DNA of 47,286 nt. Origin: a virus. This document shows, piece by piece, positions 1 to 47,286 of this stretch (position 1 is the first letter of the stretch; each line of letters begins with the position of its first letter). The notes beneath the pieces are model-generated. The model was given only the letters and a program-made list of their open reading frames with translations. It ran no database searches and was not told the DNA's origin. The DNA is taken from IMG/VR virus record IMGVR_UViG_3300037011_000898, positions 1-47,286 of that record. The stretch is one strand, 5' to 3'. The position numbers and the translations under genes are program-made.

Positions 1-1
1 C

Positions 2-151
2 GAACGTGGCCCCGAGACGCTTGCAGTGGCAGAGATTGAGGACTGGAAGTTCTGCCGCGTCATACAGATTCTCGGCGGGATCGCGCCACAGATACGCAAG
101 GAAGGCAAGACGCCTCTGCGTGCCAACAAGGAGGTGAGCATTGAGCGGTAG
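2..151 (+). CDS. 3' end of an unidentified gene (partial)
   Basis: An open frame enters from the left edge and runs 49 codons to a TAG stop. The visible C-terminus contains the stretch EIEDWKFCRVIQILGG followed by a basic segment ending in VSIER. I do not recognise the family. Its last codons contain a strong AAGGAGGTGA ribosome-binding sequence (128-137) that serves the next gene, and the two genes overlap by 11 bases, so they are probably co-transcribed and coupled. The start lies outside the window. Confidence 0.6.
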   Translation, partial: ERGPETLAVAEIEDWKFCRVIQILGGIAPQIRKEGKTPLRANKEVSIER

Positions 152-728
152 CGAATATGCTCCACCGTCTGGTTCGGCTTTTCCGCCGGTCCTTGACGCG
201 TGCTGTTCTGTCCGTGGGTTCTGGTTTGACCACAACGACACCAGGGCGCTTTTCATGGACCTCCGCGAAGGCGAGTTTGAGACGACGAAAGGCGCGTTGG
301 TGGTCAAGCCTGACGTGGTGGCGGACTTCACCGACATGCCCTTTCCCGCCGACACGTTCCGCCTTGTCGTCTTCGATCCTCCGCACCACACGGCGCACAG
401 ACTCGGCAGCACGGACAAAGGGGCGATAGCCAGACGATATGGTCGCTTGCTGGCGAACTGGCAAGACACGCTTCGAGCCGGGTTTGCGGAGTGCTTCCGC
501 GTGCTGCAACCGCACGGCGTGTTGATCTTCAAATGGTACGACGCGGAGATCCCGGTTGCCGACGTGCTCGCGCTCACGCCAGAGAAGCCGCTTTTCGGGC
601 ATATCTCCGGCAAGGCGAGCCGGACGCACTGGATCGCGTTCTTGAAGCCGAACAAGCAATTATCCATGACTAACGACCCAAGCCTTCAGCTGCGGAAATG
701 GGGCCTGTATCCGAAACGGAAACATTGA
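141..728 (+). CDS. SAM-dependent methyltransferase-like protein
   Basis: This is a 195-residue class I methyltransferase-like protein. Residues 17-22 (VLDACC) look like the SAM-binding motif I, followed by an FWFD segment. Residues 79-82 read DPPH, in the place of the DPPY/NPPY motif of amino-methyltransferases. The rest, including a helical region and an FKWYD stretch, fits the same fold. Such short methyltransferases are common in phages and prophages; the substrate, probably DNA, is inference. The start is TTG, chosen because an in-frame stop lies just upstream (135-137) and a near-perfect Shine-Dalgarno sequence ends about 6 bases before it. The next gene begins two bases after the stop. 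Confidence 0.7.
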   Translation: MSGSEYAPPSGSAFPPVLDACCSVRGFWFDHNDTRALFMDLREGEFETTKGALVVKPDVVADFTDMPFPADTFRLVVFDPPHHTAHRLGSTDKGAIARRYGRLLANWQDTLRAGFAECFRVLQPHGVLIFKWYDAEIPVADVLALTPEKPLFGHISGKASRTHWIAFLKPNKQLSMTNDPSLQLRKWGLYPKRKH

Positions 729-729
729 C

Positions 730-1704
730 ATGAGTCGACGAGTAGAATCTATCATTGATGTCCCGCAGAAGGAGATGAGCTCTGACTTGTTCATGCCATC
801 TGACATCTTGAAACCAGATGTTCGCCAGTTGCTTCTTGGCCTGGCTGCTCCCTTTACACAGTGGGGAAAGGTTGTCGAGGTTTTTCTGATTGGCTCTCTT
901 ACAACGAAGCTGTATACAGGCGCATCAGATATTGACGTAACCCTCGTGATTGAGCCTTTTTCGGACGACTCCCTCAAGGCAGCGAAAACCGCCGCCGGTG
1001 AGAGTGCCAATCAGTCTTTTGCGCCGGGCACACGTCATGCGATCAACTTCTTTGTCCGTGATAATTGGGACGAAAGTGTTGCCGATCAAGTTTACGATGT
1101 GATCAGTAACAAGTGGATCAAGCAGACTGAGCTTCCCGTTTTTGATATACAGAGATACATCGATTCGTTTGAGAAAGTTGTGCACGTGATTGACATCACG
1201 CAAGGAGAGCTGAAGCGTGATCTTGTTGACTATGACACGCTGAATCGATTGTCTCCTGAACAAGTAAAAGAGCTTCAGACTGCTGTGCAGAAGAAGATTG
1301 ATGAAATCGACTTTGGTGCGAAGAAGCTTGCCAGTACATACAAGGTGATCCACTCACTGAGAAAGATTGCTTTCAAGGAGCCGATGACCCCTGAAGAGAT
1401 TCGACAATATCATGTCAAGAATCTCCTTCCTATCAATGTCATTTACAAGCTCCTAGAGAAGTACCATTACACCCAATTTCTCCAAGCGATCGCCCAAGCG
1501 ATAAAGGGCGCTGGTGGTGAGATCGAAGAGCCCAAGGATGTTACTGCAGTGAAGAAGGCCATGGACGTCTCAATTGAGAGCATGATTGACGAGATGACGA
1601 CATCTGGCGCTGCTGGTGCCTATGATGTTCCGCTCGGCGCCCGCCCTCAAGGAAGACGGTGTAGAGTAAAACGAAAGAAGAAGAGGGTTCAACCACTCGT
1701 ATAA
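730..1704 (+). CDS. nucleotidyltransferase-fold protein
   Basis: A 324-residue protein with a polymerase-beta-type nucleotidyltransferase signature: Gly-Ser at 55-56 in FLIGSLTTKL, then DID at 67-69 in TGASDIDVTLVIEP. These match the GS and DxD motifs that bind nucleotide and metal. The C-terminal half is helical and basic, and it ends with TTSGAAGAYDVP and a Lys/Arg-rich tail. That tail resembles end sequences seen in several phage virion proteins, so the protein may be packaged. The acceptor (tRNA, protein or small molecule) cannot be told. It follows the methyltransferase with a one-base gap. The stop codon lies within a GTATAAC sequence discussed as a promoter-like motif. Confidence 0.6.
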   Translation: MSRRVESIIDVPQKEMSSDLFMPSDILKPDVRQLLLGLAAPFTQWGKVVEVFLIGSLTTKLYTGASDIDVTLVIEPFSDDSLKAAKTAAGESANQSFAPGTRHAINFFVRDNWDESVADQVYDVISNKWIKQTELPVFDIQRYIDSFEKVVHVIDITQGELKRDLVDYDTLNRLSPEQVKELQTAVQKKIDEIDFGAKKLASTYKVIHSLRKIAFKEPMTPEEIRQYHVKNLLPINVIYKLLEKYHYTQFLQAIAQAIKGAGGEIEEPKDVTAVKKAMDVSIESMIDEMTTSGAAGAYDVPLGARPQGRRCRVKRKKKRVQPLV

Positions 1705-1726
1705 CTCCGAGAAGAAGGAGTATGAA

Positions 1727-2098
1727 ATGATCAAGAGATTGTTCACGTTTCTGGTTGTGATGATGGTCGGATTTACCGTCGGCGTTTTTGCACTGGACGC
1801 TAGAACAAGTTCGGTGGTGTCAATCACCAACTACAGTGATCTGACGGTCAACAACAACTTCCCGCATCCGTTTCGGCTCAACTCGGTGTTACTACGATTT
1901 CCCGGTTGTGTGACAAACACGTTTTCGGTGATTCTAACCCGCTCAGGTGTTCAGTTCAAGCTGTTTGAGTACTCTGGGACTTACACGAATCTGACATGGA
2001 TTCCCGAGCAGGGCCTGAACTTCAATCTGAATGATGTTATTCGGTTCACAAATTCAATCAGCACGCAAGGGAAGCTGATTTACAACTACGAAATCTAG
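1727..2098 (+). CDS. small protein with signal peptide or N-terminal membrane anchor
   Basis: A 123-residue protein of unknown family. Residues 1-23 form a basic start (MIKR) followed by a strongly hydrophobic run (LFTFLVVMMVGFTVGVFA) with a possible signal-peptidase site near residue 23. The rest is beta-rich and polar with many Asn/Thr/Ser residues, like a small extracellular or virion surface domain. A good AAGGAG ribosome-binding site precedes the ATG. A secreted or membrane-anchored phage product is the simplest reading; superinfection exclusion is possible, but nothing in the sequence proves it. Confidence 0.55.
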   Translation: MIKRLFTFLVVMMVGFTVGVFALDARTSSVVSITNYSDLTVNNNFPHPFRLNSVLLRFPGCVTNTFSVILTRSGVQFKLFEYSGTYTNLTWIPEQGLNFNLNDVIRFTNSISTQGKLIYNYEI

Positions 2099-2107
2099 GA
2101 GAGACAG

Positions 2108-2497
2108 ATGGACATCCAAGCAGCAAAGTACGGTAGTTATCTCGTCATCATCCTCAGGGTTTACAACCCCTCATCGGATGCTGCTGAGGATCCTTCTGTG
2201 GCAGCGGCAAATCTCTATACCGTTGCGGGCGGAGTATTGACACTTCTCGCCTCGGTAAATCTCGCACAAATTGGAGTAATTCCGGGAATCTGGGGAGGGG
2301 CGTACAATCTCGGTGCTACGGACATGAGCAACATTGTCGTGATTGCCCAGGTAACTGTTGGCGGTGTTGATCGCAGTACAGCCAAGTTGCTTGGTTCAGC
2401 TGGGTCGGTCTCAACGGTGATGACAATAGGGGCTCCTCAGATTACCGTGACTCCGGGACCAGTTGATGTTCAGGGTGCCAAGAATGCAGCTCCGTAG
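2108..2497 (+). CDS. small beta-rich protein, probable virion component
   Basis: A 129-residue protein with no Cys and many Val, Gly, Ala and Ser residues, predicted by eye to be a beta-sandwich. It ends in a Pro/Val/Gln-rich tail (TVTPGPVDVQGAKNAAP). There is no recognisable catalytic motif. AGGAGAG precedes the ATG, and the gene lies nine bases after the preceding one and nine before the next, so all three are probably one transcript. Its composition resembles small decoration or fibre-associated proteins of phages. This is inference from composition and context only. Confidence 0.5.
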   Translation: MDIQAAKYGSYLVIILRVYNPSSDAAEDPSVAAANLYTVAGGVLTLLASVNLAQIGVIPGIWGGAYNLGATDMSNIVVIAQVTVGGVDRSTAKLLGSAGSVSTVMTIGAPQITVTPGPVDVQGAKNAAP

Positions 2498-2506
2498 GAG
2501 GACACA

Positions 2507-3484
2507 ATGAAAGAAGAGAAGCCCGAGAACGAGGATTTGCAGATTATTCCTCGCGCTGATCTGACCGAAGCCGTTGATGACGATGACACTGATGAAGGGG
2601 AAGAGCTCGCTCCTGAGGGAATTGACGACGTCGAAGAGGTCGAGCCCGAGGAGGAGCCTGAGGAGCCTGAGGAGCCTGAGGAGCCTGAGGAGCCAGAAGA
2701 GGAAGAGCTCGTTTCTGGGGTGGATGCCGAGGTTTCTGACTTGGTGAGTGAAATCTTTCCTGATCTTGGTATGTTTGGTGACAGTGTTGTTGACACAGTA
2801 CAAGAGCTCATTGATGGCCTAGCAAAAGAGACTGATGCATGGGAAGCGTTTCAGAGAATTGTCAATGACAAGCGCGAGGCGCTTTCAGGCGGTATGCCTG
2901 AAGAGGGTTTGATGATTACCCCTCGTGCCGACCTGGTTGAGATTAAGAAGCCCGAACCCCGTCGGTCTGATCGTCCTCTCAAAGCCCATGCCGAGTTGGC
3001 CGACAAGTTCCTTGAGACCAGGAAGGCTGTCGAAGAGCTCACTCAGCAGATGGCAGCAGTCAGGGCGATCATCGCCGAGAAGGAAAAGGTTGCGGGCACG
3101 CTGGCCACGGAGCTGATGCAGTATGTCGAGGAGTACGCGAGCAGGACAATGATGACCAGGAAGATCCTGTTGCAGCTAGAGGACGTTCCTCCTCACAAGT
3201 CCCAGGTTCCTCGGTACAAGGAAGTGATTGAGTACATGCTGGGTAAGCTCGAGAGTGTAAGCAAGGACATGCGCAAGGAAGCCGAGGCATTCATTGAAGC
3301 CGCCAAGTCCGAAGTTCCTGGTCGCACAGAGCTCATGTACAAGGAGATGGAATCCTCAGTGATGGGCGAAGCCTGGAAGGCTTTCCGGAAGATCCTCGAC
3401 AAGGTCCAGGCAATGGGCGCCAAGTCTCGTGAGGAGTTGGAGGATCTTGAGACCCAGCTAGGGAGCTTGGTAGCACAGATGTGA
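2507..3484 (+). CDS. acidic, coiled-coil, probable virion-associated protein
   Basis: A 325-residue protein. Residues 1-70 are very acidic, with a Pro-Glu-Glu tandem run coded by a 9-bp DNA repeat. The middle and C-terminus are long, charged, helical and likely coiled coil. Two related stretches are visible: EDLQIIPRADLTEA near the start and EGLMITPRADLVEI near residue 140. Both contain L-x-E, which resembles the T4 prohead-protease cleavage consensus. No enzyme motif is seen. Together with the neighbouring acidic genes it may be an internal head or scaffold-associated protein; that is inference. Confidence 0.55.
   Translation: MKEEKPENEDLQIIPRADLTEAVDDDDTDEGEELAPEGIDDVEEVEPEEEPEEPEEPEEPEEPEEEELVSGVDAEVSDLVSEIFPDLGMFGDSVVDTVQELIDGLAKETDAWEAFQRIVNDKREALSGGMPEEGLMITPRADLVEIKKPEPRRSDRPLKAHAELADKFLETRKAVEELTQQMAAVRAIIAEKEKVAGTLATELMQYVEEYASRTMMTRKILLQLEDVPPHKSQVPRYKEVIEYMLGKLESVSKDMRKEAEAFIEAAKSEVPGRTELMYKEMESSVMGEAWKAFRKILDKVQAMGAKSREELEDLETQLGSLVAQM
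2651..2694 (+). repeat. 9-bp in-frame tandem repeat (Pro-Glu-Glu coding)
   Basis: Five consecutive units of GAGGAGCCT (the last ending GAGGAGCCA) encode Glu-Glu-Pro repeats inside the acidic N-terminus of the surrounding gene. The units are identical at the DNA level, so slippage could change their number without shifting the frame. Confidence 0.85.
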
Positions 3485-3494
3485 AGGAAAGTTG

Positions 3495-4058
3495 ATGCCT
3501 GACAACAAAGTCTCCAACCAACCGTCACTCGAGGAAGCCCGCAAACGGGCACTGAGCGGGTTGAAGCGCGTTAAGGCCGCATCTCGCGTTCGGCATCTGA
3601 ACATCAAAGGCGCCAAGGCCAAGTACGCGCGACCTCTAATCAAAGGAAAACTAGCGGCTGTCAGAGCACTTCGGCCGAGGGCCCCCGGAGCAATTCCGAG
3701 ACCTCCTTTCGTTCGAAAACTTCCGTCAGTCCCTCCTGAGTTGATGGGGTTACGACGAGTCAAGGGCATAAAGGAGCTTCTCCCTCTTGCCAGAGCAGTA
3801 TCTGGAATGAGGCCGGCTCAAGGAACAGTCACAACTTGGAAGGACATTGAACTCATACCCGTAATCAGTTCGAACGTCGCATCCTACGGTTACAGTGAAG
3901 AGCTACAAATGCTTGTAGTACAGTTCCTCGACGGGTCAATATACGAGTACTATAGTGTTCCAAAGGATGTTTGGCTGTTGATGGAGACAGCACCTTCGAA
4001 AGGGCACGCAGTATGGCAATACCTGAGAGACCAGTATCCATACCAGCGGGTGGCGTGA
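3495..4058 (+). CDS. KTSC-domain protein
   Basis: A 187-residue protein. The N-terminal 110 residues are very basic and Pro-rich. Residues of about 115-187 match the KTSC domain: SSNVASYGYSEELQMLVVQF, then a YEYYSVP segment, then APSKGHAVWQYLRDQYPYQ. KTSC is a small domain often found alone in phages and at the end of some lysyl-tRNA synthetases; its role is not settled, though nucleic-acid binding has been suggested. I chose ATG at 3495 rather than TTG three bases upstream because GGAAAG lies at a suitable distance. It overlaps the next gene by 46 bases. Confidence 0.75.
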   Translation: MPDNKVSNQPSLEEARKRALSGLKRVKAASRVRHLNIKGAKAKYARPLIKGKLAAVRALRPRAPGAIPRPPFVRKLPSVPPELMGLRRVKGIKELLPLARAVSGMRPAQGTVTTWKDIELIPVISSNVASYGYSEELQMLVVQFLDGSIYEYYSVPKDVWLLMETAPSKGHAVWQYLRDQYPYQRVA

Positions 4059-5344
4059 AAGATCTCGTTGACGAAAGAACCGCCACGGCGCTTGGCAATA
4101 TCCTTTCACATACTGGTTCTGACAGCACCAATTCGACCACCCCGGCGCCTGTGAAAGCCAAAGGTGACTTGGATGAAAACACCACGAAGGGTCTGGTTTC
4201 GATTCTGTCGAAGATGAAGCGTGAAGGCACACCTGTTCAGGAAGAACCCGTCGAACCTCCTATTGTCAATGAAGCCGAGATGAAGTTTGCCCATCCTGAG
4301 AAGAAGGCTTGGCTTCAGACAGGTGATGAGGAGCTTAATGAGCTTCTCCCCACTTTGTCAGACAAGGAAAAGAGTTATCTGGAGATGATTGGGTCCAAGT
4401 CGTATGAGGAGATGATTGCGCGAATCGAGCAGTACACAGGGATTCGTGCCAATCGGATGAACCTGCCTTCGCTGATCAGTATCATGTTTCAGACGGTGCA
4501 AGAAATCCGACGCATTGAAAGCACTCACAAGCATCAGATCGAGAGTCTGGCCCTTGATACCGTTCTGGAGTATCCTGAATTTACCATGGTGAAGGAAGCA
4601 TACTACAACGATGAGGTCAAGTTTGATGTAAAGCTTGAGTTGCCCAGCCTTCAGATGCCCGAGGAAAAGGAGCCCGAAGAGGGTGATTTAACTGATCTTG
4701 AGAAGGCTAACTTGGCGTTTACCGGGCTCGATCTTGACCAGCAGAAGATCAAGCGTCGATTAGCAAATCTGCTCATCCAAGGACAGGCAGTGAATAAGCT
4801 TTACCTGTTCAACTTGATCAAGGAACAGATTGATGCGATCGACCCGCATCTGATGAATCTGTACGGGATAATCGCCAGTACGGCGCAACTCGGGTATTGG
4901 GCTTTGCCGTTTGGGGCCGAACTTGCTGCACTTGCCAACCCAGAACAACAAGGTGGATCTGAAGAGGTCACCCCAAAGGAAGACAAGTATCTGATCAAAG
5001 TTCGTGGGCAGAGCCTGAACATTCTGATTCACGAACTTGTGAAAGGAATCTACGAGTGGATCTCGCTCGATCCCGCACTGAAGCAAGCAATGGACGCAGA
5101 GCATCCCAGCAGCGAAGTTAAAGACATCATTGCCGGCCCCGAGCTTGCCAAGGCATTCATGAGCTACTTCTCGCCTGAGAAGCACGAGATTGTTCCTCTC
5201 GTTCACAAGAAGTTTCTGCAACTTGACGCGAAGGATGTAAAAGAGGTTTTTGCTAAGTCTCAGCGTGGTAAAGAGGTAATGCAAGAACTCATTGATGATG
5301 CAGAAGCTGAATGGGCTGAATATCACAAGCAGAAGGGCGGATAA
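4013..5344 (+). CDS. unidentified large phage protein, probably virion-associated
   Basis: A 443-residue, mostly helical, acidic protein of unknown family. The N-terminal part is low complexity, and the folded part starts around residue 95. There is an acidic loop (EEKEPEEGDLTDLEK) and a hydrophobic segment YGIIASTAQLGYWALPFG that could be buried or membrane-interacting. ATG at 4013 is preceded by AAAGGG. A TTG 42 bases upstream would lengthen the overlap with the KTSC gene and is less likely. It sits in a run of acidic genes whose products look like head or ejection proteins, but no motif proves this. Confidence 0.55.
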   Translation: MAIPERPVSIPAGGVKDLVDERTATALGNILSHTGSDSTNSTTPAPVKAKGDLDENTTKGLVSILSKMKREGTPVQEEPVEPPIVNEAEMKFAHPEKKAWLQTGDEELNELLPTLSDKEKSYLEMIGSKSYEEMIARIEQYTGIRANRMNLPSLISIMFQTVQEIRRIESTHKHQIESLALDTVLEYPEFTMVKEAYYNDEVKFDVKLELPSLQMPEEKEPEEGDLTDLEKANLAFTGLDLDQQKIKRRLANLLIQGQAVNKLYLFNLIKEQIDAIDPHLMNLYGIIASTAQLGYWALPFGAELAALANPEQQGGSEEVTPKEDKYLIKVRGQSLNILIHELVKGIYEWISLDPALKQAMDAEHPSSEVKDIIAGPELAKAFMSYFSPEKHEIVPLVHKKFLQLDAKDVKEVFAKSQRGKEVMQELIDDAEAEWAEYHKQKGG

Positions 5345-5346
5345 GC

Positions 5347-7158
5347 ATGAATGATCTTCGAGAGAGCATGAAACGAATCTTTAGCACTCGGCCGAAGCCG
5401 ATTGCCGTGCAGGAAGTGAAGTCGAGAGAGGAAGCCACCAGGTTTGCCCCTGACTGCTCGGTCACAAAGAACCCTGCTTACTTTGTGGAGGGGTGGCTCG
5501 GCGGGGGCAAGCTTCTGTTTGTCCTCAAGGAAGGCGTCCTTCAGGCGGCCGTGGTGGTCTGGCCTGACAACTCCTTCGTTGCCGCTGACGCACAGGACAA
5601 GCCACTTCACTTAGAAGCTCTCTCGAAGATCGTCGACTTGTCACTTATCAACCTCACCGAAGCTGCCTCGGATACAAACAAGCATATTCTCGAAGACGAC
5701 GTGAAGAACTGGATCTCGTCAAAGATCAACGCGGCCTTGCTCGCCCTTGGTGTTGATAAGGAGAAGTGGAGCTCGGTAGAAGACGTTGTCTTCTCCGCAG
5801 CGCTGGCAGGCAAACTCGGTGATGGAACCCCTTCCCAGGCTACCGCTGCGGCAATTGCGGACATGGTCACGGAACTGTCAGGCACTACCGCAGCTCCGAC
5901 CCCAGAACCGGAAGTTGCCGCAGGTCCTGAGACTATGCCTGTGGGTCCTGAAGTGGGCCTCGAAGGTGAGACTGACGTCGCAGTTCCTGAAGAGCCCGAA
6001 CCCGGTGAGGATCTTTCTGGGGTCGAAGCCGAGATCGACAAGATGGCAGCAGAAGAAGAGCCCGAGGAGGAAGGTGAACCGGGGCCTGAAGAGGAGCCAT
6101 CTGAAGAAGAGCCCGAAGCTCCCGAAGGCGAAGAAGAGCCTGGGTTGAAGGGCGTCGAAGCCGAGATCGACAAAGAAGCTGGTGAGGAAGGCAACGAGTT
6201 TGCAAAGGTTCACAAAGGTCGGGCAGAACTCAAGCATATGAAGCCCGAGGACTTCGACGAGGAGGCCCTCAAGAAAGGTACTCAGCATGAGCTTGAGCAC
6301 ACCGACGACTCCAAGGTTGCTCAGCAGATCGCGATGGACCACCTTGCCGAAGATCCCAAGTACTACGAGAAGTTAGAGAAGATGGAGAAGGGCAAAAAGG
6401 CAAAGACCGAATCTGCTCATGAGCTTGTCGCAACCATTGAGTTTCCTGATATGGCTCTTGATGCTTCTGCGTTGGAGAAGTTTGGTCGAGACAACGCGCC
6501 GCGGACTGCCTTTGATGTCACTCAAGAGGAAGGTGGATATGAAGCCTACTACGGAGAGGCAGACGAAGTCTTTCATGGTCCGACAGTCAGGGCACTCGCT
6601 CAGCAGATCAAGAGCTTTCTCCAAGGTGATCCTGTCGTAAAGAGTGCGGGGAGATTTGTGATCACTATGAAGGAAGGAAAGACTGAAGGTCTTTTCAAGA
6701 AAACTCCTTGGTCTGCTCGAATTGATGAACCAAACAATAGAGTACTAATGTTTGATCTTCAATATCAAGGTGATAATGAAGCAGAAGCACAAAAGGAGGC
6801 AGAAGCTTTGGCGGCTATGCATCCTGAAGGGAAACTTACAGCGGTAACGAGAGGAAAGCCGGCTTATTTCCCTTATGAACCCCGTTCGGATGATTATCCG
6901 AGCGTTGCTGCTGCTGTTACTGCTTCTAAAGAAATCGATACTTTGGTTGACCAACTTCTCGAGCAGCCTGTTGAAGCTCCTGCAAAGCCCGCAGCTCCCC
7001 CGAAGGAGAAGCCTGCTTCAACACCTGTCAAATCACCGTCCAAGCCGTCGACACCGATCCGCCCCCAGCCGGGACAGAATCCGCACCCAAAAGCATCATT
7101 GAAGGACATCGAATTGTTCAAGAAGGTCCGGACGGAGCGAAAGCACACACACGCGTGA
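5347..7158 (+). CDS. acidic multidomain protein with DUF5661-like domain
   Basis: A 603-residue protein. Residues 1-180 look globular. Residues of about 185-275 are a Pro/Glu-rich linker with VEAEIDK repeated twice. Residues of about 295-345 (LKHMKPEDFDEEALKKGTQH, then a segment ending in MDHLAEDPKYYEKLEKME) match the DUF5661 pattern found in phage proteins, which has a conserved His/Glu/His-rich core. A second globular region follows, and a Pro/Lys-rich tail ends the protein. An LTEA tetrapeptide near residue 103 resembles a prohead-protease site. It starts two bases after the preceding stop. Its function is unknown; a virion-associated role is inferred from the neighbours. Confidence 0.6.
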   Translation: MNDLRESMKRIFSTRPKPIAVQEVKSREEATRFAPDCSVTKNPAYFVEGWLGGGKLLFVLKEGVLQAAVVVWPDNSFVAADAQDKPLHLEALSKIVDLSLINLTEAASDTNKHILEDDVKNWISSKINAALLALGVDKEKWSSVEDVVFSAALAGKLGDGTPSQATAAAIADMVTELSGTTAAPTPEPEVAAGPETMPVGPEVGLEGETDVAVPEEPEPGEDLSGVEAEIDKMAAEEEPEEEGEPGPEEEPSEEEPEAPEGEEEPGLKGVEAEIDKEAGEEGNEFAKVHKGRAELKHMKPEDFDEEALKKGTQHELEHTDDSKVAQQIAMDHLAEDPKYYEKLEKMEKGKKAKTESAHELVATIEFPDMALDASALEKFGRDNAPRTAFDVTQEEGGYEAYYGEADEVFHGPTVRALAQQIKSFLQGDPVVKSAGRFVITMKEGKTEGLFKKTPWSARIDEPNNRVLMFDLQYQGDNEAEAQKEAEALAAMHPEGKLTAVTRGKPAYFPYEPRSDDYPSVAAAVTASKEIDTLVDQLLEQPVEAPAKPAAPPKEKPASTPVKSPSKPSTPIRPQPGQNPHPKASLKDIELFKKVRTERKHTHA

Positions 7159-7220
7159 TCGTCAAACAATCCGGATCAGGTCGTACAGCCAGTATTACTG
7201 ATACGAACGAGGAAGATGTT

Positions 7221-7904
7221 ATGACGCCAGAACTGAAAACGGTATTGTCCAAGTTCCATCAGAGATACGGGCAAAAGAAGCGTAAATCGAGTTCGCTCGG
7301 TACCTTTGGCGGTCCTTTCGGGAAACCCGGAGCTCTGACTCGAATGGCAGCTATCGGTTCTCTCGCCACAGCACCTACTGCACTTGGTGCTATTGGAGGA
7401 GGGATAATTGGCGGGCCATTCGGAGCAGTAGTAGGAGCGGGGTTAGGTGCTCTTGGTACCGGAATTGCGGCAAGGATCGGGCTGAAGTCTGCGGCCAAGG
7501 CCGCTGAGAAGGAAAAACAGGACCTCGAAGATTACTATCGACGAATGGAGTTGAGGAGAGCTCGTACTGCTGCGCGTCCCGGGCCTTTGGGCCCCAAAGA
7601 AGAGCCCCTTTCTCCTGAAGAGGAAGAGGAAGAGGAAAAAGAGAAGCTGGAGTCAACCCAGTGGCCTTCGATTGGTGATGATGTCATGATTGATCTTCCT
7701 GAGGGGAGCTTCCTTGGTAAAGTTCTTGATGTCAAGGGTGATACGATTTCGGTGGATGTTGGTGAAGGTGATCTTGTCGATGTAAATCGAGAGCAAGTAC
7801 TTTCCCCCGATGTGAAAGAAAGCGTTCTTGAGCACATCGAATCAGAAGAAGATGTGATGAAAGTAATTGACGAAGTAGTTCGTCAAGATGTGTTGAAACT
7901 CTAG
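7221..7904 (+). CDS. glycine-zipper membrane-active protein with C-terminal SH3-like domain
   Basis: A 227-residue protein. Residues of about 36-85 form a Gly/Ala-rich hydrophobic region (GAIGGGIIGGPFGAVVGAG) with GxxxG spacing typical of membrane-inserting glycine zippers. A charged linker follows (poly-Glu at about 135-145). Residues of about 150-195 read like a small SH3/KOW-type barrel (GDDVMIDLPEG, GKVLDVKGDTISVDVGEGD). ATG at 7221 has GAGGAAG upstream; a GTG at 7155 overlapping the preceding stop would add 22 residues. A membrane-perforating ejection protein is one possible role, inferred from composition. Confidence 0.55.
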   Translation: MTPELKTVLSKFHQRYGQKKRKSSSLGTFGGPFGKPGALTRMAAIGSLATAPTALGAIGGGIIGGPFGAVVGAGLGALGTGIAARIGLKSAAKAAEKEKQDLEDYYRRMELRRARTAARPGPLGPKEEPLSPEEEEEEEKEKLESTQWPSIGDDVMIDLPEGSFLGKVLDVKGDTISVDVGEGDLVDVNREQVLSPDVKESVLEHIESEEDVMKVIDEVVRQDVLKL

Positions 7905-7914
7905 GAGGTGTACC

Positions 7915-8259
7915 GTGCTGGTTACTCAGAGTGATGTTTTTGATATTCCGATGTCGCTGAGTGTTGTCCTGAACATCAGGGAAAACAATACCTATCAGCG
8001 TTCGTTGTACTTCAAGAATCTGCTCGGCGCTGACACGCTGGCCTTTCAGATCGAGACTTCCGCTGATGGCGGGAGTACCTGGACTCTGATTGATACGGCG
8101 TTCAGTGTGGCGGGTGGAGAAATCGTTGTCAAAGAGATCACCGCTCCTAACATTCTCCGCGTCCGTGCAAGCGGGGGTGGGAATGACCGTGATGCCTACA
8201 TTGCCTATGCTCGTTTCATCGAAGACGAAGACCACGAGTGGGTAACTCCCGCCATCTAG
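7915..8259 (+). CDS. small beta-sandwich protein, candidate virion decoration protein
   Basis: A 114-residue protein with a GTG start preceded by a perfect AGGAGGTG. Residues of about 43-60 contain ETSADGGSTWTLIDTAF. The E-S-x-DG-x-x-WTL pattern recurs in the gene at 24618 (ESNDGTNWTLV), and both then have an R[VI]R strand. This is typical of small jelly-roll or Ig-like proteins on phage surfaces, which suggests a distant paralogous pair. There is no enzyme motif. It closes the first block of acidic and virion-type genes. Confidence 0.5.
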   Translation: MLVTQSDVFDIPMSLSVVLNIRENNTYQRSLYFKNLLGADTLAFQIETSADGGSTWTLIDTAFSVAGGEIVVKEITAPNILRVRASGGGNDRDAYIAYARFIEDEDHEWVTPAI

Positions 8260-8274
8260 GTTGTAACAACCTAC

Positions 8275-8991
8275 ATGCATGTTTCAGTAGTTGTACCAGC
8301 CTATAATACTTCTGTGTACATCGAAGAGTGCTTAAACTCAATCTTTGTACAAACCCATCAGGATTTTGATGTCATAGTCGTGAACGATCGCAGCAGAGAT
8401 GATACAGCTGAGAAAGTGTCGCGGCTTCTTCCGGGCCGCCAACTTACTTTGCTCAACCTGGCAGAGCATAGGGGTGTGACGTATGCTACCGAAGTTGGTA
8501 TACGTAACGCAGAAGGTCCAGTCATCACTATTGTTGATAGTGATGACCGAATCCTGCCTTCTTCTCTTGTGACCGGTGTGCGCCCCTTTGAATTTCCAGA
8601 TGTGGGGTTTGTCTGGACTGCATTCATGACGAGTAAGAATCGCGCGGGATGGAGTGGACCAAAGCCTGAGGGCAAGACCTTGTATCATTCTCTTATGTCA
8701 GGATGGTGGCGAGCATCACACCAGAAGTTTTTTCGAAAATCGGCTTACTCCAGGGCGCTTCCACTTAATACTATGATTGATCGGGCGTCTGATTTCCAGC
8801 TTGTACTTCTGCTCGCATTGACAGGTTGTAAGTGTCTACATGTTCCGGAGATTACTTACTGGTATCGAATGAATCGTCCTGGGAGTATCACCAGTGAGGG
8901 GAGCGAACGCCAGAAAAAGGCTGTCGAACAGATCAAACAATGGGTGAAAGAACAAATCCGGGTGAGAGGAGTCCATGAGCCTGTTCAGTAA
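8275..8991 (+). CDS. family 2 glycosyltransferase
   Basis: A 238-residue GT2 enzyme. The N-terminus MHVSVVVPAYNTSVYIEECL is the classic GT-A nucleotide-sugar binding start. FDVIVVNDRSRDDTAEKV follows, and ITIVDSDDRILPSS carries the metal-binding DxD-type motif. The C-terminal part (YWYRMNRPGSIT) resembles the acceptor-side region of polysaccharide GT2 enzymes. It transfers a sugar from an activated nucleotide donor, in the cytosol or at the inner membrane face; donor and acceptor are not deducible. It is separated from the main glycan island by about 5.5 kb and overlaps the next gene by 17 bases. Confidence 0.88.
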   Translation: MHVSVVVPAYNTSVYIEECLNSIFVQTHQDFDVIVVNDRSRDDTAEKVSRLLPGRQLTLLNLAEHRGVTYATEVGIRNAEGPVITIVDSDDRILPSSLVTGVRPFEFPDVGFVWTAFMTSKNRAGWSGPKPEGKTLYHSLMSGWWRASHQKFFRKSAYSRALPLNTMIDRASDFQLVLLLALTGCKCLHVPEITYWYRMNRPGSITSEGSERQKKAVEQIKQWVKEQIRVRGVHEPVQ

Positions 8992-9256
8992 GCTTTTCAA
9001 GAAGGAAAAACCTGAGTCGACCTTGCCGTCCGAGGCAAAGCCGAGTGAAGATGTCAAAGAGACAGTCTTTGGCAAACTGAGATCTATGGCTGATCCAAAG
9101 TGTCACAAGTGTTACGGTCGTGGCTACACTTGTGTAAACACAACGACGAAGAAGATCCACGGATGCTCGTGTCTTCGAAAGATGCAGGAGAAGAAAGAGA
9201 AACTTGCGCGAAAGCAGAGTTCTCCGAATGCCACGGTACATAAACTCTCTGGATAA
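8975..9256 (+). CDS. small zinc-finger-like Cys-rich protein
   Basis: A 93-residue very basic protein. The centre reads CHKCYGRGYTCVN, then HGCSCLRKMQ. This CxxCxGxGxxC...CxC pattern resembles one half of a DnaJ-type zinc finger. The ends are charged and probably flexible. AGAGGAG precedes the ATG, which lies inside the end of the glycosyltransferase gene. Protein or nucleic-acid binding is possible, but no partner can be named. The next gene also encodes a Cys-cluster protein. Confidence 0.6.
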   Translation: MSLFSKLFKKEKPESTLPSEAKPSEDVKETVFGKLRSMADPKCHKCYGRGYTCVNTTTKKIHGCSCLRKMQEKKEKLARKQSSPNATVHKLSG

Positions 9257-9908
9257 AGTGGTCTTTTCGTATTTTGGTGCAGTAGCAAAAAAGTCGTTTG
9301 TCTACTGCGGTCATGCTGTTGAATCCAAGTCCTTGCGGGTTTCAACGAACATCTGTCGAGGGTTTGAGTGTCCTGCCAACTGTGGTGGATGCTGCCCTAG
9401 ATTTTCTTTGGAGTATCTCCCGTCCGAGGTCCGCCCAGCCAATGGTCCTGTTGAACGATACGAGGTTGAGTTCAACGGGAAGTTGGTTGAGATGTGGCAC
9501 GACAAGCAAGATGATCACAACGACCATCACTGTCGGTATCTGAACAAGCAGAACGCTCTTTGTGGCGTATACCCTCGAAGGCCGTTTCACTGTGACTTTG
9601 AGTTGATTCGTGTTTTCACTGCATCAACTGAGAAACCCAACCTTCTCACGCAGCAGATGTTTGGAAGAGGATGGCAGTTTCTCAGGATTGACGGGAAACG
9701 AGGGGCTCTCTGCCAAATCACTGAGCGTACACCCCAGTCGGTTGATGAGGTGTTAAGGAAGTTGAAACGCTTGAAAGAGTGGACAGACCACTTCGGCCTT
9801 GAAACTTGGCTTGATGAGATCATCGGCTGGATCGCATCAGGTTGTGTTCGAACGTTGTTCTTGATGCCTGAGACAGAGATCGACAAGCAACTCAAGATCT
9901 TATCATGA
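9228..9908 (+). CDS. YkgJ-like cysteine-cluster protein
   Basis: A 226-residue protein with the YkgJ-type cluster: Cys43, Cys48 (ICRGFECPANCGGCC), Cys52, Cys55, Cys56, then CRYLNKQNALCGVYPRRPFHC with Cys102, Cys112 and Cys122. The family is thought to bind zinc or an Fe-S centre; its activity is not known with certainty. ATG at 9228 is chosen. A TTG at 9204 would lengthen the overlap with the preceding gene. The gene overlaps the exonuclease gene by four bases (ATGA), so the two are translationally coupled. Confidence 0.75.
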   Translation: MPRYINSLDKVVFSYFGAVAKKSFVYCGHAVESKSLRVSTNICRGFECPANCGGCCPRFSLEYLPSEVRPANGPVERYEVEFNGKLVEMWHDKQDDHNDHHCRYLNKQNALCGVYPRRPFHCDFELIRVFTASTEKPNLLTQQMFGRGWQFLRIDGKRGALCQITERTPQSVDEVLRKLKRLKEWTDHFGLETWLDEIIGWIASGCVRTLFLMPETEIDKQLKILS

Positions 9909-10810
9909 ACAGGTACCTCTTTCTTGATGCCCAACATCTTTTTCATCGCTGTGCGTATACACACCAGGACTTGACCTATGACTCCAAGCCAGTTGGAGCC
10001 ATGTACGGGTTGTTCCGAAGTCTGCTGAAGTGTAAACGAGATTATCCCTTGTCTGATGTGATCGTTGTTTGGGATGGGGGGCACAAGAACCGGGATGAGC
10101 TCAGCAAGGAGGGGGTCAAGCAAGGAATAATCCCGCAAGCATACAAAGAGAATCGTCTCGTTACGAAAGATGAAAATACTGCACTGGTTCGATGGCAGAT
10201 GGATCATCAGATTGCGGATGTTCAGAAGGGTCTGTCCTTAATGTCCGTACAGAACGTACTTATTCCTGGTTATGAGGCAGACGATGTGATTGCCTCATAC
10301 GTTCTTGAACGGTCCGACCCTTGTGTGGTGGTGACTTCCGACAAGGACTACTATCAAGTGCTGGGTGAAGGTGTAGTTCTGGTCGACCCTATAAAGGCCG
10401 AGAAGACGACGCTTGACAGTTTCCATGGAATGTACGGGCTGTGGCCGGATCAATGGGCAGATGTCGGTGCTCTTGCCGGCGATTTGGGTGATAATATCTT
10501 TGGTGTGCCGGGAATCGGCGAGAAAACCGCGGTGAAGATGATTGTCGAGCATCATGACATCAATCAACTGTTTGTTGCACTAAAAGAGAAGCAGCAGTCA
10601 GGTTTGAAGATGTACAAGACTGAAGAATCGGCTCTTGCTCATGAAGCTCGTGTTCGTCTTGCCTATCAGCTCAAGCTGATTGACGATAACGTTCCTGGTC
10701 GCCACCGTCTTCAGCATCCTTGTCTTCAGGACTCCGACAAGCTCAAAGCCTTTTTTGGCCAGTTTGGCTTTGATAGCCTTGTCGAGCACGTCAAAATTCT
10801 GGCAGAGTAA
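9905..10810 (+). CDS. 5'-3' exonuclease / flap endonuclease (T4 RNase H / T5 D15 type)
   Basis: A 301-residue PIN-fold nuclease followed by a helix-3-turn-helix. Metal-binding acids are visible at Asp8 (LFLDAQ), Asp57 (VVWDGG), Glu124/Asp126/Asp127 (YEADDVIA) and Asp146/Asp148 (TSDKDYYQ). The H3TH is at about 193-212 (GDLGDNIFGVPGIGEKTA). It would remove RNA primers and 5' flaps during phage DNA replication. The length matches phage members. It is the only clear replication enzyme in the window. The start overlaps the previous stop as ATGA. Confidence 0.92.
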   Translation: MNRYLFLDAQHLFHRCAYTHQDLTYDSKPVGAMYGLFRSLLKCKRDYPLSDVIVVWDGGHKNRDELSKEGVKQGIIPQAYKENRLVTKDENTALVRWQMDHQIADVQKGLSLMSVQNVLIPGYEADDVIASYVLERSDPCVVVTSDKDYYQVLGEGVVLVDPIKAEKTTLDSFHGMYGLWPDQWADVGALAGDLGDNIFGVPGIGEKTAVKMIVEHHDINQLFVALKEKQQSGLKMYKTEESALAHEARVRLAYQLKLIDDNVPGRHRLQHPCLQDSDKLKAFFGQFGFDSLVEHVKILAE

Positions 10811-10844
10811 TCTTTTCTGTTGGGTCTCAACTGTATTACTGAAC

Positions 10845-11102
10845 ATGGATGTCAGAATTGAAGAAGCCATTGAACGTGTGATGAAGAATTTCAGGCTGGC
10901 TCAGGAGAAGCACAGCAAACGTCATGTTCGTACTCTGAAAGAGCTTGATGAGTCGGTTATTGACGAGTTGCTGAGTAGAAAAGGAGATGAGCAAGATGAA
11001 ATACTACCTCGGCTGGAACAAGGACCACAACGACCCCCGGGACTTACACATCAAGCACGAACAGGTGAAGCCCTTCCTGCTGAAGACAGCAATCTTCGGT
11101 GA
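10845..11102 (+). CDS. small overlapping ORF, possibly real
   Basis: An 85-codon ORF starting with MDVRIEEAIERVMKNF. The first 50 residues are charged and helical and look protein-like. The last 35 are read out of frame within the start of the protease gene and are Pro/Arg-rich, as expected for an out-of-frame read. The Shine-Dalgarno signal is weak. Either this is a genuine small gene with a long overlap of about 107 bases, or the protein-coding signal belongs to a gene that was truncated. I include it with low confidence. Confidence 0.4.
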   Translation: MDVRIEEAIERVMKNFRLAQEKHSKRHVRTLKELDESVIDELLSRKGDEQDEILPRLEQGPQRPPGLTHQARTGEALPAEDSNLR

Positions 11103-11853
11103 CGAAGAAGGCAAGGAAGTGCCGAAACGTTACCTCATTGGTGATCACGTTATCCTTCCTGAAATCAAGGACCAAGGTCAACTGGGAAGTTGCACAGCAA
11201 ATGCTGCTGCGTACATGTATGAGGCCTACCTTCGACTGCTTCAATCGTCTGGTGAGCCCGCTCCAGATTTGCAGTTCAGTCGGCTTTTCATCTACAAGGC
11301 TACGCGAAATCTGCTCCACCTGACAGGTGATACCGGGGCGTATCTCAGGTCAGTTATGAAATGTCTGGCGATGTTTGGTGCTCCTTCCGAAGAGTTCCTG
11401 CCTTATGACACTGCGAAGTTTGAGGAGGAGCCTTCTGCGTTTCTCTATGCCATGGCACAGAGTTTTCAAGCCCTCACTTACTACAGGCTAGATCCGTGGA
11501 GTGAGAATGACAGTGAGAAGGTCTTGAATGCTATCAAGGTCAATATTTCCTCTAACCGGGCCATCATTTTTGGTTTTGTGGTCTACTCGAACTTGGATAA
11601 TTCAGGAGATGTTTGGATGCCCAAGTTGTCTAGCAAACAAGTGGGCGGGCATGCCGTTGCTGGTACGGGATACGATGACAACTACAAGATTGGTGATGAG
11701 GTTGGAGCCATCCAGTTCCCGAACTCCTGGACGAAGCGGTGGGGTCATGAAGGTTTCGGATGGATCCCTTACAAGTATGTCGTTGAAGGTCTCCTCTCTG
11801 ATATTTGGGCGATGATGAAGGGTGAGTGGATGGATCTTGCGTGCTTCAAATGA
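10996..11853 (+). CDS. papain-like (C1 family) cysteine protease
   Basis: A 285-residue protease of the papain fold. The catalytic Cys66 lies in KDQGQLGSCTANAAA, which matches the QGxxGSC block and includes the oxyanion Gln. His219 is in GGHAVAGTGYDD and Asn243 in IQFPNSWTKRWGHEGFGWIP. All three catalytic positions are present. There is no signal peptide or long propeptide, so it should act in the cytosol or be packaged. I chose ATG at 10996, nine bases after AAGGAG; the ATG at 10987 directly abuts that site. The substrate is unknown. The stop overlaps the next start as ATGA. Confidence 0.88.
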   Translation: MKYYLGWNKDHNDPRDLHIKHEQVKPFLLKTAIFGDEEGKEVPKRYLIGDHVILPEIKDQGQLGSCTANAAAYMYEAYLRLLQSSGEPAPDLQFSRLFIYKATRNLLHLTGDTGAYLRSVMKCLAMFGAPSEEFLPYDTAKFEEEPSAFLYAMAQSFQALTYYRLDPWSENDSEKVLNAIKVNISSNRAIIFGFVVYSNLDNSGDVWMPKLSSKQVGGHAVAGTGYDDNYKIGDEVGAIQFPNSWTKRWGHEGFGWIPYKYVVEGLLSDIWAMMKGEWMDLACFK

Positions 11854-12488
11854 TTAACCAGATCGAACAAGCAATTACCACCCTCGTTGAAGCGGGAGTA
11901 GATCCTGAGCGAAGAGGAGTAACGGGAGGGGCAAGGGTGGTTCTTTTGGCTCTCAACAGCCTTCGTCGACAGTACGGAGAGAAGGTATACTGGTCAAAAG
12001 ATGACATTTCCCGTCACTGGAAAAACAACATGGCAGATGTGGAGAAGTTTTATACGGGAGAGGCATCAAGCAATCATCCCGGAAGATCTGGGCGCTACGG
12101 AGGATGGAAGCCTTGGGATTGGGCGGATAGATGGAAGCGTGCAATTGAGAATCTTCTCCAACGAGGCTTGATTGACCATTGGGGTCAACTTCGTCCATAT
12201 TCAAAGGTCGAGATCAAGATTACAGCCACGGGTCGAACGGTCGCTGACGAGTTTCGATATGAATGGTTCAACAAGGACTTTTCCGGTCATTACAACTTTG
12301 CAAAAGGCAGAGAAGTGCTGGATGATCTTAACATGCATCCAAGGAAAGACGCCTTTTCTGTATTCATCAATGGTGAAGAGTACACCGTTGATGATGCGCT
12401 TAATCTGATAACAGATCACCGCACAGCAGAGTTTGCGAAGTTGAGAGATGATCCTAATACCGAGGTTGAAATCAGGAGGAAAGTGTAA
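11850..12488 (+). CDS. unknown protein, paralogue of the gene at 13915
   Basis: A 212-residue protein of unrecognised family. Its N-terminus (IEQAITTLVEAGV, then WSKDDISRHWKNNM) and its centre (TATGRTVADEFRYEWFNKDF) align with the gene at 13915 (IDKAIARLVEQQV, HEDISTIWTSYM, THAGRRLADKFRYEWFTRDF). The central segment after a helical region looks like the wing of a winged-helix domain, so nucleic-acid binding is possible. ATG at 11850 overlaps the protease stop as ATGA, which indicates coupling. Two copies 1.4 kb apart point to a local duplication followed by divergence. Confidence 0.6.
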   Translation: MINQIEQAITTLVEAGVDPERRGVTGGARVVLLALNSLRRQYGEKVYWSKDDISRHWKNNMADVEKFYTGEASSNHPGRSGRYGGWKPWDWADRWKRAIENLLQRGLIDHWGQLRPYSKVEIKITATGRTVADEFRYEWFNKDFSGHYNFAKGREVLDDLNMHPRKDAFSVFINGEEYTVDDALNLITDHRTAEFAKLRDDPNTEVEIRRKV

Positions 12489-12817
12489 TGCCTTTCGAGA
12501 TCTACGACTTCAAGTTTGTAGGCAATCCTGAGCCGGCCTTCTCGGTGAGGGCTTCCTCGCCCAAGCAGGCTTATTTCCTCGGTGTGAAGAAGAATCCTCG
12601 TTTCAGGGCTTTCATTCAAAATGATCGCATGACCATTGAGCCTCGAGTGATTAAGGCTAAGCCTTCAGATGAGTTACGATGTCCTCGGTGCGGAAGTAAC
12701 GGCGTCATTACCGATCCTGATGATTCTTCGATGTGGAGGTGTCGACGGGACGGATGGACCTGGGACAAAGAAATCGGCGAACGCGTCGAAGAAGTGATTG
12801 ACGAACTAGTAAGTTGA
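12488..12817 (+). CDS. zinc-ribbon protein
   Basis: A 109-residue protein. The N-terminal 60 residues (YDFKFVGNPEPAFSVRASSP) look like a small alpha/beta domain. Residues of about 64-90 carry CPRCGSNG, then MWRCRRDGWTW, a partial zinc-ribbon in which the second pair has one Cys (CRRD) rather than CxxC. The C-terminus is acidic and helical. The start overlaps the previous stop by one base (TAATG). Its function is unknown. It is followed by a 152-base noncoding gap with a strong hairpin. Confidence 0.6.
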   Translation: MPFEIYDFKFVGNPEPAFSVRASSPKQAYFLGVKKNPRFRAFIQNDRMTIEPRVIKAKPSDELRCPRCGSNGVITDPDDSSMWRCRRDGWTWDKEIGERVEEVIDELVS

Positions 12818-12826
12818 TCAAAGTAA

Positions 12827-12893
12827 AGTCGCCACGGATATCTCTGAGGCACTACTCCTGAAACTCCAAGTGACTCATGTATCTGTGGCGACT
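12827..12893 (+). ncRNA. two-tier hairpin in noncoding gap (structured RNA element)
   Basis: Bases 12827-12840 (AGTCGCCACGGATA) pair with 12880-12893 (TATCTGTGGCGACT): 14 pairs with one G-U. Inside, 12846-12852 (GAGGCAC) pair with 12870-12876 (GTGACTC) with one mismatch, leaving a 17-base loop. No T run follows, so it does not look like a simple intrinsic terminator. It sits between the zinc-ribbon gene and the membrane-protein gene and may be an mRNA processing or protein-binding element, or a small RNA. Confidence 0.55.
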
Positions 12894-12969
12894 CTCTTAA
12901 CAATTTCGAAGTAGGCTTTCCTGCCCGTATACACAGTTACAAGAGAAGGAAAGTGAGTGAAGAAGAAAA

Positions 12970-13335
12970 ATGGTCGAATTTACTACATTTTTTGCTTTTC
13001 TTGCCTCAGTGGCCTTGCTTCCTGTCGTGGGGCAAGTTCAAGCTGAGAGTGCCATGGAGAAGCTCGCTAAAGGGTCGACTCAGGCGGTTCTTGCTGTAGT
13101 AGTTATAGGCTTAGCATTTGCTCTCATTCAGATCTTCCGGCTTTATCGCAGAGACATGCGCATTGAGAATGAGCGAATACAGGCATGCATGAAAGTACAG
13201 CAGGAGAAAATGGAAAAGCTTCTCGCTGATAACGCCGTGGCAATGAGGGATCATGCGAAGTCTTCAGAGTCTCTTGCGGTAGCAGTCAGGGAGTTGACAC
13301 GCGCCGTAATTGACACTCGCCATGGATCCCGCTAA
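12970..13335 (+). CDS. small membrane protein with coiled-coil tail, holin/spanin-like candidate
   Basis: A 121-residue protein. Residues 4-20 are hydrophobic with a VQA signal-peptidase-like site at about 26. Residues of about 38-57 (STQAVLAVVVIGLAFALIQI) form a clear transmembrane helix. The rest is a charged, amphipathic coiled coil. This topology, with a short N-terminal hydrophobic segment, one strong membrane helix and a cytoplasmic coiled coil, fits some holins, antiholins and spanin-like proteins, but no family motif is visible. It overlaps the HD gene by 14 bases. Confidence 0.55.
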   Translation: MVEFTTFFAFLASVALLPVVGQVQAESAMEKLAKGSTQAVLAVVVIGLAFALIQIFRLYRRDMRIENERIQACMKVQQEKMEKLLADNAVAMRDHAKSSESLAVAVRELTRAVIDTRHGSR

Positions 13336-13915
13336 TCCAATTACAAAGGCTTTTCAGATCATCGAACATGCCGCGATTGATGAAAGCATCCAAGACTTCG
13401 TCCGTGATCTAAAAGCCACGCAGCACGGTGATCGTACCAATCCTGTCTACGATTACTTGAAGGACTACCACAAAGAAGGCAGTGTGTGGAGACACACACT
13501 GCTGACTCTGGATTCATTGCCGAGTGTGCTCTCCGTGCTTGGATATCCAAACTGGGGGTCGTATGCTGCCAAGTATTCGAATGATCTCCGATCGGCAGCA
13601 CTCTATCATGATATTGGGAAGATCGTTACTCAGCAACCTTCGACCACAAGATCAGGATCGTACTCGTTTCCTGACCACGCAGCCCACCAGATTGTAGTGG
13701 GTCTGTTGAGGAGATATGACCTTACCCCTTCTTCTCTGGCGATTGATCTGATTACTCATCACCACAATTCTCCAGAGCAGTTTGCCACGTTGGGCTGGCC
13801 TGACTACAAGAAGGCGTTGCTGATCATCCTGAAAGCTGCAGACAACATGGCTGTTGGTCCCAGGTCTGCTGAAGAGGCTTTGGTTCATGTAAAGCCTTTC
13901 ATGGAGAAGATGTGA
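13322..13915 (+). CDS. HD-domain phosphohydrolase
   Basis: A 198-residue HD-superfamily enzyme. The metal-binding set is complete: His58 (VWRHTLLT), His96-Asp97 (LYHDIGK), His119 (FPDHAAHQ), a His-rich ITHHHNS at about 145-150, and Asp174 (KAADNM). The arrangement resembles the HD domain next to tRNA nucleotidyltransferases and related phosphohydrolases. The substrate could be a nucleotide, a cyclic nucleotide or a 2',3'-cyclic phosphate. ATG at 13322 is preferred over a TTG at 13310. The stop is shared with the next start (TGATG). Confidence 0.85.
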   Translation: MDPANPITKAFQIIEHAAIDESIQDFVRDLKATQHGDRTNPVYDYLKDYHKEGSVWRHTLLTLDSLPSVLSVLGYPNWGSYAAKYSNDLRSAALYHDIGKIVTQQPSTTRSGSYSFPDHAAHQIVVGLLRRYDLTPSSLAIDLITHHHNSPEQFATLGWPDYKKALLIILKAADNMAVGPRSAEEALVHVKPFMEKM

Positions 13916-14559
13916 TGGACAAGATTGACAAAGCCATTGCCCGGCTTGTTGAGCAGCAGGTACGCCTGAACAAGCAAGAAAAGATGTGCCTGCTAGTTTT
14001 GAATTGGGCGGCTAGGTTCGGCGGGGCAGAAGTCCCGACGAAAATGTTTACCCACGAAGACATCTCTACCATCTGGACTTCGTATATGCCTGACGAAGAA
14101 ATGCTTGATTGCTTCTATGCAAGGCTACCTGGTTTTGACGTGCGGCCAATGATCATCAAACGACTGAAAATGTTTGGCTTAGTTGAGCCAGTGAGAAATC
14201 CCGACAGCTACATATCAATGCACGCGCGCGTAGTTTCAACCTTTCGTATTACTCATGCGGGTCGGCGATTGGCTGACAAGTTTCGGTATGAGTGGTTCAC
14301 CCGTGATTTTACTGGGAGTTACGAAATCGACTGGGGCAAAACAGATACAAAATCGGATACTTCCGCTATGCTCGGCTGGTTACTGCTAAAATTACTCAAG
14401 TTCCACCCTAGAGGAAAAGATTACGTTGTTCGCGTAGTGTATGATCAAGACGTAGATCAATTTCCTTCCGATTGGCTTTCGATTGAAACTGCAATCCAGT
14501 ACATACATGATGACGACCTTCGCTCCAAAATAAACTTGATTGAAATCAAAAAGGCTTGA
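13915..14559 (+). CDS. unknown protein, paralogue of the gene at 11850
   Basis: A 214-residue protein related to the gene at 11850. The best-conserved segment is THAGRRLADKFRYEWFTRDF, near residues 110-135. The N-terminal helices and the DIS-x-x-W motif also align. The C-terminal third differs more. It may have a winged-helix-type fold, inferred from the helix-helix-wing look of the conserved region. ATG at 13915 overlaps the HD-gene stop by one base. It is the last gene before the glycan island and may share its transcript. Confidence 0.6.
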   Translation: MDKIDKAIARLVEQQVRLNKQEKMCLLVLNWAARFGGAEVPTKMFTHEDISTIWTSYMPDEEMLDCFYARLPGFDVRPMIIKRLKMFGLVEPVRNPDSYISMHARVVSTFRITHAGRRLADKFRYEWFTRDFTGSYEIDWGKTDTKSDTSAMLGWLLLKLLKFHPRGKDYVVRVVYDQDVDQFPSDWLSIETAIQYIHDDDLRSKINLIEIKKA

Positions 14560-14573
14560 TACTCAGGAGTTCA

Positions 14574-15431
14574 ATGGAGATGAGTGCAAGTCAGAAACTA
14601 AGTGTTTTGATTGTACAAATGGAGGGGTTAGGGAATGCCATACTTACCACACCTCTCATCCAAGCTGTGGCATCACTAGGCCATAGGGTTTCAGTCCTGG
14701 TCGATCCTTCGCGTGCAAGTCACATTGCCTTTACTGCGTGGCCATGTATAGAAAGACTTGTTTTTGAGCCTTACCCCGCGGATGTAGAACTCTGGTGTCA
14801 CCCTGTCTGGCAGCACAAGTTTCCCCCCAAGAATCGCAGAGTTTACACCCCTGTTGCGAATCTACCCGGTCCATGGCTGGATCGATTTCAGAAGCACGAG
14901 GTCGAATACCTGATGGACATGGCCAGGGATATGGGCTATGCTGGTCCTGTCCCGCCGTTGAGAGTCTATTCAAGTAAGCAGCAGAGAAAGCATAAACGTG
15001 TGGCAGTTGGTATTGGCTACCTCAAAGCCGGTACCAACCAGGCCTGGCCTAAGAAGCATTGGGGCAATGACAAGTACGCCGGATTGTGCAGGTTGTTGCT
15101 TGACAGGTTGAATGTGACTCCTGTTCTAGTTGGAGATGGCCTGGATTTTGCGAAAGATGGTTGTAGAATTCTGTCCCCGGGCGTGGAGAGCGTTTGTGGA
15201 AGGTCGCTCTATGACGTTGTCGATTCCATCAACGACTGCGATGTGTACATCGGAAATGATACTGGTCTGATGCACGTCGCAGCAGCACTCAAGAAACCTT
15301 GCATTGCGATGTTCATGAACACCAGCATTGTAAAGAACCATCCTTGGGGTGTAGAGTGGGTGGCTTTTGATGGCAAGAACACCGATCCGGTGACAGTTGT
15401 AAACCAACTTGAGACTCTGTTTGGCTTATGA
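14574..15431 (+). CDS. family 9 glycosyltransferase (heptosyltransferase-like)
   Basis: A 285-residue GT-B enzyme of the GT9 type. The N-terminal domain starts VLIVQMEGLGNAILTTPLIQ, the usual G-D/N-x-x-x-x-TP block. The C-terminal domain has WPKKHWGNDKYAGLC, then VLVGDGLDF, and the diagnostic CDVYIGNDTGLMHVAAALKK. GT9 enzymes add heptose or other sugars to lipopolysaccharide cores, and phage homologues act on unknown acceptors. ATG at 14574 follows AGGAG; a TTG at 14556 would overlap the preceding gene. It is the first gene of a run of coupled glycan genes (ATGA to the next). Confidence 0.88.
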   Translation: MEMSASQKLSVLIVQMEGLGNAILTTPLIQAVASLGHRVSVLVDPSRASHIAFTAWPCIERLVFEPYPADVELWCHPVWQHKFPPKNRRVYTPVANLPGPWLDRFQKHEVEYLMDMARDMGYAGPVPPLRVYSSKQQRKHKRVAVGIGYLKAGTNQAWPKKHWGNDKYAGLCRLLLDRLNVTPVLVGDGLDFAKDGCRILSPGVESVCGRSLYDVVDSINDCDVYIGNDTGLMHVAAALKKPCIAMFMNTSIVKNHPWGVEWVAFDGKNTDPVTVVNQLETLFGL

Positions 15432-16195
15432 AGTTTGCCGTTGATATACCGACCTGTGATCGCCCGAAAGTCCTTCTTGAGTGCCTTCACGCGTTTGAGA
15501 ACCAGACAGTCAAACCCGACAAGATCTATGTTGTGAATAACAACTCAAAGGATCCAGTCATCGTACCAAAGTTGAGTGTTCCTGTTGTTGTTCTTGCGTG
15601 TGATTTTCCTGTAAAAGGCCCTGAGCAAGGGCATCAGACTGCTTTGAAGCGCTTCATCCAAGAAGGGTATGAGATTGCCGTTCGATGGGATGATGATTTG
15701 ATCCCAGAACAGCGCTGCATGGAATATCTATTACATGGGTTTGATCTACCTTTCGTGAATTGTGTAGGAGGATGTTACTACCGGCAAGGATCTCAGATCT
15801 ACAGAGGTGGGCCGCATTCAGGATTTCCTCCATCTGACGGGAATTGGAATCACATTCAGTACTTTCTGTGGCAGCCCATCGGAGAGAGTTCTGTGCCGGG
15901 TATTTGTCCTCGTAGCCTTTACAGTGGCTTTGCCTATCAGGTGAAAGCCATGAGTGATCAAGGCGGGTTTTGTACGGAGTATTCAAAGGTAGGCCACCGA
16001 GGGGAAACTGACGCAACACTCCGGCTTGGCTGCTGCTGGATTGCACCTGCTGCTGTGGCGTTACACAAGGTTTCCGAAGGAGGGGTTCGTTCAATCCCGT
16101 GCGTAGACAAGGTGAGAGCAGCTGATCATGCACTTTTCGTCTCACGCATGAAGAAACTGGCTATCAGCCCTGGCAGTCGAGGGTGGGTGATATGA
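15428..16195 (+). CDS. GT-A (GT2-like) glycosyltransferase
   Basis: A 255-residue GT-A protein. It starts MKFAVDIPTCDRPKVLLECL, has DKIYVVNNNSKDPVI, then a DDD metal-binding triplet at 88-90 (AVRWDDDLIPEQ). A C-terminal GHRGETDATLRL resembles the catalytic-base region of GT2 enzymes, where a Glu/Asp precedes an Arg-rich segment. The donor and acceptor are unknown. It begins with an ATGA overlap with the GT9 gene and ends with another into the methyltransferase, so these genes should be made in fixed proportion. Confidence 0.82.
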   Translation: MKFAVDIPTCDRPKVLLECLHAFENQTVKPDKIYVVNNNSKDPVIVPKLSVPVVVLACDFPVKGPEQGHQTALKRFIQEGYEIAVRWDDDLIPEQRCMEYLLHGFDLPFVNCVGGCYYRQGSQIYRGGPHSGFPPSDGNWNHIQYFLWQPIGESSVPGICPRSLYSGFAYQVKAMSDQGGFCTEYSKVGHRGETDATLRLGCCWIAPAAVALHKVSEGGVRSIPCVDKVRAADHALFVSRMKKLAISPGSRGWVI

Positions 16196-16797
16196 TTGAG
16201 TGTATTTCTCATTGCTATTTCAATCCAAGTCTGTTCAACCCCTCTCCTTTATTTGTTGACGGCGGGTCGTGTCACGGCCAAATTGTCATTCCTTTCTTGA
16301 AGCGGTTTGAAAAGGCAACGGCCATCTGTGTTGAACCCGCACCCGAGTCGTTTGAGGTACTCGAACATGAGCTTTCCGCGAACGAGTTAATGAGTCGTTG
16401 TCAACTCTGGCGGGGGGCTTTATGGGAAAAATCTGAGGAAGATCTGACTTTCTGGGTGTGGTCAAAAGAGCGTCAGAGAAACTCTTTTTTCCCTTGCAAC
16501 GGAGAAGGTCCTACTCAACCTGATACAAAAGTTCAGGTTCGCACGATCACGATCGATCGTCTGATTGGTAAACAGGTCGTTGATCTGCTCAAGCTTGATA
16601 TTGAGGGAGCAGAATCTGTCGTGCTTGAGTCACTGTCAACAGAGACAGCTCGACAGATCAGGCAGATTTCAGTTGAGCTGCACCCAATAGCTGTCCCTCG
16701 TTGTCAAGGGCGTATTTGGGTTTCTTTGATTCGTTGCGGATACAAAATCGTCGAGTTTTCGGAGCGTCCAAACATTCTGTTTGCTTTCCATCAATGA
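16192..16797 (+). CDS. FkbM-family methyltransferase
   Basis: A 201-residue SAM-dependent methyltransferase. The FkbM pattern is clear: VDGGSCHG at 22-29 (motif I), an acidic end of strand 2 in CVEPAPESFE, the VRTITIDRL segment, and DLLKLDIEGAESVVLESL. FkbM enzymes O-methylate sugars or polyketides; in glycan loci they usually cap or decorate sugars. The position between glycosyltransferase genes with ATGA overlaps on both sides supports a sugar substrate. ATG at 16192 is chosen for its exact overlap with the previous stop. Confidence 0.87.
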   Translation: MIECISHCYFNPSLFNPSPLFVDGGSCHGQIVIPFLKRFEKATAICVEPAPESFEVLEHELSANELMSRCQLWRGALWEKSEEDLTFWVWSKERQRNSFFPCNGEGPTQPDTKVQVRTITIDRLIGKQVVDLLKLDIEGAESVVLESLSTETARQIRQISVELHPIAVPRCQGRIWVSLIRCGYKIVEFSERPNILFAFHQ

Positions 16798-17693
16798 AAA
16801 TCGTCATTCTTACTGACTGTTGCCTTGCCGAGAAACGCGGTGGTGTTGCGGTGTACGCCGAGCATCTCAAATGGGTTTTTCCTGATGCTGTTCAGGTGAC
16901 TTCCCGAAAGGTGAAGTGTCGCGTTCGTGATGGCCTCGAACGAGCAATTTTGACCGGAAAAGAAGCTGAGAGGCAAGGAATCATTCGTCGGGACGATATC
17001 GTCATTGCAGATGGATATTGGGGCGCTGGGTTGACGAACCAGAGTCGTGTGATTTGTGTCGTCCACGGCCTCTACGCTGGCTGGTACGGTCCAGACCACC
17101 GCTACTCAAAGTTTCAAAGTGAGTATTTGCCGGGCCATCATGTTGTTCCGGTGAGCAGCTTTGCAGCGGAAGAGATTCGCGTTTTTTCAGGGGCGAAGAT
17201 TGATCGGCTGATTTGCAATGCTGCAAATCTGGATATCTTCGTTCCGCCGAAGGAGAGGCAGCGTGCTTTCGTTGTGGGAACAATTTTCAAAGGGGACAAG
17301 GAGAAGATCTTTCGCCTTACACTTGACAGTATTGCTCAAAGGATCAAAATGCGATGGGTGGGCGGAAAGTGGCCTGATGAGATCGTTAGCGGACTGCAAC
17401 GATGTTCGGTCTTTTTACATCTCTCGAAGCATGAAGGAAACTCTTACGCTGTTCTTGAAGCGCTGTCATGTAACCTTCCTGTTGTTGGAACTGCGACGGG
17501 TCTGTTGTGGGACTCGGCGGGCAGGTTTGGAGCGGTGGTTCCTGATGACATCGGTCCTGATGACTTGATTGATGTCTTGCACCTCGTACACGAACAGCGA
17601 GATACATACAATAATCGGCAATGGTTGGAGCAGAACAGTTCGTTTGAGTTGTTTGCGAAGAGTTGGAAGGAATACATCAAAGGGTTTCGATGA
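16794..17693 (+). CDS. family 4 glycosyltransferase (short)
   Basis: A 299-residue GT-B enzyme of the GT4 type. The N-terminal domain begins MKIVILTDCCLAEKRGGVAV. The C-terminal domain has VGTIFKGDKEK, then FLHLSKHEGNSYAVLEALSC with the E-x7-E motif that binds the nucleotide-sugar donor, followed by NLPVVGT. It is somewhat shorter than typical GT4 enzymes. ATG at 16794 overlaps the FkbM stop as ATGA, and the 3' end overlaps a second GT4 gene in the same way. Donor and acceptor are not deducible. Confidence 0.83.
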   Translation: MKIVILTDCCLAEKRGGVAVYAEHLKWVFPDAVQVTSRKVKCRVRDGLERAILTGKEAERQGIIRRDDIVIADGYWGAGLTNQSRVICVVHGLYAGWYGPDHRYSKFQSEYLPGHHVVPVSSFAAEEIRVFSGAKIDRLICNAANLDIFVPPKERQRAFVVGTIFKGDKEKIFRLTLDSIAQRIKMRWVGGKWPDEIVSGLQRCSVFLHLSKHEGNSYAVLEALSCNLPVVGTATGLLWDSAGRFGAVVPDDIGPDDLIDVLHLVHEQRDTYNNRQWLEQNSSFELFAKSWKEYIKGFR

Positions 17694-18706
17694 GAATTGC
17701 GCATGTCTGCTATGGAGCGGTTCCTGTCCCCCCAAAGGCGTATGGTGGGTCGGAGCGTCACATCTATGCCGTGGCAATGCTTCAAGCTCGACAGGGGCAT
17801 GATGTTACTCTCTTCTGCCATCCCGAGTCAAATGTGCCTGGATGCGGTATGGTAAGAATCGGTCTGGATGGAACCGCCGTTCAGACTCTGGTAATCGGGT
17901 TTCAGAAAAGACAGAAGTTTGATGTGATCCACGACCACTCTCCGTACGGCCTGATTGGGACAAGAAACACCGGGGTGAAGGTCATCAGGACAGTGTATGG
18001 TGATCAGAATATTCTTCTTCGCACTACTTTGCGAGACGATGTACTGACTGTCTTTACCTCGAGGGCTTTTGCTGAGTTTTACGGGTATCCTCGAAATCCT
18101 GTTGTTTTCAATCCGCCTGTCTGGGAGTTTGACCCAAAGTACTACAATACTGGCAAGAGGGAACCCTGGGTGGCGTATGTTGGAAATCTGGCCACCTTCA
18201 AAGGGACTCATATTGCCCTTGAATGGGCCAAGATGATGGGAAGAGCCATTGGCGTCTTTGGGCCCGCAAAAGACTCATCGGAATACATTCACCGGCTTCG
18301 CTCGCAATCGCCGTACCCCGAAGTTGGGGTAGGCCGGGCTCTTGAGTTGTTGAAGGCAGGTGGACCTGGGCCGGTTTTTGGCGGAATGGCAAACGAGGAA
18401 CAGAAGTGGACTGTACTATCACGTGCCCATGCACTTTTCGTTCCTTCCGTGTGTGTCGATAATGCTCCTACTATTGCTCTTGAGGCCATGCTTGCAGGTT
18501 GCCCGATTTTGGGGCATAATGTCGGGGGAATTCCGGAGATTCTTGGCCGTGAGGGAGGTCTGGCCACATACGATCTTGAAGAGATCAGGCATTTTGATCA
18601 GTGGATCGAGAAGCACTATCATCCGGAGTTGGCTCATAATCGAGTGCTTGAAGTCTACAACGTCGAGCGCTGCGTCGAGGCCTATGAAAAGCTCTATCAG
18701 GCGTAA
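17690..18706 (+). CDS. family 4 glycosyltransferase
   Basis: A 338-residue GT4 enzyme. The N-terminus MRIAHVCYGAVPVPPKAYGG has the Gly-Gly loop after strand 1 and is followed by SERHIYAVAMLQARQGHDV. The C-terminal domain shows WVAYVGNLATFKGTHIALEW and LFVPSVCVDNAPTIALEAML, then a GCPILGHNVGGIPEIL segment, the standard donor-binding region. This is the most canonical glycosyltransferase of the island. It starts with an ATGA overlap and extends 23 bases into the next gene. Confidence 0.9.
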   Translation: MRIAHVCYGAVPVPPKAYGGSERHIYAVAMLQARQGHDVTLFCHPESNVPGCGMVRIGLDGTAVQTLVIGFQKRQKFDVIHDHSPYGLIGTRNTGVKVIRTVYGDQNILLRTTLRDDVLTVFTSRAFAEFYGYPRNPVVFNPPVWEFDPKYYNTGKREPWVAYVGNLATFKGTHIALEWAKMMGRAIGVFGPAKDSSEYIHRLRSQSPYPEVGVGRALELLKAGGPGPVFGGMANEEQKWTVLSRAHALFVPSVCVDNAPTIALEAMLAGCPILGHNVGGIPEILGREGGLATYDLEEIRHFDQWIEKHYHPELAHNRVLEVYNVERCVEAYEKLYQA

Positions 18707-19400
18707 CTTTACAGCAAATGATCTTACTGCCTTTGTCTTCACGAATGGAAGATCAACTCTTCCTTTCTGTTTGAAGACTATTCGAGAACAATCCGTTCCA
18801 GTACGAACTCGTGTGATTCAGAACAAGACCATGGTTGAGGCTATCAAAGAAGCCCGCGCAGCTTGCTTTACACCGTTTCTTTTGAAAGTCGATGATGACT
18901 TCTTTCTCCATCCAAAGTTCATTGAGTTCGCACTGAGACAGATGTCTGCTCACTATCTGGAAGATACCGCGCTTTTTTGGTGGCACTTGTGGGAACTTTG
19001 GAGCCAAGAAGTAGTTCAGTCAGTGAAAATCTACCACGTAGGTTCGATGTGGGATGCTTCGTTTAATCCAGACATACAGGGGCGAATCGATCTTGTCTTT
19101 CTGTGTGAGATGAAGGCAAGATGCATGCGAGTACAGTCTTTTCAAGATGTTGTTGGCGCTCACTCCTGCGGGACCCAATACGAGCAACAGTACTACATCA
19201 AGCTCTGGAAGAAGCAAGCGCCTCGCAGGTTTCACAACAAGGCTAAGTCTCAGAAGATGATGAGCTTTAACATTGGCGCGTTGCAACAGCACAGCATGTT
19301 TCGAAAAGAGGTCGAACAGATCAACGTTCAGAGGAAAACAGAGTTCAACGAGTTTCTGCATGCAACAGAACAGACCTCTTGTTCTCATTACGTTCGATGA
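18684..19400 (+). CDS. GT-A-like glycosyltransferase with DDD motif
   Basis: A 238-residue protein. It resembles a minimal GT-A enzyme: LTAFVFTNGRSTLPFCLKTI at the start, a VDDDFFLHP segment with Asp70-72 as the metal-binding motif, then WDASFNPD and GAHSCGTQYEQQ. It lacks the long acceptor domain of GT2. ATG at 18684 has GAGG upstream and overlaps the preceding gene by 23 bases. The protein ends in a region that overlaps the deacetylase gene by 41 bases. The long overlaps at both ends are unusual but typical of compact phage islands. Confidence 0.72.
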   Translation: MKSSIRRNFTANDLTAFVFTNGRSTLPFCLKTIREQSVPVRTRVIQNKTMVEAIKEARAACFTPFLLKVDDDFFLHPKFIEFALRQMSAHYLEDTALFWWHLWELWSQEVVQSVKIYHVGSMWDASFNPDIQGRIDLVFLCEMKARCMRVQSFQDVVGAHSCGTQYEQQYYIKLWKKQAPRRFHNKAKSQKMMSFNIGALQQHSMFRKEVEQINVQRKTEFNEFLHATEQTSCSHYVR

Positions 19401-20064
19401 CGGTTATGCGAGTCACCTTCGAGCTGCAGAGTTGATGTCTGACTTGAAGCTCAAAGGTGTCTTCAGTATTACTGTCAACTGGCTTGAGAAAGAAGACGGC
19501 CTCTTTCAGAGAGATCTCCGGCGGATTAAGCAGTTGGGGCACATGGTATGCAACCATTCTATGAACCACCCTCGTCCGGAGAAGCTGTCGATCGAGCAGA
19601 TAATGAATGATTACTTACAAGCCAAGGTCTGGTTGAATGCTCGCGGGTTTTTTGGGGACTATCTCATACTTCCTTTCGGAGGGAACTCGCTCCTCGGTCC
19701 TGTACATCAAAATCTACTCGAAATGGAGTTCAAGTGGGTGCGGTCAGTAAGGGGTGATATGAATGAATCAGGTTACCTCCATATTGACCATGCGCCAAAG
19801 ACGATTGTTTTCAGGAAAAATCTACAGATAATGCCCGTGACAGCAATCGGTGCCGACAAGTATGTCACCCAACTGCCAGAATCAATTGCTGCGTCAATCA
19901 AGTCTTGCGGGATTTCCGTAGTCATGTATCATCGGGTATTGCTGTCAACTCCTACAGATTGGGATTGCACATGGCAAACATTCAAGAGCCAGATGGTCTT
20001 TCTCTCTCGAAAAGTGGCAAATAGAGAAATTGATAACGTCCTGCCAAATGAGCTGATGGGATGA
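19360..20064 (+). CDS. polysaccharide deacetylase (NodB-type, CE4-like)
   Basis: A 234-residue NodB-homology protein. Residues 8-16 (VLITFDDGY) give the first CE4 motif with Asp13/Asp14. Residues 65-70 (NHSMNH) give the metal-binding His-x3-His motif with His66 and His70. LPFGGNS near 104-110 stands at the position of motif 3. Such enzymes remove acetyl groups from GlcNAc- or related sugars. There is no signal peptide, so it would act in the cytosol, on a precursor or on a glycan made there. ATG at 19360 is chosen as the first Met before the conserved block. Confidence 0.82.
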   Translation: MQQNRPLVLITFDDGYASHLRAAELMSDLKLKGVFSITVNWLEKEDGLFQRDLRRIKQLGHMVCNHSMNHPRPEKLSIEQIMNDYLQAKVWLNARGFFGDYLILPFGGNSLLGPVHQNLLEMEFKWVRSVRGDMNESGYLHIDHAPKTIVFRKNLQIMPVTAIGADKYVTQLPESIAASIKSCGISVVMYHRVLLSTPTDWDCTWQTFKSQMVFLSRKVANREIDNVLPNELMG

Positions 20065-20879
20065 ATTTCGACCTACTCGTAGTCATCCGCTGTCATGCAA
20101 AACTCGATTTTGTGATTGATACCTATCAGGCCGCTAAATACTACCTTGGTCCGGCGGCTGAAGTTGTTTTCGCTGTAGATGCAAGCGCGACCGGGTTCGC
20201 GGACAAGATGGTAGAGATCTTCGGGGCAGACCGTGTCTATCGCTCTCCAACAAGCTGCGGTTGGGGACCGGGTTTGTATACCCTTCTTGCTGAGTCGATC
20301 AAGTACTTCGGGGAGATGTTTGCCTTCAACCATCTCCAATCGATCGACTATGATACACTTTACATAGCGCCCGGCGGTGACCTGGCGGTACTGGATGAGA
20401 TTGTTTCTCAGAGCATCGGTCTGTTGGGGTGTCACAACAAGAACAACGAGCACTGGCGTGCTGTTTTTGAGAAGAATCGGAAGTCGTTTGAAAAGGTTTT
20501 CGGGCCAGTTCCTGATTGCTACGTGACGGGTGAAGGTGTTCAAGGCGGTTTCATGACGTTGACTCGATCTGCCATTGACGAGCTGACCCGGCATGGAATG
20601 CTTGATCCGCCCTATTCTCAGGCCAAAAAGTACACGACAATTGCTGATGATCATCTGTTGCCAATTTTTGTACGAATGTGCGGCCTGACAGTCAAGGACG
20701 TATCCACATTTGCAAGGTGCAGTTGGAGGGCCAGAGAAGATCCACGTGGCCTTGAGCAGAAAGGGTTCAAAGTTTTCCATCCGGTGAAACTCACCCCAAA
20801 GAATGACAACCGTTCGACTGAAGTAGAGATACGCAATTACTTCAGGAAACTGAGGGGCGCGACTGATAGGTTGCGATGA
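20061..20879 (+). CDS. glycosyltransferase-like protein of unclear family
   Basis: A 272-residue protein. The start MNFDLLVVIRCHAKLDFVID and EVVFAVDASATGFADKMV suggest a Rossmann-like GT-A domain. YDTLYIAPGGDLAVLDE occupies the position of a DxD region but has GGD. Downstream are GEGVQGGFMTLTRSA and IADDHLLPIFVRMCG, a pattern that looks like the acceptor and base region of GT-A enzymes. ATGA overlaps link it to the deacetylase gene before it and the unknown gene after it. A glycosyltransferase role is probable from context; the exact family is uncertain. Confidence 0.6.
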   Translation: MNFDLLVVIRCHAKLDFVIDTYQAAKYYLGPAAEVVFAVDASATGFADKMVEIFGADRVYRSPTSCGWGPGLYTLLAESIKYFGEMFAFNHLQSIDYDTLYIAPGGDLAVLDEIVSQSIGLLGCHNKNNEHWRAVFEKNRKSFEKVFGPVPDCYVTGEGVQGGFMTLTRSAIDELTRHGMLDPPYSQAKKYTTIADDHLLPIFVRMCGLTVKDVSTFARCSWRAREDPRGLEQKGFKVFHPVKLTPKNDNRSTEVEIRNYFRKLRGATDRLR

Positions 20880-21307
20880 AATCACTTACTCGAGTCACCG
20901 GTGACTCGCTGACCTTGATTTTCAGTCCTGAAGGTGCTCTCTCAAGTGCTCGTCTGAATGGACAGAACGTCGCGTCCGAGATTAGCTACGTTCGTGAGAC
21001 TGATTGTGAGACCTGTCTGGATGTATTTGGGTTCAGGAAAGAATGGGATCCATCCGAGGTTGATCAGTTTTCGAAGATCAGTGACCGTCTACGAGAGCAT
21101 GGGCTTCAAGTCTTCAACGTGATGCTTGCCCGGGAGAATCAATATACGGTCTTCCTCTGTGAGTTAAAGGACCCAGCCCATATTCACAAGACTACAAAGG
21201 CGGTTTTGCTTTTCGATGTAACCTCCAAAAGGTTTCTCAATGTTGTAAGATTGTTTGATATGAAGTCAACAGCTTGCCAGAAGATTCTGAGTGAGAACTG
21301 GAGGTAA
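20876..21307 (+). CDS. unknown protein in the glycan island
   Basis: A 143-residue protein with no recognised motif. It contains an SPEGALSSARLNG segment and a Cys pair (TDCETC), then a helical region and a beta-rich end. ATG at 20876 overlaps the previous stop as ATGA, which places it in the same translational series. It precedes queD by two bases, so it may serve either the glycan or the pterin enzyme. Nothing in the sequence decides between them. Confidence 0.55.
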   Translation: MKSLTRVTGDSLTLIFSPEGALSSARLNGQNVASEISYVRETDCETCLDVFGFRKEWDPSEVDQFSKISDRLREHGLQVFNVMLARENQYTVFLCELKDPAHIHKTTKAVLLFDVTSKRFLNVVRLFDMKSTACQKILSENWR

Positions 21308-21309
21308 GT

Positions 21310-21798
21310 ATGTCTTTTGATGTTTGTTTTCAGTTCAGTTTTGAGTTAGCCCACCGGTTGGATTCTGCCTTCAGTGCTGCATGTGTGAATACCATTCATG
21401 GGCACTCGTACAAGGTTGATGTATTTGTGACGAGCGAGAGATTGAACAGTGATGGAATGGTAGTAGATTTTGGTTTGCTCAAGGAGATGTGCGAGAGTCT
21501 TCGCTCTGTTTATGACCACGCCGTGATCTTATCCAAGAGGTCAGTGCTGAAGGCTTTGAAATCTAATGTTCGCTGCTCGTTGGCGCGTCCGACAAAAAAG
21601 CAGATGGCCGAGGCTCATCGACTTTTTGGGCAAAAGTTGTTAATCTCAACTTTCAACCCTACTGCCGAACAGATGGCAAAGGCTTTTCACGACTCGCTTT
21701 CAAATCGATTGCATGAGCTTCGTCTTTGGAATAACCCGATTCTTTCTGTTGTGCGTGTGCATGAAACTGAGCACGGATTTGCTCAGTACAGTGGTTGA
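21310..21798 (+). CDS. queD: 6-carboxytetrahydropterin synthase (QueD / PTPS family)
   Basis: A 162-residue PTPS-fold enzyme. The zinc ligands are His15 (ELAHRLD), His30 and His32 (TIHGHSYKV). Cys25 five residues before the HGH is the expected catalytic Cys, His70 (YDHAVIL) the catalytic His, and ETEHG near 152-156 the substrate-anchoring Glu. NPTAEQMA is also conserved in the family. QueD converts dihydroneopterin triphosphate to 6-carboxytetrahydropterin in 7-deazaguanine (preQ0/queuosine) synthesis; phages use this pathway for DNA guanine modification or tRNA. An insertion at about residues 75-110 separates the His and NPT blocks. GAGGTAAG precedes the ATG. Confidence 0.88.
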   Translation: MSFDVCFQFSFELAHRLDSAFSAACVNTIHGHSYKVDVFVTSERLNSDGMVVDFGLLKEMCESLRSVYDHAVILSKRSVLKALKSNVRCSLARPTKKQMAEAHRLFGQKLLISTFNPTAEQMAKAFHDSLSNRLHELRLWNNPILSVVRVHETEHGFAQYSG

Positions 21799-21800
21799 TC

Positions 21801-22031
21801 ATGGTATCACCCTTTTTCAGGATCACAGCGGAGGTTCAAGATGAGCATGTTCTCTATGCCTCCGATGTGATGAACTTGAAACAACTGAAGAAGAGTCTAG
21901 ACCCTCGTGTGATCCATTACTGTGAGATTCTCGAAGATCATAAGGCAAGATGCCCAATCTGTACAGCGCCACGGGTGTACATTTTCTTTCGGTACGTTGC
22001 CCGAACCCTTCGACGGTTGAGATTATCATGA
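21801..22031 (+). CDS. small unknown protein
   Basis: A 76-residue basic protein with a CPIC pair (KARCPICTAP) near the middle and a hydrophobic, Arg-rich C-terminus (IFFRYVARTLRRLRLS). Possibly a small metal-binding or membrane-associated product. It starts two bases after queD with an ATG and ends with an ATGA overlap into the next gene, which supports it being translated. No family is recognised. Confidence 0.5.
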   Translation: MVSPFFRITAEVQDEHVLYASDVMNLKQLKKSLDPRVIHYCEILEDHKARCPICTAPRVYIFFRYVARTLRRLRLS

Positions 22032-22186
22032 ACAGGAAGAAGATTCAGCGGGTCTTCAATGATGAGATCCAGAAACACGTGGTTGAACTCCGACAAGCTG
22101 TCTTCGAACAGGTGCTAAGAATGCCTCTGAGATATCGTCTGATCGTTGCTTTCAAGATTGTTTTCAAGCGGTTACCCCACCTCTAG
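22028..22186 (+). CDS. tiny basic protein, last gene of the glycan block
   Basis: A 52-residue protein, MNRKKIQRVFNDEIQKHVVE and onwards, amphipathic and basic, ending in FKIVFKRLPHL. ATG overlaps the preceding stop as ATGA. It is followed by a 255-base noncoding stretch, so it closes the transcript. Its function is unknown. Confidence 0.45.
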   Translation: MNRKKIQRVFNDEIQKHVVELRQAVFEQVLRMPLRYRLIVAFKIVFKRLPHL

Positions 22187-22441
22187 GCCTTTGGCTACGC
22201 CTCTGCCGTGAGCTTTGTAAACGTTGTTGTGTGTTCCGAAGCGGTTGCCACGTTGTACACAGTACGTTAACAAGAGAACAATAAACGTAGTAATGAGCGA
22301 CTTCGTCGCTCATGCTTTCGACCTCACACACCTGTTTGAGTTGAGTATTGTTTGATAAAAACAACAGTTGATCGGAAAACTGTTTGCACCCGCCCAGGAG
22401 GAGACGTATCACTTACTAGATTGGTTGAGGAGAACACTGTG
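22187..22441 (+). other. 255-base noncoding gap at a block boundary
   Basis: This is the longest gap in the window. It holds the perfect hairpin at 22293-22313 and a TACACAGT ... AACAAGAGAA sequence (22256-22278) that also occurs at 12930-12947. An AGGAGGAG at 22397-22404 has no good start at the right distance. It probably separates the glycan/queD transcript from the next head-related transcript and carries that promoter, but no clear -35/-10 pair is visible. Confidence 0.5.
22293..22313 (+). terminator. perfect hairpin, possible terminator or processing site
   Basis: ATGAGCGAC (22293-22301) pairs with GTCGCTCAT (22305-22313) around a TTC triloop; the loop region reads CTTCG. The stem has nine perfect pairs. 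There is no T tract after it, so a Rho-independent terminator is uncertain; an RNA stability or processing element is equally possible. Confidence 0.45.
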
Positions 22442-22960
22442 ATGCTTCCAAAGCCTGTTTCTGCGCTCATTCTCGATAATGTCATCAGGCGTCTTCACGA
22501 AACAGAGATCAGTCCCGAGGATGCTCTTGACGAGATTTCCGAACTCGACCCAGACACGACACTCGGTCGGGCGATGACGGAAGTCATGGTTCTACTGGTC
22601 AACCTCAAGCTTTTCGATTTCTATCTTGGGTATGACCGAGAAGAAAATGTCATCAAGATGCACGTCGGCCGTGCGGCTCCACCTGAGGCGATGAAAGACC
22701 TCACGAAAGCCATCGAGCAAGAAATCGAAACACCCGATGTTGATCCTGATCAGAGAAGCCCTATCATCAAAACCAAGCTCTATCGGAAGACCACATCTGA
22801 TGACAGTGATTGGGTGCTCGAACTTACCGTAGTGACCGATGAGGTCGACGACGGCAGCGGCCTTCCTGTTGTCACGGATATCGGCGGTGAGGTAGAAGTT
22901 TCCGGAAAAGAAGAGGAAGAACAACCGGTCGTGCCTGAACCAGAAGAGGAAGAAAAATGA
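22442..22960 (+). CDS. acidic unknown protein
   Basis: A 172-residue protein. The first 130 residues are a mixed alpha/beta domain (LPKPVSALILDNVIRRLHET), and the C-terminus is a Glu/Pro-rich tail ending in EEEEK. ATG at 22442 is chosen, with GAGGAG nine bases upstream; a GTG three bases earlier is also possible. It overlaps the next gene as ATGA. The acidic tail matches the style of the other probable virion-associated proteins in the window. No family is recognised. Confidence 0.55.
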   Translation: MLPKPVSALILDNVIRRLHETEISPEDALDEISELDPDTTLGRAMTEVMVLLVNLKLFDFYLGYDREENVIKMHVGRAAPPEAMKDLTKAIEQEIETPDVDPDQRSPIIKTKLYRKTTSDDSDWVLELTVVTDEVDDGSGLPVVTDIGGEVEVSGKEEEEQPVVPEPEEEEK

Positions 22961-24609
22961 ACGACAACTTCAAGTGCCCGGATTGTGGAGCAGAGTCTCC
23001 GCTCGAGCAGATTGAGTTCGCGAAGGCCAAAGAGGAAGCAGAGATCAAGGAAGACGCCTCAATGACCTGTCCGGTCTGCAAGTCCAAGTTTTCAATCACG
23101 GCGATGCTCACCAGCCCGGGTCAGGCGCCGGGTGCCGGGGAGGAAATTGCTCCTTCAGAAGAGCTCCCTTCTCCTGAGGAAGAGATGGGCGGTGAGGAAG
23201 CTCCTCCGGCCCCCGCGGGCGGGGCGGGCACTGCTCCTGAAGCTGGTGGTATGGGGGCTGGCGGTGGTGGAGAGAATCTTCAGATTACCCCAGCAGAGAG
23301 CGTCACGCAGCGCGTCGAGAAGGCTTTTGAAGCTGCCAAGGCGGGCATGCCCGCCGAGGAGATCCTCGGCCTTCTTCGTCCGATGAAGATCGCTTCGCCC
23401 GGAAAGATGAAGGTGAGTGAGGAAGCCCGGTCGACTTCAGACAAAATCAAGTTCGACCAACTCGCTGCACAAGTGAATCTTTGGGTGGGTGAGGAAACTC
23501 GGTTCACTGATGAGCACATTCGTAACCTGGCCTGGGCCTTTGCTATGGATGAGGGGACGAAGGAAGAGTTTGACATGATCGTCCAAGAAATGAAGGACGA
23601 ATGGGAAGAGGACCACAAAGAGCTGGACTATGCTGAAGCTAAGAAGAATCCTGAGGCGCTCGAGCGGCTGAGGGAAGCCGCAGTTGGCGGGATGGGAACG
23701 CACGGTCGATCGGAGAAGTTCCGGGCGATTGCGAATGCTCTCAAGATGGTGAAAGACGTTCAGGGCGATACGGTTGAGCCGAGCCAGCTCGCAAACCTGG
23801 CGTGGGCCTTCTCAATTGTTCCTGAGGTGCATGACGAGTTCAATGATGTCGTGGCTGATCTTACTCACGCCGATTCGGGTATGGGAAAGGGAGAGGAGGG
23901 AGAATCTGTGGAAGAGCCCTCTGGCGAGGTGGCTGAAGCCCGCCAGTCTTTTGATCTTACTCCTAGTCCTAGTGAGTATCGTCATCTTCTTCGGATGGTG
24001 ATTCAGTACTCACCGAACAAGAGTGATCGTAACTGGGCTATGGGAGAGCTTCGCCGGGTGAAGAACGTCTCGAATTGGCATCAGGGCGCCGACGCCGGTC
24101 CGAAAGATCTTCTCCACTTTGAACCGCCCCGTCCGACAGAAGGCAAGTCCGCGGCTGATCGTGCCCGAAAGTGGCTCGGGGAAAAGATGGAAGTCCCGAA
24201 GGACTGGAGCGGCGAGTTCAGTATCTTCAACGCGAAGATGTTTGGGATTTGCAAGGACTTGAACATCGGTGTGGACCAGATCGAGGAAGTCCTGACGAAG
24301 CTTGACGAAGACGGGGCGATTTCTCTTAACGCCAACAAGATCAAGTTGGACCTGAAGAAGGTTCACAAGTCCTTGGTAGACTATCTTGAAGGGCAGAGTG
24401 AGCCTGAAATGCCCCCTGAGCCCGAACCTTCACCTGAGCCCGCCCCGCCCGCGGGGCCGGACCTAACTCAGCCGCCACCGGAACCGTCCGATCTTGGTAG
24501 TGCGCCTCCGGAAGGTGGGCAAGCTCCAGTAGAATCTGTCAACGAAGAGAAGGAAAAGAAGGACATCGAAGACGAAGTTGAAAAACTACTTGCGAAGTAC
24601 TTCGCATAG
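22957..24609 (+). CDS. zinc-ribbon, repeat-containing probable virion protein
   Basis: A 550-residue protein. Residues 7-41 hold two CxxC pairs (CPDC at 7-10, CPVC at 38-41), a zinc ribbon. A Pro/Glu/Gly-rich linker with a Gly run follows to about residue 105. ENLQITPAESV after the linker resembles LQIIPRADL in the gene at 2507. Two internal repeats share the NLAWAF hexapeptide (190-195 and 280-285) followed by an acidic helix with EF. The C-terminus has another Pro-rich linker and a short helix. The role is unknown; its place before the protease and capsid genes suggests a head-associated protein. Confidence 0.55.
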   Translation: MNDNFKCPDCGAESPLEQIEFAKAKEEAEIKEDASMTCPVCKSKFSITAMLTSPGQAPGAGEEIAPSEELPSPEEEMGGEEAPPAPAGGAGTAPEAGGMGAGGGGENLQITPAESVTQRVEKAFEAAKAGMPAEEILGLLRPMKIASPGKMKVSEEARSTSDKIKFDQLAAQVNLWVGEETRFTDEHIRNLAWAFAMDEGTKEEFDMIVQEMKDEWEEDHKELDYAEAKKNPEALERLREAAVGGMGTHGRSEKFRAIANALKMVKDVQGDTVEPSQLANLAWAFSIVPEVHDEFNDVVADLTHADSGMGKGEEGESVEEPSGEVAEARQSFDLTPSPSEYRHLLRMVIQYSPNKSDRNWAMGELRRVKNVSNWHQGADAGPKDLLHFEPPRPTEGKSAADRARKWLGEKMEVPKDWSGEFSIFNAKMFGICKDLNIGVDQIEEVLTKLDEDGAISLNANKIKLDLKKVHKSLVDYLEGQSEPEMPPEPEPSPEPAPPAGPDLTQPPPEPSDLGSAPPEGGQAPVESVNEEKEKKDIEDEVEKLLAKYFA

Positions 24610-24617
24610 GAGGAATC

Positions 24618-24986
24618 ATGGCCTCGGAAAGAGTCGAAAGAGATCAGTTTGTGCTTCGGGGACCTGCCGGCGAGGTATTCAGTAACTGGCCGATCCATTT
24701 TGCGGGCGCCTCGGTGCTGATGCGGAATGCTTCAGAACAGCCTGTGACTGTTGAAGTCCACGAGAGTAACGACGGGACGAACTGGACTCTCGTGCTTTTC
24801 TCTACCCATGCGGCCGCCGGTCTGCTGAACATTACGATGGTGGGATTGAGCTTCGCCGTGATCCTGTTCATGTCCGAGCAGAAATACGTTCGCATTCGCC
24901 TGACTGCCGAGAATGGTGATGGCGTGTTCTGCTCACTCGTGCAGTATCCGCCGAAGCCACGTGAGGGAGCAGGAGAGTATGCCTAG
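24618..24986 (+). CDS. small beta-sandwich protein, candidate decoration protein
   Basis: A 122-residue protein. The centre reads VEVHESNDGTNWTLVLFST, and YVRIRLTAENGDG follows later. The pattern matches that of the gene at 7915 (ETSADGGSTWTLI ... LRVRASGGG), so the two are likely distant relatives. AGGAGG precedes the ATG. Ig-like or jelly-roll surface proteins of phages often show this composition. It overlaps the following gene by eight bases. Confidence 0.5.
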   Translation: MASERVERDQFVLRGPAGEVFSNWPIHFAGASVLMRNASEQPVTVEVHESNDGTNWTLVLFSTHAAAGLLNITMVGLSFAVILFMSEQKYVRIRLTAENGDGVFCSLVQYPPKPREGAGEYA

Positions 24987-26190
24987 ACGACCACCCAAAG
25001 CTTGGTTTGACTCATGTGTACTTGGCGTCAAGAAGTCGAGCCCTGACGTCACTGACCCTTCCGCTGTTTGCGGTGATCTCTGGTACAATAAGATGAGCGC
25101 CAAGGCGAAGCGGAAGGCGATGGCCCGAGAGAGCGTTGGCGTTGATCCTTTCGATCCAGCGCTGTTGACTGAAGCAGGTGAGGAAGGCCGCATGGCATCA
25201 ATTTTCATGAACGAGTTCGATCCTACACCAGGTGAGGATGAAGGCGAAGAAGGAGAAATCGAGATGAAAGAGTGCATCGAAATGGCTCCTGTCGTTGACC
25301 TCAAGGGCGCGACTGATGCCGTACTGAAGAACATGGTCGCATACTTCGAGAAGGCTAAGAAGGTTGGCGAAGATCGCATGATCGAGAAGGAAAAGTACTG
25401 GCCCTTCCTGATCAAGGCCATCAAGGACGAAACGCCGATCAAGCAGGAAGATCTCATGTACGCCGGTTTGCCGGCCCTGGTCCTGATTGAAGTTCTTGAC
25501 GAGGCGAACCCCGTCCCGCAGCCTGCTTACCAGAGGCTCGTCATCATCCGTAAGAGTGGAAAGCAGGAGGAGGTTCCTCTTCAGAAAGTCCTCCCCCGCC
25601 TGGCTCCGTTTGCCAAGGCGTTCAAGAGTCCGGTGGCGGCTCTTATCCAAGGTGATCCGAACACTATCCTGAAGGTAATGCAGAAGCTGTTTGGCGCCGA
25701 TGTTGCCCAGTGGAAGGTGCCGGCAGAGAAGGCAGTCACGGCCTGCATGCCGGCGCTGTCAGCGCTGTGTCTCGTGGAGATGTACAGAGTAATCGCCGAG
25801 AAGGCCGAGTCACCGTTGTTCGAGTTGAAGGATGATCAGCTGGTCATCAAGGAGACGGCTGTGGATGGTCTTCTGGATGCCTTTGACAAGGACAAGAAGG
25901 ACTACCTTCTTAAGCTCTTCCCGAACGTAATTCCAGGCTATCCTGAAGTTCTGATTCAGGAGACCAGGACCGTCTTGAACGACCTTTCAAGCGAAGAGAT
26001 GGCCAAGCTGTTTCCGAACATCGACACGGAGTATCTCGTGAACCTCAAGGAGTCAGAACTGCTTGAGCTGTCTGCGAGGGTCGAAGAAGCCGTGCTGAAG
26101 CGGAAAGTGGCGAAGCTTCCGCAAGGGAGAATGCCGAAGCCTTCCCTGGATAAGCCCAGGTACAGGTTGCATCAGGGGTTTGCGAAGTAA
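24979..26190 (+). CDS. probable virion-associated protein with WFD...CG...WYxKM N-terminal motif
   Basis: A 403-residue protein. The N-terminus PPKAWFDSCVLGVKKSSPDV, then DPSAVCGDLWYNKMS, is a pattern I associate with phage head-region proteins: a short Cys-containing helical motif that often fronts larger proteins. An acidic linker (about residues 70-90) follows, then helical domains. LLTEAGEEG near residue 53 contains L-T-E-A, which resembles a prohead-protease site. ATG at 24979 follows AGGAGA and overlaps the previous gene. The function is unknown. Confidence 0.55.
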   Translation: MPRRPPKAWFDSCVLGVKKSSPDVTDPSAVCGDLWYNKMSAKAKRKAMARESVGVDPFDPALLTEAGEEGRMASIFMNEFDPTPGEDEGEEGEIEMKECIEMAPVVDLKGATDAVLKNMVAYFEKAKKVGEDRMIEKEKYWPFLIKAIKDETPIKQEDLMYAGLPALVLIEVLDEANPVPQPAYQRLVIIRKSGKQEEVPLQKVLPRLAPFAKAFKSPVAALIQGDPNTILKVMQKLFGADVAQWKVPAEKAVTACMPALSALCLVEMYRVIAEKAESPLFELKDDQLVIKETAVDGLLDAFDKDKKDYLLKLFPNVIPGYPEVLIQETRTVLNDLSSEEMAKLFPNIDTEYLVNLKESELLELSARVEEAVLKRKVAKLPQGRMPKPSLDKPRYRLHQGFAK

Positions 26191-26229
26191 TGTCGCTCTG
26201 AAAAGGGCGTGGGTTGAAACGCGAAGTAG

Positions 26230-26520
26230 ATGAAGTATCCTCCCATTGAGTTTGAAGGCGGTTTCATTATCGGGATGAGAGAGCCACAAGGGGTGACGAT
26301 AGTGGTGGCTCTTCCGAATCAGGATAGTTACGAGATGTTTCCAGAGGAATTTGAGATGTGGTTGTCGAAGATGGGTGTGCCAGCAGAAGTAGGCTTTCTG
26401 GAGTATCTTTGGAACTTCTACTCGGCGAAGTTGCTACTTAATGGTGATTTCCGCATTGAACCTTTAAGCATGGAGCAGGTAGAAGCTTTCGTTAAGAGAC
26501 CAAGTACAGTGACCTTCTAA
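26230..26520 (+). CDS. small unknown protein
   Basis: A 96-residue protein starting MKYPPIEFEGGFIIGMREPQ, mixed alpha/beta, with no recognised motif. It stands alone between the preceding acidic gene and the protease gene, 39 bases after the former and 13 before the latter. The Shine-Dalgarno signal is weak (GCGAAG). It could be a small head protein. Confidence 0.5.
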   Translation: MKYPPIEFEGGFIIGMREPQGVTIVVALPNQDSYEMFPEEFEMWLSKMGVPAEVGFLEYLWNFYSAKLLLNGDFRIEPLSMEQVEAFVKRPSTVTF

Positions 26521-26533
26521 GGAGACAAACGCG

Positions 26534-28801
26534 ATGAAGATCCTGAAAGAGACGCGGGCGCCGGAAACCTTCATTCCTACCAAGCCCCTCGTTCTTGTTG
26601 AGGGGAAAGGTGATGGGCGGAAGGCATGGGTAATCGAAGGAATCTTCGGCAAGATCAACTGCAAGAACGAGAACAACCGCCGGTATCCCAAGGCTGTTTG
26701 GGACAGAAACCTGGCAGAAGGTTCTCCGTTCCGAAGCCGGCTGAAGATGAGGACTGTTCTCGGCGAGCTCGAGCATCCTGAGAGCGGTAACACTCACCTG
26801 GAGCGCGTGTCTCACATCATCACCGATGCCTGGATCGAGAACTTGGCCGAGGCAAAGATCGCCGAGCTGGGCCTGGCAGAGATGGGCGTAAAGCCCGGAG
26901 AGTATGTCCTGGGCCGTTATGAGATCCTCAATACACCCCGCGGCGGAATTCTAAAGGCGCTACACGAAGCCGGTGTGAAGGTCGGGATTTCCTCTCGTGG
27001 CCGCGGTGATGTGAAACAGGTCGATGGCATTGATGAGGTGCAGGACAATTACGTGCTTGATACCTGGGACGCTGTCTATCTTCCGAGCGTGAGTGAAGCC
27101 TATCCGGGTCCGAGGATGACCGAACGTGACGGTGATCTTGGTTCCCAGCTGCCCAAGGCTACTCAGGATGCCGGAGTGAAGGAGCTGACTCCTCCTGGGG
27201 GGCTTCCCGCCACTGCGGCGCGTGATATGGATGTCACCGGGACGAACACAGTCAACAACTGGAAAGCCGAAGCCGAGCAGATCGTGAGGAAGCTTGAAGT
27301 GGCAGTGGGCGAAGACGAGAGGGACATCGCCGAGCTTATTGAGCTCTTTCCCAGAGGAATTGATCTGATTGACCGGCTTGCTCCAATGGATGATCCTGAG
27401 GCAATCAAGCTGAAGTCCCAGGCGTTGACCTTGATTCGCATTCTTGCTGACAAGGTCATGAAGAAGGAACTCGCTCGCAGTACTGGTGGCGAAGAAGGTG
27501 AAGGCGGCGGTGAGGAAGGCAGTTCGAGATCTGCTCCTTCGAGCGAGAAAAAGTCCTCATCCTCGGGTGAGAAGAAGTCTTCTCCTTCTGGTTCCAGTGA
27601 GAAGAAGGGCGAGAAGACAACCGCTGAGAAGGAGAGGGAAGAAAAGGCCGAGAAGGCCGAGAAAGAGAAGAAGGAAAAAGAGGAGAAGGCCGAGAAAGAG
27701 AAGAAGGAAAAGGCCAAGAAAGAATCGGTCGAGGAAGGTACCATGAGGGATCTGGCGTCGACTGTCGCCAAGAGTATCAAGGGTACGCCCCGGCAGCGCC
27801 TGATGTGGCGCGGTGACCTGGAAGCCGAGCTCAACAAGGCTGGTCATCCTTCCAACGAGGCGACAATCACTCAGCTCGCCGCAGAGTTGAAGGCGCAGGG
27901 CGTCAATGTCGACCAGGTCCGGTATGAGGCTTTGCACGAAGCGACCGAGGCTGATCTCAAGGCAGTAGTGGACGGGACCATCGTTTCCATCCCGGCGAAG
28001 AAGCTACTCGCGCATATGAAGGAGTGTCCGGAGGCCGAACTAGAAGTGGTAACTTTCCTGGAGAAGCAGGAGGGCGACGTGCTGGTGCGCGTTTGCTCGA
28101 AGGGCAACAAGAAATTCGTTGTCCGTCTTCTTGAGCCGGCTTTCGGCGAGAGTAACATCGTGCTCGAGTATGAACAGATGAAGTCGTCAGAGACAAACCC
28201 GCAACCCTCTGAAAAGGAGGAAGACATGAACGTGAAGGAGATGATGGCGGCGCTGGTGACCGAGAACGATCAACTCAAACAACAGCTTGGGGACGGTGGT
28301 GGTGGAGTTCCGGAAGTCCGCTACGAAGCAGCCAAGAAGCTCATTGCTGGTCTCGTCGAGCGCGTGAAGGCCGTACAGGCAGAACTCGTACACGAGAAGA
28401 AGCGCGTGAAGGCTGCGGCGAAGCTGATCCACAAGATGACCAGCCAGGCCAAGGGCAAGAAGGACGAGTCTCTTGAACAGCCTCCTCCACCTCCTCCTGT
28501 CCTTGTGGAGAAGAAGGAAGAGCCCAAGGCCGCGCCGGCTGTTCCAGTGAGCAAGACTGTCGAGCAGGTGACAGAGACTTTGATCAGAAGTATGAGGACG
28601 CAGCCTGCTTCTGAGGCTTCCGCTCCGGCTCCTGTCCTTGTGGAGAAGAAGGAAAAGGCCAAGCAGCCCGACAAGGTGACTCAGGAGTCCAAGGATCTCG
28701 TGAAGCGCGTCACTACTGCGGGCAAGGCCGCAGCGGCACCTGTGACCGAGGCGAGGGGCTCGAACCTGATGAGTGCAACAGTCCGTCGTCTTCACTCATA
28801 G
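26534..28801 (+). CDS. prohead core protease (gp21-like) fused to a scaffold-like C-terminus
   Basis: A 755-residue protein; T4 gp21 has about 210. Residues 1-195 are the S77-type prohead protease. NENNRRYPKAVW is followed by LGELEHPES with catalytic His81 and GISSRGRGDV with Ser153/154. A helical segment (about 240-312) leads into a Lys/Glu linker (about 318-398). Then come a globular domain (about 403-550) and, from Met565, a coiled-coil, Pro-rich region with two PVLVEKKE repeats. The likely role is capsid maturation cleavage combined with scaffolding, as in phages that fuse protease and scaffold. Internal starts with Shine-Dalgarno sites are at 28226 and perhaps 27743. Confidence 0.82.
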   Translation: MKILKETRAPETFIPTKPLVLVEGKGDGRKAWVIEGIFGKINCKNENNRRYPKAVWDRNLAEGSPFRSRLKMRTVLGELEHPESGNTHLERVSHIITDAWIENLAEAKIAELGLAEMGVKPGEYVLGRYEILNTPRGGILKALHEAGVKVGISSRGRGDVKQVDGIDEVQDNYVLDTWDAVYLPSVSEAYPGPRMTERDGDLGSQLPKATQDAGVKELTPPGGLPATAARDMDVTGTNTVNNWKAEAEQIVRKLEVAVGEDERDIAELIELFPRGIDLIDRLAPMDDPEAIKLKSQALTLIRILADKVMKKELARSTGGEEGEGGGEEGSSRSAPSSEKKSSSSGEKKSSPSGSSEKKGEKTTAEKEREEKAEKAEKEKKEKEEKAEKEKKEKAKKESVEEGTMRDLASTVAKSIKGTPRQRLMWRGDLEAELNKAGHPSNEATITQLAAELKAQGVNVDQVRYEALHEATEADLKAVVDGTIVSIPAKKLLAHMKECPEAELEVVTFLEKQEGDVLVRVCSKGNKKFVVRLLEPAFGESNIVLEYEQMKSSETNPQPSEKEEDMNVKEMMAALVTENDQLKQQLGDGGGGVPEVRYEAAKKLIAGLVERVKAVQAELVHEKKRVKAAAKLIHKMTSQAKGKKDESLEQPPPPPPVLVEKKEEPKAAPAVPVSKTVEQVTETLIRSMRTQPASEASAPAPVLVEKKEKAKQPDKVTQESKDLVKRVTTAGKAAAAPVTEARGSNLMSATVRRLHS
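28226..28801 (+). CDS. candidate nested in-frame scaffold protein
   Basis: Within the protease fusion, AAAAGGAGG (28212-28220) lies five bases before an in-frame ATG at 28226. This start would give a 191-residue protein MNVKEMMAALVTENDQLKQQ and onwards: a coiled coil with a Pro/Lys-rich tail, the usual look of a phage scaffold. Lambda C/Nu3 uses the same layout. The caution is that AAGGAGGAA also codes for Lys-Glu-Glu, which is common in this protein, so the match could be chance. Confidence 0.4.
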   Translation: MNVKEMMAALVTENDQLKQQLGDGGGGVPEVRYEAAKKLIAGLVERVKAVQAELVHEKKRVKAAAKLIHKMTSQAKGKKDESLEQPPPPPPVLVEKKEEPKAAPAVPVSKTVEQVTETLIRSMRTQPASEASAPAPVLVEKKEKAKQPDKVTQESKDLVKRVTTAGKAAAAPVTEARGSNLMSATVRRLHS

Positions 28802-28810
28802 GAATGTTGG

Positions 28811-28850
28811 CACTTCTCACCTAAAGATTGAGACACTGTTGTGGGAAGTG
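28811..28850 (+). promoter_or_regulatory. hairpin before the major capsid gene
   Basis: CACTTCTCAC (28811-28820) pairs with GTGGGAAGTG (28841-28850): ten pairs with one G-U, around a 20-base loop. It follows the protease stop by about ten bases, with no T run. It may be an mRNA end-protection or processing site between the protease and capsid messages. Confidence 0.45.
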
Positions 28851-28861
28851 TGGATTGCAAC

Positions 28862-28868
28862 GTATAAC
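28862..28868 (+). promoter_or_regulatory. promoter-like GTATAAC before the major capsid gene
   Basis: GTATAAC lies in the 158-base gap upstream of the capsid gene. A TTGTGG at 28839-28844 stands 18 bases before TATAAC, which could serve as a weak -35. The same heptamer occurs in gaps at 30562 and 33514, and at the end of the gene at 730. A phage late or sigma-70-like promoter is possible. A small hairpin (GTGAAC/GTTCAC, 28897-28915) follows in the leader. Confidence 0.35.
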
Positions 28869-28959
28869 TTAACGTGACTGTTCTTCAAGCGGAAGCGTGA
28901 ACGATGGTTGTTCACATCTTGTTCCGGGAGAAGGCAAGTAATCGAGAGGTACAAGATCT

Positions 28960-30399
28960 ATGGACGGCAACGAGACAAAGAAGTTGCTCGAGAGCACGCT
29001 TGCCAAGGGCACGGTGCTGGCCGAGCGCTGGAGCAAGATTCCAGGGAAGCTGATTCGCGGATTCGAGGAGTCCGGTGAAGTCAACTTCATGGAAGGAGTC
29101 GAAGGTGACTACGACAAGGCCGTCATGGCCCAGTTGTTCGAGAATACCCTTCACTGGCTGAGGGGCTTGGATGAGTCGACGAGGACTCTTCAGGTCGGCA
29201 GCTTTGAGAAGTTCGTGTTCCCGATCCTGCGCGCTGTGATGGCAAACCTGGTGGCTTCCGAGCTGGTGACGGTTTCACCGCTGGATGCCCCGACGGGCCT
29301 GGTTTTCTATTTCGACGTGCTCTACGGGTCGAACAAGGGCAACGTGTCGAGGGGCTCGAAGATGTACGACGTCCGGACCGGACCGTCGAAGAGCTACCAC
29401 TACACGGATGAGATCGTGGAGGAGGAGAGCGTCGGCACTGGTGATGGTTTGGTGGTCAACTTCCATGGAACGCTCGGGTATCTGCCTGTGCGTCCGGGAA
29501 CTCTGCTGATCACGGATGGCAACCAGCGTGCTACGGACAATGGCAACGGAGTCATGGTTGGTGACCTGGCCGCGAACGGCACCATTGACTATGCTACTGG
29601 TGGTTATAACATCACCTTTGCGGCTCCCCCTGCCGGAACCGATCCGATCACGGCCTCCTACGAGTACAACTCGGAAGCCAATGCTGACACTCCTGAGATC
29701 GACCTGCAGCTGACGTCCGCGCCTGTGACGGCACGGACGCAGAAGCTGCGCGCGCGGTGGTCGCTCGAAGCCCAGCAGGACTTCCAGTCCTACCACGGCA
29801 TCAATGCTGAAGTGGAACTCGTCGCGTTCATGGCGAATGAAATCGCCAAGGAACTCAACTACAAGATCATCCGGCACATCCGGCAGGTCGCTTCTGCAGG
29901 CAATGTGACGTGGGATCGTACTCCCCCCCAGGGTGTGCCTTGGATCTGGCACAAGGAGTCGTTGTACGATGCTCTCGTGCAGCAGAGCAACTTGATCTTC
30001 AGCAAGACCCAGCGTGCCGTTGGTAACTGGATCGTCGGTGATGTCGCGTTCTGCAACGTGGTCGAGACGATCAGCAAGTTCAAGGGCACCCAGTTAGGGA
30101 ACACGTCGCCGTCGGGTTTGGCGGGCGTGCGGAAGATCGGACAGGTCGGTGAATTCACTGTCTTCAAAGATCCGGGCTATCCGACGGGTGAGTTCCTGAT
30201 GGGGCACAAAGGGTCGAGCTTCCTCGATACCGGCTACATCTATGCGCCGTACCTGCAGTTGTTCACGACTGGTACGATCACGCTCGATGATATGATTTCC
30301 CGTAAGGGAATGGGGATGCGTACCGGTTTGAAGGTTGTAAACAGCGGCATGTATGCAACCGGAAACATCACCCAGTCCGGTGGTCCTTTCGGTCCGTAA
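28960..30399 (+). CDS. major capsid protein (gp23-like, HK97 fold)
   Basis: A 479-residue T4-type capsid protein. The block FEKFVFPILRAVMANLVASE, then SPLDAPTGLVFYFD (about 82-120), is the gp23 signature at the start of the P-domain region. The C-terminal half (IGQVGEFTVFKDPGYPTGEF, then YAPYLQLFTTGTI) also matches. The N-terminal 60 residues may be cut by the protease encoded just upstream. Residues of about 157-238 are an extra beta-rich module (GTGDGLVVNF ... DYATGGYNITFAAPPAG) that also occurs twice in the gp6-like protein. It forms the shell hexamers. Its own leader and a strong terminator isolate it as a high-expression unit. Confidence 0.93.
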   Translation: MDGNETKKLLESTLAKGTVLAERWSKIPGKLIRGFEESGEVNFMEGVEGDYDKAVMAQLFENTLHWLRGLDESTRTLQVGSFEKFVFPILRAVMANLVASELVTVSPLDAPTGLVFYFDVLYGSNKGNVSRGSKMYDVRTGPSKSYHYTDEIVEEESVGTGDGLVVNFHGTLGYLPVRPGTLLITDGNQRATDNGNGVMVGDLAANGTIDYATGGYNITFAAPPAGTDPITASYEYNSEANADTPEIDLQLTSAPVTARTQKLRARWSLEAQQDFQSYHGINAEVELVAFMANEIAKELNYKIIRHIRQVASAGNVTWDRTPPQGVPWIWHKESLYDALVQQSNLIFSKTQRAVGNWIVGDVAFCNVVETISKFKGTQLGNTSPSGLAGVRKIGQVGEFTVFKDPGYPTGEFLMGHKGSSFLDTGYIYAPYLQLFTTGTITLDDMISRKGMGMRTGLKVVNSGMYATGNITQSGGPFGP

Positions 30400-30427
30400 T
30401 CACTTCTAAATCGAAGAGGTTACGAGT

Positions 30428-30462
30428 AAGAGAGGCAGGTGTAACAACCTGCCTCTCTTTTT
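30428..30462 (+). terminator. Rho-independent terminator after the major capsid gene
   Basis: AGAGAGGCAGGT (30429-30440) pairs perfectly with ACCTGCCTCTCT (30447-30458) around a six-base loop and is followed by TTTT. A 12-pair GC-rich stem with a T tract is a textbook intrinsic terminator. It ends the capsid message 30 bases after the stop. Confidence 0.93.
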
Positions 30463-30550
30463 GTGTTCATATTTTCCTATGGGCAGAAGAAGAGCTTGAA
30501 ATCTAATCCTATCTCACTTCTGTAAACACACAAAACGTACAGTGTTCTCT

Positions 30551-30568
30551 TTGTTCAACTAGTATAAC
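30551..30568 (+). promoter_or_regulatory. promoter-like GTATAAC after the capsid terminator
   Basis: TTGTTCAACTAGTATAAC lies 30 bases before the zinc-finger gene, in the 198-base gap after the capsid terminator. A new transcript must start in this gap, so this TATAAC is the best candidate. The upstream GTTCAAC recurs near the GTATAAC at 1698. No convincing -35 is seen, which would fit a T4-late-type promoter with only a -10-like element. Confidence 0.4.
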
Positions 30569-30597
30569 AACACGTCAAAAGCCAAAGGAGTAGGAGT

Positions 30598-31323
30598 ATG
30601 GCAAAAGTGTACAAGTATGTGAATCGAAATCCCTTCACGATCTTCCTCCCTTGTGAGCGAGGGGGGCAAGTAATGTTTCAATCTGGCCAGAGTACCACCA
30701 AGCAGTGGTTTTCTCGTTTTATCGGGTTCAGGCAGTTGACCAGAGAGGAGATCAGTGAGAATCAACCTGTCCAGAAGGAGACAGCTGTTGCTTCTATTGT
30801 GCCAACGCGTCCCGCCCCAGCTCCTGCTCCTGTGAGGAAGTTGGAGCAGACTTTCAGAAACGACGAGACGAACGATTACGTTCTCAAGAATGGAATCTAT
30901 ACGTGTAAGCATTGTGACATCTTCCGCACGGGTAGCTCGCTCTCGATGAAGGTTCACCTGACTGAGTATCATCATCTCGAAGGTATTATCAGACCCCCTG
31001 AGCTCGTACGTGCGCCTCCTCCTCCCGCCGCAGCGCCTCCTCCCGCCGGGCCCAAACTCGGAAATAACGAAGGGGAAGGAGAGAAAGTCGTAGTCAAATC
31101 CCTCGAGAGCGCAACGAGCAAACCGCCTGAGGAGAACGAGGAGACACTTTCTACCCTACCCGCCCCGCCCAAAACTCCCCCACCCCCGCCTCCTCCTGCG
31201 GCTCCCCCGCCTCCTTCGGCTTCTGCGGGTCCTGTCTTCAAGTGTGAAGTGCCCGGCTGTGGGAAGGAATTTGCTTCCCAGCGCGGGCTGGTGATGCACA
31301 AAACGAGAGTACACAGCGCATGA
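30598..31323 (+). CDS. protein with two C2H2 zinc fingers
   Basis: A 241-residue protein. Residues 1-50 form a small domain. Residues 101-126 hold finger 1: Cys103, Cys106, His120, His125 (YTCKHC ... KVHLTEYHH). Residues of about 133-212 are a Pro-rich linker with long proline runs. Residues 214-239 hold finger 2: Cys216, Cys221, His234, His239 (FKCEVPGCGKEF ... LVMHKTRVH), the classic eukaryotic C-x4-C-x12-H-x4-H spacing. C2H2 fingers are rare in phages, and this one lies between capsid and neck genes. It may bind DNA or RNA at the portal, or bind protein. It ends with an ATGA overlap into the neck gene. Confidence 0.82.
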   Translation: MAKVYKYVNRNPFTIFLPCERGGQVMFQSGQSTTKQWFSRFIGFRQLTREEISENQPVQKETAVASIVPTRPAPAPAPVRKLEQTFRNDETNDYVLKNGIYTCKHCDIFRTGSSLSMKVHLTEYHHLEGIIRPPELVRAPPPPAAAPPPAGPKLGNNEGEGEKVVVKSLESATSKPPEENEETLSTLPAPPKTPPPPPPPAAPPPPSASAGPVFKCEVPGCGKEFASQRGLVMHKTRVHSA

Positions 31324-32039
31324 GCCAAATCGTTAACAGGGAAGAAGTTCGAAAGTACATCCTGAGGCAACTCGGTGCCTGTAACATGGAAGTCGAGTTG
31401 TCTCCCGAGCAAGTTGATGATGCCATCAACAACGCCCTTGACCAGATCAATACCTTCGTGATCAAGCCTGTCCCTCGAGTTGAAGCAAACCGAACAGGCG
31501 CCGTTATGATTCCTCTTCAACCCGAAGATCGCGGTGTAGTGCTTGTCAAGTGCATGCTGCCTGATAGATATCGTGAGTATGCCCAGATGAACGTGTTTGA
31601 GATTCTCTACAGGATGGTATTCCCTCGGATGCCCCTTGGTGATTGGTACATGCTGAAATCCTTCTATGAGACCTACCAGAAGGTTCGCGGCACCGATCCT
31701 GACTGGTATGAGGACGAAAGTACCAAGACCTTGTATGTCGATTGTTGGTCTGGTCCCTATGATATCTTCTATGTCGTTTCCCAAGACTATACCGTTGAAG
31801 AGTTCTTCGCACTCAAGGGCGGTCTGTCACGGGATTTCAAGAAGCTGGCGGTTGCCGAGGCAAAGATTGTCCTCGCGCGAATTCGGGGCAAGTACGGAGG
31901 TACTATTCCGGTTCCGGGCGGGCAGATGATGACCGATGCGGATGTACTTAGAACTGAAGGGGAGTCCGATCGCAAGGAAGTGACAGACCGCCTGATACAA
32001 ATGGGACGATTCCAAGAATCTCCGATTATTTTTACCTGA
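31320..32039 (+). CDS. neck/head-completion protein candidate (gp13-like position)
   Basis: A 239-residue protein. It begins with a helical domain (VRKYILRQLGACNMEVELSP) typical of phage head-completion proteins and ends mixed alpha/beta, with DPDWYEDESTKTLYVDCWSG and YDIFYVVSQDYTVEE. No enzyme motif is seen. The position, after capsid and before sheath, and the length are those of T4 gp13 or gp14, which close the head and connect it to the tail. ATG overlaps the zinc-finger stop. The first leucine-rich-repeat gene follows after 18 bases. Confidence 0.55.
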   Translation: MSQIVNREEVRKYILRQLGACNMEVELSPEQVDDAINNALDQINTFVIKPVPRVEANRTGAVMIPLQPEDRGVVLVKCMLPDRYREYAQMNVFEILYRMVFPRMPLGDWYMLKSFYETYQKVRGTDPDWYEDESTKTLYVDCWSGPYDIFYVVSQDYTVEEFFALKGGLSRDFKKLAVAEAKIVLARIRGKYGGTIPVPGGQMMTDADVLRTEGESDRKEVTDRLIQMGRFQESPIIFT

Positions 32040-32057
32040 TGTTGATTGGTCTTGATT

Positions 32058-32897
32058 ATGACCCCACAACAATTTCTACAACTACTCAGACAAAGGAAAG
32101 TCAAGTACAAGGTGGTTGATCGTTATGTAGATGTAGAAGGTGACTGTAACATAGGTGGTCTAGGTCTAGTTGAGATTCCCGTACAGTTTCGTGTAGTTAC
32201 AGGAAATTTCCACTGTGACCACAACCAACTCACGTCACTCGAAGGAGCTCCTGTTAGTGTGGGTGGTAGTTTCTACTGTCACCACAACCTCCTCACGTCA
32301 CTTCGTCGCGGCCCTCGAGATGTAGGTGGAGTTTTCTACTGTAACAACAACCTCCTCACGTCACTAGAAGGAGCTCCTGTTAGTGTAGGTGGAGATTTCT
32401 ACTGTGACCACAACCACCTCACGTCACTCGAAGGAGCTCCTGTTAGTGTAGGTGGTATTTTCTACTGTCACCACAACCAACTCACGTCACTAGAAGGAGC
32501 TCCTGTTAGTGTAGGTGGAGTTTTCTACTGTGACCACAACCACCTCACGTCACTCAGAGGAGCTCCTGTTAGTGTAGATGGAAGTTTCTTCTGTAGCCAC
32601 AACCTCCTCACGTCACTAGAAGGAGCTCCTGTTAGTGTAGGTGGAGTTTTCTACTGTGACCACAACCTCCTCACGTCACTCGAAGGAGCTCCTGTTAGTG
32701 TAGGTGGAGTTTTCTACTGTAACAACAACCACCTCACGTCACTCAGAGGAGCTCCTGTTAGTGTAGGTGGTGGTTTCTACTGTGACCACAACTCCGTCGA
32801 ATTCACGGAAGCTGATATCAAACGAGCCATGGAACAGAGTAGACGTAGTAGTGTTGAAAGTGTGATAGATGGGCTGGTGGGGCAATGCCTGACGTAA
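32058..32897 (+). CDS. leucine-rich-repeat protein, copy A
   Basis: A 279-residue protein. Residues 1-49 are an N-cap (MTPQQFLQLLRQRKVKYKVV, then VDVEGDCNIGG). Residues 50-238 are nine 21-residue repeats of the form xFYCxHNxLTSLEGAPVSVGG, each with Cys, Asn and Leu in fixed places, expected to form a solenoid with a possible Cys ladder. Residues 239-279 are a C-cap. The first ~205 bases are identical to copy B at 42239, and the C-cap differs by one base until the copies diverge at GTGATAGAT. The function is unknown. It sits between two neck genes and overlaps the next by 13 bases. Confidence 0.85.
   Translation: MTPQQFLQLLRQRKVKYKVVDRYVDVEGDCNIGGLGLVEIPVQFRVVTGNFHCDHNQLTSLEGAPVSVGGSFYCHHNLLTSLRRGPRDVGGVFYCNNNLLTSLEGAPVSVGGDFYCDHNHLTSLEGAPVSVGGIFYCHHNQLTSLEGAPVSVGGVFYCDHNHLTSLRGAPVSVDGSFFCSHNLLTSLEGAPVSVGGVFYCDHNLLTSLEGAPVSVGGVFYCNNNHLTSLRGAPVSVGGGFYCDHNSVEFTEADIKRAMEQSRRSSVESVIDGLVGQCLT
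32205..32771 (+). repeat. array of nine 63-bp coding repeats (copy A)
   Basis: Nine contiguous 63-base units encode the leucine-rich repeats of copy A. Most units carry CTCACGTCACT and GGAGCTCCTGTTAGTGTAGG almost unchanged. Unit 2 has a variant CGTCGCGGCCCTCGAGATG. The variable positions fall mainly after the Cys codon (residues such as DH, HH, NN, SH) and at QL/LL/HL. There are no spacers between units. Confidence 0.9.
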
Positions 32898-33487
32898 AGC
32901 CTTGCACGAGAGGGTCAGCAGCAGATTCGCTTCTGGGTTGTGCTGCCATGAAGAAGGCATTGGAGGAAGCTGCCTTCACGGAAGAGGGATTTCCTCTCAA
33001 GCCAAAGTTTCCGAGTGCCACTGAAGTAGAGAACATCTACAATCTTACAAAGGGGTACTCTCGACAGTTCTTCCCGATCATTCCTTACAAGCGACTCCTC
33101 ACACAGGTTAGAGAACTCGATGAGATCCACGGGGAAATCGCTGAACCGCAGAAACGATGGACCCCAAAGGTTGGAGTTCGCGCTTTTGTTGTACCATCAA
33201 TCATTACCCAGCCGTTGACAAAGCTTGGAGTTGAAGATGTGCGAACGGCAGAGTTGCAAATCACTGTTCCTGATCTCATCAGTGCCGGTCTAGCTACGCA
33301 AAATCCTGATACTTACGAAGTGACTATGGTCGGAGGGATTGGTGATCACTTCTGGTATCACTACAAGGAGTACGAGATTGATACTTGTGTTCCTTCCGCA
33401 TGGTGGGGTAATACAGACATTGCTCTCTACTTCCAGATGAAGGCTCATCTCTATCAGCCGCAGTCGGTTGATGTTGTAGGTCCATAA
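32885..33487 (+). CDS. probable neck/virion structural protein
   Basis: A 200-residue protein. The first ~20 residues are low in conserved features. The core (ATEVENIYNLTKGYSRQFFP, QKRWTPKVGVRAFVVPS) and the end (CVPSAWWGNTDIALYFQMKA) are typical of structural folds, with many aromatic and Pro residues. ATG at 32885 overlaps the end of LRR copy A by 13 bases; Met at 32948 is an alternative start. The position after the gp13-like gene suggests a gp14-like neck protein. This is context-based only. Confidence 0.5.
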   Translation: MPDVKPCTRGSAADSLLGCAAMKKALEEAAFTEEGFPLKPKFPSATEVENIYNLTKGYSRQFFPIIPYKRLLTQVRELDEIHGEIAEPQKRWTPKVGVRAFVVPSIITQPLTKLGVEDVRTAELQITVPDLISAGLATQNPDTYEVTMVGGIGDHFWYHYKEYEIDTCVPSAWWGNTDIALYFQMKAHLYQPQSVDVVGP

Positions 33488-33513
33488 CTATCCAGTTGAA
33501 CTCCTTTCCCTGA

Positions 33514-33557
33514 GTATAACTATTTGTACCATCAAACTAGTACTTGCTCACTAGTAC
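33514..33557 (+). promoter_or_regulatory. promoter-like GTATAAC with direct repeats
   Basis: GTATAAC (33514-33520) lies in an 82-base gap and is followed by two copies of ACTAGTAC (33536-33543 and 33550-33557), separated by six bases. Each contains the palindrome ACTAGT. This could be a promoter with a nearby operator-like pair. It precedes the gene at 33570. Confidence 0.35.
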
Positions 33558-33569
33558 GAGGCAGACAGT

Positions 33570-34016
33570 ATGTTCGGGTTCGAGACACAGTCAACTGATC
33601 ACCGACCTCCTGAAACGACTGTGTCGTATGAGAAGAAAAAGCTTCCTACGATGCTGTTGCAGGCCGCCCGGGATCAGCTTATCTTTCGTATTCGGAATCG
33701 ACTCGGATCCCTGCTCGTCACTGATGACATGAAGATCATCTATCCTTTCTTGAAGGATCTGCCAAAGACACTCAAGGATTACATGTCTTGTCTCAAGGTT
33801 GATCAACAAGGCGAGCCCGGCGACTGCACAGTTGTTCTGGTGGTTGATAGGGCAAGGTTGGAGCGGCTTGGATACCCGGCGAATCTTGCAGACATTTTTG
33901 AGTACGGAAATCAGACGATGCCTCCGTGTACACACATCCGCACAGTAAAAACCGGATTCAGCCATTTGGCTACATTGATGAAGAAGCGAGTGATGGCAGA
34001 ATGCAAAAGTTCGTAG
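33570..34016 (+). CDS. small head-tail joining protein candidate
   Basis: A 148-residue protein. The end, ANLADIFEYGNQTMPPCTHI followed by RTVKTGFSHL, resembles the EYG-x-x-x-PP region of HK97-gp10-like tail-completion proteins. The rest is mixed alpha/beta. The place between neck and sheath genes supports a connector role. I cannot assign a T4 homologue. The 3' end overlaps the next gene by 16 bases. Confidence 0.5.
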   Translation: MFGFETQSTDHRPPETTVSYEKKKLPTMLLQAARDQLIFRIRNRLGSLLVTDDMKIIYPFLKDLPKTLKDYMSCLKVDQQGEPGDCTVVLVVDRARLERLGYPANLADIFEYGNQTMPPCTHIRTVKTGFSHLATLMKKRVMAECKSS

Positions 34017-34351
34017 AAAAGTACAAGTTGTGGCTCGATCGAGAGCTGAAAGCACTCAGGTGCTCCAGATGGCCTGAGGCTGCAATTCTGCTTTCTCGAT
34101 TTCAGTGCCTTGAGTTGAGAGAATCTCTCTTTGGTGCTCTGGACCACTCAACCAAGCTGAACGCGGTTTTTGTTGAGTTCTCGAATGAGCGCCAGAATCT
34201 CCGTTGGTTGGAAAAGCTCGTTCATGAGAGTAGCAAGTGGAAGCTTCTCTTTGAGTCGACCATTCGGGCAACGCAGATGAGTCAAGAGGAGATAGTTGAG
34301 GCGCTTGTTGAATCTCAGATCGACATTGAATTTGCCGTGAACTTGTCATGA
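34001..34351 (+). CDS. small helical unknown protein
   Basis: A 116-residue, almost wholly helical protein (MQKFVEKYKLWLDRELKALR) with no recognised motif. ATG at 34001 is taken as the start. A longer reading from 33926 would be out of frame within the previous gene, so it is less likely. The ATGA overlap with the next gene suggests coupling. A structural chaperone or neck role is possible. Confidence 0.5.
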   Translation: MQKFVEKYKLWLDRELKALRCSRWPEAAILLSRFQCLELRESLFGALDHSTKLNAVFVEFSNERQNLRWLEKLVHESSKWKLLFESTIRATQMSQEEIVEALVESQIDIEFAVNLS

Positions 34352-35439
34352 GTGAAGACGTACCAAAGCGCTACGTGCAGATGTTTGCAAACTATGATAA
34401 GTCCATGGTTCAGAAGGTCCACTCTCTTCAGCTAAGAACACAGGACGCGGCCAAGCAAGATGTCTACTACGGCATTCCTTCTGTGTTTGCCACACCAGAG
34501 CGGGCGTTTGCTCAGATCAGGAAGCAGATTGCGCGAAAGCGAGGTTTGCCTGAAGAAAAAGTTACAGCCTTCCCGCTTCCAATCGCTTCGATTGCTCGGC
34601 TTGAGCAGAAACTCGATCTGTCTAGATACGTGCGGTTCAATTTTTCGAGGCTCACGTGGATTCCAAACTGGCAGAAGTACTGGGGAATGGTGAGGCCGAG
34701 TCCGTGGGACATGATCTACCAGGTTGACATCTGGGCACGACATATTCACGAACTTGATGATCTCACGACGCAACTCGTCCTGTGGTTGAGAGCAGATGAG
34801 TTGTACCTGACTGTAGATCATCCAGTTCCGATGGGCCAGAGAATCGTGTTGACCCAGTTCATGGGAATGACTGATTCTTCCGGTCTTGATACCGGAACGG
34901 AGGAAAAACGAACCCTTCGTCGTACCTTTTCTTTCGTAGTACACGGTTGGATAGTTCATGACCCCACAGAAGTTACACTCATTGATCGAATCATTATCGA
35001 CCTGTACGACAACATCGATGAACTGGATCCTACATGGCTTGAGAGGATTGTCGTGCCGGAAAGCGAGAAAGGGAACCAGATGGGCTCGATAAATACGTCA
35101 CTCTACGGCGTTTTGATTGTCGGTGTTGCTGAAGCCGGCAAGACGTACGGTAACTTTATCGTCCCTGCTACTGCTTCCATTACGGGCATGCAAGTTAACT
35201 GTCTCGGTCGAGTTCCGACAGGAAGTGATCTGATCTTCAAGCTTGTCGTCAACGGGTCAGTGGACGATGATCGAAAGCTCACACTTATGGATGGGGAGCA
35301 GAAGGATTCAGTTATTTTTGGCTATCCACTTTCGGTCATGGCCGGTGACGTGTTGTCTGTTTATGTTTCACAAGTCGGGTCGACAGAGCCAGGGGATTGG
35401 CTTGAAGTGAGATTTGACGCATCGTTGTCTGTTAGTTAA
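34348..35439 (+). CDS. tail terminator / sheath-stabiliser candidate with C-terminal beta domain
   Basis: A 363-residue protein. The N-terminal ~240 residues fit T4 gp15-type tail-completion proteins: PWDMIYQVDIWARHIHELDD, then a long helix, IVLTQFMGMTDSSG, and a final strand KRTLRRTFSFVVHGWIV. The C-terminal ~115 residues form a separate beta-sandwich (YGNFIVPATASITGMQVNCL, GDVLSVYVSQVGSTEPGDW), like the small add-on domains of phage surface proteins. It stands directly before the sheath gene, as expected. The add-on domain would be exposed at the neck. Confidence 0.6.
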   Translation: MSEDVPKRYVQMFANYDKSMVQKVHSLQLRTQDAAKQDVYYGIPSVFATPERAFAQIRKQIARKRGLPEEKVTAFPLPIASIARLEQKLDLSRYVRFNFSRLTWIPNWQKYWGMVRPSPWDMIYQVDIWARHIHELDDLTTQLVLWLRADELYLTVDHPVPMGQRIVLTQFMGMTDSSGLDTGTEEKRTLRRTFSFVVHGWIVHDPTEVTLIDRIIIDLYDNIDELDPTWLERIVVPESEKGNQMGSINTSLYGVLIVGVAEAGKTYGNFIVPATASITGMQVNCLGRVPTGSDLIFKLVVNGSVDDDRKLTLMDGEQKDSVIFGYPLSVMAGDVLSVYVSQVGSTEPGDWLEVRFDASLSVS

Positions 35440-35459
35440 TCAAAAAGAAGGAGTTAGCC

Positions 35460-36965
35460 ATGGTAATCGTTAGTCCAGGTGTCTATAGCAGGGAAGTTGA
35501 CTTGAGTTTGTACACCCCTCAGCTCGCAACGGCCATCCTGGGTCTTATCGGGACCGCTTCAAAAGGTCCGGTGAATGAGGTCACTCTCATCACTGATGAG
35601 GGTCAACTCGTTGACACCTTTGGACCGCCTTCGGGGCAGCATTATGCCCTGTTTGCGGCAGTGCGGTTCCTGAGAAAAGGAAACCAGCTCAAGTTTGTCC
35701 GGGTGGCAGACTACGATATCGAGGCCACTGGTACGATTAAGGACCAAACTCTCGCCGATGCCTTCTCGGTTCTGGCTGTGAGCTCCGGTTCTTGGGGGAA
35801 CAACATCTCCTTACTGGTTGGTAGCGGAACCGATGCGGGCACCTACAAGATTACCGTTCTCTACAACGGAATGTCTGCGGAAGTGTATGACCTCTTGAAG
35901 GTCGGCCCGCTGAACGTTGATGACGTCAATTACATCATGACCAGAATCAATGGTATCAGTGAGTACATCTCTGTGACGGCCCTTGCCAGTTCGACAACGC
36001 TCGACTCCGGGACGGTGACTCTTTCTGGTGGCGATGACGGGGCACCCGCACAGGTTTCTGACTACATCGGCAGTGTTGGTGATCCGCCGACGATTCCAGC
36101 AACGGGATTGCAGCTGTTTGCTAATCCCGAGACTGAGGACGTCAACGTCATTGCAGTGCCAGGAATCAGTCACCGCTCGGTGATCTCCGCCATGCAGACG
36201 TTGTGCGAGAGCAGAGCAGACTGCATCTACATTACTGCTCCGCCGTATGGCAAGACAGTGAAGCAGGCAGTGGCTTGGATGAACGGTCTTGGTGGCGGTC
36301 CTGAAGATCCCCTCACGTCGATCAACAGTTCCTACGGAGCAGTGTTCTATCCGTGGATCAAAGTTTATGATGGTTACAGTGACTCCGAAGTCTGGATTCC
36401 ACCTGATGGTCACGTTGCGGGTGCGATTGCCTTCACTGACTTCGTGGCCGATCCGTGGTGGGCGATACTGGGCCTGAACAGAGGCCTCCTCAGTGACGCC
36501 CTCAATGTCGAGTACTCCGCTACTCAGGGCGAGCGAGACTACATGTACTCGAATGGCAACTCATTGAATCCAATCATCAACATGGCCGGCCAGGGAATTG
36601 TCATCTGGGGCCAGCGCACAGCCCAGCGACAGCCGACGGCTCTTGATCGCATCAACGTCCGCCGCTTGCTGCTGTACATGCGGAAGGCAATCGCAACGGC
36701 GACGCTGTCGCTTGTTGGTGAGCCTAACGATGAGGACACTTGGTCCCGTTTCCGCCTCCTGGTCAGTCCGATCATGGAGGAAATCAGAGGTCGCCGGGGC
36801 ATCACTGACTATCAGGTCGTGTGCGACGAAACTACGAACACTGCGGCCCGGCGTAACCGGAACGAGATGTATGCGAAGGTCATGTTCAAGCCCACCAAGA
36901 CTGCGGAGATGATCCAGCTTGACTTCGTTATTCTCAACCAGCAGACCAGCTTCAGTGAGCTGTAG
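35460..36965 (+). CDS. tail sheath protein
   Basis: A 501-residue contractile sheath protein. It starts MVIVSPGVYSREVDLSLYTP, the usual PGVY motif. Then come AILGLIGTASKGPVNEVTLI, QHYALFAAVRFLRKGNQLKF and, near the end, QGIVIWGQRTAQRQPTALDR and INVRRLLLYMRKAIA, the conserved C-terminal interlocking domain. It forms the outer, contracting tube of the tail. GAAGGAG precedes the ATG, and the tube gene follows. Confidence 0.95.
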   Translation: MVIVSPGVYSREVDLSLYTPQLATAILGLIGTASKGPVNEVTLITDEGQLVDTFGPPSGQHYALFAAVRFLRKGNQLKFVRVADYDIEATGTIKDQTLADAFSVLAVSSGSWGNNISLLVGSGTDAGTYKITVLYNGMSAEVYDLLKVGPLNVDDVNYIMTRINGISEYISVTALASSTTLDSGTVTLSGGDDGAPAQVSDYIGSVGDPPTIPATGLQLFANPETEDVNVIAVPGISHRSVISAMQTLCESRADCIYITAPPYGKTVKQAVAWMNGLGGGPEDPLTSINSSYGAVFYPWIKVYDGYSDSEVWIPPDGHVAGAIAFTDFVADPWWAILGLNRGLLSDALNVEYSATQGERDYMYSNGNSLNPIINMAGQGIVIWGQRTAQRQPTALDRINVRRLLLYMRKAIATATLSLVGEPNDEDTWSRFRLLVSPIMEEIRGRRGITDYQVVCDETTNTAARRNRNEMYAKVMFKPTKTAEMIQLDFVILNQQTSFSEL

Positions 36966-36997
36966 AAGGTTGTCTAACACACTAGGAGGAACAAGAT

Positions 36998-37594
36998 ATG
37001 CCGGAATTCATAAGTGCGGATCACATAGCAGCCCAAAACGGTGCGTTCGAGCCCCAGCGGAAGAACAATTTTACGCTGGTGATTGCGATCGACCAGAACA
37101 GGCTGCTCCAGCGGTCGTTGGACTCGTTTCCGCTTCCGAAGGAAGCAAACGAGGAGGTGGCTGTAAACTATGCAAATGAGGTCAGGAAGGTCGCCGGCAG
37201 GGCGGTGTTCGAGAATCTCGAGCTCGTCCTTAAGGACTTTGCCGATCAAGGTATCGGGCAATTGCTGATCGCCTGGAGACGGCAAGTGTATGATCCTTCT
37301 AACGGAAAGATCGGGCTGGCGAAGGACTACAAGAAGAGCGGGGAGGTCGTCATGTTTGCTCCGGACGGCACCTTGCAGAGGACCTGGACTCTCATTGGCT
37401 GCTGGCCGAGCAAGCTCGACCCCGGGGGCGGGGATATGAACGCCAACGAGAACAACAAGATCTCGTGCACTCTTACGATCGACAAAGCAATCCCAGGCAA
37501 GGCTGGTTCGAAGAGCTCGTCTTCCAGCGGGCAGCAATTTGGTGGAAACACGGCCAGAGGGTCGTTGGTTGGACAGGGTTCAATTCTGGCCTAA
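36998..37594 (+). CDS. tail tube protein
   Basis: A 198-residue gp19-like tube protein: NNFTLVIAIDQNRLLQRSLD, then FENLELVLKDFADQGIGQLL and MFAPDGTLQRTWTLIGCWPS. It polymerises into the inner tube under the sheath. The C-terminus is Ser/Gly-rich (SSSSGQQFGGNTARG). A strong AGGAGGA precedes the ATG. The gene order sheath-tube is standard. Confidence 0.9.
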   Translation: MPEFISADHIAAQNGAFEPQRKNNFTLVIAIDQNRLLQRSLDSFPLPKEANEEVAVNYANEVRKVAGRAVFENLELVLKDFADQGIGQLLIAWRRQVYDPSNGKIGLAKDYKKSGEVVMFAPDGTLQRTWTLIGCWPSKLDPGGGDMNANENNKISCTLTIDKAIPGKAGSKSSSSSGQQFGGNTARGSLVGQGSILA

Positions 37595-37621
37595 GTACGA
37601 AACACGGAAGGAGGCTGAACC

Positions 37622-38419
37622 ATGGCACAGGAGAAAACCTCGGCGCCTGCCGCGGCGAAGGAGTTGCCTAAAGGTGCAGCAACACGTAGTCCTTACTCGA
37701 TGGAGGTAACTCTGCCGAGTAGAGGCAAGTTCTACGGAAACGCTCTTCCTGACGGAAAGGTCTGGATTCGTCCGATCACCGTCGCAGAAGAGAAATTGTT
37801 TGCCAGCAACACGAACGCAACGGATATTGCGGACAGAGTGCTCGCCAGGTGTATTGAGTCAGAGTGCATTTCTCTTCAGGAAATGCTTCAGACTGACAAG
37901 TACTACCTTCTTCTGACTCTGCGCTCTCTGAGTTACGGGTCAGATTACCCGCATAAGATCAAGTGCCGATGCGGGAAAGAGTACGTCCATAAGATGACAG
38001 TTCCTGATGGGCTGATGCTCAAGATGGCGACAGAGACTGACGTCGAGCCGTTCGAGGTCGACCTGCCGATGGTGAAGAAGAAGGTGACATTACGGTTCCT
38101 TCGAGGCAAGGACGAAGACCTAGTTGACCAGTACATCGCGCAACTCGAAGGAGCAAATGCAAATGATGGCGATCCGGGGTATGGGTATCGTCTGTCTTTA
38201 CATATCGTCGCGATCGACGGTGCTGAGCCCAGTAGTCTCGAGCGACTTCGCTTTGTTGAAAGCATGCATGGCAGAGACTCTCAGACGATCCGTCGGGCGA
38301 TAAGCGTAAGAGAGACAGGCGTCGATCTAACCTTGAAGGCAGTTTGTCCCTTCTGTCAGGCAGAGTTCGAAACGCTCCTGACTCTGACCCGCGAGTTTTT
38401 TCGCCCGAACGTTTCCTAG
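37622..38419 (+). CDS. gp26/gp51-like baseplate hub / tail-assembly chaperone
   Basis: A 265-residue protein resembling the T4_baseplate family (gp26/gp51). It has YSMEVTLPSRGKFYGNALPD and VWIRPITVAEEKLFAS near the start. Cys115/Cys117 (KCRCGKEY) and Cys242/Cys245 (VCPFCQAEF) may bind zinc. The last residues are EFFRPNVS. The gene lies between the tube and the tape measure candidate, where tail chaperones occur. A T6 run at 38396-38401, seven codons from its end, could shift ribosomes into an 80-codon extension. Confidence 0.7.
   Translation: MAQEKTSAPAAAKELPKGAATRSPYSMEVTLPSRGKFYGNALPDGKVWIRPITVAEEKLFASNTNATDIADRVLARCIESECISLQEMLQTDKYYLLLTLRSLSYGSDYPHKIKCRCGKEYVHKMTVPDGLMLKMATETDVEPFEVDLPMVKKKVTLRFLRGKDEDLVDQYIAQLEGANANDGDPGYGYRLSLHIVAIDGAEPSSLERLRFVESMHGRDSQTIRRAISVRETGVDLTLKAVCPFCQAEFETLLTLTREFFRPNVS
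38396..38401 (+). other. candidate frameshift site (T6 run)
   Basis: The zero frame reads GAG TTT TTT CGC; the other open frame reads TTT TTC GCC. A +1 slip, or a -2 slip, of a Phe tRNA on the T6 run puts the ribosome into a frame open to 38642. Either slip keeps full P-site pairing. This is the expected position for a tail chaperone G/GT-type frameshift, just before the tape measure. Confidence 0.5.
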
Positions 38420-38642
38420 CGGTCGTGAGTTTCTGACTGCTCGGTACAAGCGTCAGTTGGCGTTGGCGATCGGAGGAAACGTGACAATCACCGAGTCATC
38501 AGCGATGACCATTCCTGAGTTCGAGCACTTCGAACGTGCTTTCAACGAGTTGATGGAAGAGGCAAGAAAGGCTCAGGCAAAGTCAGGTTCGTACGACGCA
38601 CCTTCGATGCCGGGAACGCTCGGTAGGGCGAGGATTCACTGA
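38400..38642 (+). CDS. frameshift extension or small ORF before the tape measure gene
   Basis: This 80-codon open frame continues from the T6 run of the gp26-like gene: FARTFPSGREFLTARYKRQL, then LAIGG, and ends helical (PEFEHFERAFNELMEEARKA). A protein-like sequence begins well before any start codon, which supports entry by frameshift. The alternative is a GTG start at 38481 with GGAGG upstream, giving a 53-residue protein. It ends TGATG into the tape measure gene. As a fusion it would be 339 or 340 residues. Confidence 0.5.
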   Translation, partial: FARTFPSGREFLTARYKRQLALAIGGNVTITESSAMTIPEFEHFERAFNELMEEARKAQAKSGSYDAPSMPGTLGRARIH

Positions 38643-40153
38643 TGGCTGAAGAACTTCTAACTGAGCAGATCTTTAGGGCAAAGTTTGACGACCAAGTAAC
38701 AGGTCCGGCCCAAGAGGCTGTTGACAAAGCGAGGAAGATGTTTGAAGACTTGGCCTCTTCAATGAAGGCAGAGATCAATTCTGTGCGAGGTGGGGCAGAA
38801 GGCGGTCCAAAGTTGTCAGGTACATTCAGAGCAGAAGTCACGCCCGGGGCTGCAACAACAGCGTCAGCTTCAATTGGGATGACTGATGATTTTCGAATAT
38901 CAATGATCTACCTCGGTAAGGCTCTTCTCGGAATAGTCCAACTTCTCAGAAAGGCTGAGGGGAAAAAGAAACCAGAGGAAGAAGGGGGTACTCTTGCTGA
39001 AAAGACAAGGAGATGGGCCGGATTCAAGGAACTGGCAAGATCTTTCAAAGATGAGATGCACAAGAATTTTTCTCTCATCAAGGGATTCTTGGTCGGTACA
39101 ATACTGGGCCCGGCAATAGAGGAGTTCTTTGCGTTTCTTGAGCCTGTTATCACACCATTCATCGAGATGTTTAGGTCACTGATCCGTCATCCTGAGGTGA
39201 GAAAGTTCTTGGACTGGATCACCATAAAATCACAAGAGGCGGCTCGTTCGCTTACTCGAGTATTCGGCCTTTGGATTGAGAAGCATGTTCCGAGGATCAC
39301 GAAGTGGCTTCAAGCTGAGCTTCCCCGTTGGTGGGATGAGTTCATCGCTCGTTGGAAGATTCGCGGCAAAGAAATACTGGATTGGATTTCAAACTTTTAC
39401 GAGAGGTGGATCAAGCCTGTTGTTAAGGCTTTTCAGGACATGAGCAAAGTTCAGATTGGGGGACAATCACTGGCGGCCTGGATTTTCGATATTGGTATTG
39501 CACTCTTTATCATCGGGCAACTCTTTGGGTGGATGCTTCCTCTGGTTATGATGTTAGGAAGTGGGCTAGGCTGGCTGTTCCGTTCAGCGCTGATACCATT
39601 GGTTCGGTTTCTGTTCTTGACACCCTGGGGTTTATTGATTGCGGGATTGTTGGCACTCGGATGGGCAATTCACAAACTCGTTCCTGGAGAGGATTTTCTG
39701 GTGAAGTTGAAGAACGCTGGACTGATCATCTGGGACTACTGGAGTTGGTTATTCACGAATCTAGGCGGATTCATTGCACACTGGGCAAAAGGGTTGTGGG
39801 GGCGGATTACTGGCCGCGGCGGTGAGACAGGAGAATACAAGTGGACAAAAAGGGAGTGGGAGCATCTTCCGATTGAGAAGAAGGGCGGTGGCCTTACAGC
39901 TGAAGGCGCTGCGGCTGCGATCCCGATCGAGCCGACTCTTGAAGGAATGGCTCCTGAGTGGTTAAAGGGTATGTTGCCCGGAGCTACCCCTTCCGTCTCG
40001 GGTGCAGAAGGGTCGTCAGCAGGAAGAGTGGAAGATCTGCTTTTGAACATCAATAACACACTGAAGGGCGGATTCACGGATACTGCTGACGCGCTTGTTG
40101 GCGGCGGAAAAGATCTTGATTTCGGAATGGATCTTGATTGGAACCCTGCATGA
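38642..40153 (+). CDS. tape measure protein candidate (short)
   Basis: A 503-residue protein. The N-terminal 120 residues are helical with Gly/Ala/Thr-rich stretches. The region 120-290 is helical and Trp-rich. Residues of about 280-350 hold two or three hydrophobic, membrane-like segments (GLGWLFRSALIPLVRFLFLT and neighbours). The C-terminus is acidic and Gly-rich. Tape measures set tail length and enter the membrane during DNA entry; hydrophobic segments and position fit. It is short for that role, about 70-80 nm at 0.15 nm per residue. ATG overlaps the previous stop by one base. Confidence 0.65.
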   Translation: MAEELLTEQIFRAKFDDQVTGPAQEAVDKARKMFEDLASSMKAEINSVRGGAEGGPKLSGTFRAEVTPGAATTASASIGMTDDFRISMIYLGKALLGIVQLLRKAEGKKKPEEEGGTLAEKTRRWAGFKELARSFKDEMHKNFSLIKGFLVGTILGPAIEEFFAFLEPVITPFIEMFRSLIRHPEVRKFLDWITIKSQEAARSLTRVFGLWIEKHVPRITKWLQAELPRWWDEFIARWKIRGKEILDWISNFYERWIKPVVKAFQDMSKVQIGGQSLAAWIFDIGIALFIIGQLFGWMLPLVMMLGSGLGWLFRSALIPLVRFLFLTPWGLLIAGLLALGWAIHKLVPGEDFLVKLKNAGLIIWDYWSWLFTNLGGFIAHWAKGLWGRITGRGGETGEYKWTKREWEHLPIEKKGGGLTAEGAAAAIPIEPTLEGMAPEWLKGMLPGATPSVSGAEGSSAGRVEDLLLNINNTLKGGFTDTADALVGGGKDLDFGMDLDWNPA

Positions 40154-40710
40154 ATGACAACACAGCAGGTTCAGCAAGGTTGCGAATCAGCGCAAAGGGG
40201 ATAACCCTCGACTTTGAACTCGAGCAAGGGTTCAGTGATGGGTACGAGAATCGCTTTGAGGTTCCTGGAGAGACCAAGCAGAGGGCGTCGAATCCGAAAG
40301 GTTATGACTGGCGGGGCGGCAAGTTCAAGCCGATGCGAGTTGAGATCAATCTTGTCGTGGGTGTGCAGAACGCAATTCAAACTCCGGAGAAGCTCAAAGA
40401 AGTCGTTCTGGCCTTTTTCAAGATCGCTCTTCCCGACAACGTTGAGACTATTCGAACACCGGTTACTGTTCAGGTAGGATCTTGGTTTAGTAGAATCGGA
40501 TACATCGTAGATTTGACTGTGAAGTGGGACGAGCCATATGATATTGATACCGGGATGCCTTACCGAGCCAATGTTCAGTTTGAGTTCATCGCTGACTTCT
40601 ACAACAAGGAGTCAGATCTAACTCTTGACAAGAATCCAAAGTCGGCAGATTTTGACTTCCAGTTTATAGGCAAGGCGCGAGGAGGGGGGACGCCCGCCGC
40701 GTCTTGGTAA
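40150..40710 (+). CDS. baseplate/tail-tube-initiator protein candidate
   Basis: A 186-residue protein. It reads LRISAKGITLDFELEQGFSD, then YENRFEVPGE, a QVGSWFSRIGYIVDLTVKWD segment, and TGMPYRANVQFEFIADFYNK. It resembles the tube-initiator or small baseplate proteins that precede the LysM/gp53 gene in contractile tails. ATG overlaps the tape measure stop as ATGA. Its exact T4 counterpart (gp48/gp54 type) is uncertain. Confidence 0.55.
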   Translation: MNDNTAGSARLRISAKGITLDFELEQGFSDGYENRFEVPGETKQRASNPKGYDWRGGKFKPMRVEINLVVGVQNAIQTPEKLKEVVLAFFKIALPDNVETIRTPVTVQVGSWFSRIGYIVDLTVKWDEPYDIDTGMPYRANVQFEFIADFYNKESDLTLDKNPKSADFDFQFIGKARGGGTPAASW

Positions 40711-40722
40711 GGAGCCCGGTAA

Positions 40723-41091
40723 ATGATCAAGCATCTTGAAAAACGAGTTGTTGTTGACAACAGGTACGCACTGACTGATATTCATGTTGACGATTTCGTG
40801 GGCCCCGGCCGTCGCCGCTATGGCTTGTGGAAGGCTCCGGCGATCAAGACACTTCCAGAGCTCCCTCTGAGCGAAGGTACGTACTTTAGGTACACAATCA
40901 CTGCTGCAGATATCGGACGAATTGATCTCATTGCTTGGAGACACTATCAGGACGTGAATCTCTGGTGGGTCATTGCCCGGTGTAACGGGATTGCGAACCC
41001 GTTTGAGGATTTGGTCATAGGGCGGGTTCTTCTGATTCCATACAAAGCGCTGGTGGTACAGGCCATCGAGCAAGGTAGAACTTTCGTATGA
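40723..41091 (+). CDS. gp53-like baseplate protein with LysM-like region
   Basis: A 122-residue protein. The C-terminal half, GRIDLIAWRHYQDVNLWWVI followed by ARCNGIANPFEDLVIGRVLLIP, matches the LysM-like pattern of tail protein X and gp53. The N-terminus is polar, with GRRRYGLWKAP. In contractile tails this protein lies next to the hub and links hub and wedge. It ends with an ATGA overlap into the hub gene. Confidence 0.75.
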   Translation: MIKHLEKRVVVDNRYALTDIHVDDFVGPGRRRYGLWKAPAIKTLPELPLSEGTYFRYTITAADIGRIDLIAWRHYQDVNLWWVIARCNGIANPFEDLVIGRVLLIPYKALVVQAIEQGRTFV

Positions 41092-42239
41092 TAATTGCTG
41101 ATACTGTAGATGTTCAGGTGGGTGGCAACACTGTGAATTTTCAAAAGGTGGGTTCGCTTTCCGTTCGAGTATTCGAATCGATCTATGGCAAGTCTCAGTA
41201 TCATCTTCGCTTTATGGACAGGGATGCGTCGCGGTGGAACAAGATCGCACAACAGACCGATATCTTAGTGAATATACGAATAGGTGCTGTTACGAACGTT
41301 GACACAAAGGGATTTTGGTCGAAGTGGAAGGAAGCAAGAGTTACAGGGTTGAAGCTTGTGTCGACCGCGGACAAGATTGATGTGACAATCACTGCCGAAG
41401 ACGAGTTTTTTGACTTCAAAAGAAGGGCCACTCAGCGAGTCTTCATCAAGAAGTCCATTTCGGAGATGATCGAAGCTATTGCCAAAGAATACATTCTTGA
41501 TACTGACCTGATTGAGACCACTGACAAGTATACACTTCGGCAGGGATGGATGACTGATTTTGAGTTTCTTACCGAAGAGTTGCTTCCTCGAGCGCGGGCA
41601 AAGAATCCTGAGGAAGTTTTTCTTCTTTACATCAGACAGGATAGCCCCCCAAAGTTGGTTTTTACTTCGCTGGATAAGCAATCGCGGTCAGGAGAACCAA
41701 AGCTGAAGTTTCGTTGGGAGCCCACCGGGGCGTCGAAATCCGAGTTTGATCCTCTTGGCAGAGCATTCATCACTGAGTATACATCTACAACTAAGTTGGA
41801 TCCCTCCAACTTCGGGACGAAAACAGTGACATTTGATGTGAATAAAGCCCAGGGTGTTCCTTACATGGTTTCCTTTCTTGCGAATGATAGTACTTACAAC
41901 TATCCACTACTCGGAGCAACAAAACCTGACCCGGTATCGCCCCTGCCCGCAAAAGTGCAGAGCATCTTAATGGACGCTCTCGATCTTGACTTTCCAACTG
42001 AGCTCAAGACACGAACAGATTGGAAGTTGCGAATGAATGAGCGGGTAGCAATTTCAACTCTACTTCTTCATGCCGCACAGATTGGTGAGATAGCCGAGAT
42101 TGACGCAAAGGTTGTAGGCGGGCAGAAGCTTTTCAGCTCAGGAAGATATCTGATCTACGCGCTGTATCATATCATTTCTGGTAGAGGTTCGAAAACACTG
42201 ACATTCTTGGAGCGTCGTGGTACTGTAAAGGGAAAATAA
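41088..42239 (+). CDS. baseplate hub protein (gp27/gpD-like)
   Basis: A 383-residue protein consistent with a gp27-type hub: an N-terminal tube-like beta domain (DTVDVQVGGNTVNFQKVGSL), a middle helical domain (FIKKSISEMIEAIAKEYILD), then a second beta domain with VSFLANDSTYNYPLLG and a C-terminal helix/strand region ending in LTFLERRGTVKGK. The order LysM, hub, spike is standard. The stop TAA overlaps the ATG of LRR copy B by one base. Confidence 0.72.
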   Translation: MIIADTVDVQVGGNTVNFQKVGSLSVRVFESIYGKSQYHLRFMDRDASRWNKIAQQTDILVNIRIGAVTNVDTKGFWSKWKEARVTGLKLVSTADKIDVTITAEDEFFDFKRRATQRVFIKKSISEMIEAIAKEYILDTDLIETTDKYTLRQGWMTDFEFLTEELLPRARAKNPEEVFLLYIRQDSPPKLVFTSLDKQSRSGEPKLKFRWEPTGASKSEFDPLGRAFITEYTSTTKLDPSNFGTKTVTFDVNKAQGVPYMVSFLANDSTYNYPLLGATKPDPVSPLPAKVQSILMDALDLDFPTELKTRTDWKLRMNERVAISTLLLHAAQIGEIAEIDAKVVGGQKLFSSGRYLIYALYHIISGRGSKTLTFLERRGTVKGK

Positions 42240-42814
42240 TGACCCCACAACAATTTCTACAACTACTCAGACAAAGGAAAGTCAAGTACAAGGTGGTTGA
42301 TCGTTATGTAGATGTAGAAGGTGACTGTAACATAGGTGGTCTAGGTCTAGTTGAGATTCCCGTACAGTTTCGTGTAGTTACAGGAAATTTCCACTGTGAC
42401 CACAACCAACTCACGTCACTCGAAGGAGCTCCTGTTAGTGTAGGTGGAGATTTCTACTGTTATTCCAACCAACTCACGTCACTTCGTCGCGGTCCTCGAG
42501 ATGTAGGTGGAGATTTCTACTGTTATTCCAACCAACTCACGTCACTCGAAGGAGCTCCTGTTAGTGTAGGTGGTATTTTCTACTGTCACCACAACCTCCT
42601 CACGTCACTTCGTCGCGGCCCTCGAGATGTAGGTGGTCGTTTCCACTGTGACCACAACCAACTCACGTCACTAGAAGGAGCTCCTGTTAGTGTAGGTGGT
42701 GGTTTCTACTGTGACCACAACTCCGTCGAATTCACGGAAGCTGATATCAAACGAGCCATGGAACAGAGTAGACATAGTAGTGTTGAAAGTGTGATAGATA
42801 GATTACTGGTATGA
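42239..42814 (+). CDS. leucine-rich-repeat protein, copy B
   Basis: A 191-residue protein of the same family as copy A. Residues 1-49 are the N-cap, residues 50-154 five 21-residue repeats (for example DFYCYSNQLTSLRRGPRDVG), and residues 155-191 the C-cap. The first ~205 bases match copy A exactly. The repeats have a YS variant after the Cys that copy A lacks. It sits exactly between hub and spike genes: TAATG with the hub and ATGA with the spike, so translation coupling is kept on both sides. The function is unknown. Confidence 0.85.
   Translation: MTPQQFLQLLRQRKVKYKVVDRYVDVEGDCNIGGLGLVEIPVQFRVVTGNFHCDHNQLTSLEGAPVSVGGDFYCYSNQLTSLRRGPRDVGGDFYCYSNQLTSLEGAPVSVGGIFYCHHNLLTSLRRGPRDVGGRFHCDHNQLTSLEGAPVSVGGGFYCDHNSVEFTEADIKRAMEQSRHSSVESVIDRLLV
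42386..42700 (+). repeat. array of five 63-bp coding repeats (copy B)
   Basis: Five contiguous 63-base units with the same consensus as copy A. Units 2 and 4 carry the CGTCGCGG...CTCGAGATG variant, which appears once in copy A. Units 2 and 3 share a TGTTATTCCAACC segment not found in copy A. Repeat number and order differ between copies while the flanks are nearly identical. Confidence 0.9.
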
Positions 42815-43629
42815 AGTACCCCGGAATCTACAGAGGCTATGTCGTCGATAATGATGATTCCTTGGAAAAGCCACCTTATATGGGTCGCATCAAGGTGAAT
42901 GTGCCCCAGATCTATGGTGAGCAGGTTGATCCCGAAGGTCTTCCTTGGGCTGAACCGTGCGTTCCGTTCTTTGGCGGTGGTCTTTCTGTCCCTGTAAATC
43001 AAGCAGAGGGGACGGAAGCTGCTCCAACAGAACCTAGCGGGATAATCGCCATTCCTTCGATCGGCGCAACTGTATGGGTGATCTTTGAAGAAGGTGATGT
43101 GCAACATCCAGTGTACATGGGAACTTGGTACGGAAAGTCCGAAGAAGTTCCTTCCTTCATTGGCGAAACGGACAAATATCCAAACATTTTCGTTTTCAAA
43201 ACCCCCTGGGGTTCGAATGCAGTACTTCGCGTTATCCAGACAAAGCTTCTTGAGTTGATGTATGACGACATGAAAGTTTTGATGGAGAGCAACAAAGACG
43301 CAGAGCATCCGGACGAGCCGTCGAAAATGACGATCAGTAGTGCGGGTGGTTCGATCTTGATTTCGTGTCCTACAGGAAAGTTGTCACTGCAAGCCAATGA
43401 GATCGAGATTGACAGTACTCATGATTTGACGGTGCGAGCGGGGCATTACAGGATTGATCCTTGGCTTGGACCGGTGGTAGACACTGAAGGTGATCTGGAC
43501 ATCTCAGTGACAAAAAATACTTATTTCCATACTCATCACAAAGGAATCATCAAAACAGCCAAGGATGGTGGCTGGTTTATGCATGCTACTAATGTTAGTG
43601 GCTTCGAAGAACATGGGGGTAAGATGTAA
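42811..43629 (+). CDS. baseplate spike protein (gp5/VgrG-like, OB domain)
   Basis: A 272-residue protein. The N-terminus YPGIYRGYVVDNDDSLEKPP, then GRIKVNVPQIYG and EGLPWAEPCVP, is an OB-fold domain of the gp5/gpV type. IPSIGATVWVIFEEGDVQHP follows, then VYMGTWYG. The C-terminal half has beta repeats (GSILISCPTGKLSLQANEIE) that fit the start of a beta-helix spike. There is no lysozyme domain, unlike T4 gp5. It pierces the outer membrane. ATG overlaps the LRR copy B stop as ATGA. Confidence 0.82.
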   Translation: MKYPGIYRGYVVDNDDSLEKPPYMGRIKVNVPQIYGEQVDPEGLPWAEPCVPFFGGGLSVPVNQAEGTEAAPTEPSGIIAIPSIGATVWVIFEEGDVQHPVYMGTWYGKSEEVPSFIGETDKYPNIFVFKTPWGSNAVLRVIQTKLLELMYDDMKVLMESNKDAEHPDEPSKMTISSAGGSILISCPTGKLSLQANEIEIDSTHDLTVRAGHYRIDPWLGPVVDTEGDLDISVTKNTYFHTHHKGIIKTAKDGGWFMHATNVSGFEEHGGKM

Positions 43630-44030
43630 TGTCTCGATTCTGGTGCGGCATAGCGCTTGATTGGGGCCTGACGATTCCTTCTGTAATCGAACCAAAAGAC
43701 GACAAAGATATCATCAGAAGTAGTGTCATTTGGATCGTACTGACTCGTCTAGGTGAGCGGGTGATGCTTCCTGAGTTTGGGACTAACCTGCCTGGTGCTG
43801 TGGGTGAACCGAATGATGAGATGCTCGCGAATCAACTTCGAACTGAGGTAAAACAAGCAATCGAGCGATGGGATGATCGTGTTACCTTTGTTGACTTCAA
43901 GGTTGAAGCGCGGGACAACACGCTCAGATGTTCACTTTCGTACAAACAGAACGTAGATGTGATTCATGATTCATATCAGGTGGTCCAGTTCGAGATCACT
44001 CCTGATATCTTGAACATGAGGAGTAGTTAG
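43629..44030 (+). CDS. baseplate wedge protein gp25-like
   Basis: A 133-residue protein with the gp25 lysozyme-like wedge pattern: IIRSSVIWIVLTRLGERVML, then PEFGTNLPGAVGEPNDE and QAIERWDDRVTFVDFKVEA. Gp25 joins wedge and sheath and is conserved in all contractile tails. It starts one base before the preceding stop ends (TAATG) and is followed by gp6 after one base. Confidence 0.88.
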   Translation: MSRFWCGIALDWGLTIPSVIEPKDDKDIIRSSVIWIVLTRLGERVMLPEFGTNLPGAVGEPNDEMLANQLRTEVKQAIERWDDRVTFVDFKVEARDNTLRCSLSYKQNVDVIHDSYQVVQFEITPDILNMRSS

Positions 44031-44031
44031 T

Positions 44032-46077
44032 ATGAGCAATCCGACGACAGTTCCCAGTATTGACTACACTGCACGGGACTTCTTGACCATCAGAGAAGCC
44101 CTTAAGAATCACCTGATGGCCAAGTTTCCTACGACCTGGAAGGACTTCTACGATTCCGGAATGGGTCAAGCCCTCATGGATCTCGTGTGTTACTCCCACG
44201 ACGTGCTGTCTTTCTTCGTTGACTATACTGCCAATGAGCTGTTTCTCCCGACGGCGCGGGATCGCCTATCTGTGCTTCTCCTTGGCAAACTGCTGGGGTA
44301 TCAGCTCAGGACGGCAACGTCTGCTTCTGTAGTGGTAAAGGCGACAATTGACGCTGTCTATGGTGAAGCAGTCATAATCCCCGCTGGTACATCTCTTTCA
44401 AGTTTGAATGGTGTAGCTTTCGTCACTACCGAAGATTTTCGAATTGAAGCAGGCCAGGTGACAGCCAACATGACGTTTGTTTCGGGAGTAAACAGAAGTG
44501 AGACATTCAGCTCGGATGGGACTGCTTGGCAGAAGCTTATACTGTCGCAAAAGTCAGTGGTCGAAGATACAGTGGAAGTTCTCGTTGACGGTGACATCTG
44601 GTCTGAGATTTCTACGCTGGTGTTGGCTGATGGCGATTCCAAAGCTTTCAGTGTTGCGTACAGTGAGACCGGTGTTGTGACTGTAAGTTTTGGAGATGGA
44701 ACGAGTGGTCGAGTACCTCCCGTTGGAGCGGTTCTCTCCGTAGCATACAGAACCGGCGGCGGTGTTGAGGGCAACATTGCTCTTAACCAGTTGGCTGGAA
44801 CTGTTCAAGGGCAGAGAGAGCTGGTATTTCCCGCATCCTATGTATCGGTGACTATTCTGAATGATACCTATCGTGGATCAGGCGGAGAAGATGCCGAGAC
44901 CGTTTCCCATGCCAAGTTGTGGATTCCCTATTGGGTCAGGGCAAACGGCAGGGCAGTTACCGAGACTGACTATGATGTTCTAGCGAACGCATTCAGTGAT
45001 CCAACCTACGGCGCTCCTGCTTTTGCAAAGGCGAAGTTGAAGCAGGAGATTCCTGAGTTGAACACTGTTGAGTTGTATGTGTGGGGTCGTGACTACGCAG
45101 GTGACGTCACTACGCCGTCGATTGGGTTGAAGAATGCCCTAAGTGCCTACTTTAATGACAATGGTCCGAACGGCGTGAAGTGTGTCTGTACTCACACGGA
45201 AGTGCTTGACGGAAACATTGTCTATATTGACATCACGATGTCCATTCGTGTCGCTTCGAACTACGTTGAAGCTGATGTTCTCGCAGCTGTTCAAGCGGCA
45301 ATCGAAACTCTGTTTGAGTCGAGTGATGTGCAGCCCGGAAGTGATTTTCGTATCAGTGCGCTCTATTCAGCAGTCAAGGCGCTTCCTGGCATTGACTACT
45401 GCTTGGTCGAGCTTCTCGTTGCATCCTACAAGGTGACAGAAGCAATTGGCCTTGGAGATGATTTAGAGACTACCTTTTCCCACACTGTTACGAAAGATCC
45501 AGGACTTGCTATAGTGCCTGAAACTGTCAGGATGTACTACGGAAACGAGATTGAGGTCCTGACGGATGATGGAGAAGGAAATCTCAAGAACAGCCTCGGC
45601 GCAGTTGTAGGAACTGTTAACTATGATACTGGGGCGATCACCGGAACATTTACTGCCGCTCCTGCTGCTGGTGTGATTGTCTATGTCGAGTTTCGTCACG
45701 AGCTGGACTACAGTAGAAATGAGGTTTTGGCAATCGGTGATGGCCTTGAGGACACCTTCCACGGCGTAACGAAGTTTTCACCAATCAATCCTTATGACGT
45801 TAGTACGGGGTTAAAGGGATTGGCAATCAGTGATGGAGCACAGACCCTTCTTGATGACGGGGCGGGGAACCTGAAAGATCAGCTCGGGACTACCGTGGGG
45901 ACAGTTGACTACGATACCGGGGCCTACACTTTCACTATGCCTTCTCCTCCTGCCGCTGATGCGAATATCTCTGCGGCCTACATGCAGATTCTCAAGACAG
46001 ATTCTGAGGACATCCCGATCGACAAGGATCAGATGGGAGTAAAGGCTTCGGTTACTCTTACAACGCTGGCTTCGTGA
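44032..46077 (+). CDS. baseplate wedge protein gp6/J-like with two C-terminal beta modules
   Basis: A 681-residue protein. The N-terminal ~440 residues fit gpJ/gp6: IDYTARDFLTIREALKNHLM, GQALMDLVCYSHDVLSFFVD, then LLGKLLGYQLRTATSASVVV, and later VTETDYDVLANAFSDPTYG. The C-terminus adds two copies of a ~85-residue module, at about 472-557 and 568-657, each with GDxLETTF/GDGLEDTF, LxDDGxGNLK and NYDTGAITG/DYDTGAYTF. The same module occurs in the capsid protein. It forms the baseplate wedge ring. Confidence 0.85.
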   Translation: MSNPTTVPSIDYTARDFLTIREALKNHLMAKFPTTWKDFYDSGMGQALMDLVCYSHDVLSFFVDYTANELFLPTARDRLSVLLLGKLLGYQLRTATSASVVVKATIDAVYGEAVIIPAGTSLSSLNGVAFVTTEDFRIEAGQVTANMTFVSGVNRSETFSSDGTAWQKLILSQKSVVEDTVEVLVDGDIWSEISTLVLADGDSKAFSVAYSETGVVTVSFGDGTSGRVPPVGAVLSVAYRTGGGVEGNIALNQLAGTVQGQRELVFPASYVSVTILNDTYRGSGGEDAETVSHAKLWIPYWVRANGRAVTETDYDVLANAFSDPTYGAPAFAKAKLKQEIPELNTVELYVWGRDYAGDVTTPSIGLKNALSAYFNDNGPNGVKCVCTHTEVLDGNIVYIDITMSIRVASNYVEADVLAAVQAAIETLFESSDVQPGSDFRISALYSAVKALPGIDYCLVELLVASYKVTEAIGLGDDLETTFSHTVTKDPGLAIVPETVRMYYGNEIEVLTDDGEGNLKNSLGAVVGTVNYDTGAITGTFTAAPAAGVIVYVEFRHELDYSRNEVLAIGDGLEDTFHGVTKFSPINPYDVSTGLKGLAISDGAQTLLDDGAGNLKDQLGTTVGTVDYDTGAYTFTMPSPPAADANISAAYMQILKTDSEDIPIDKDQMGVKASVTLTTLAS

Positions 46078-46081
46078 TGAA

Positions 46082-47131
46082 ATGCAACTCTATCGACTTC
46101 TTCCAGGTATCATCAGAGAGAAAGACCGCCTAGGGAGCGGCGTCACAGATGAGGCTTCTGAAGAGACTGTTCTTCAGAAGATCTTGTATGCCATCGAGCA
46201 AGAAGGCGACGTCACCCAGGAGTTGATATCGGGATTGCGGGGACTTCTAGATCCTGACTCTTGTCCTGTTGGATATCTCCCTCTACTTGAGTATCTCCTT
46301 GGATCCAGATGGCCTGCAAGTTGGCCTGAGAACCGGCGTCGCTTGGCGATCGCGTCGGTAGTAGAGCTATACCACCATAGTGGCCAACGTTTGTCGTGGG
46401 TGGCTGTGCTCAGTCTGCTAGGCAATATCGGGTTCTTCCCGTGGGAGCTGTGGAAAGAGGAGATCTATGAAACTACTCACTACTCTCGATATGGCGGCGG
46501 GGAGGACGGTTACTACGGAGGGTATCACGCCGCTCGTGTAGATATCACCGATGGCAACGCTGATTTGAGCCTGACAGATAGTGAGTGGGCGTTGATTGAA
46601 ACCTTCAGGCCGATACATGTGCTTCTCAGAAGGAGGGGCATTGAGATCGCACTCGGGCCTGATGCGCCGAAAAAGTTTATTCCGTTACCAGGAAGCTTGG
46701 TCATTAAACCGGGCGGTTTTTCTCTTGATTGCTCAGGACTTTATATTGAAAACGGTACCTATTTGGGGCAAAAAGCCTATTCTCAAGTCAATGGTTCATT
46801 CTGGCTATGGTGGTTTGATATTGGCGGGCAAGGTTACTGGCTGCTTTCGCAAATACTGGGTGAGTTTATATACGGCTGTTTTTTCACTGATCTTCAGTCC
46901 ACCCCCGGAGATCCAATTCAGATCTACGCTCCTTTTGCTCCTTTTACTGGTAATCCGGTTGTTGAGTTGCCCGATGACAATGAAACTGACTGTGCGGCAA
47001 AACTTGGGCTTTCTGAGACGATCGCTGAAGCAGATGATGTAGTGGACATGGTAATCGTCTGTGTTGCAACTTGTGAGACCAACTGTGAAGCCATCTGTGA
47101 AAGCGCTTGTGAAACATCAGGTGAAACATGA
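46082..47131 (+). CDS. tail protein I (gpI-like) with Cys-repeat tail
   Basis: A 349-residue protein. The N-terminus MQLYRLLPGIIREKDRLGSG, then LEYLLGSRWPASWPENRRRL, AIASVVELYHHSGQR and FRPIHVLLRRRGIEI, is the tail-protein-I pattern that links wedge and tail fibre. The region 200-300 is beta-rich and aromatic (SFWLWWFDIGGQGYW). The last 23 residues carry Cys at every fourth position (C327, C331, C335, C339, C343), as in CVATCETNCEAICESACE. LRR copy C follows after two bases. Confidence 0.78.
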   Translation: MQLYRLLPGIIREKDRLGSGVTDEASEETVLQKILYAIEQEGDVTQELISGLRGLLDPDSCPVGYLPLLEYLLGSRWPASWPENRRRLAIASVVELYHHSGQRLSWVAVLSLLGNIGFFPWELWKEEIYETTHYSRYGGGEDGYYGGYHAARVDITDGNADLSLTDSEWALIETFRPIHVLLRRRGIEIALGPDAPKKFIPLPGSLVIKPGGFSLDCSGLYIENGTYLGQKAYSQVNGSFWLWWFDIGGQGYWLLSQILGEFIYGCFFTDLQSTPGDPIQIYAPFAPFTGNPVVELPDDNETDCAAKLGLSETIAEADDVVDMVIVCVATCETNCEAICESACETSGET

Positions 47132-47133
47132 TT

Positions 47134-47286
47134 ATGACCCCACAACAATTTCTACAACTACTCACACAAAGGAGAGTCAAGTACAAGGTGGTTGATCGTT
47201 ATGTAGATGTAGAAGGTGACTGTAACATAGGTGGTCTGGGTCTAGTTGAGATTCCCGTACAGTTTCGTGTAGTTACAGGAAATTTC
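47134..47286 (+). CDS. leucine-rich-repeat protein, copy C (partial)
   Basis: The first 51 codons of a third copy run off the right edge. It starts MTPQQFLQLLTQRRVKYKVV and matches copies A and B at 150 of 153 bases; the differences are G to C, A to G and A to G. GATTATG before it is also found before copy A. The number of repeats is not visible. It follows the tail-protein-I gene directly. Confidence 0.85.
   Translation, partial: MTPQQFLQLLTQRRVKYKVVDRYVDVEGDCNIGGLGLVEIPVQFRVVTGNF

Follow-up and report, generated by a model that had tools for sequence, protein, structure and literature searches.

Pelagimyophages carry glycosyltransferase-rich hypervariable islands (PMC7029224), and four glycosyltransferase groups are widely shared among moraphages (PMC12619734). 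In mycobacteriophages, phage glycosyltransferases have been described together with glycans on the capsid and the tail tube (Freeman et al. 2023, as summarised in PMC11256854 and PMC12619734). The locus analysed here lies in a 47,286-nucleotide stretch of DNA (IMG/VR record IMGVR_UViG_3300037011_000898), hereafter the window, a 47-kb late-region fragment of the genome of a T4-like, contractile-tailed myovirus. This identity is given by matches of the capsid protein to phrog_138, of the sheath to phrog_23 and of a gp6-type baseplate wedge protein to phrog_219.

Like the pelagimyophage host recognition cluster (PMC7029224), the window belongs to T4-like contractile phages with a large hypervariable island in the structural region, and its lineage likewise has several glycosyltransferases and sugar-nucleotide genes. 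However, VrlC and gp14 flank the pelagimyophage island, which includes tail fibre genes, whereas that of the window separates the portal side from the prohead protease and capsid genes, is bounded by g10/g11 and g29/g30/g36, and contains no recognised tail fibre gene. As in pelagimyophages, the glycosyltransferase content varies at a conserved site among relatives of the window. The first-pass annotation had considered so large a set uncommon in a phage, a view tempered by the published pelagimyophage islands and moraphage groups. The likeness to Che8-type glycosylation (Freeman et al. 2023, as summarised in PMC11256854 and PMC12619734) consists of phage-encoded glycosyltransferases with a capsid or tail protein as the proposed acceptor; the Che8 type involves few such enzymes and an experimentally shown glycan, whereas in the window lineage the enzymes, deacetylase and methyltransferase included, can number ten or more and the glycan is a proposed one. 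By capsid and sheath, the closest isolates found were Bacillus phage SP-15 and Listeria phage LIS04 (Thornevirus). They share the gene order portal, protease, capsid, sheath, tube and baseplate with the window lineage, but their portal-protease gap of about 4-5 kb harbors ribonucleotide reductase genes and no annotated glycosyltransferase.

The island consists of nine plus-strand genes, g22 to g30, filling positions 14574-21307. Its description as a set joined by overlaps was confirmed, since all eight junctions overlap, compared with 22 of 50 elsewhere in the window (Fisher p=0.005, post hoc). Six of the eight are 4-nt ATGA overlaps, while g26/g27 overlap by 23 nt (g27 ATG at 18684) and g27/g28 by 41 nt. 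An AGGAG motif is found close upstream of the first gene, g22 (CTCAGGAGTTCA-ATG), and most later genes have no clear one, a pattern that fits the expectation for translational coupling. Gene overlaps are frequent in this phage anyway, which tempers the coupling reading. The GC content of the island is the same as that of the surrounding DNA.

Pfam matches were obtained for each of the enzyme families that had been assigned by reading the sequence: GT9, GT2-like, FkbM methyltransferase, two GT4 and a NodB-type deacetylase. The g22 protein (14574-15431, +) is a GT9, heptosyltransferase-type glycosyltransferase (PF01075, 2e-17), although its matches to heptosyltransferase models fall far below cut-off; its homologues occur in the relatives G005 (44%) and G019 (32%). 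It is followed by the GT2 enzyme g23 (15428-16195, +; PF00535, 6e-9; 49% identity to its G005 homologue) and by g24 (16192-16797, +), an FkbM-family methyltransferase (PF05050, 4e-11; TIGR01444, 4.5e-23, above cut-off). Two GT4 glycosyltransferases come next, g25 (16794-17693, +; PF00534, 2e-10; G005 homologue at 39%) and g26 (17690-18706, +; PF00534, 1e-8, and PF13439, 6e-8; G005 homologue at 37%). The g28 product (19360-20064, +) is a CE4/NodB-type polysaccharide deacetylase (PF01522, 6e-12) whose PDB relatives are GlcNAc deacetylases and in whose sequence the CE4 metal motifs (D-D / HSxxH) can be read as TFDDGY and HSMNH. A tblastn search of phages with g22, g23 and g26 returned no or only marginal matches, and a DNA-level search with the island found nothing among 50,697 phage records. 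An anti-phage defence role was also considered and rejected, as no island protein had a PADLOC match.

Two further genes had been labelled GT-A-like, and here only one label was strengthened. The open frame g27 (18684-19400, +), which overlaps both neighbours, has no match in Pfam, PHROGs, NCBIfam or PDB sequences and no homologue among the relatives, so that its designation as a possible GT-A enzyme comes from a DDD motif. Regarding g29 (20061-20879, +), the predicted fold makes us confident that it is a GT-A glycosyltransferase, of an unnamed family, and it appears as the conserved core of the island. Its AF2 model has a mean pLDDT of 92 and aligns in VIA-align with Z 17.2 to B3GalT6 and 16.4 to XylT1. 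More broadly, the GT31/GT14 GT-A enzymes (B3GalT6, B3GalT5, XylT1 and C2GnT) resemble it in fold with Z 15.6-17.2 over 232-248 residues, but at only 9-12% sequence identity, and GT-A folds are common to many glycosyltransferase families. A DYD motif is nearly invariant in the g29 alignment, and no Pfam or NCBIfam model matched the protein.

The g29 gene is present in 10 IMG/VR phages of the window lineage, nine of them relatives of the window phage, and absent from all 50,697 phage records searched. Scanning viral contigs with the single g29 protein yielded one locus, while an alignment of five g29 sequences gave a usable query. A pattern scan of 84,980 bacterial and archaeal genomes, which reaches close relatives only, produced 30 pattern matches and no relative, and hence no hint of the host. 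In a Mantel test, the distance matrices of g29 and the capsid protein showed only a weak correlation (r=0.46, p=0.085), which does not establish that the core was inherited strictly vertically. Downstream of g29, the small protein g30 (20876-21307, +) recurs in the same position in G001, G004, G005 and G017 and lies farther from g29 in G006. Its AF2 model (pLDDT 85) had no convincing match in a PDB fold search (best Z 6.2), a result that argues neither for nor against a new fold.

Wherever the locus is readable in relatives, the island is placed between g10 and the block formed by g36, the prohead protease and the capsid gene, its size varying between two glycosyltransferases and more than ten genes. 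Its conserved borders are g10 and g11 on the left and, on the right, g29, with or without g30, followed by g36, protease and capsid. The left boundary gene g10 (7915-8259, +) encodes a small beta-domain protein with homologues in G001, G002, G006, G007, G017 and G019. Its profile is related to that of g36 (24618-24986, +), the small beta-domain protein conserved on the right flank (hhalign probability 95.6 over 50 columns), and we infer that g10 is located in the virion. The right flank continues with the prohead maturation protease g39 (26534-28801, +; phrog_207, 3e-39), which has a C-terminal extension, and the T4-type major capsid protein g40 (28960-30399, +; phrog_138, 7e-52). Next to g10, the GT2 glycosyltransferase g11 (8275-8991, +; PF00535, 6e-26) is a recurrent left-boundary member, with homologues at 42-53% identity in G001, G002, G005 (two copies), G006 and G017 and at 31% in G019. 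This gene and the QueD-like gene at 21310-21798 were not mentioned in the first-pass annotation. The order GT9-GT2-GT4-GT4-NodB remnant-g29-g30 of G005 is that of the window, at 29-49% identity. Further modifying enzymes are encoded in relatives (sulfotransferase-like, PIG-L, WbqC, TylF, WecB, AsnB and B12-radical SAM), as is a UDP-sugar dehydrogenase-like enzyme recognised by reading the sequence. In six outgroup phages, neither g29 nor any PF00534 or PF00535 match was found.

These comparisons bear on what the enzymes act upon. A transfer of sugars to modified phage DNA, for instance 7-deazaguanine made with QueD, as a protection against host nucleases would be suggested by g31 (21310-21798, +), a QueD-like 6-carboxytetrahydropterin synthase (PF01242, 2e-25; QueD model 2.5e-21, below its cut-off) that starts 2 nt downstream of the island, and by the closest relative, G001, which has FolE, QueC and QueD by family models as well as QueE-like and DpdA-like genes. 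Viral glycosyltransferases that hypermodify DNA have also been reported (Pyle et al. 2024, as cited in PMC12619734). Across 16 records, however, QueD is confined to the window and G001 and QueC to G001, while six others, including the 164-kb G006, carry g29 islands. As islands exist without QueD or QueC, a requirement of the glycan pathway for g31 was rejected; g31, the only 7-deazaguanine gene on the window fragment, probably belongs to a separate pathway despite adjoining the island. A thymidylate-synthase-like hydroxymethylase (PF00303) was detected in none of 13 records, among them the 135- and 164-kb relatives, none of these records being known to be complete. To our knowledge, deacetylases, WbqC and sulfotransferase-like enzymes do not act as DNA modifiers, and we regard this alternative as very improbable.

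The same enzymes could instead act from the cytosol to remodel the surface glycan of the infected host, its lipopolysaccharide or exopolysaccharide, and so block superinfection by competing phages or the re-adsorption of released particles. GT9, GT4, FkbM, WecB and WbqC are typical members of surface polysaccharide loci, and the presence of GT9, WbqC and WecB counts against an acceptor in the virion; cytosolic enzymes could work on lipid-linked intermediates of the host, and the pelagimyophage authors favour a host-surface role for their own island (PMC7029224). Against this, no flippase, polymerase, phosphoglycosyltransferase or membrane or lipid-linked glycosyltransferase was found in the window island or in the 135-164 kb relatives, which supports and extends the earlier claim that initiating phosphoglycosyltransferase, flippase and polymerase are missing. 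The island encodes no multi-span protein, and in these relatives at least four predicted spans occur only in tape-measure-like proteins; the locus therefore differs from gtrABC-type O-antigen or serotype-conversion clusters, which are recognised by a flippase and a multi-span or lipid-linked glycosyltransferase. A position in the late structural block would also leave little time for a surface change to act, and remodelling of the host surface seems to us rather unlikely. The variable content of the islands and the 81-residue C-terminal remnant to which NodB is reduced in G005 could point to part of a bacterial polysaccharide locus that was acquired recently and is neutral or in decay, but all nine window genes are open and tightly overlapping, G005 has kept the gene order despite 29-49% identity, ten phages have kept the g29 core and the GC content equals that of the surroundings, all of which make such an origin quite improbable.

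The first-pass annotation had left the acceptor among a host glycan, a virion glycoprotein and modified DNA; the evidence speaks against DNA and favours a virion protein, given the site in the late structural block, the two structural-looking beta-domain proteins at its borders and the soluble-looking enzymes. We put at about one half the probability that the island builds glycans stepwise in the cytosol on virion proteins. According to this reading, the nine genes would be expressed late as a phage glycan locus, and soluble glycosyltransferases would assemble an oligosaccharide step by step on virion proteins during particle formation, with capsid or decoration proteins as the likeliest acceptors. 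The CE4 enzyme g28 would take the acetyl group off an N-acetylhexosamine, and the FkbM enzyme g24 would methylate the product. Together, g29, its neighbour g30 and the boundary GT2 enzyme g11 would form the invariant part that places or begins the glycan, and the interchangeable enzymes in between would alter its structure. Donor sugars would come from the host, unless a relative supplies a UDP-GlcNAc 2-epimerase or UDP-sugar dehydrogenase itself. Neither g10 nor g36 is unusually rich in Ser/Thr, and a check of candidate acceptor proteins for sequon or Ser/Thr enrichment revealed nothing notable.

A more specific and doubtful proposal is that g29 is the first member of a GT-A family, specific to phages, of protein O-glycosyltransferases that act in the cytosol. 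With g30, it might start glycans on virion proteins such as g10 or g36 at the island borders, and the interchangeable enzymes would lend every phage a distinct coat, a phage counterpart of flagellin or O-antigen glycan variation. Should the sugars be added to a virion protein, the lineage would have a modular system for altering the sugar coat of the particle around one constant enzyme, g29, which lends itself to cloning and testing. Such a system could help to decide between the particle, the host surface and DNA as the target of glycosyltransferase islands in large environmental phages, an issue on which published surveys offer no more than guesses.

Searches on this phage were confined to the 47,286 bases of the IMG/VR virus fragment. 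By gene content, the right half of the window holds the late genes of a T4-like contractile phage, among them a prohead protease (26534-28801, phrog_207), a major capsid protein (28960-30399, phrog_138), a tail sheath (35460-36965, phrog_23) and a gp6-type baseplate wedge (44032-46077, phrog_219). Of the isolates found, Bacillus phage SP-15 and Listeria phage LIS04 come nearest; their structural genes stand in the same order as in the window, but their portal-protease gap is just about 4-5 kb and holds ribonucleotide reductase genes. Among related phages in IMG/VR, the portal-to-protease distance is about 40 kb in G001, 16 kb in G002, whose island is minimal, and 14 kb in G013, which has no glycosyltransferases. 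Taken together, these spacings indicate that the portal-protease interval was expanded specifically in this lineage, giving the island.

The island comprises nine + strand genes, g22 to g30 (14574-21307). As the first-pass annotation had proposed, they are joined by overlaps: with refined starts, 8/8 junctions overlap, six through ATGA, versus 22/50 in the remainder of the window (Fisher p=0.005, post hoc comparison). The g26/g27 overlap is 23 nt from an in-frame ATG at 18684, which leaves the count unaffected. Because all island junctions overlap and an AGGAG motif precedes the ATG (14574) of the first gene, translational coupling is plausible, a reading tempered by the frequency of short gene overlaps throughout this phage. 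Directly upstream lies a paralogue pair (11859-12488 and 13912-14559; 29% identity over 160 aa).

Pfam assigned g22 (14574-15431) to GT9 (2e-17), g23 (15428-16195) to GT2 (6e-9), g24 (16192-16797) to the FkbM methyltransferases (4e-11; also above the NCBIfam FkbM cut-off), g25 (16794-17693) and g26 (17690-18706) to GT4 (2e-10 and 1e-8) and g28 (19360-20064) to the polysaccharide deacetylases (6e-12). NCBIfam agreed, so that the GT9, GT2, FkbM, two GT4 and NodB-type functions first read from the sequence are confirmed. Matches to the more specific models, for heptosyltransferase and deacetylase, are weak, so the labels of g22 and g28 stop at the family and name no donor or substrate. Within the PDB, g28 is related to GlcNAc deacetylases; it retains both metal motifs, TFDDGY and HSxxH, and has LPFGG in place of the usual RPPFG. 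An extra GT2, g11 (8275-8991), lies outside the nine.

The two enzymes initially called GT-A-like fared differently. g29 (20061-20879) matches no Pfam or NCBIfam model, and its AlphaFold2 model, built from an 11-sequence alignment, is confident (pLDDT 92) and resembles the GT-A enzymes B3GalT6 (Z 17.2, rmsd 3.9 over 232 residues) and XylT1 (Z 16.4, rmsd 3.6 over 246 residues). A DYD motif (residues 96-98) is almost invariant among homologues. By predicted fold, g29 is thus a glycosyltransferase; its likeness to a peptide xylosyltransferase does not count as evidence for a peptide acceptor. For g27 (18684-19400), the GT-A label rests on a DDD motif, with zero matches in Pfam, PHROGs, NCBIfam, PDB sequences or the relatives. 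A search of the PDB with the predicted structure of g30 (20876-21307) returned no matching fold.

An IMG/VR capsid scan yielded 21 loci, seven of whose records carry g29 homologues; two records found later (G019 and G020) bring the total to ten phages, including the window. All relatives come from metagenomes as fragments, with no known host, and none is certified complete; their genes were called by a simple script, and functions given without a family search are sequence readings. Gene maps revealed a conserved frame, of which several fragments display part: on the left the small beta-domain protein g10 (7915-8259), then usually g11; on the right g29, usually g30, then g36 (24618-24986), protease and capsid. 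G019 has additional transferase genes between g29 and g36.

Island content varies within this frame. G005 shares the window's cassette order, GT9 (44%), GT2 (49%), GT4 (39%), GT4 (37%), a NodB remnant lacking the catalytic part, g29 and g30, and the G002 island holds barely more than g11 and g29. G001 encodes a pair of sulfotransferase-like proteins, only one of which clears the family cut-off, along with a DUF268 protein and, by sequence reading, several glycosyltransferase-like proteins and an FkbM type. G007 carries an asparagine-synthase-type enzyme, FkbM, a B12-radical SAM enzyme and GT4; G017 a PIG-L deacetylase, WbqC, a TylF-type methyltransferase and a UDP-GlcNAc 2-epimerase; G019 GT2, GT9 (32% to g22) and other transferase-like genes. 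UDP-sugar-dehydrogenase-like genes were read in G019 and G020. Three relatives have duplicated g29: G004 (711-1475 and 1487-2278), G006 (71170-71961 and 102044-102757, about 31 kb apart) and G007 (6214-7008 and 17819-18610), the second G007 copy standing directly after g10 at the left border, the usual place of g11. g29 and capsid distances correlate weakly across relatives. Six phages at a greater distance (about 40% capsid identity; 139-176 kb in three cases) show neither g29 nor GT2/GT4 matches. After its tail genes, G001 also encodes, by sequence reading, a 1428-aa protein with transferase-like parts and radical SAM/SPASM-like and GT-A-like proteins (90076-97581), possibly a second glycan locus.

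The enzymes could alter the host surface, the role preferred for pelagimyophage islands by their authors (PMC7029224), possibly by modifying host lipid-linked intermediates, but no integral-membrane glycan machinery was found in the island; in G001 and G006, too, none was found, the proteins with at least four predicted spans being tape-measure-like only. Phage DNA is an unlikely acceptor, for which the QueD-like g31 (21310-21798) adjoining the island would speak. This gene is best explained as part of a 7-deazaguanine DNA pathway, because G001, the closest relative, holds QueD, QueC, FolE, a DpdA-like protein and a QueE-like radical SAM protein (G001 58967-59395, 100034-100657, 100566-101240, 102375-103214 and 112451-113137), apparently the full pathway, of which the window shows QueD alone. 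However, just two of 16 records, the window and G001, have QueD and G001 alone has QueC, islands exist without either (the 164-kb G006 included), and a thymidylate-synthase-like gene was found in 0/13 records. We infer that a virion protein would be the favoured acceptor, given the island's place in the structural block, its soluble enzymes and the two beta-domain proteins on its flanks, g10 and g36, whose profiles match each other (hhalign probability 95.6 over 50 columns). Precedents are virion protein glycosylation in mycobacteriophages, as reported in PMC11256854 and PMC12619734, and the glycoproteins that have been reported for phage XacN1.

A capsid-protein domain (residues about 145-275) is similar, in several relatives, to repeats that the gp6-type baseplate protein carries close to its C-terminus, and may be a shared surface domain and candidate glycan carrier. 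An LRR-like gene made up of 63-nt (21-aa) repeats is present in three scattered copies (32046-32897, 42239-42814 and 47129-47286, the last running off the window end) with near-identical 5' parts (158 nt, 98%), and has a relative in G001 (72114-73343). The C-terminus of the tail protein g60 (about 47030-47131) consists of cysteine-rich short-period repeats of the CEVTCEVGCEV type, as does a whole 383-aa G017 protein (41045-42196).

Phage glycosyltransferase islands of this kind are already known, since in pelagimyophages large hypervariable islands containing several glycosyltransferases likewise sit inside the structural region (PMC7029224), and four putative glycosyltransferase groups belong to the near-core genome of moraphages (PMC12619734). 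The novelty lies in the lineage and the site of the island, in its conserved borders, in a g29/g30 core that fits no known sequence family and in the variety of sugar-modifying enzymes.
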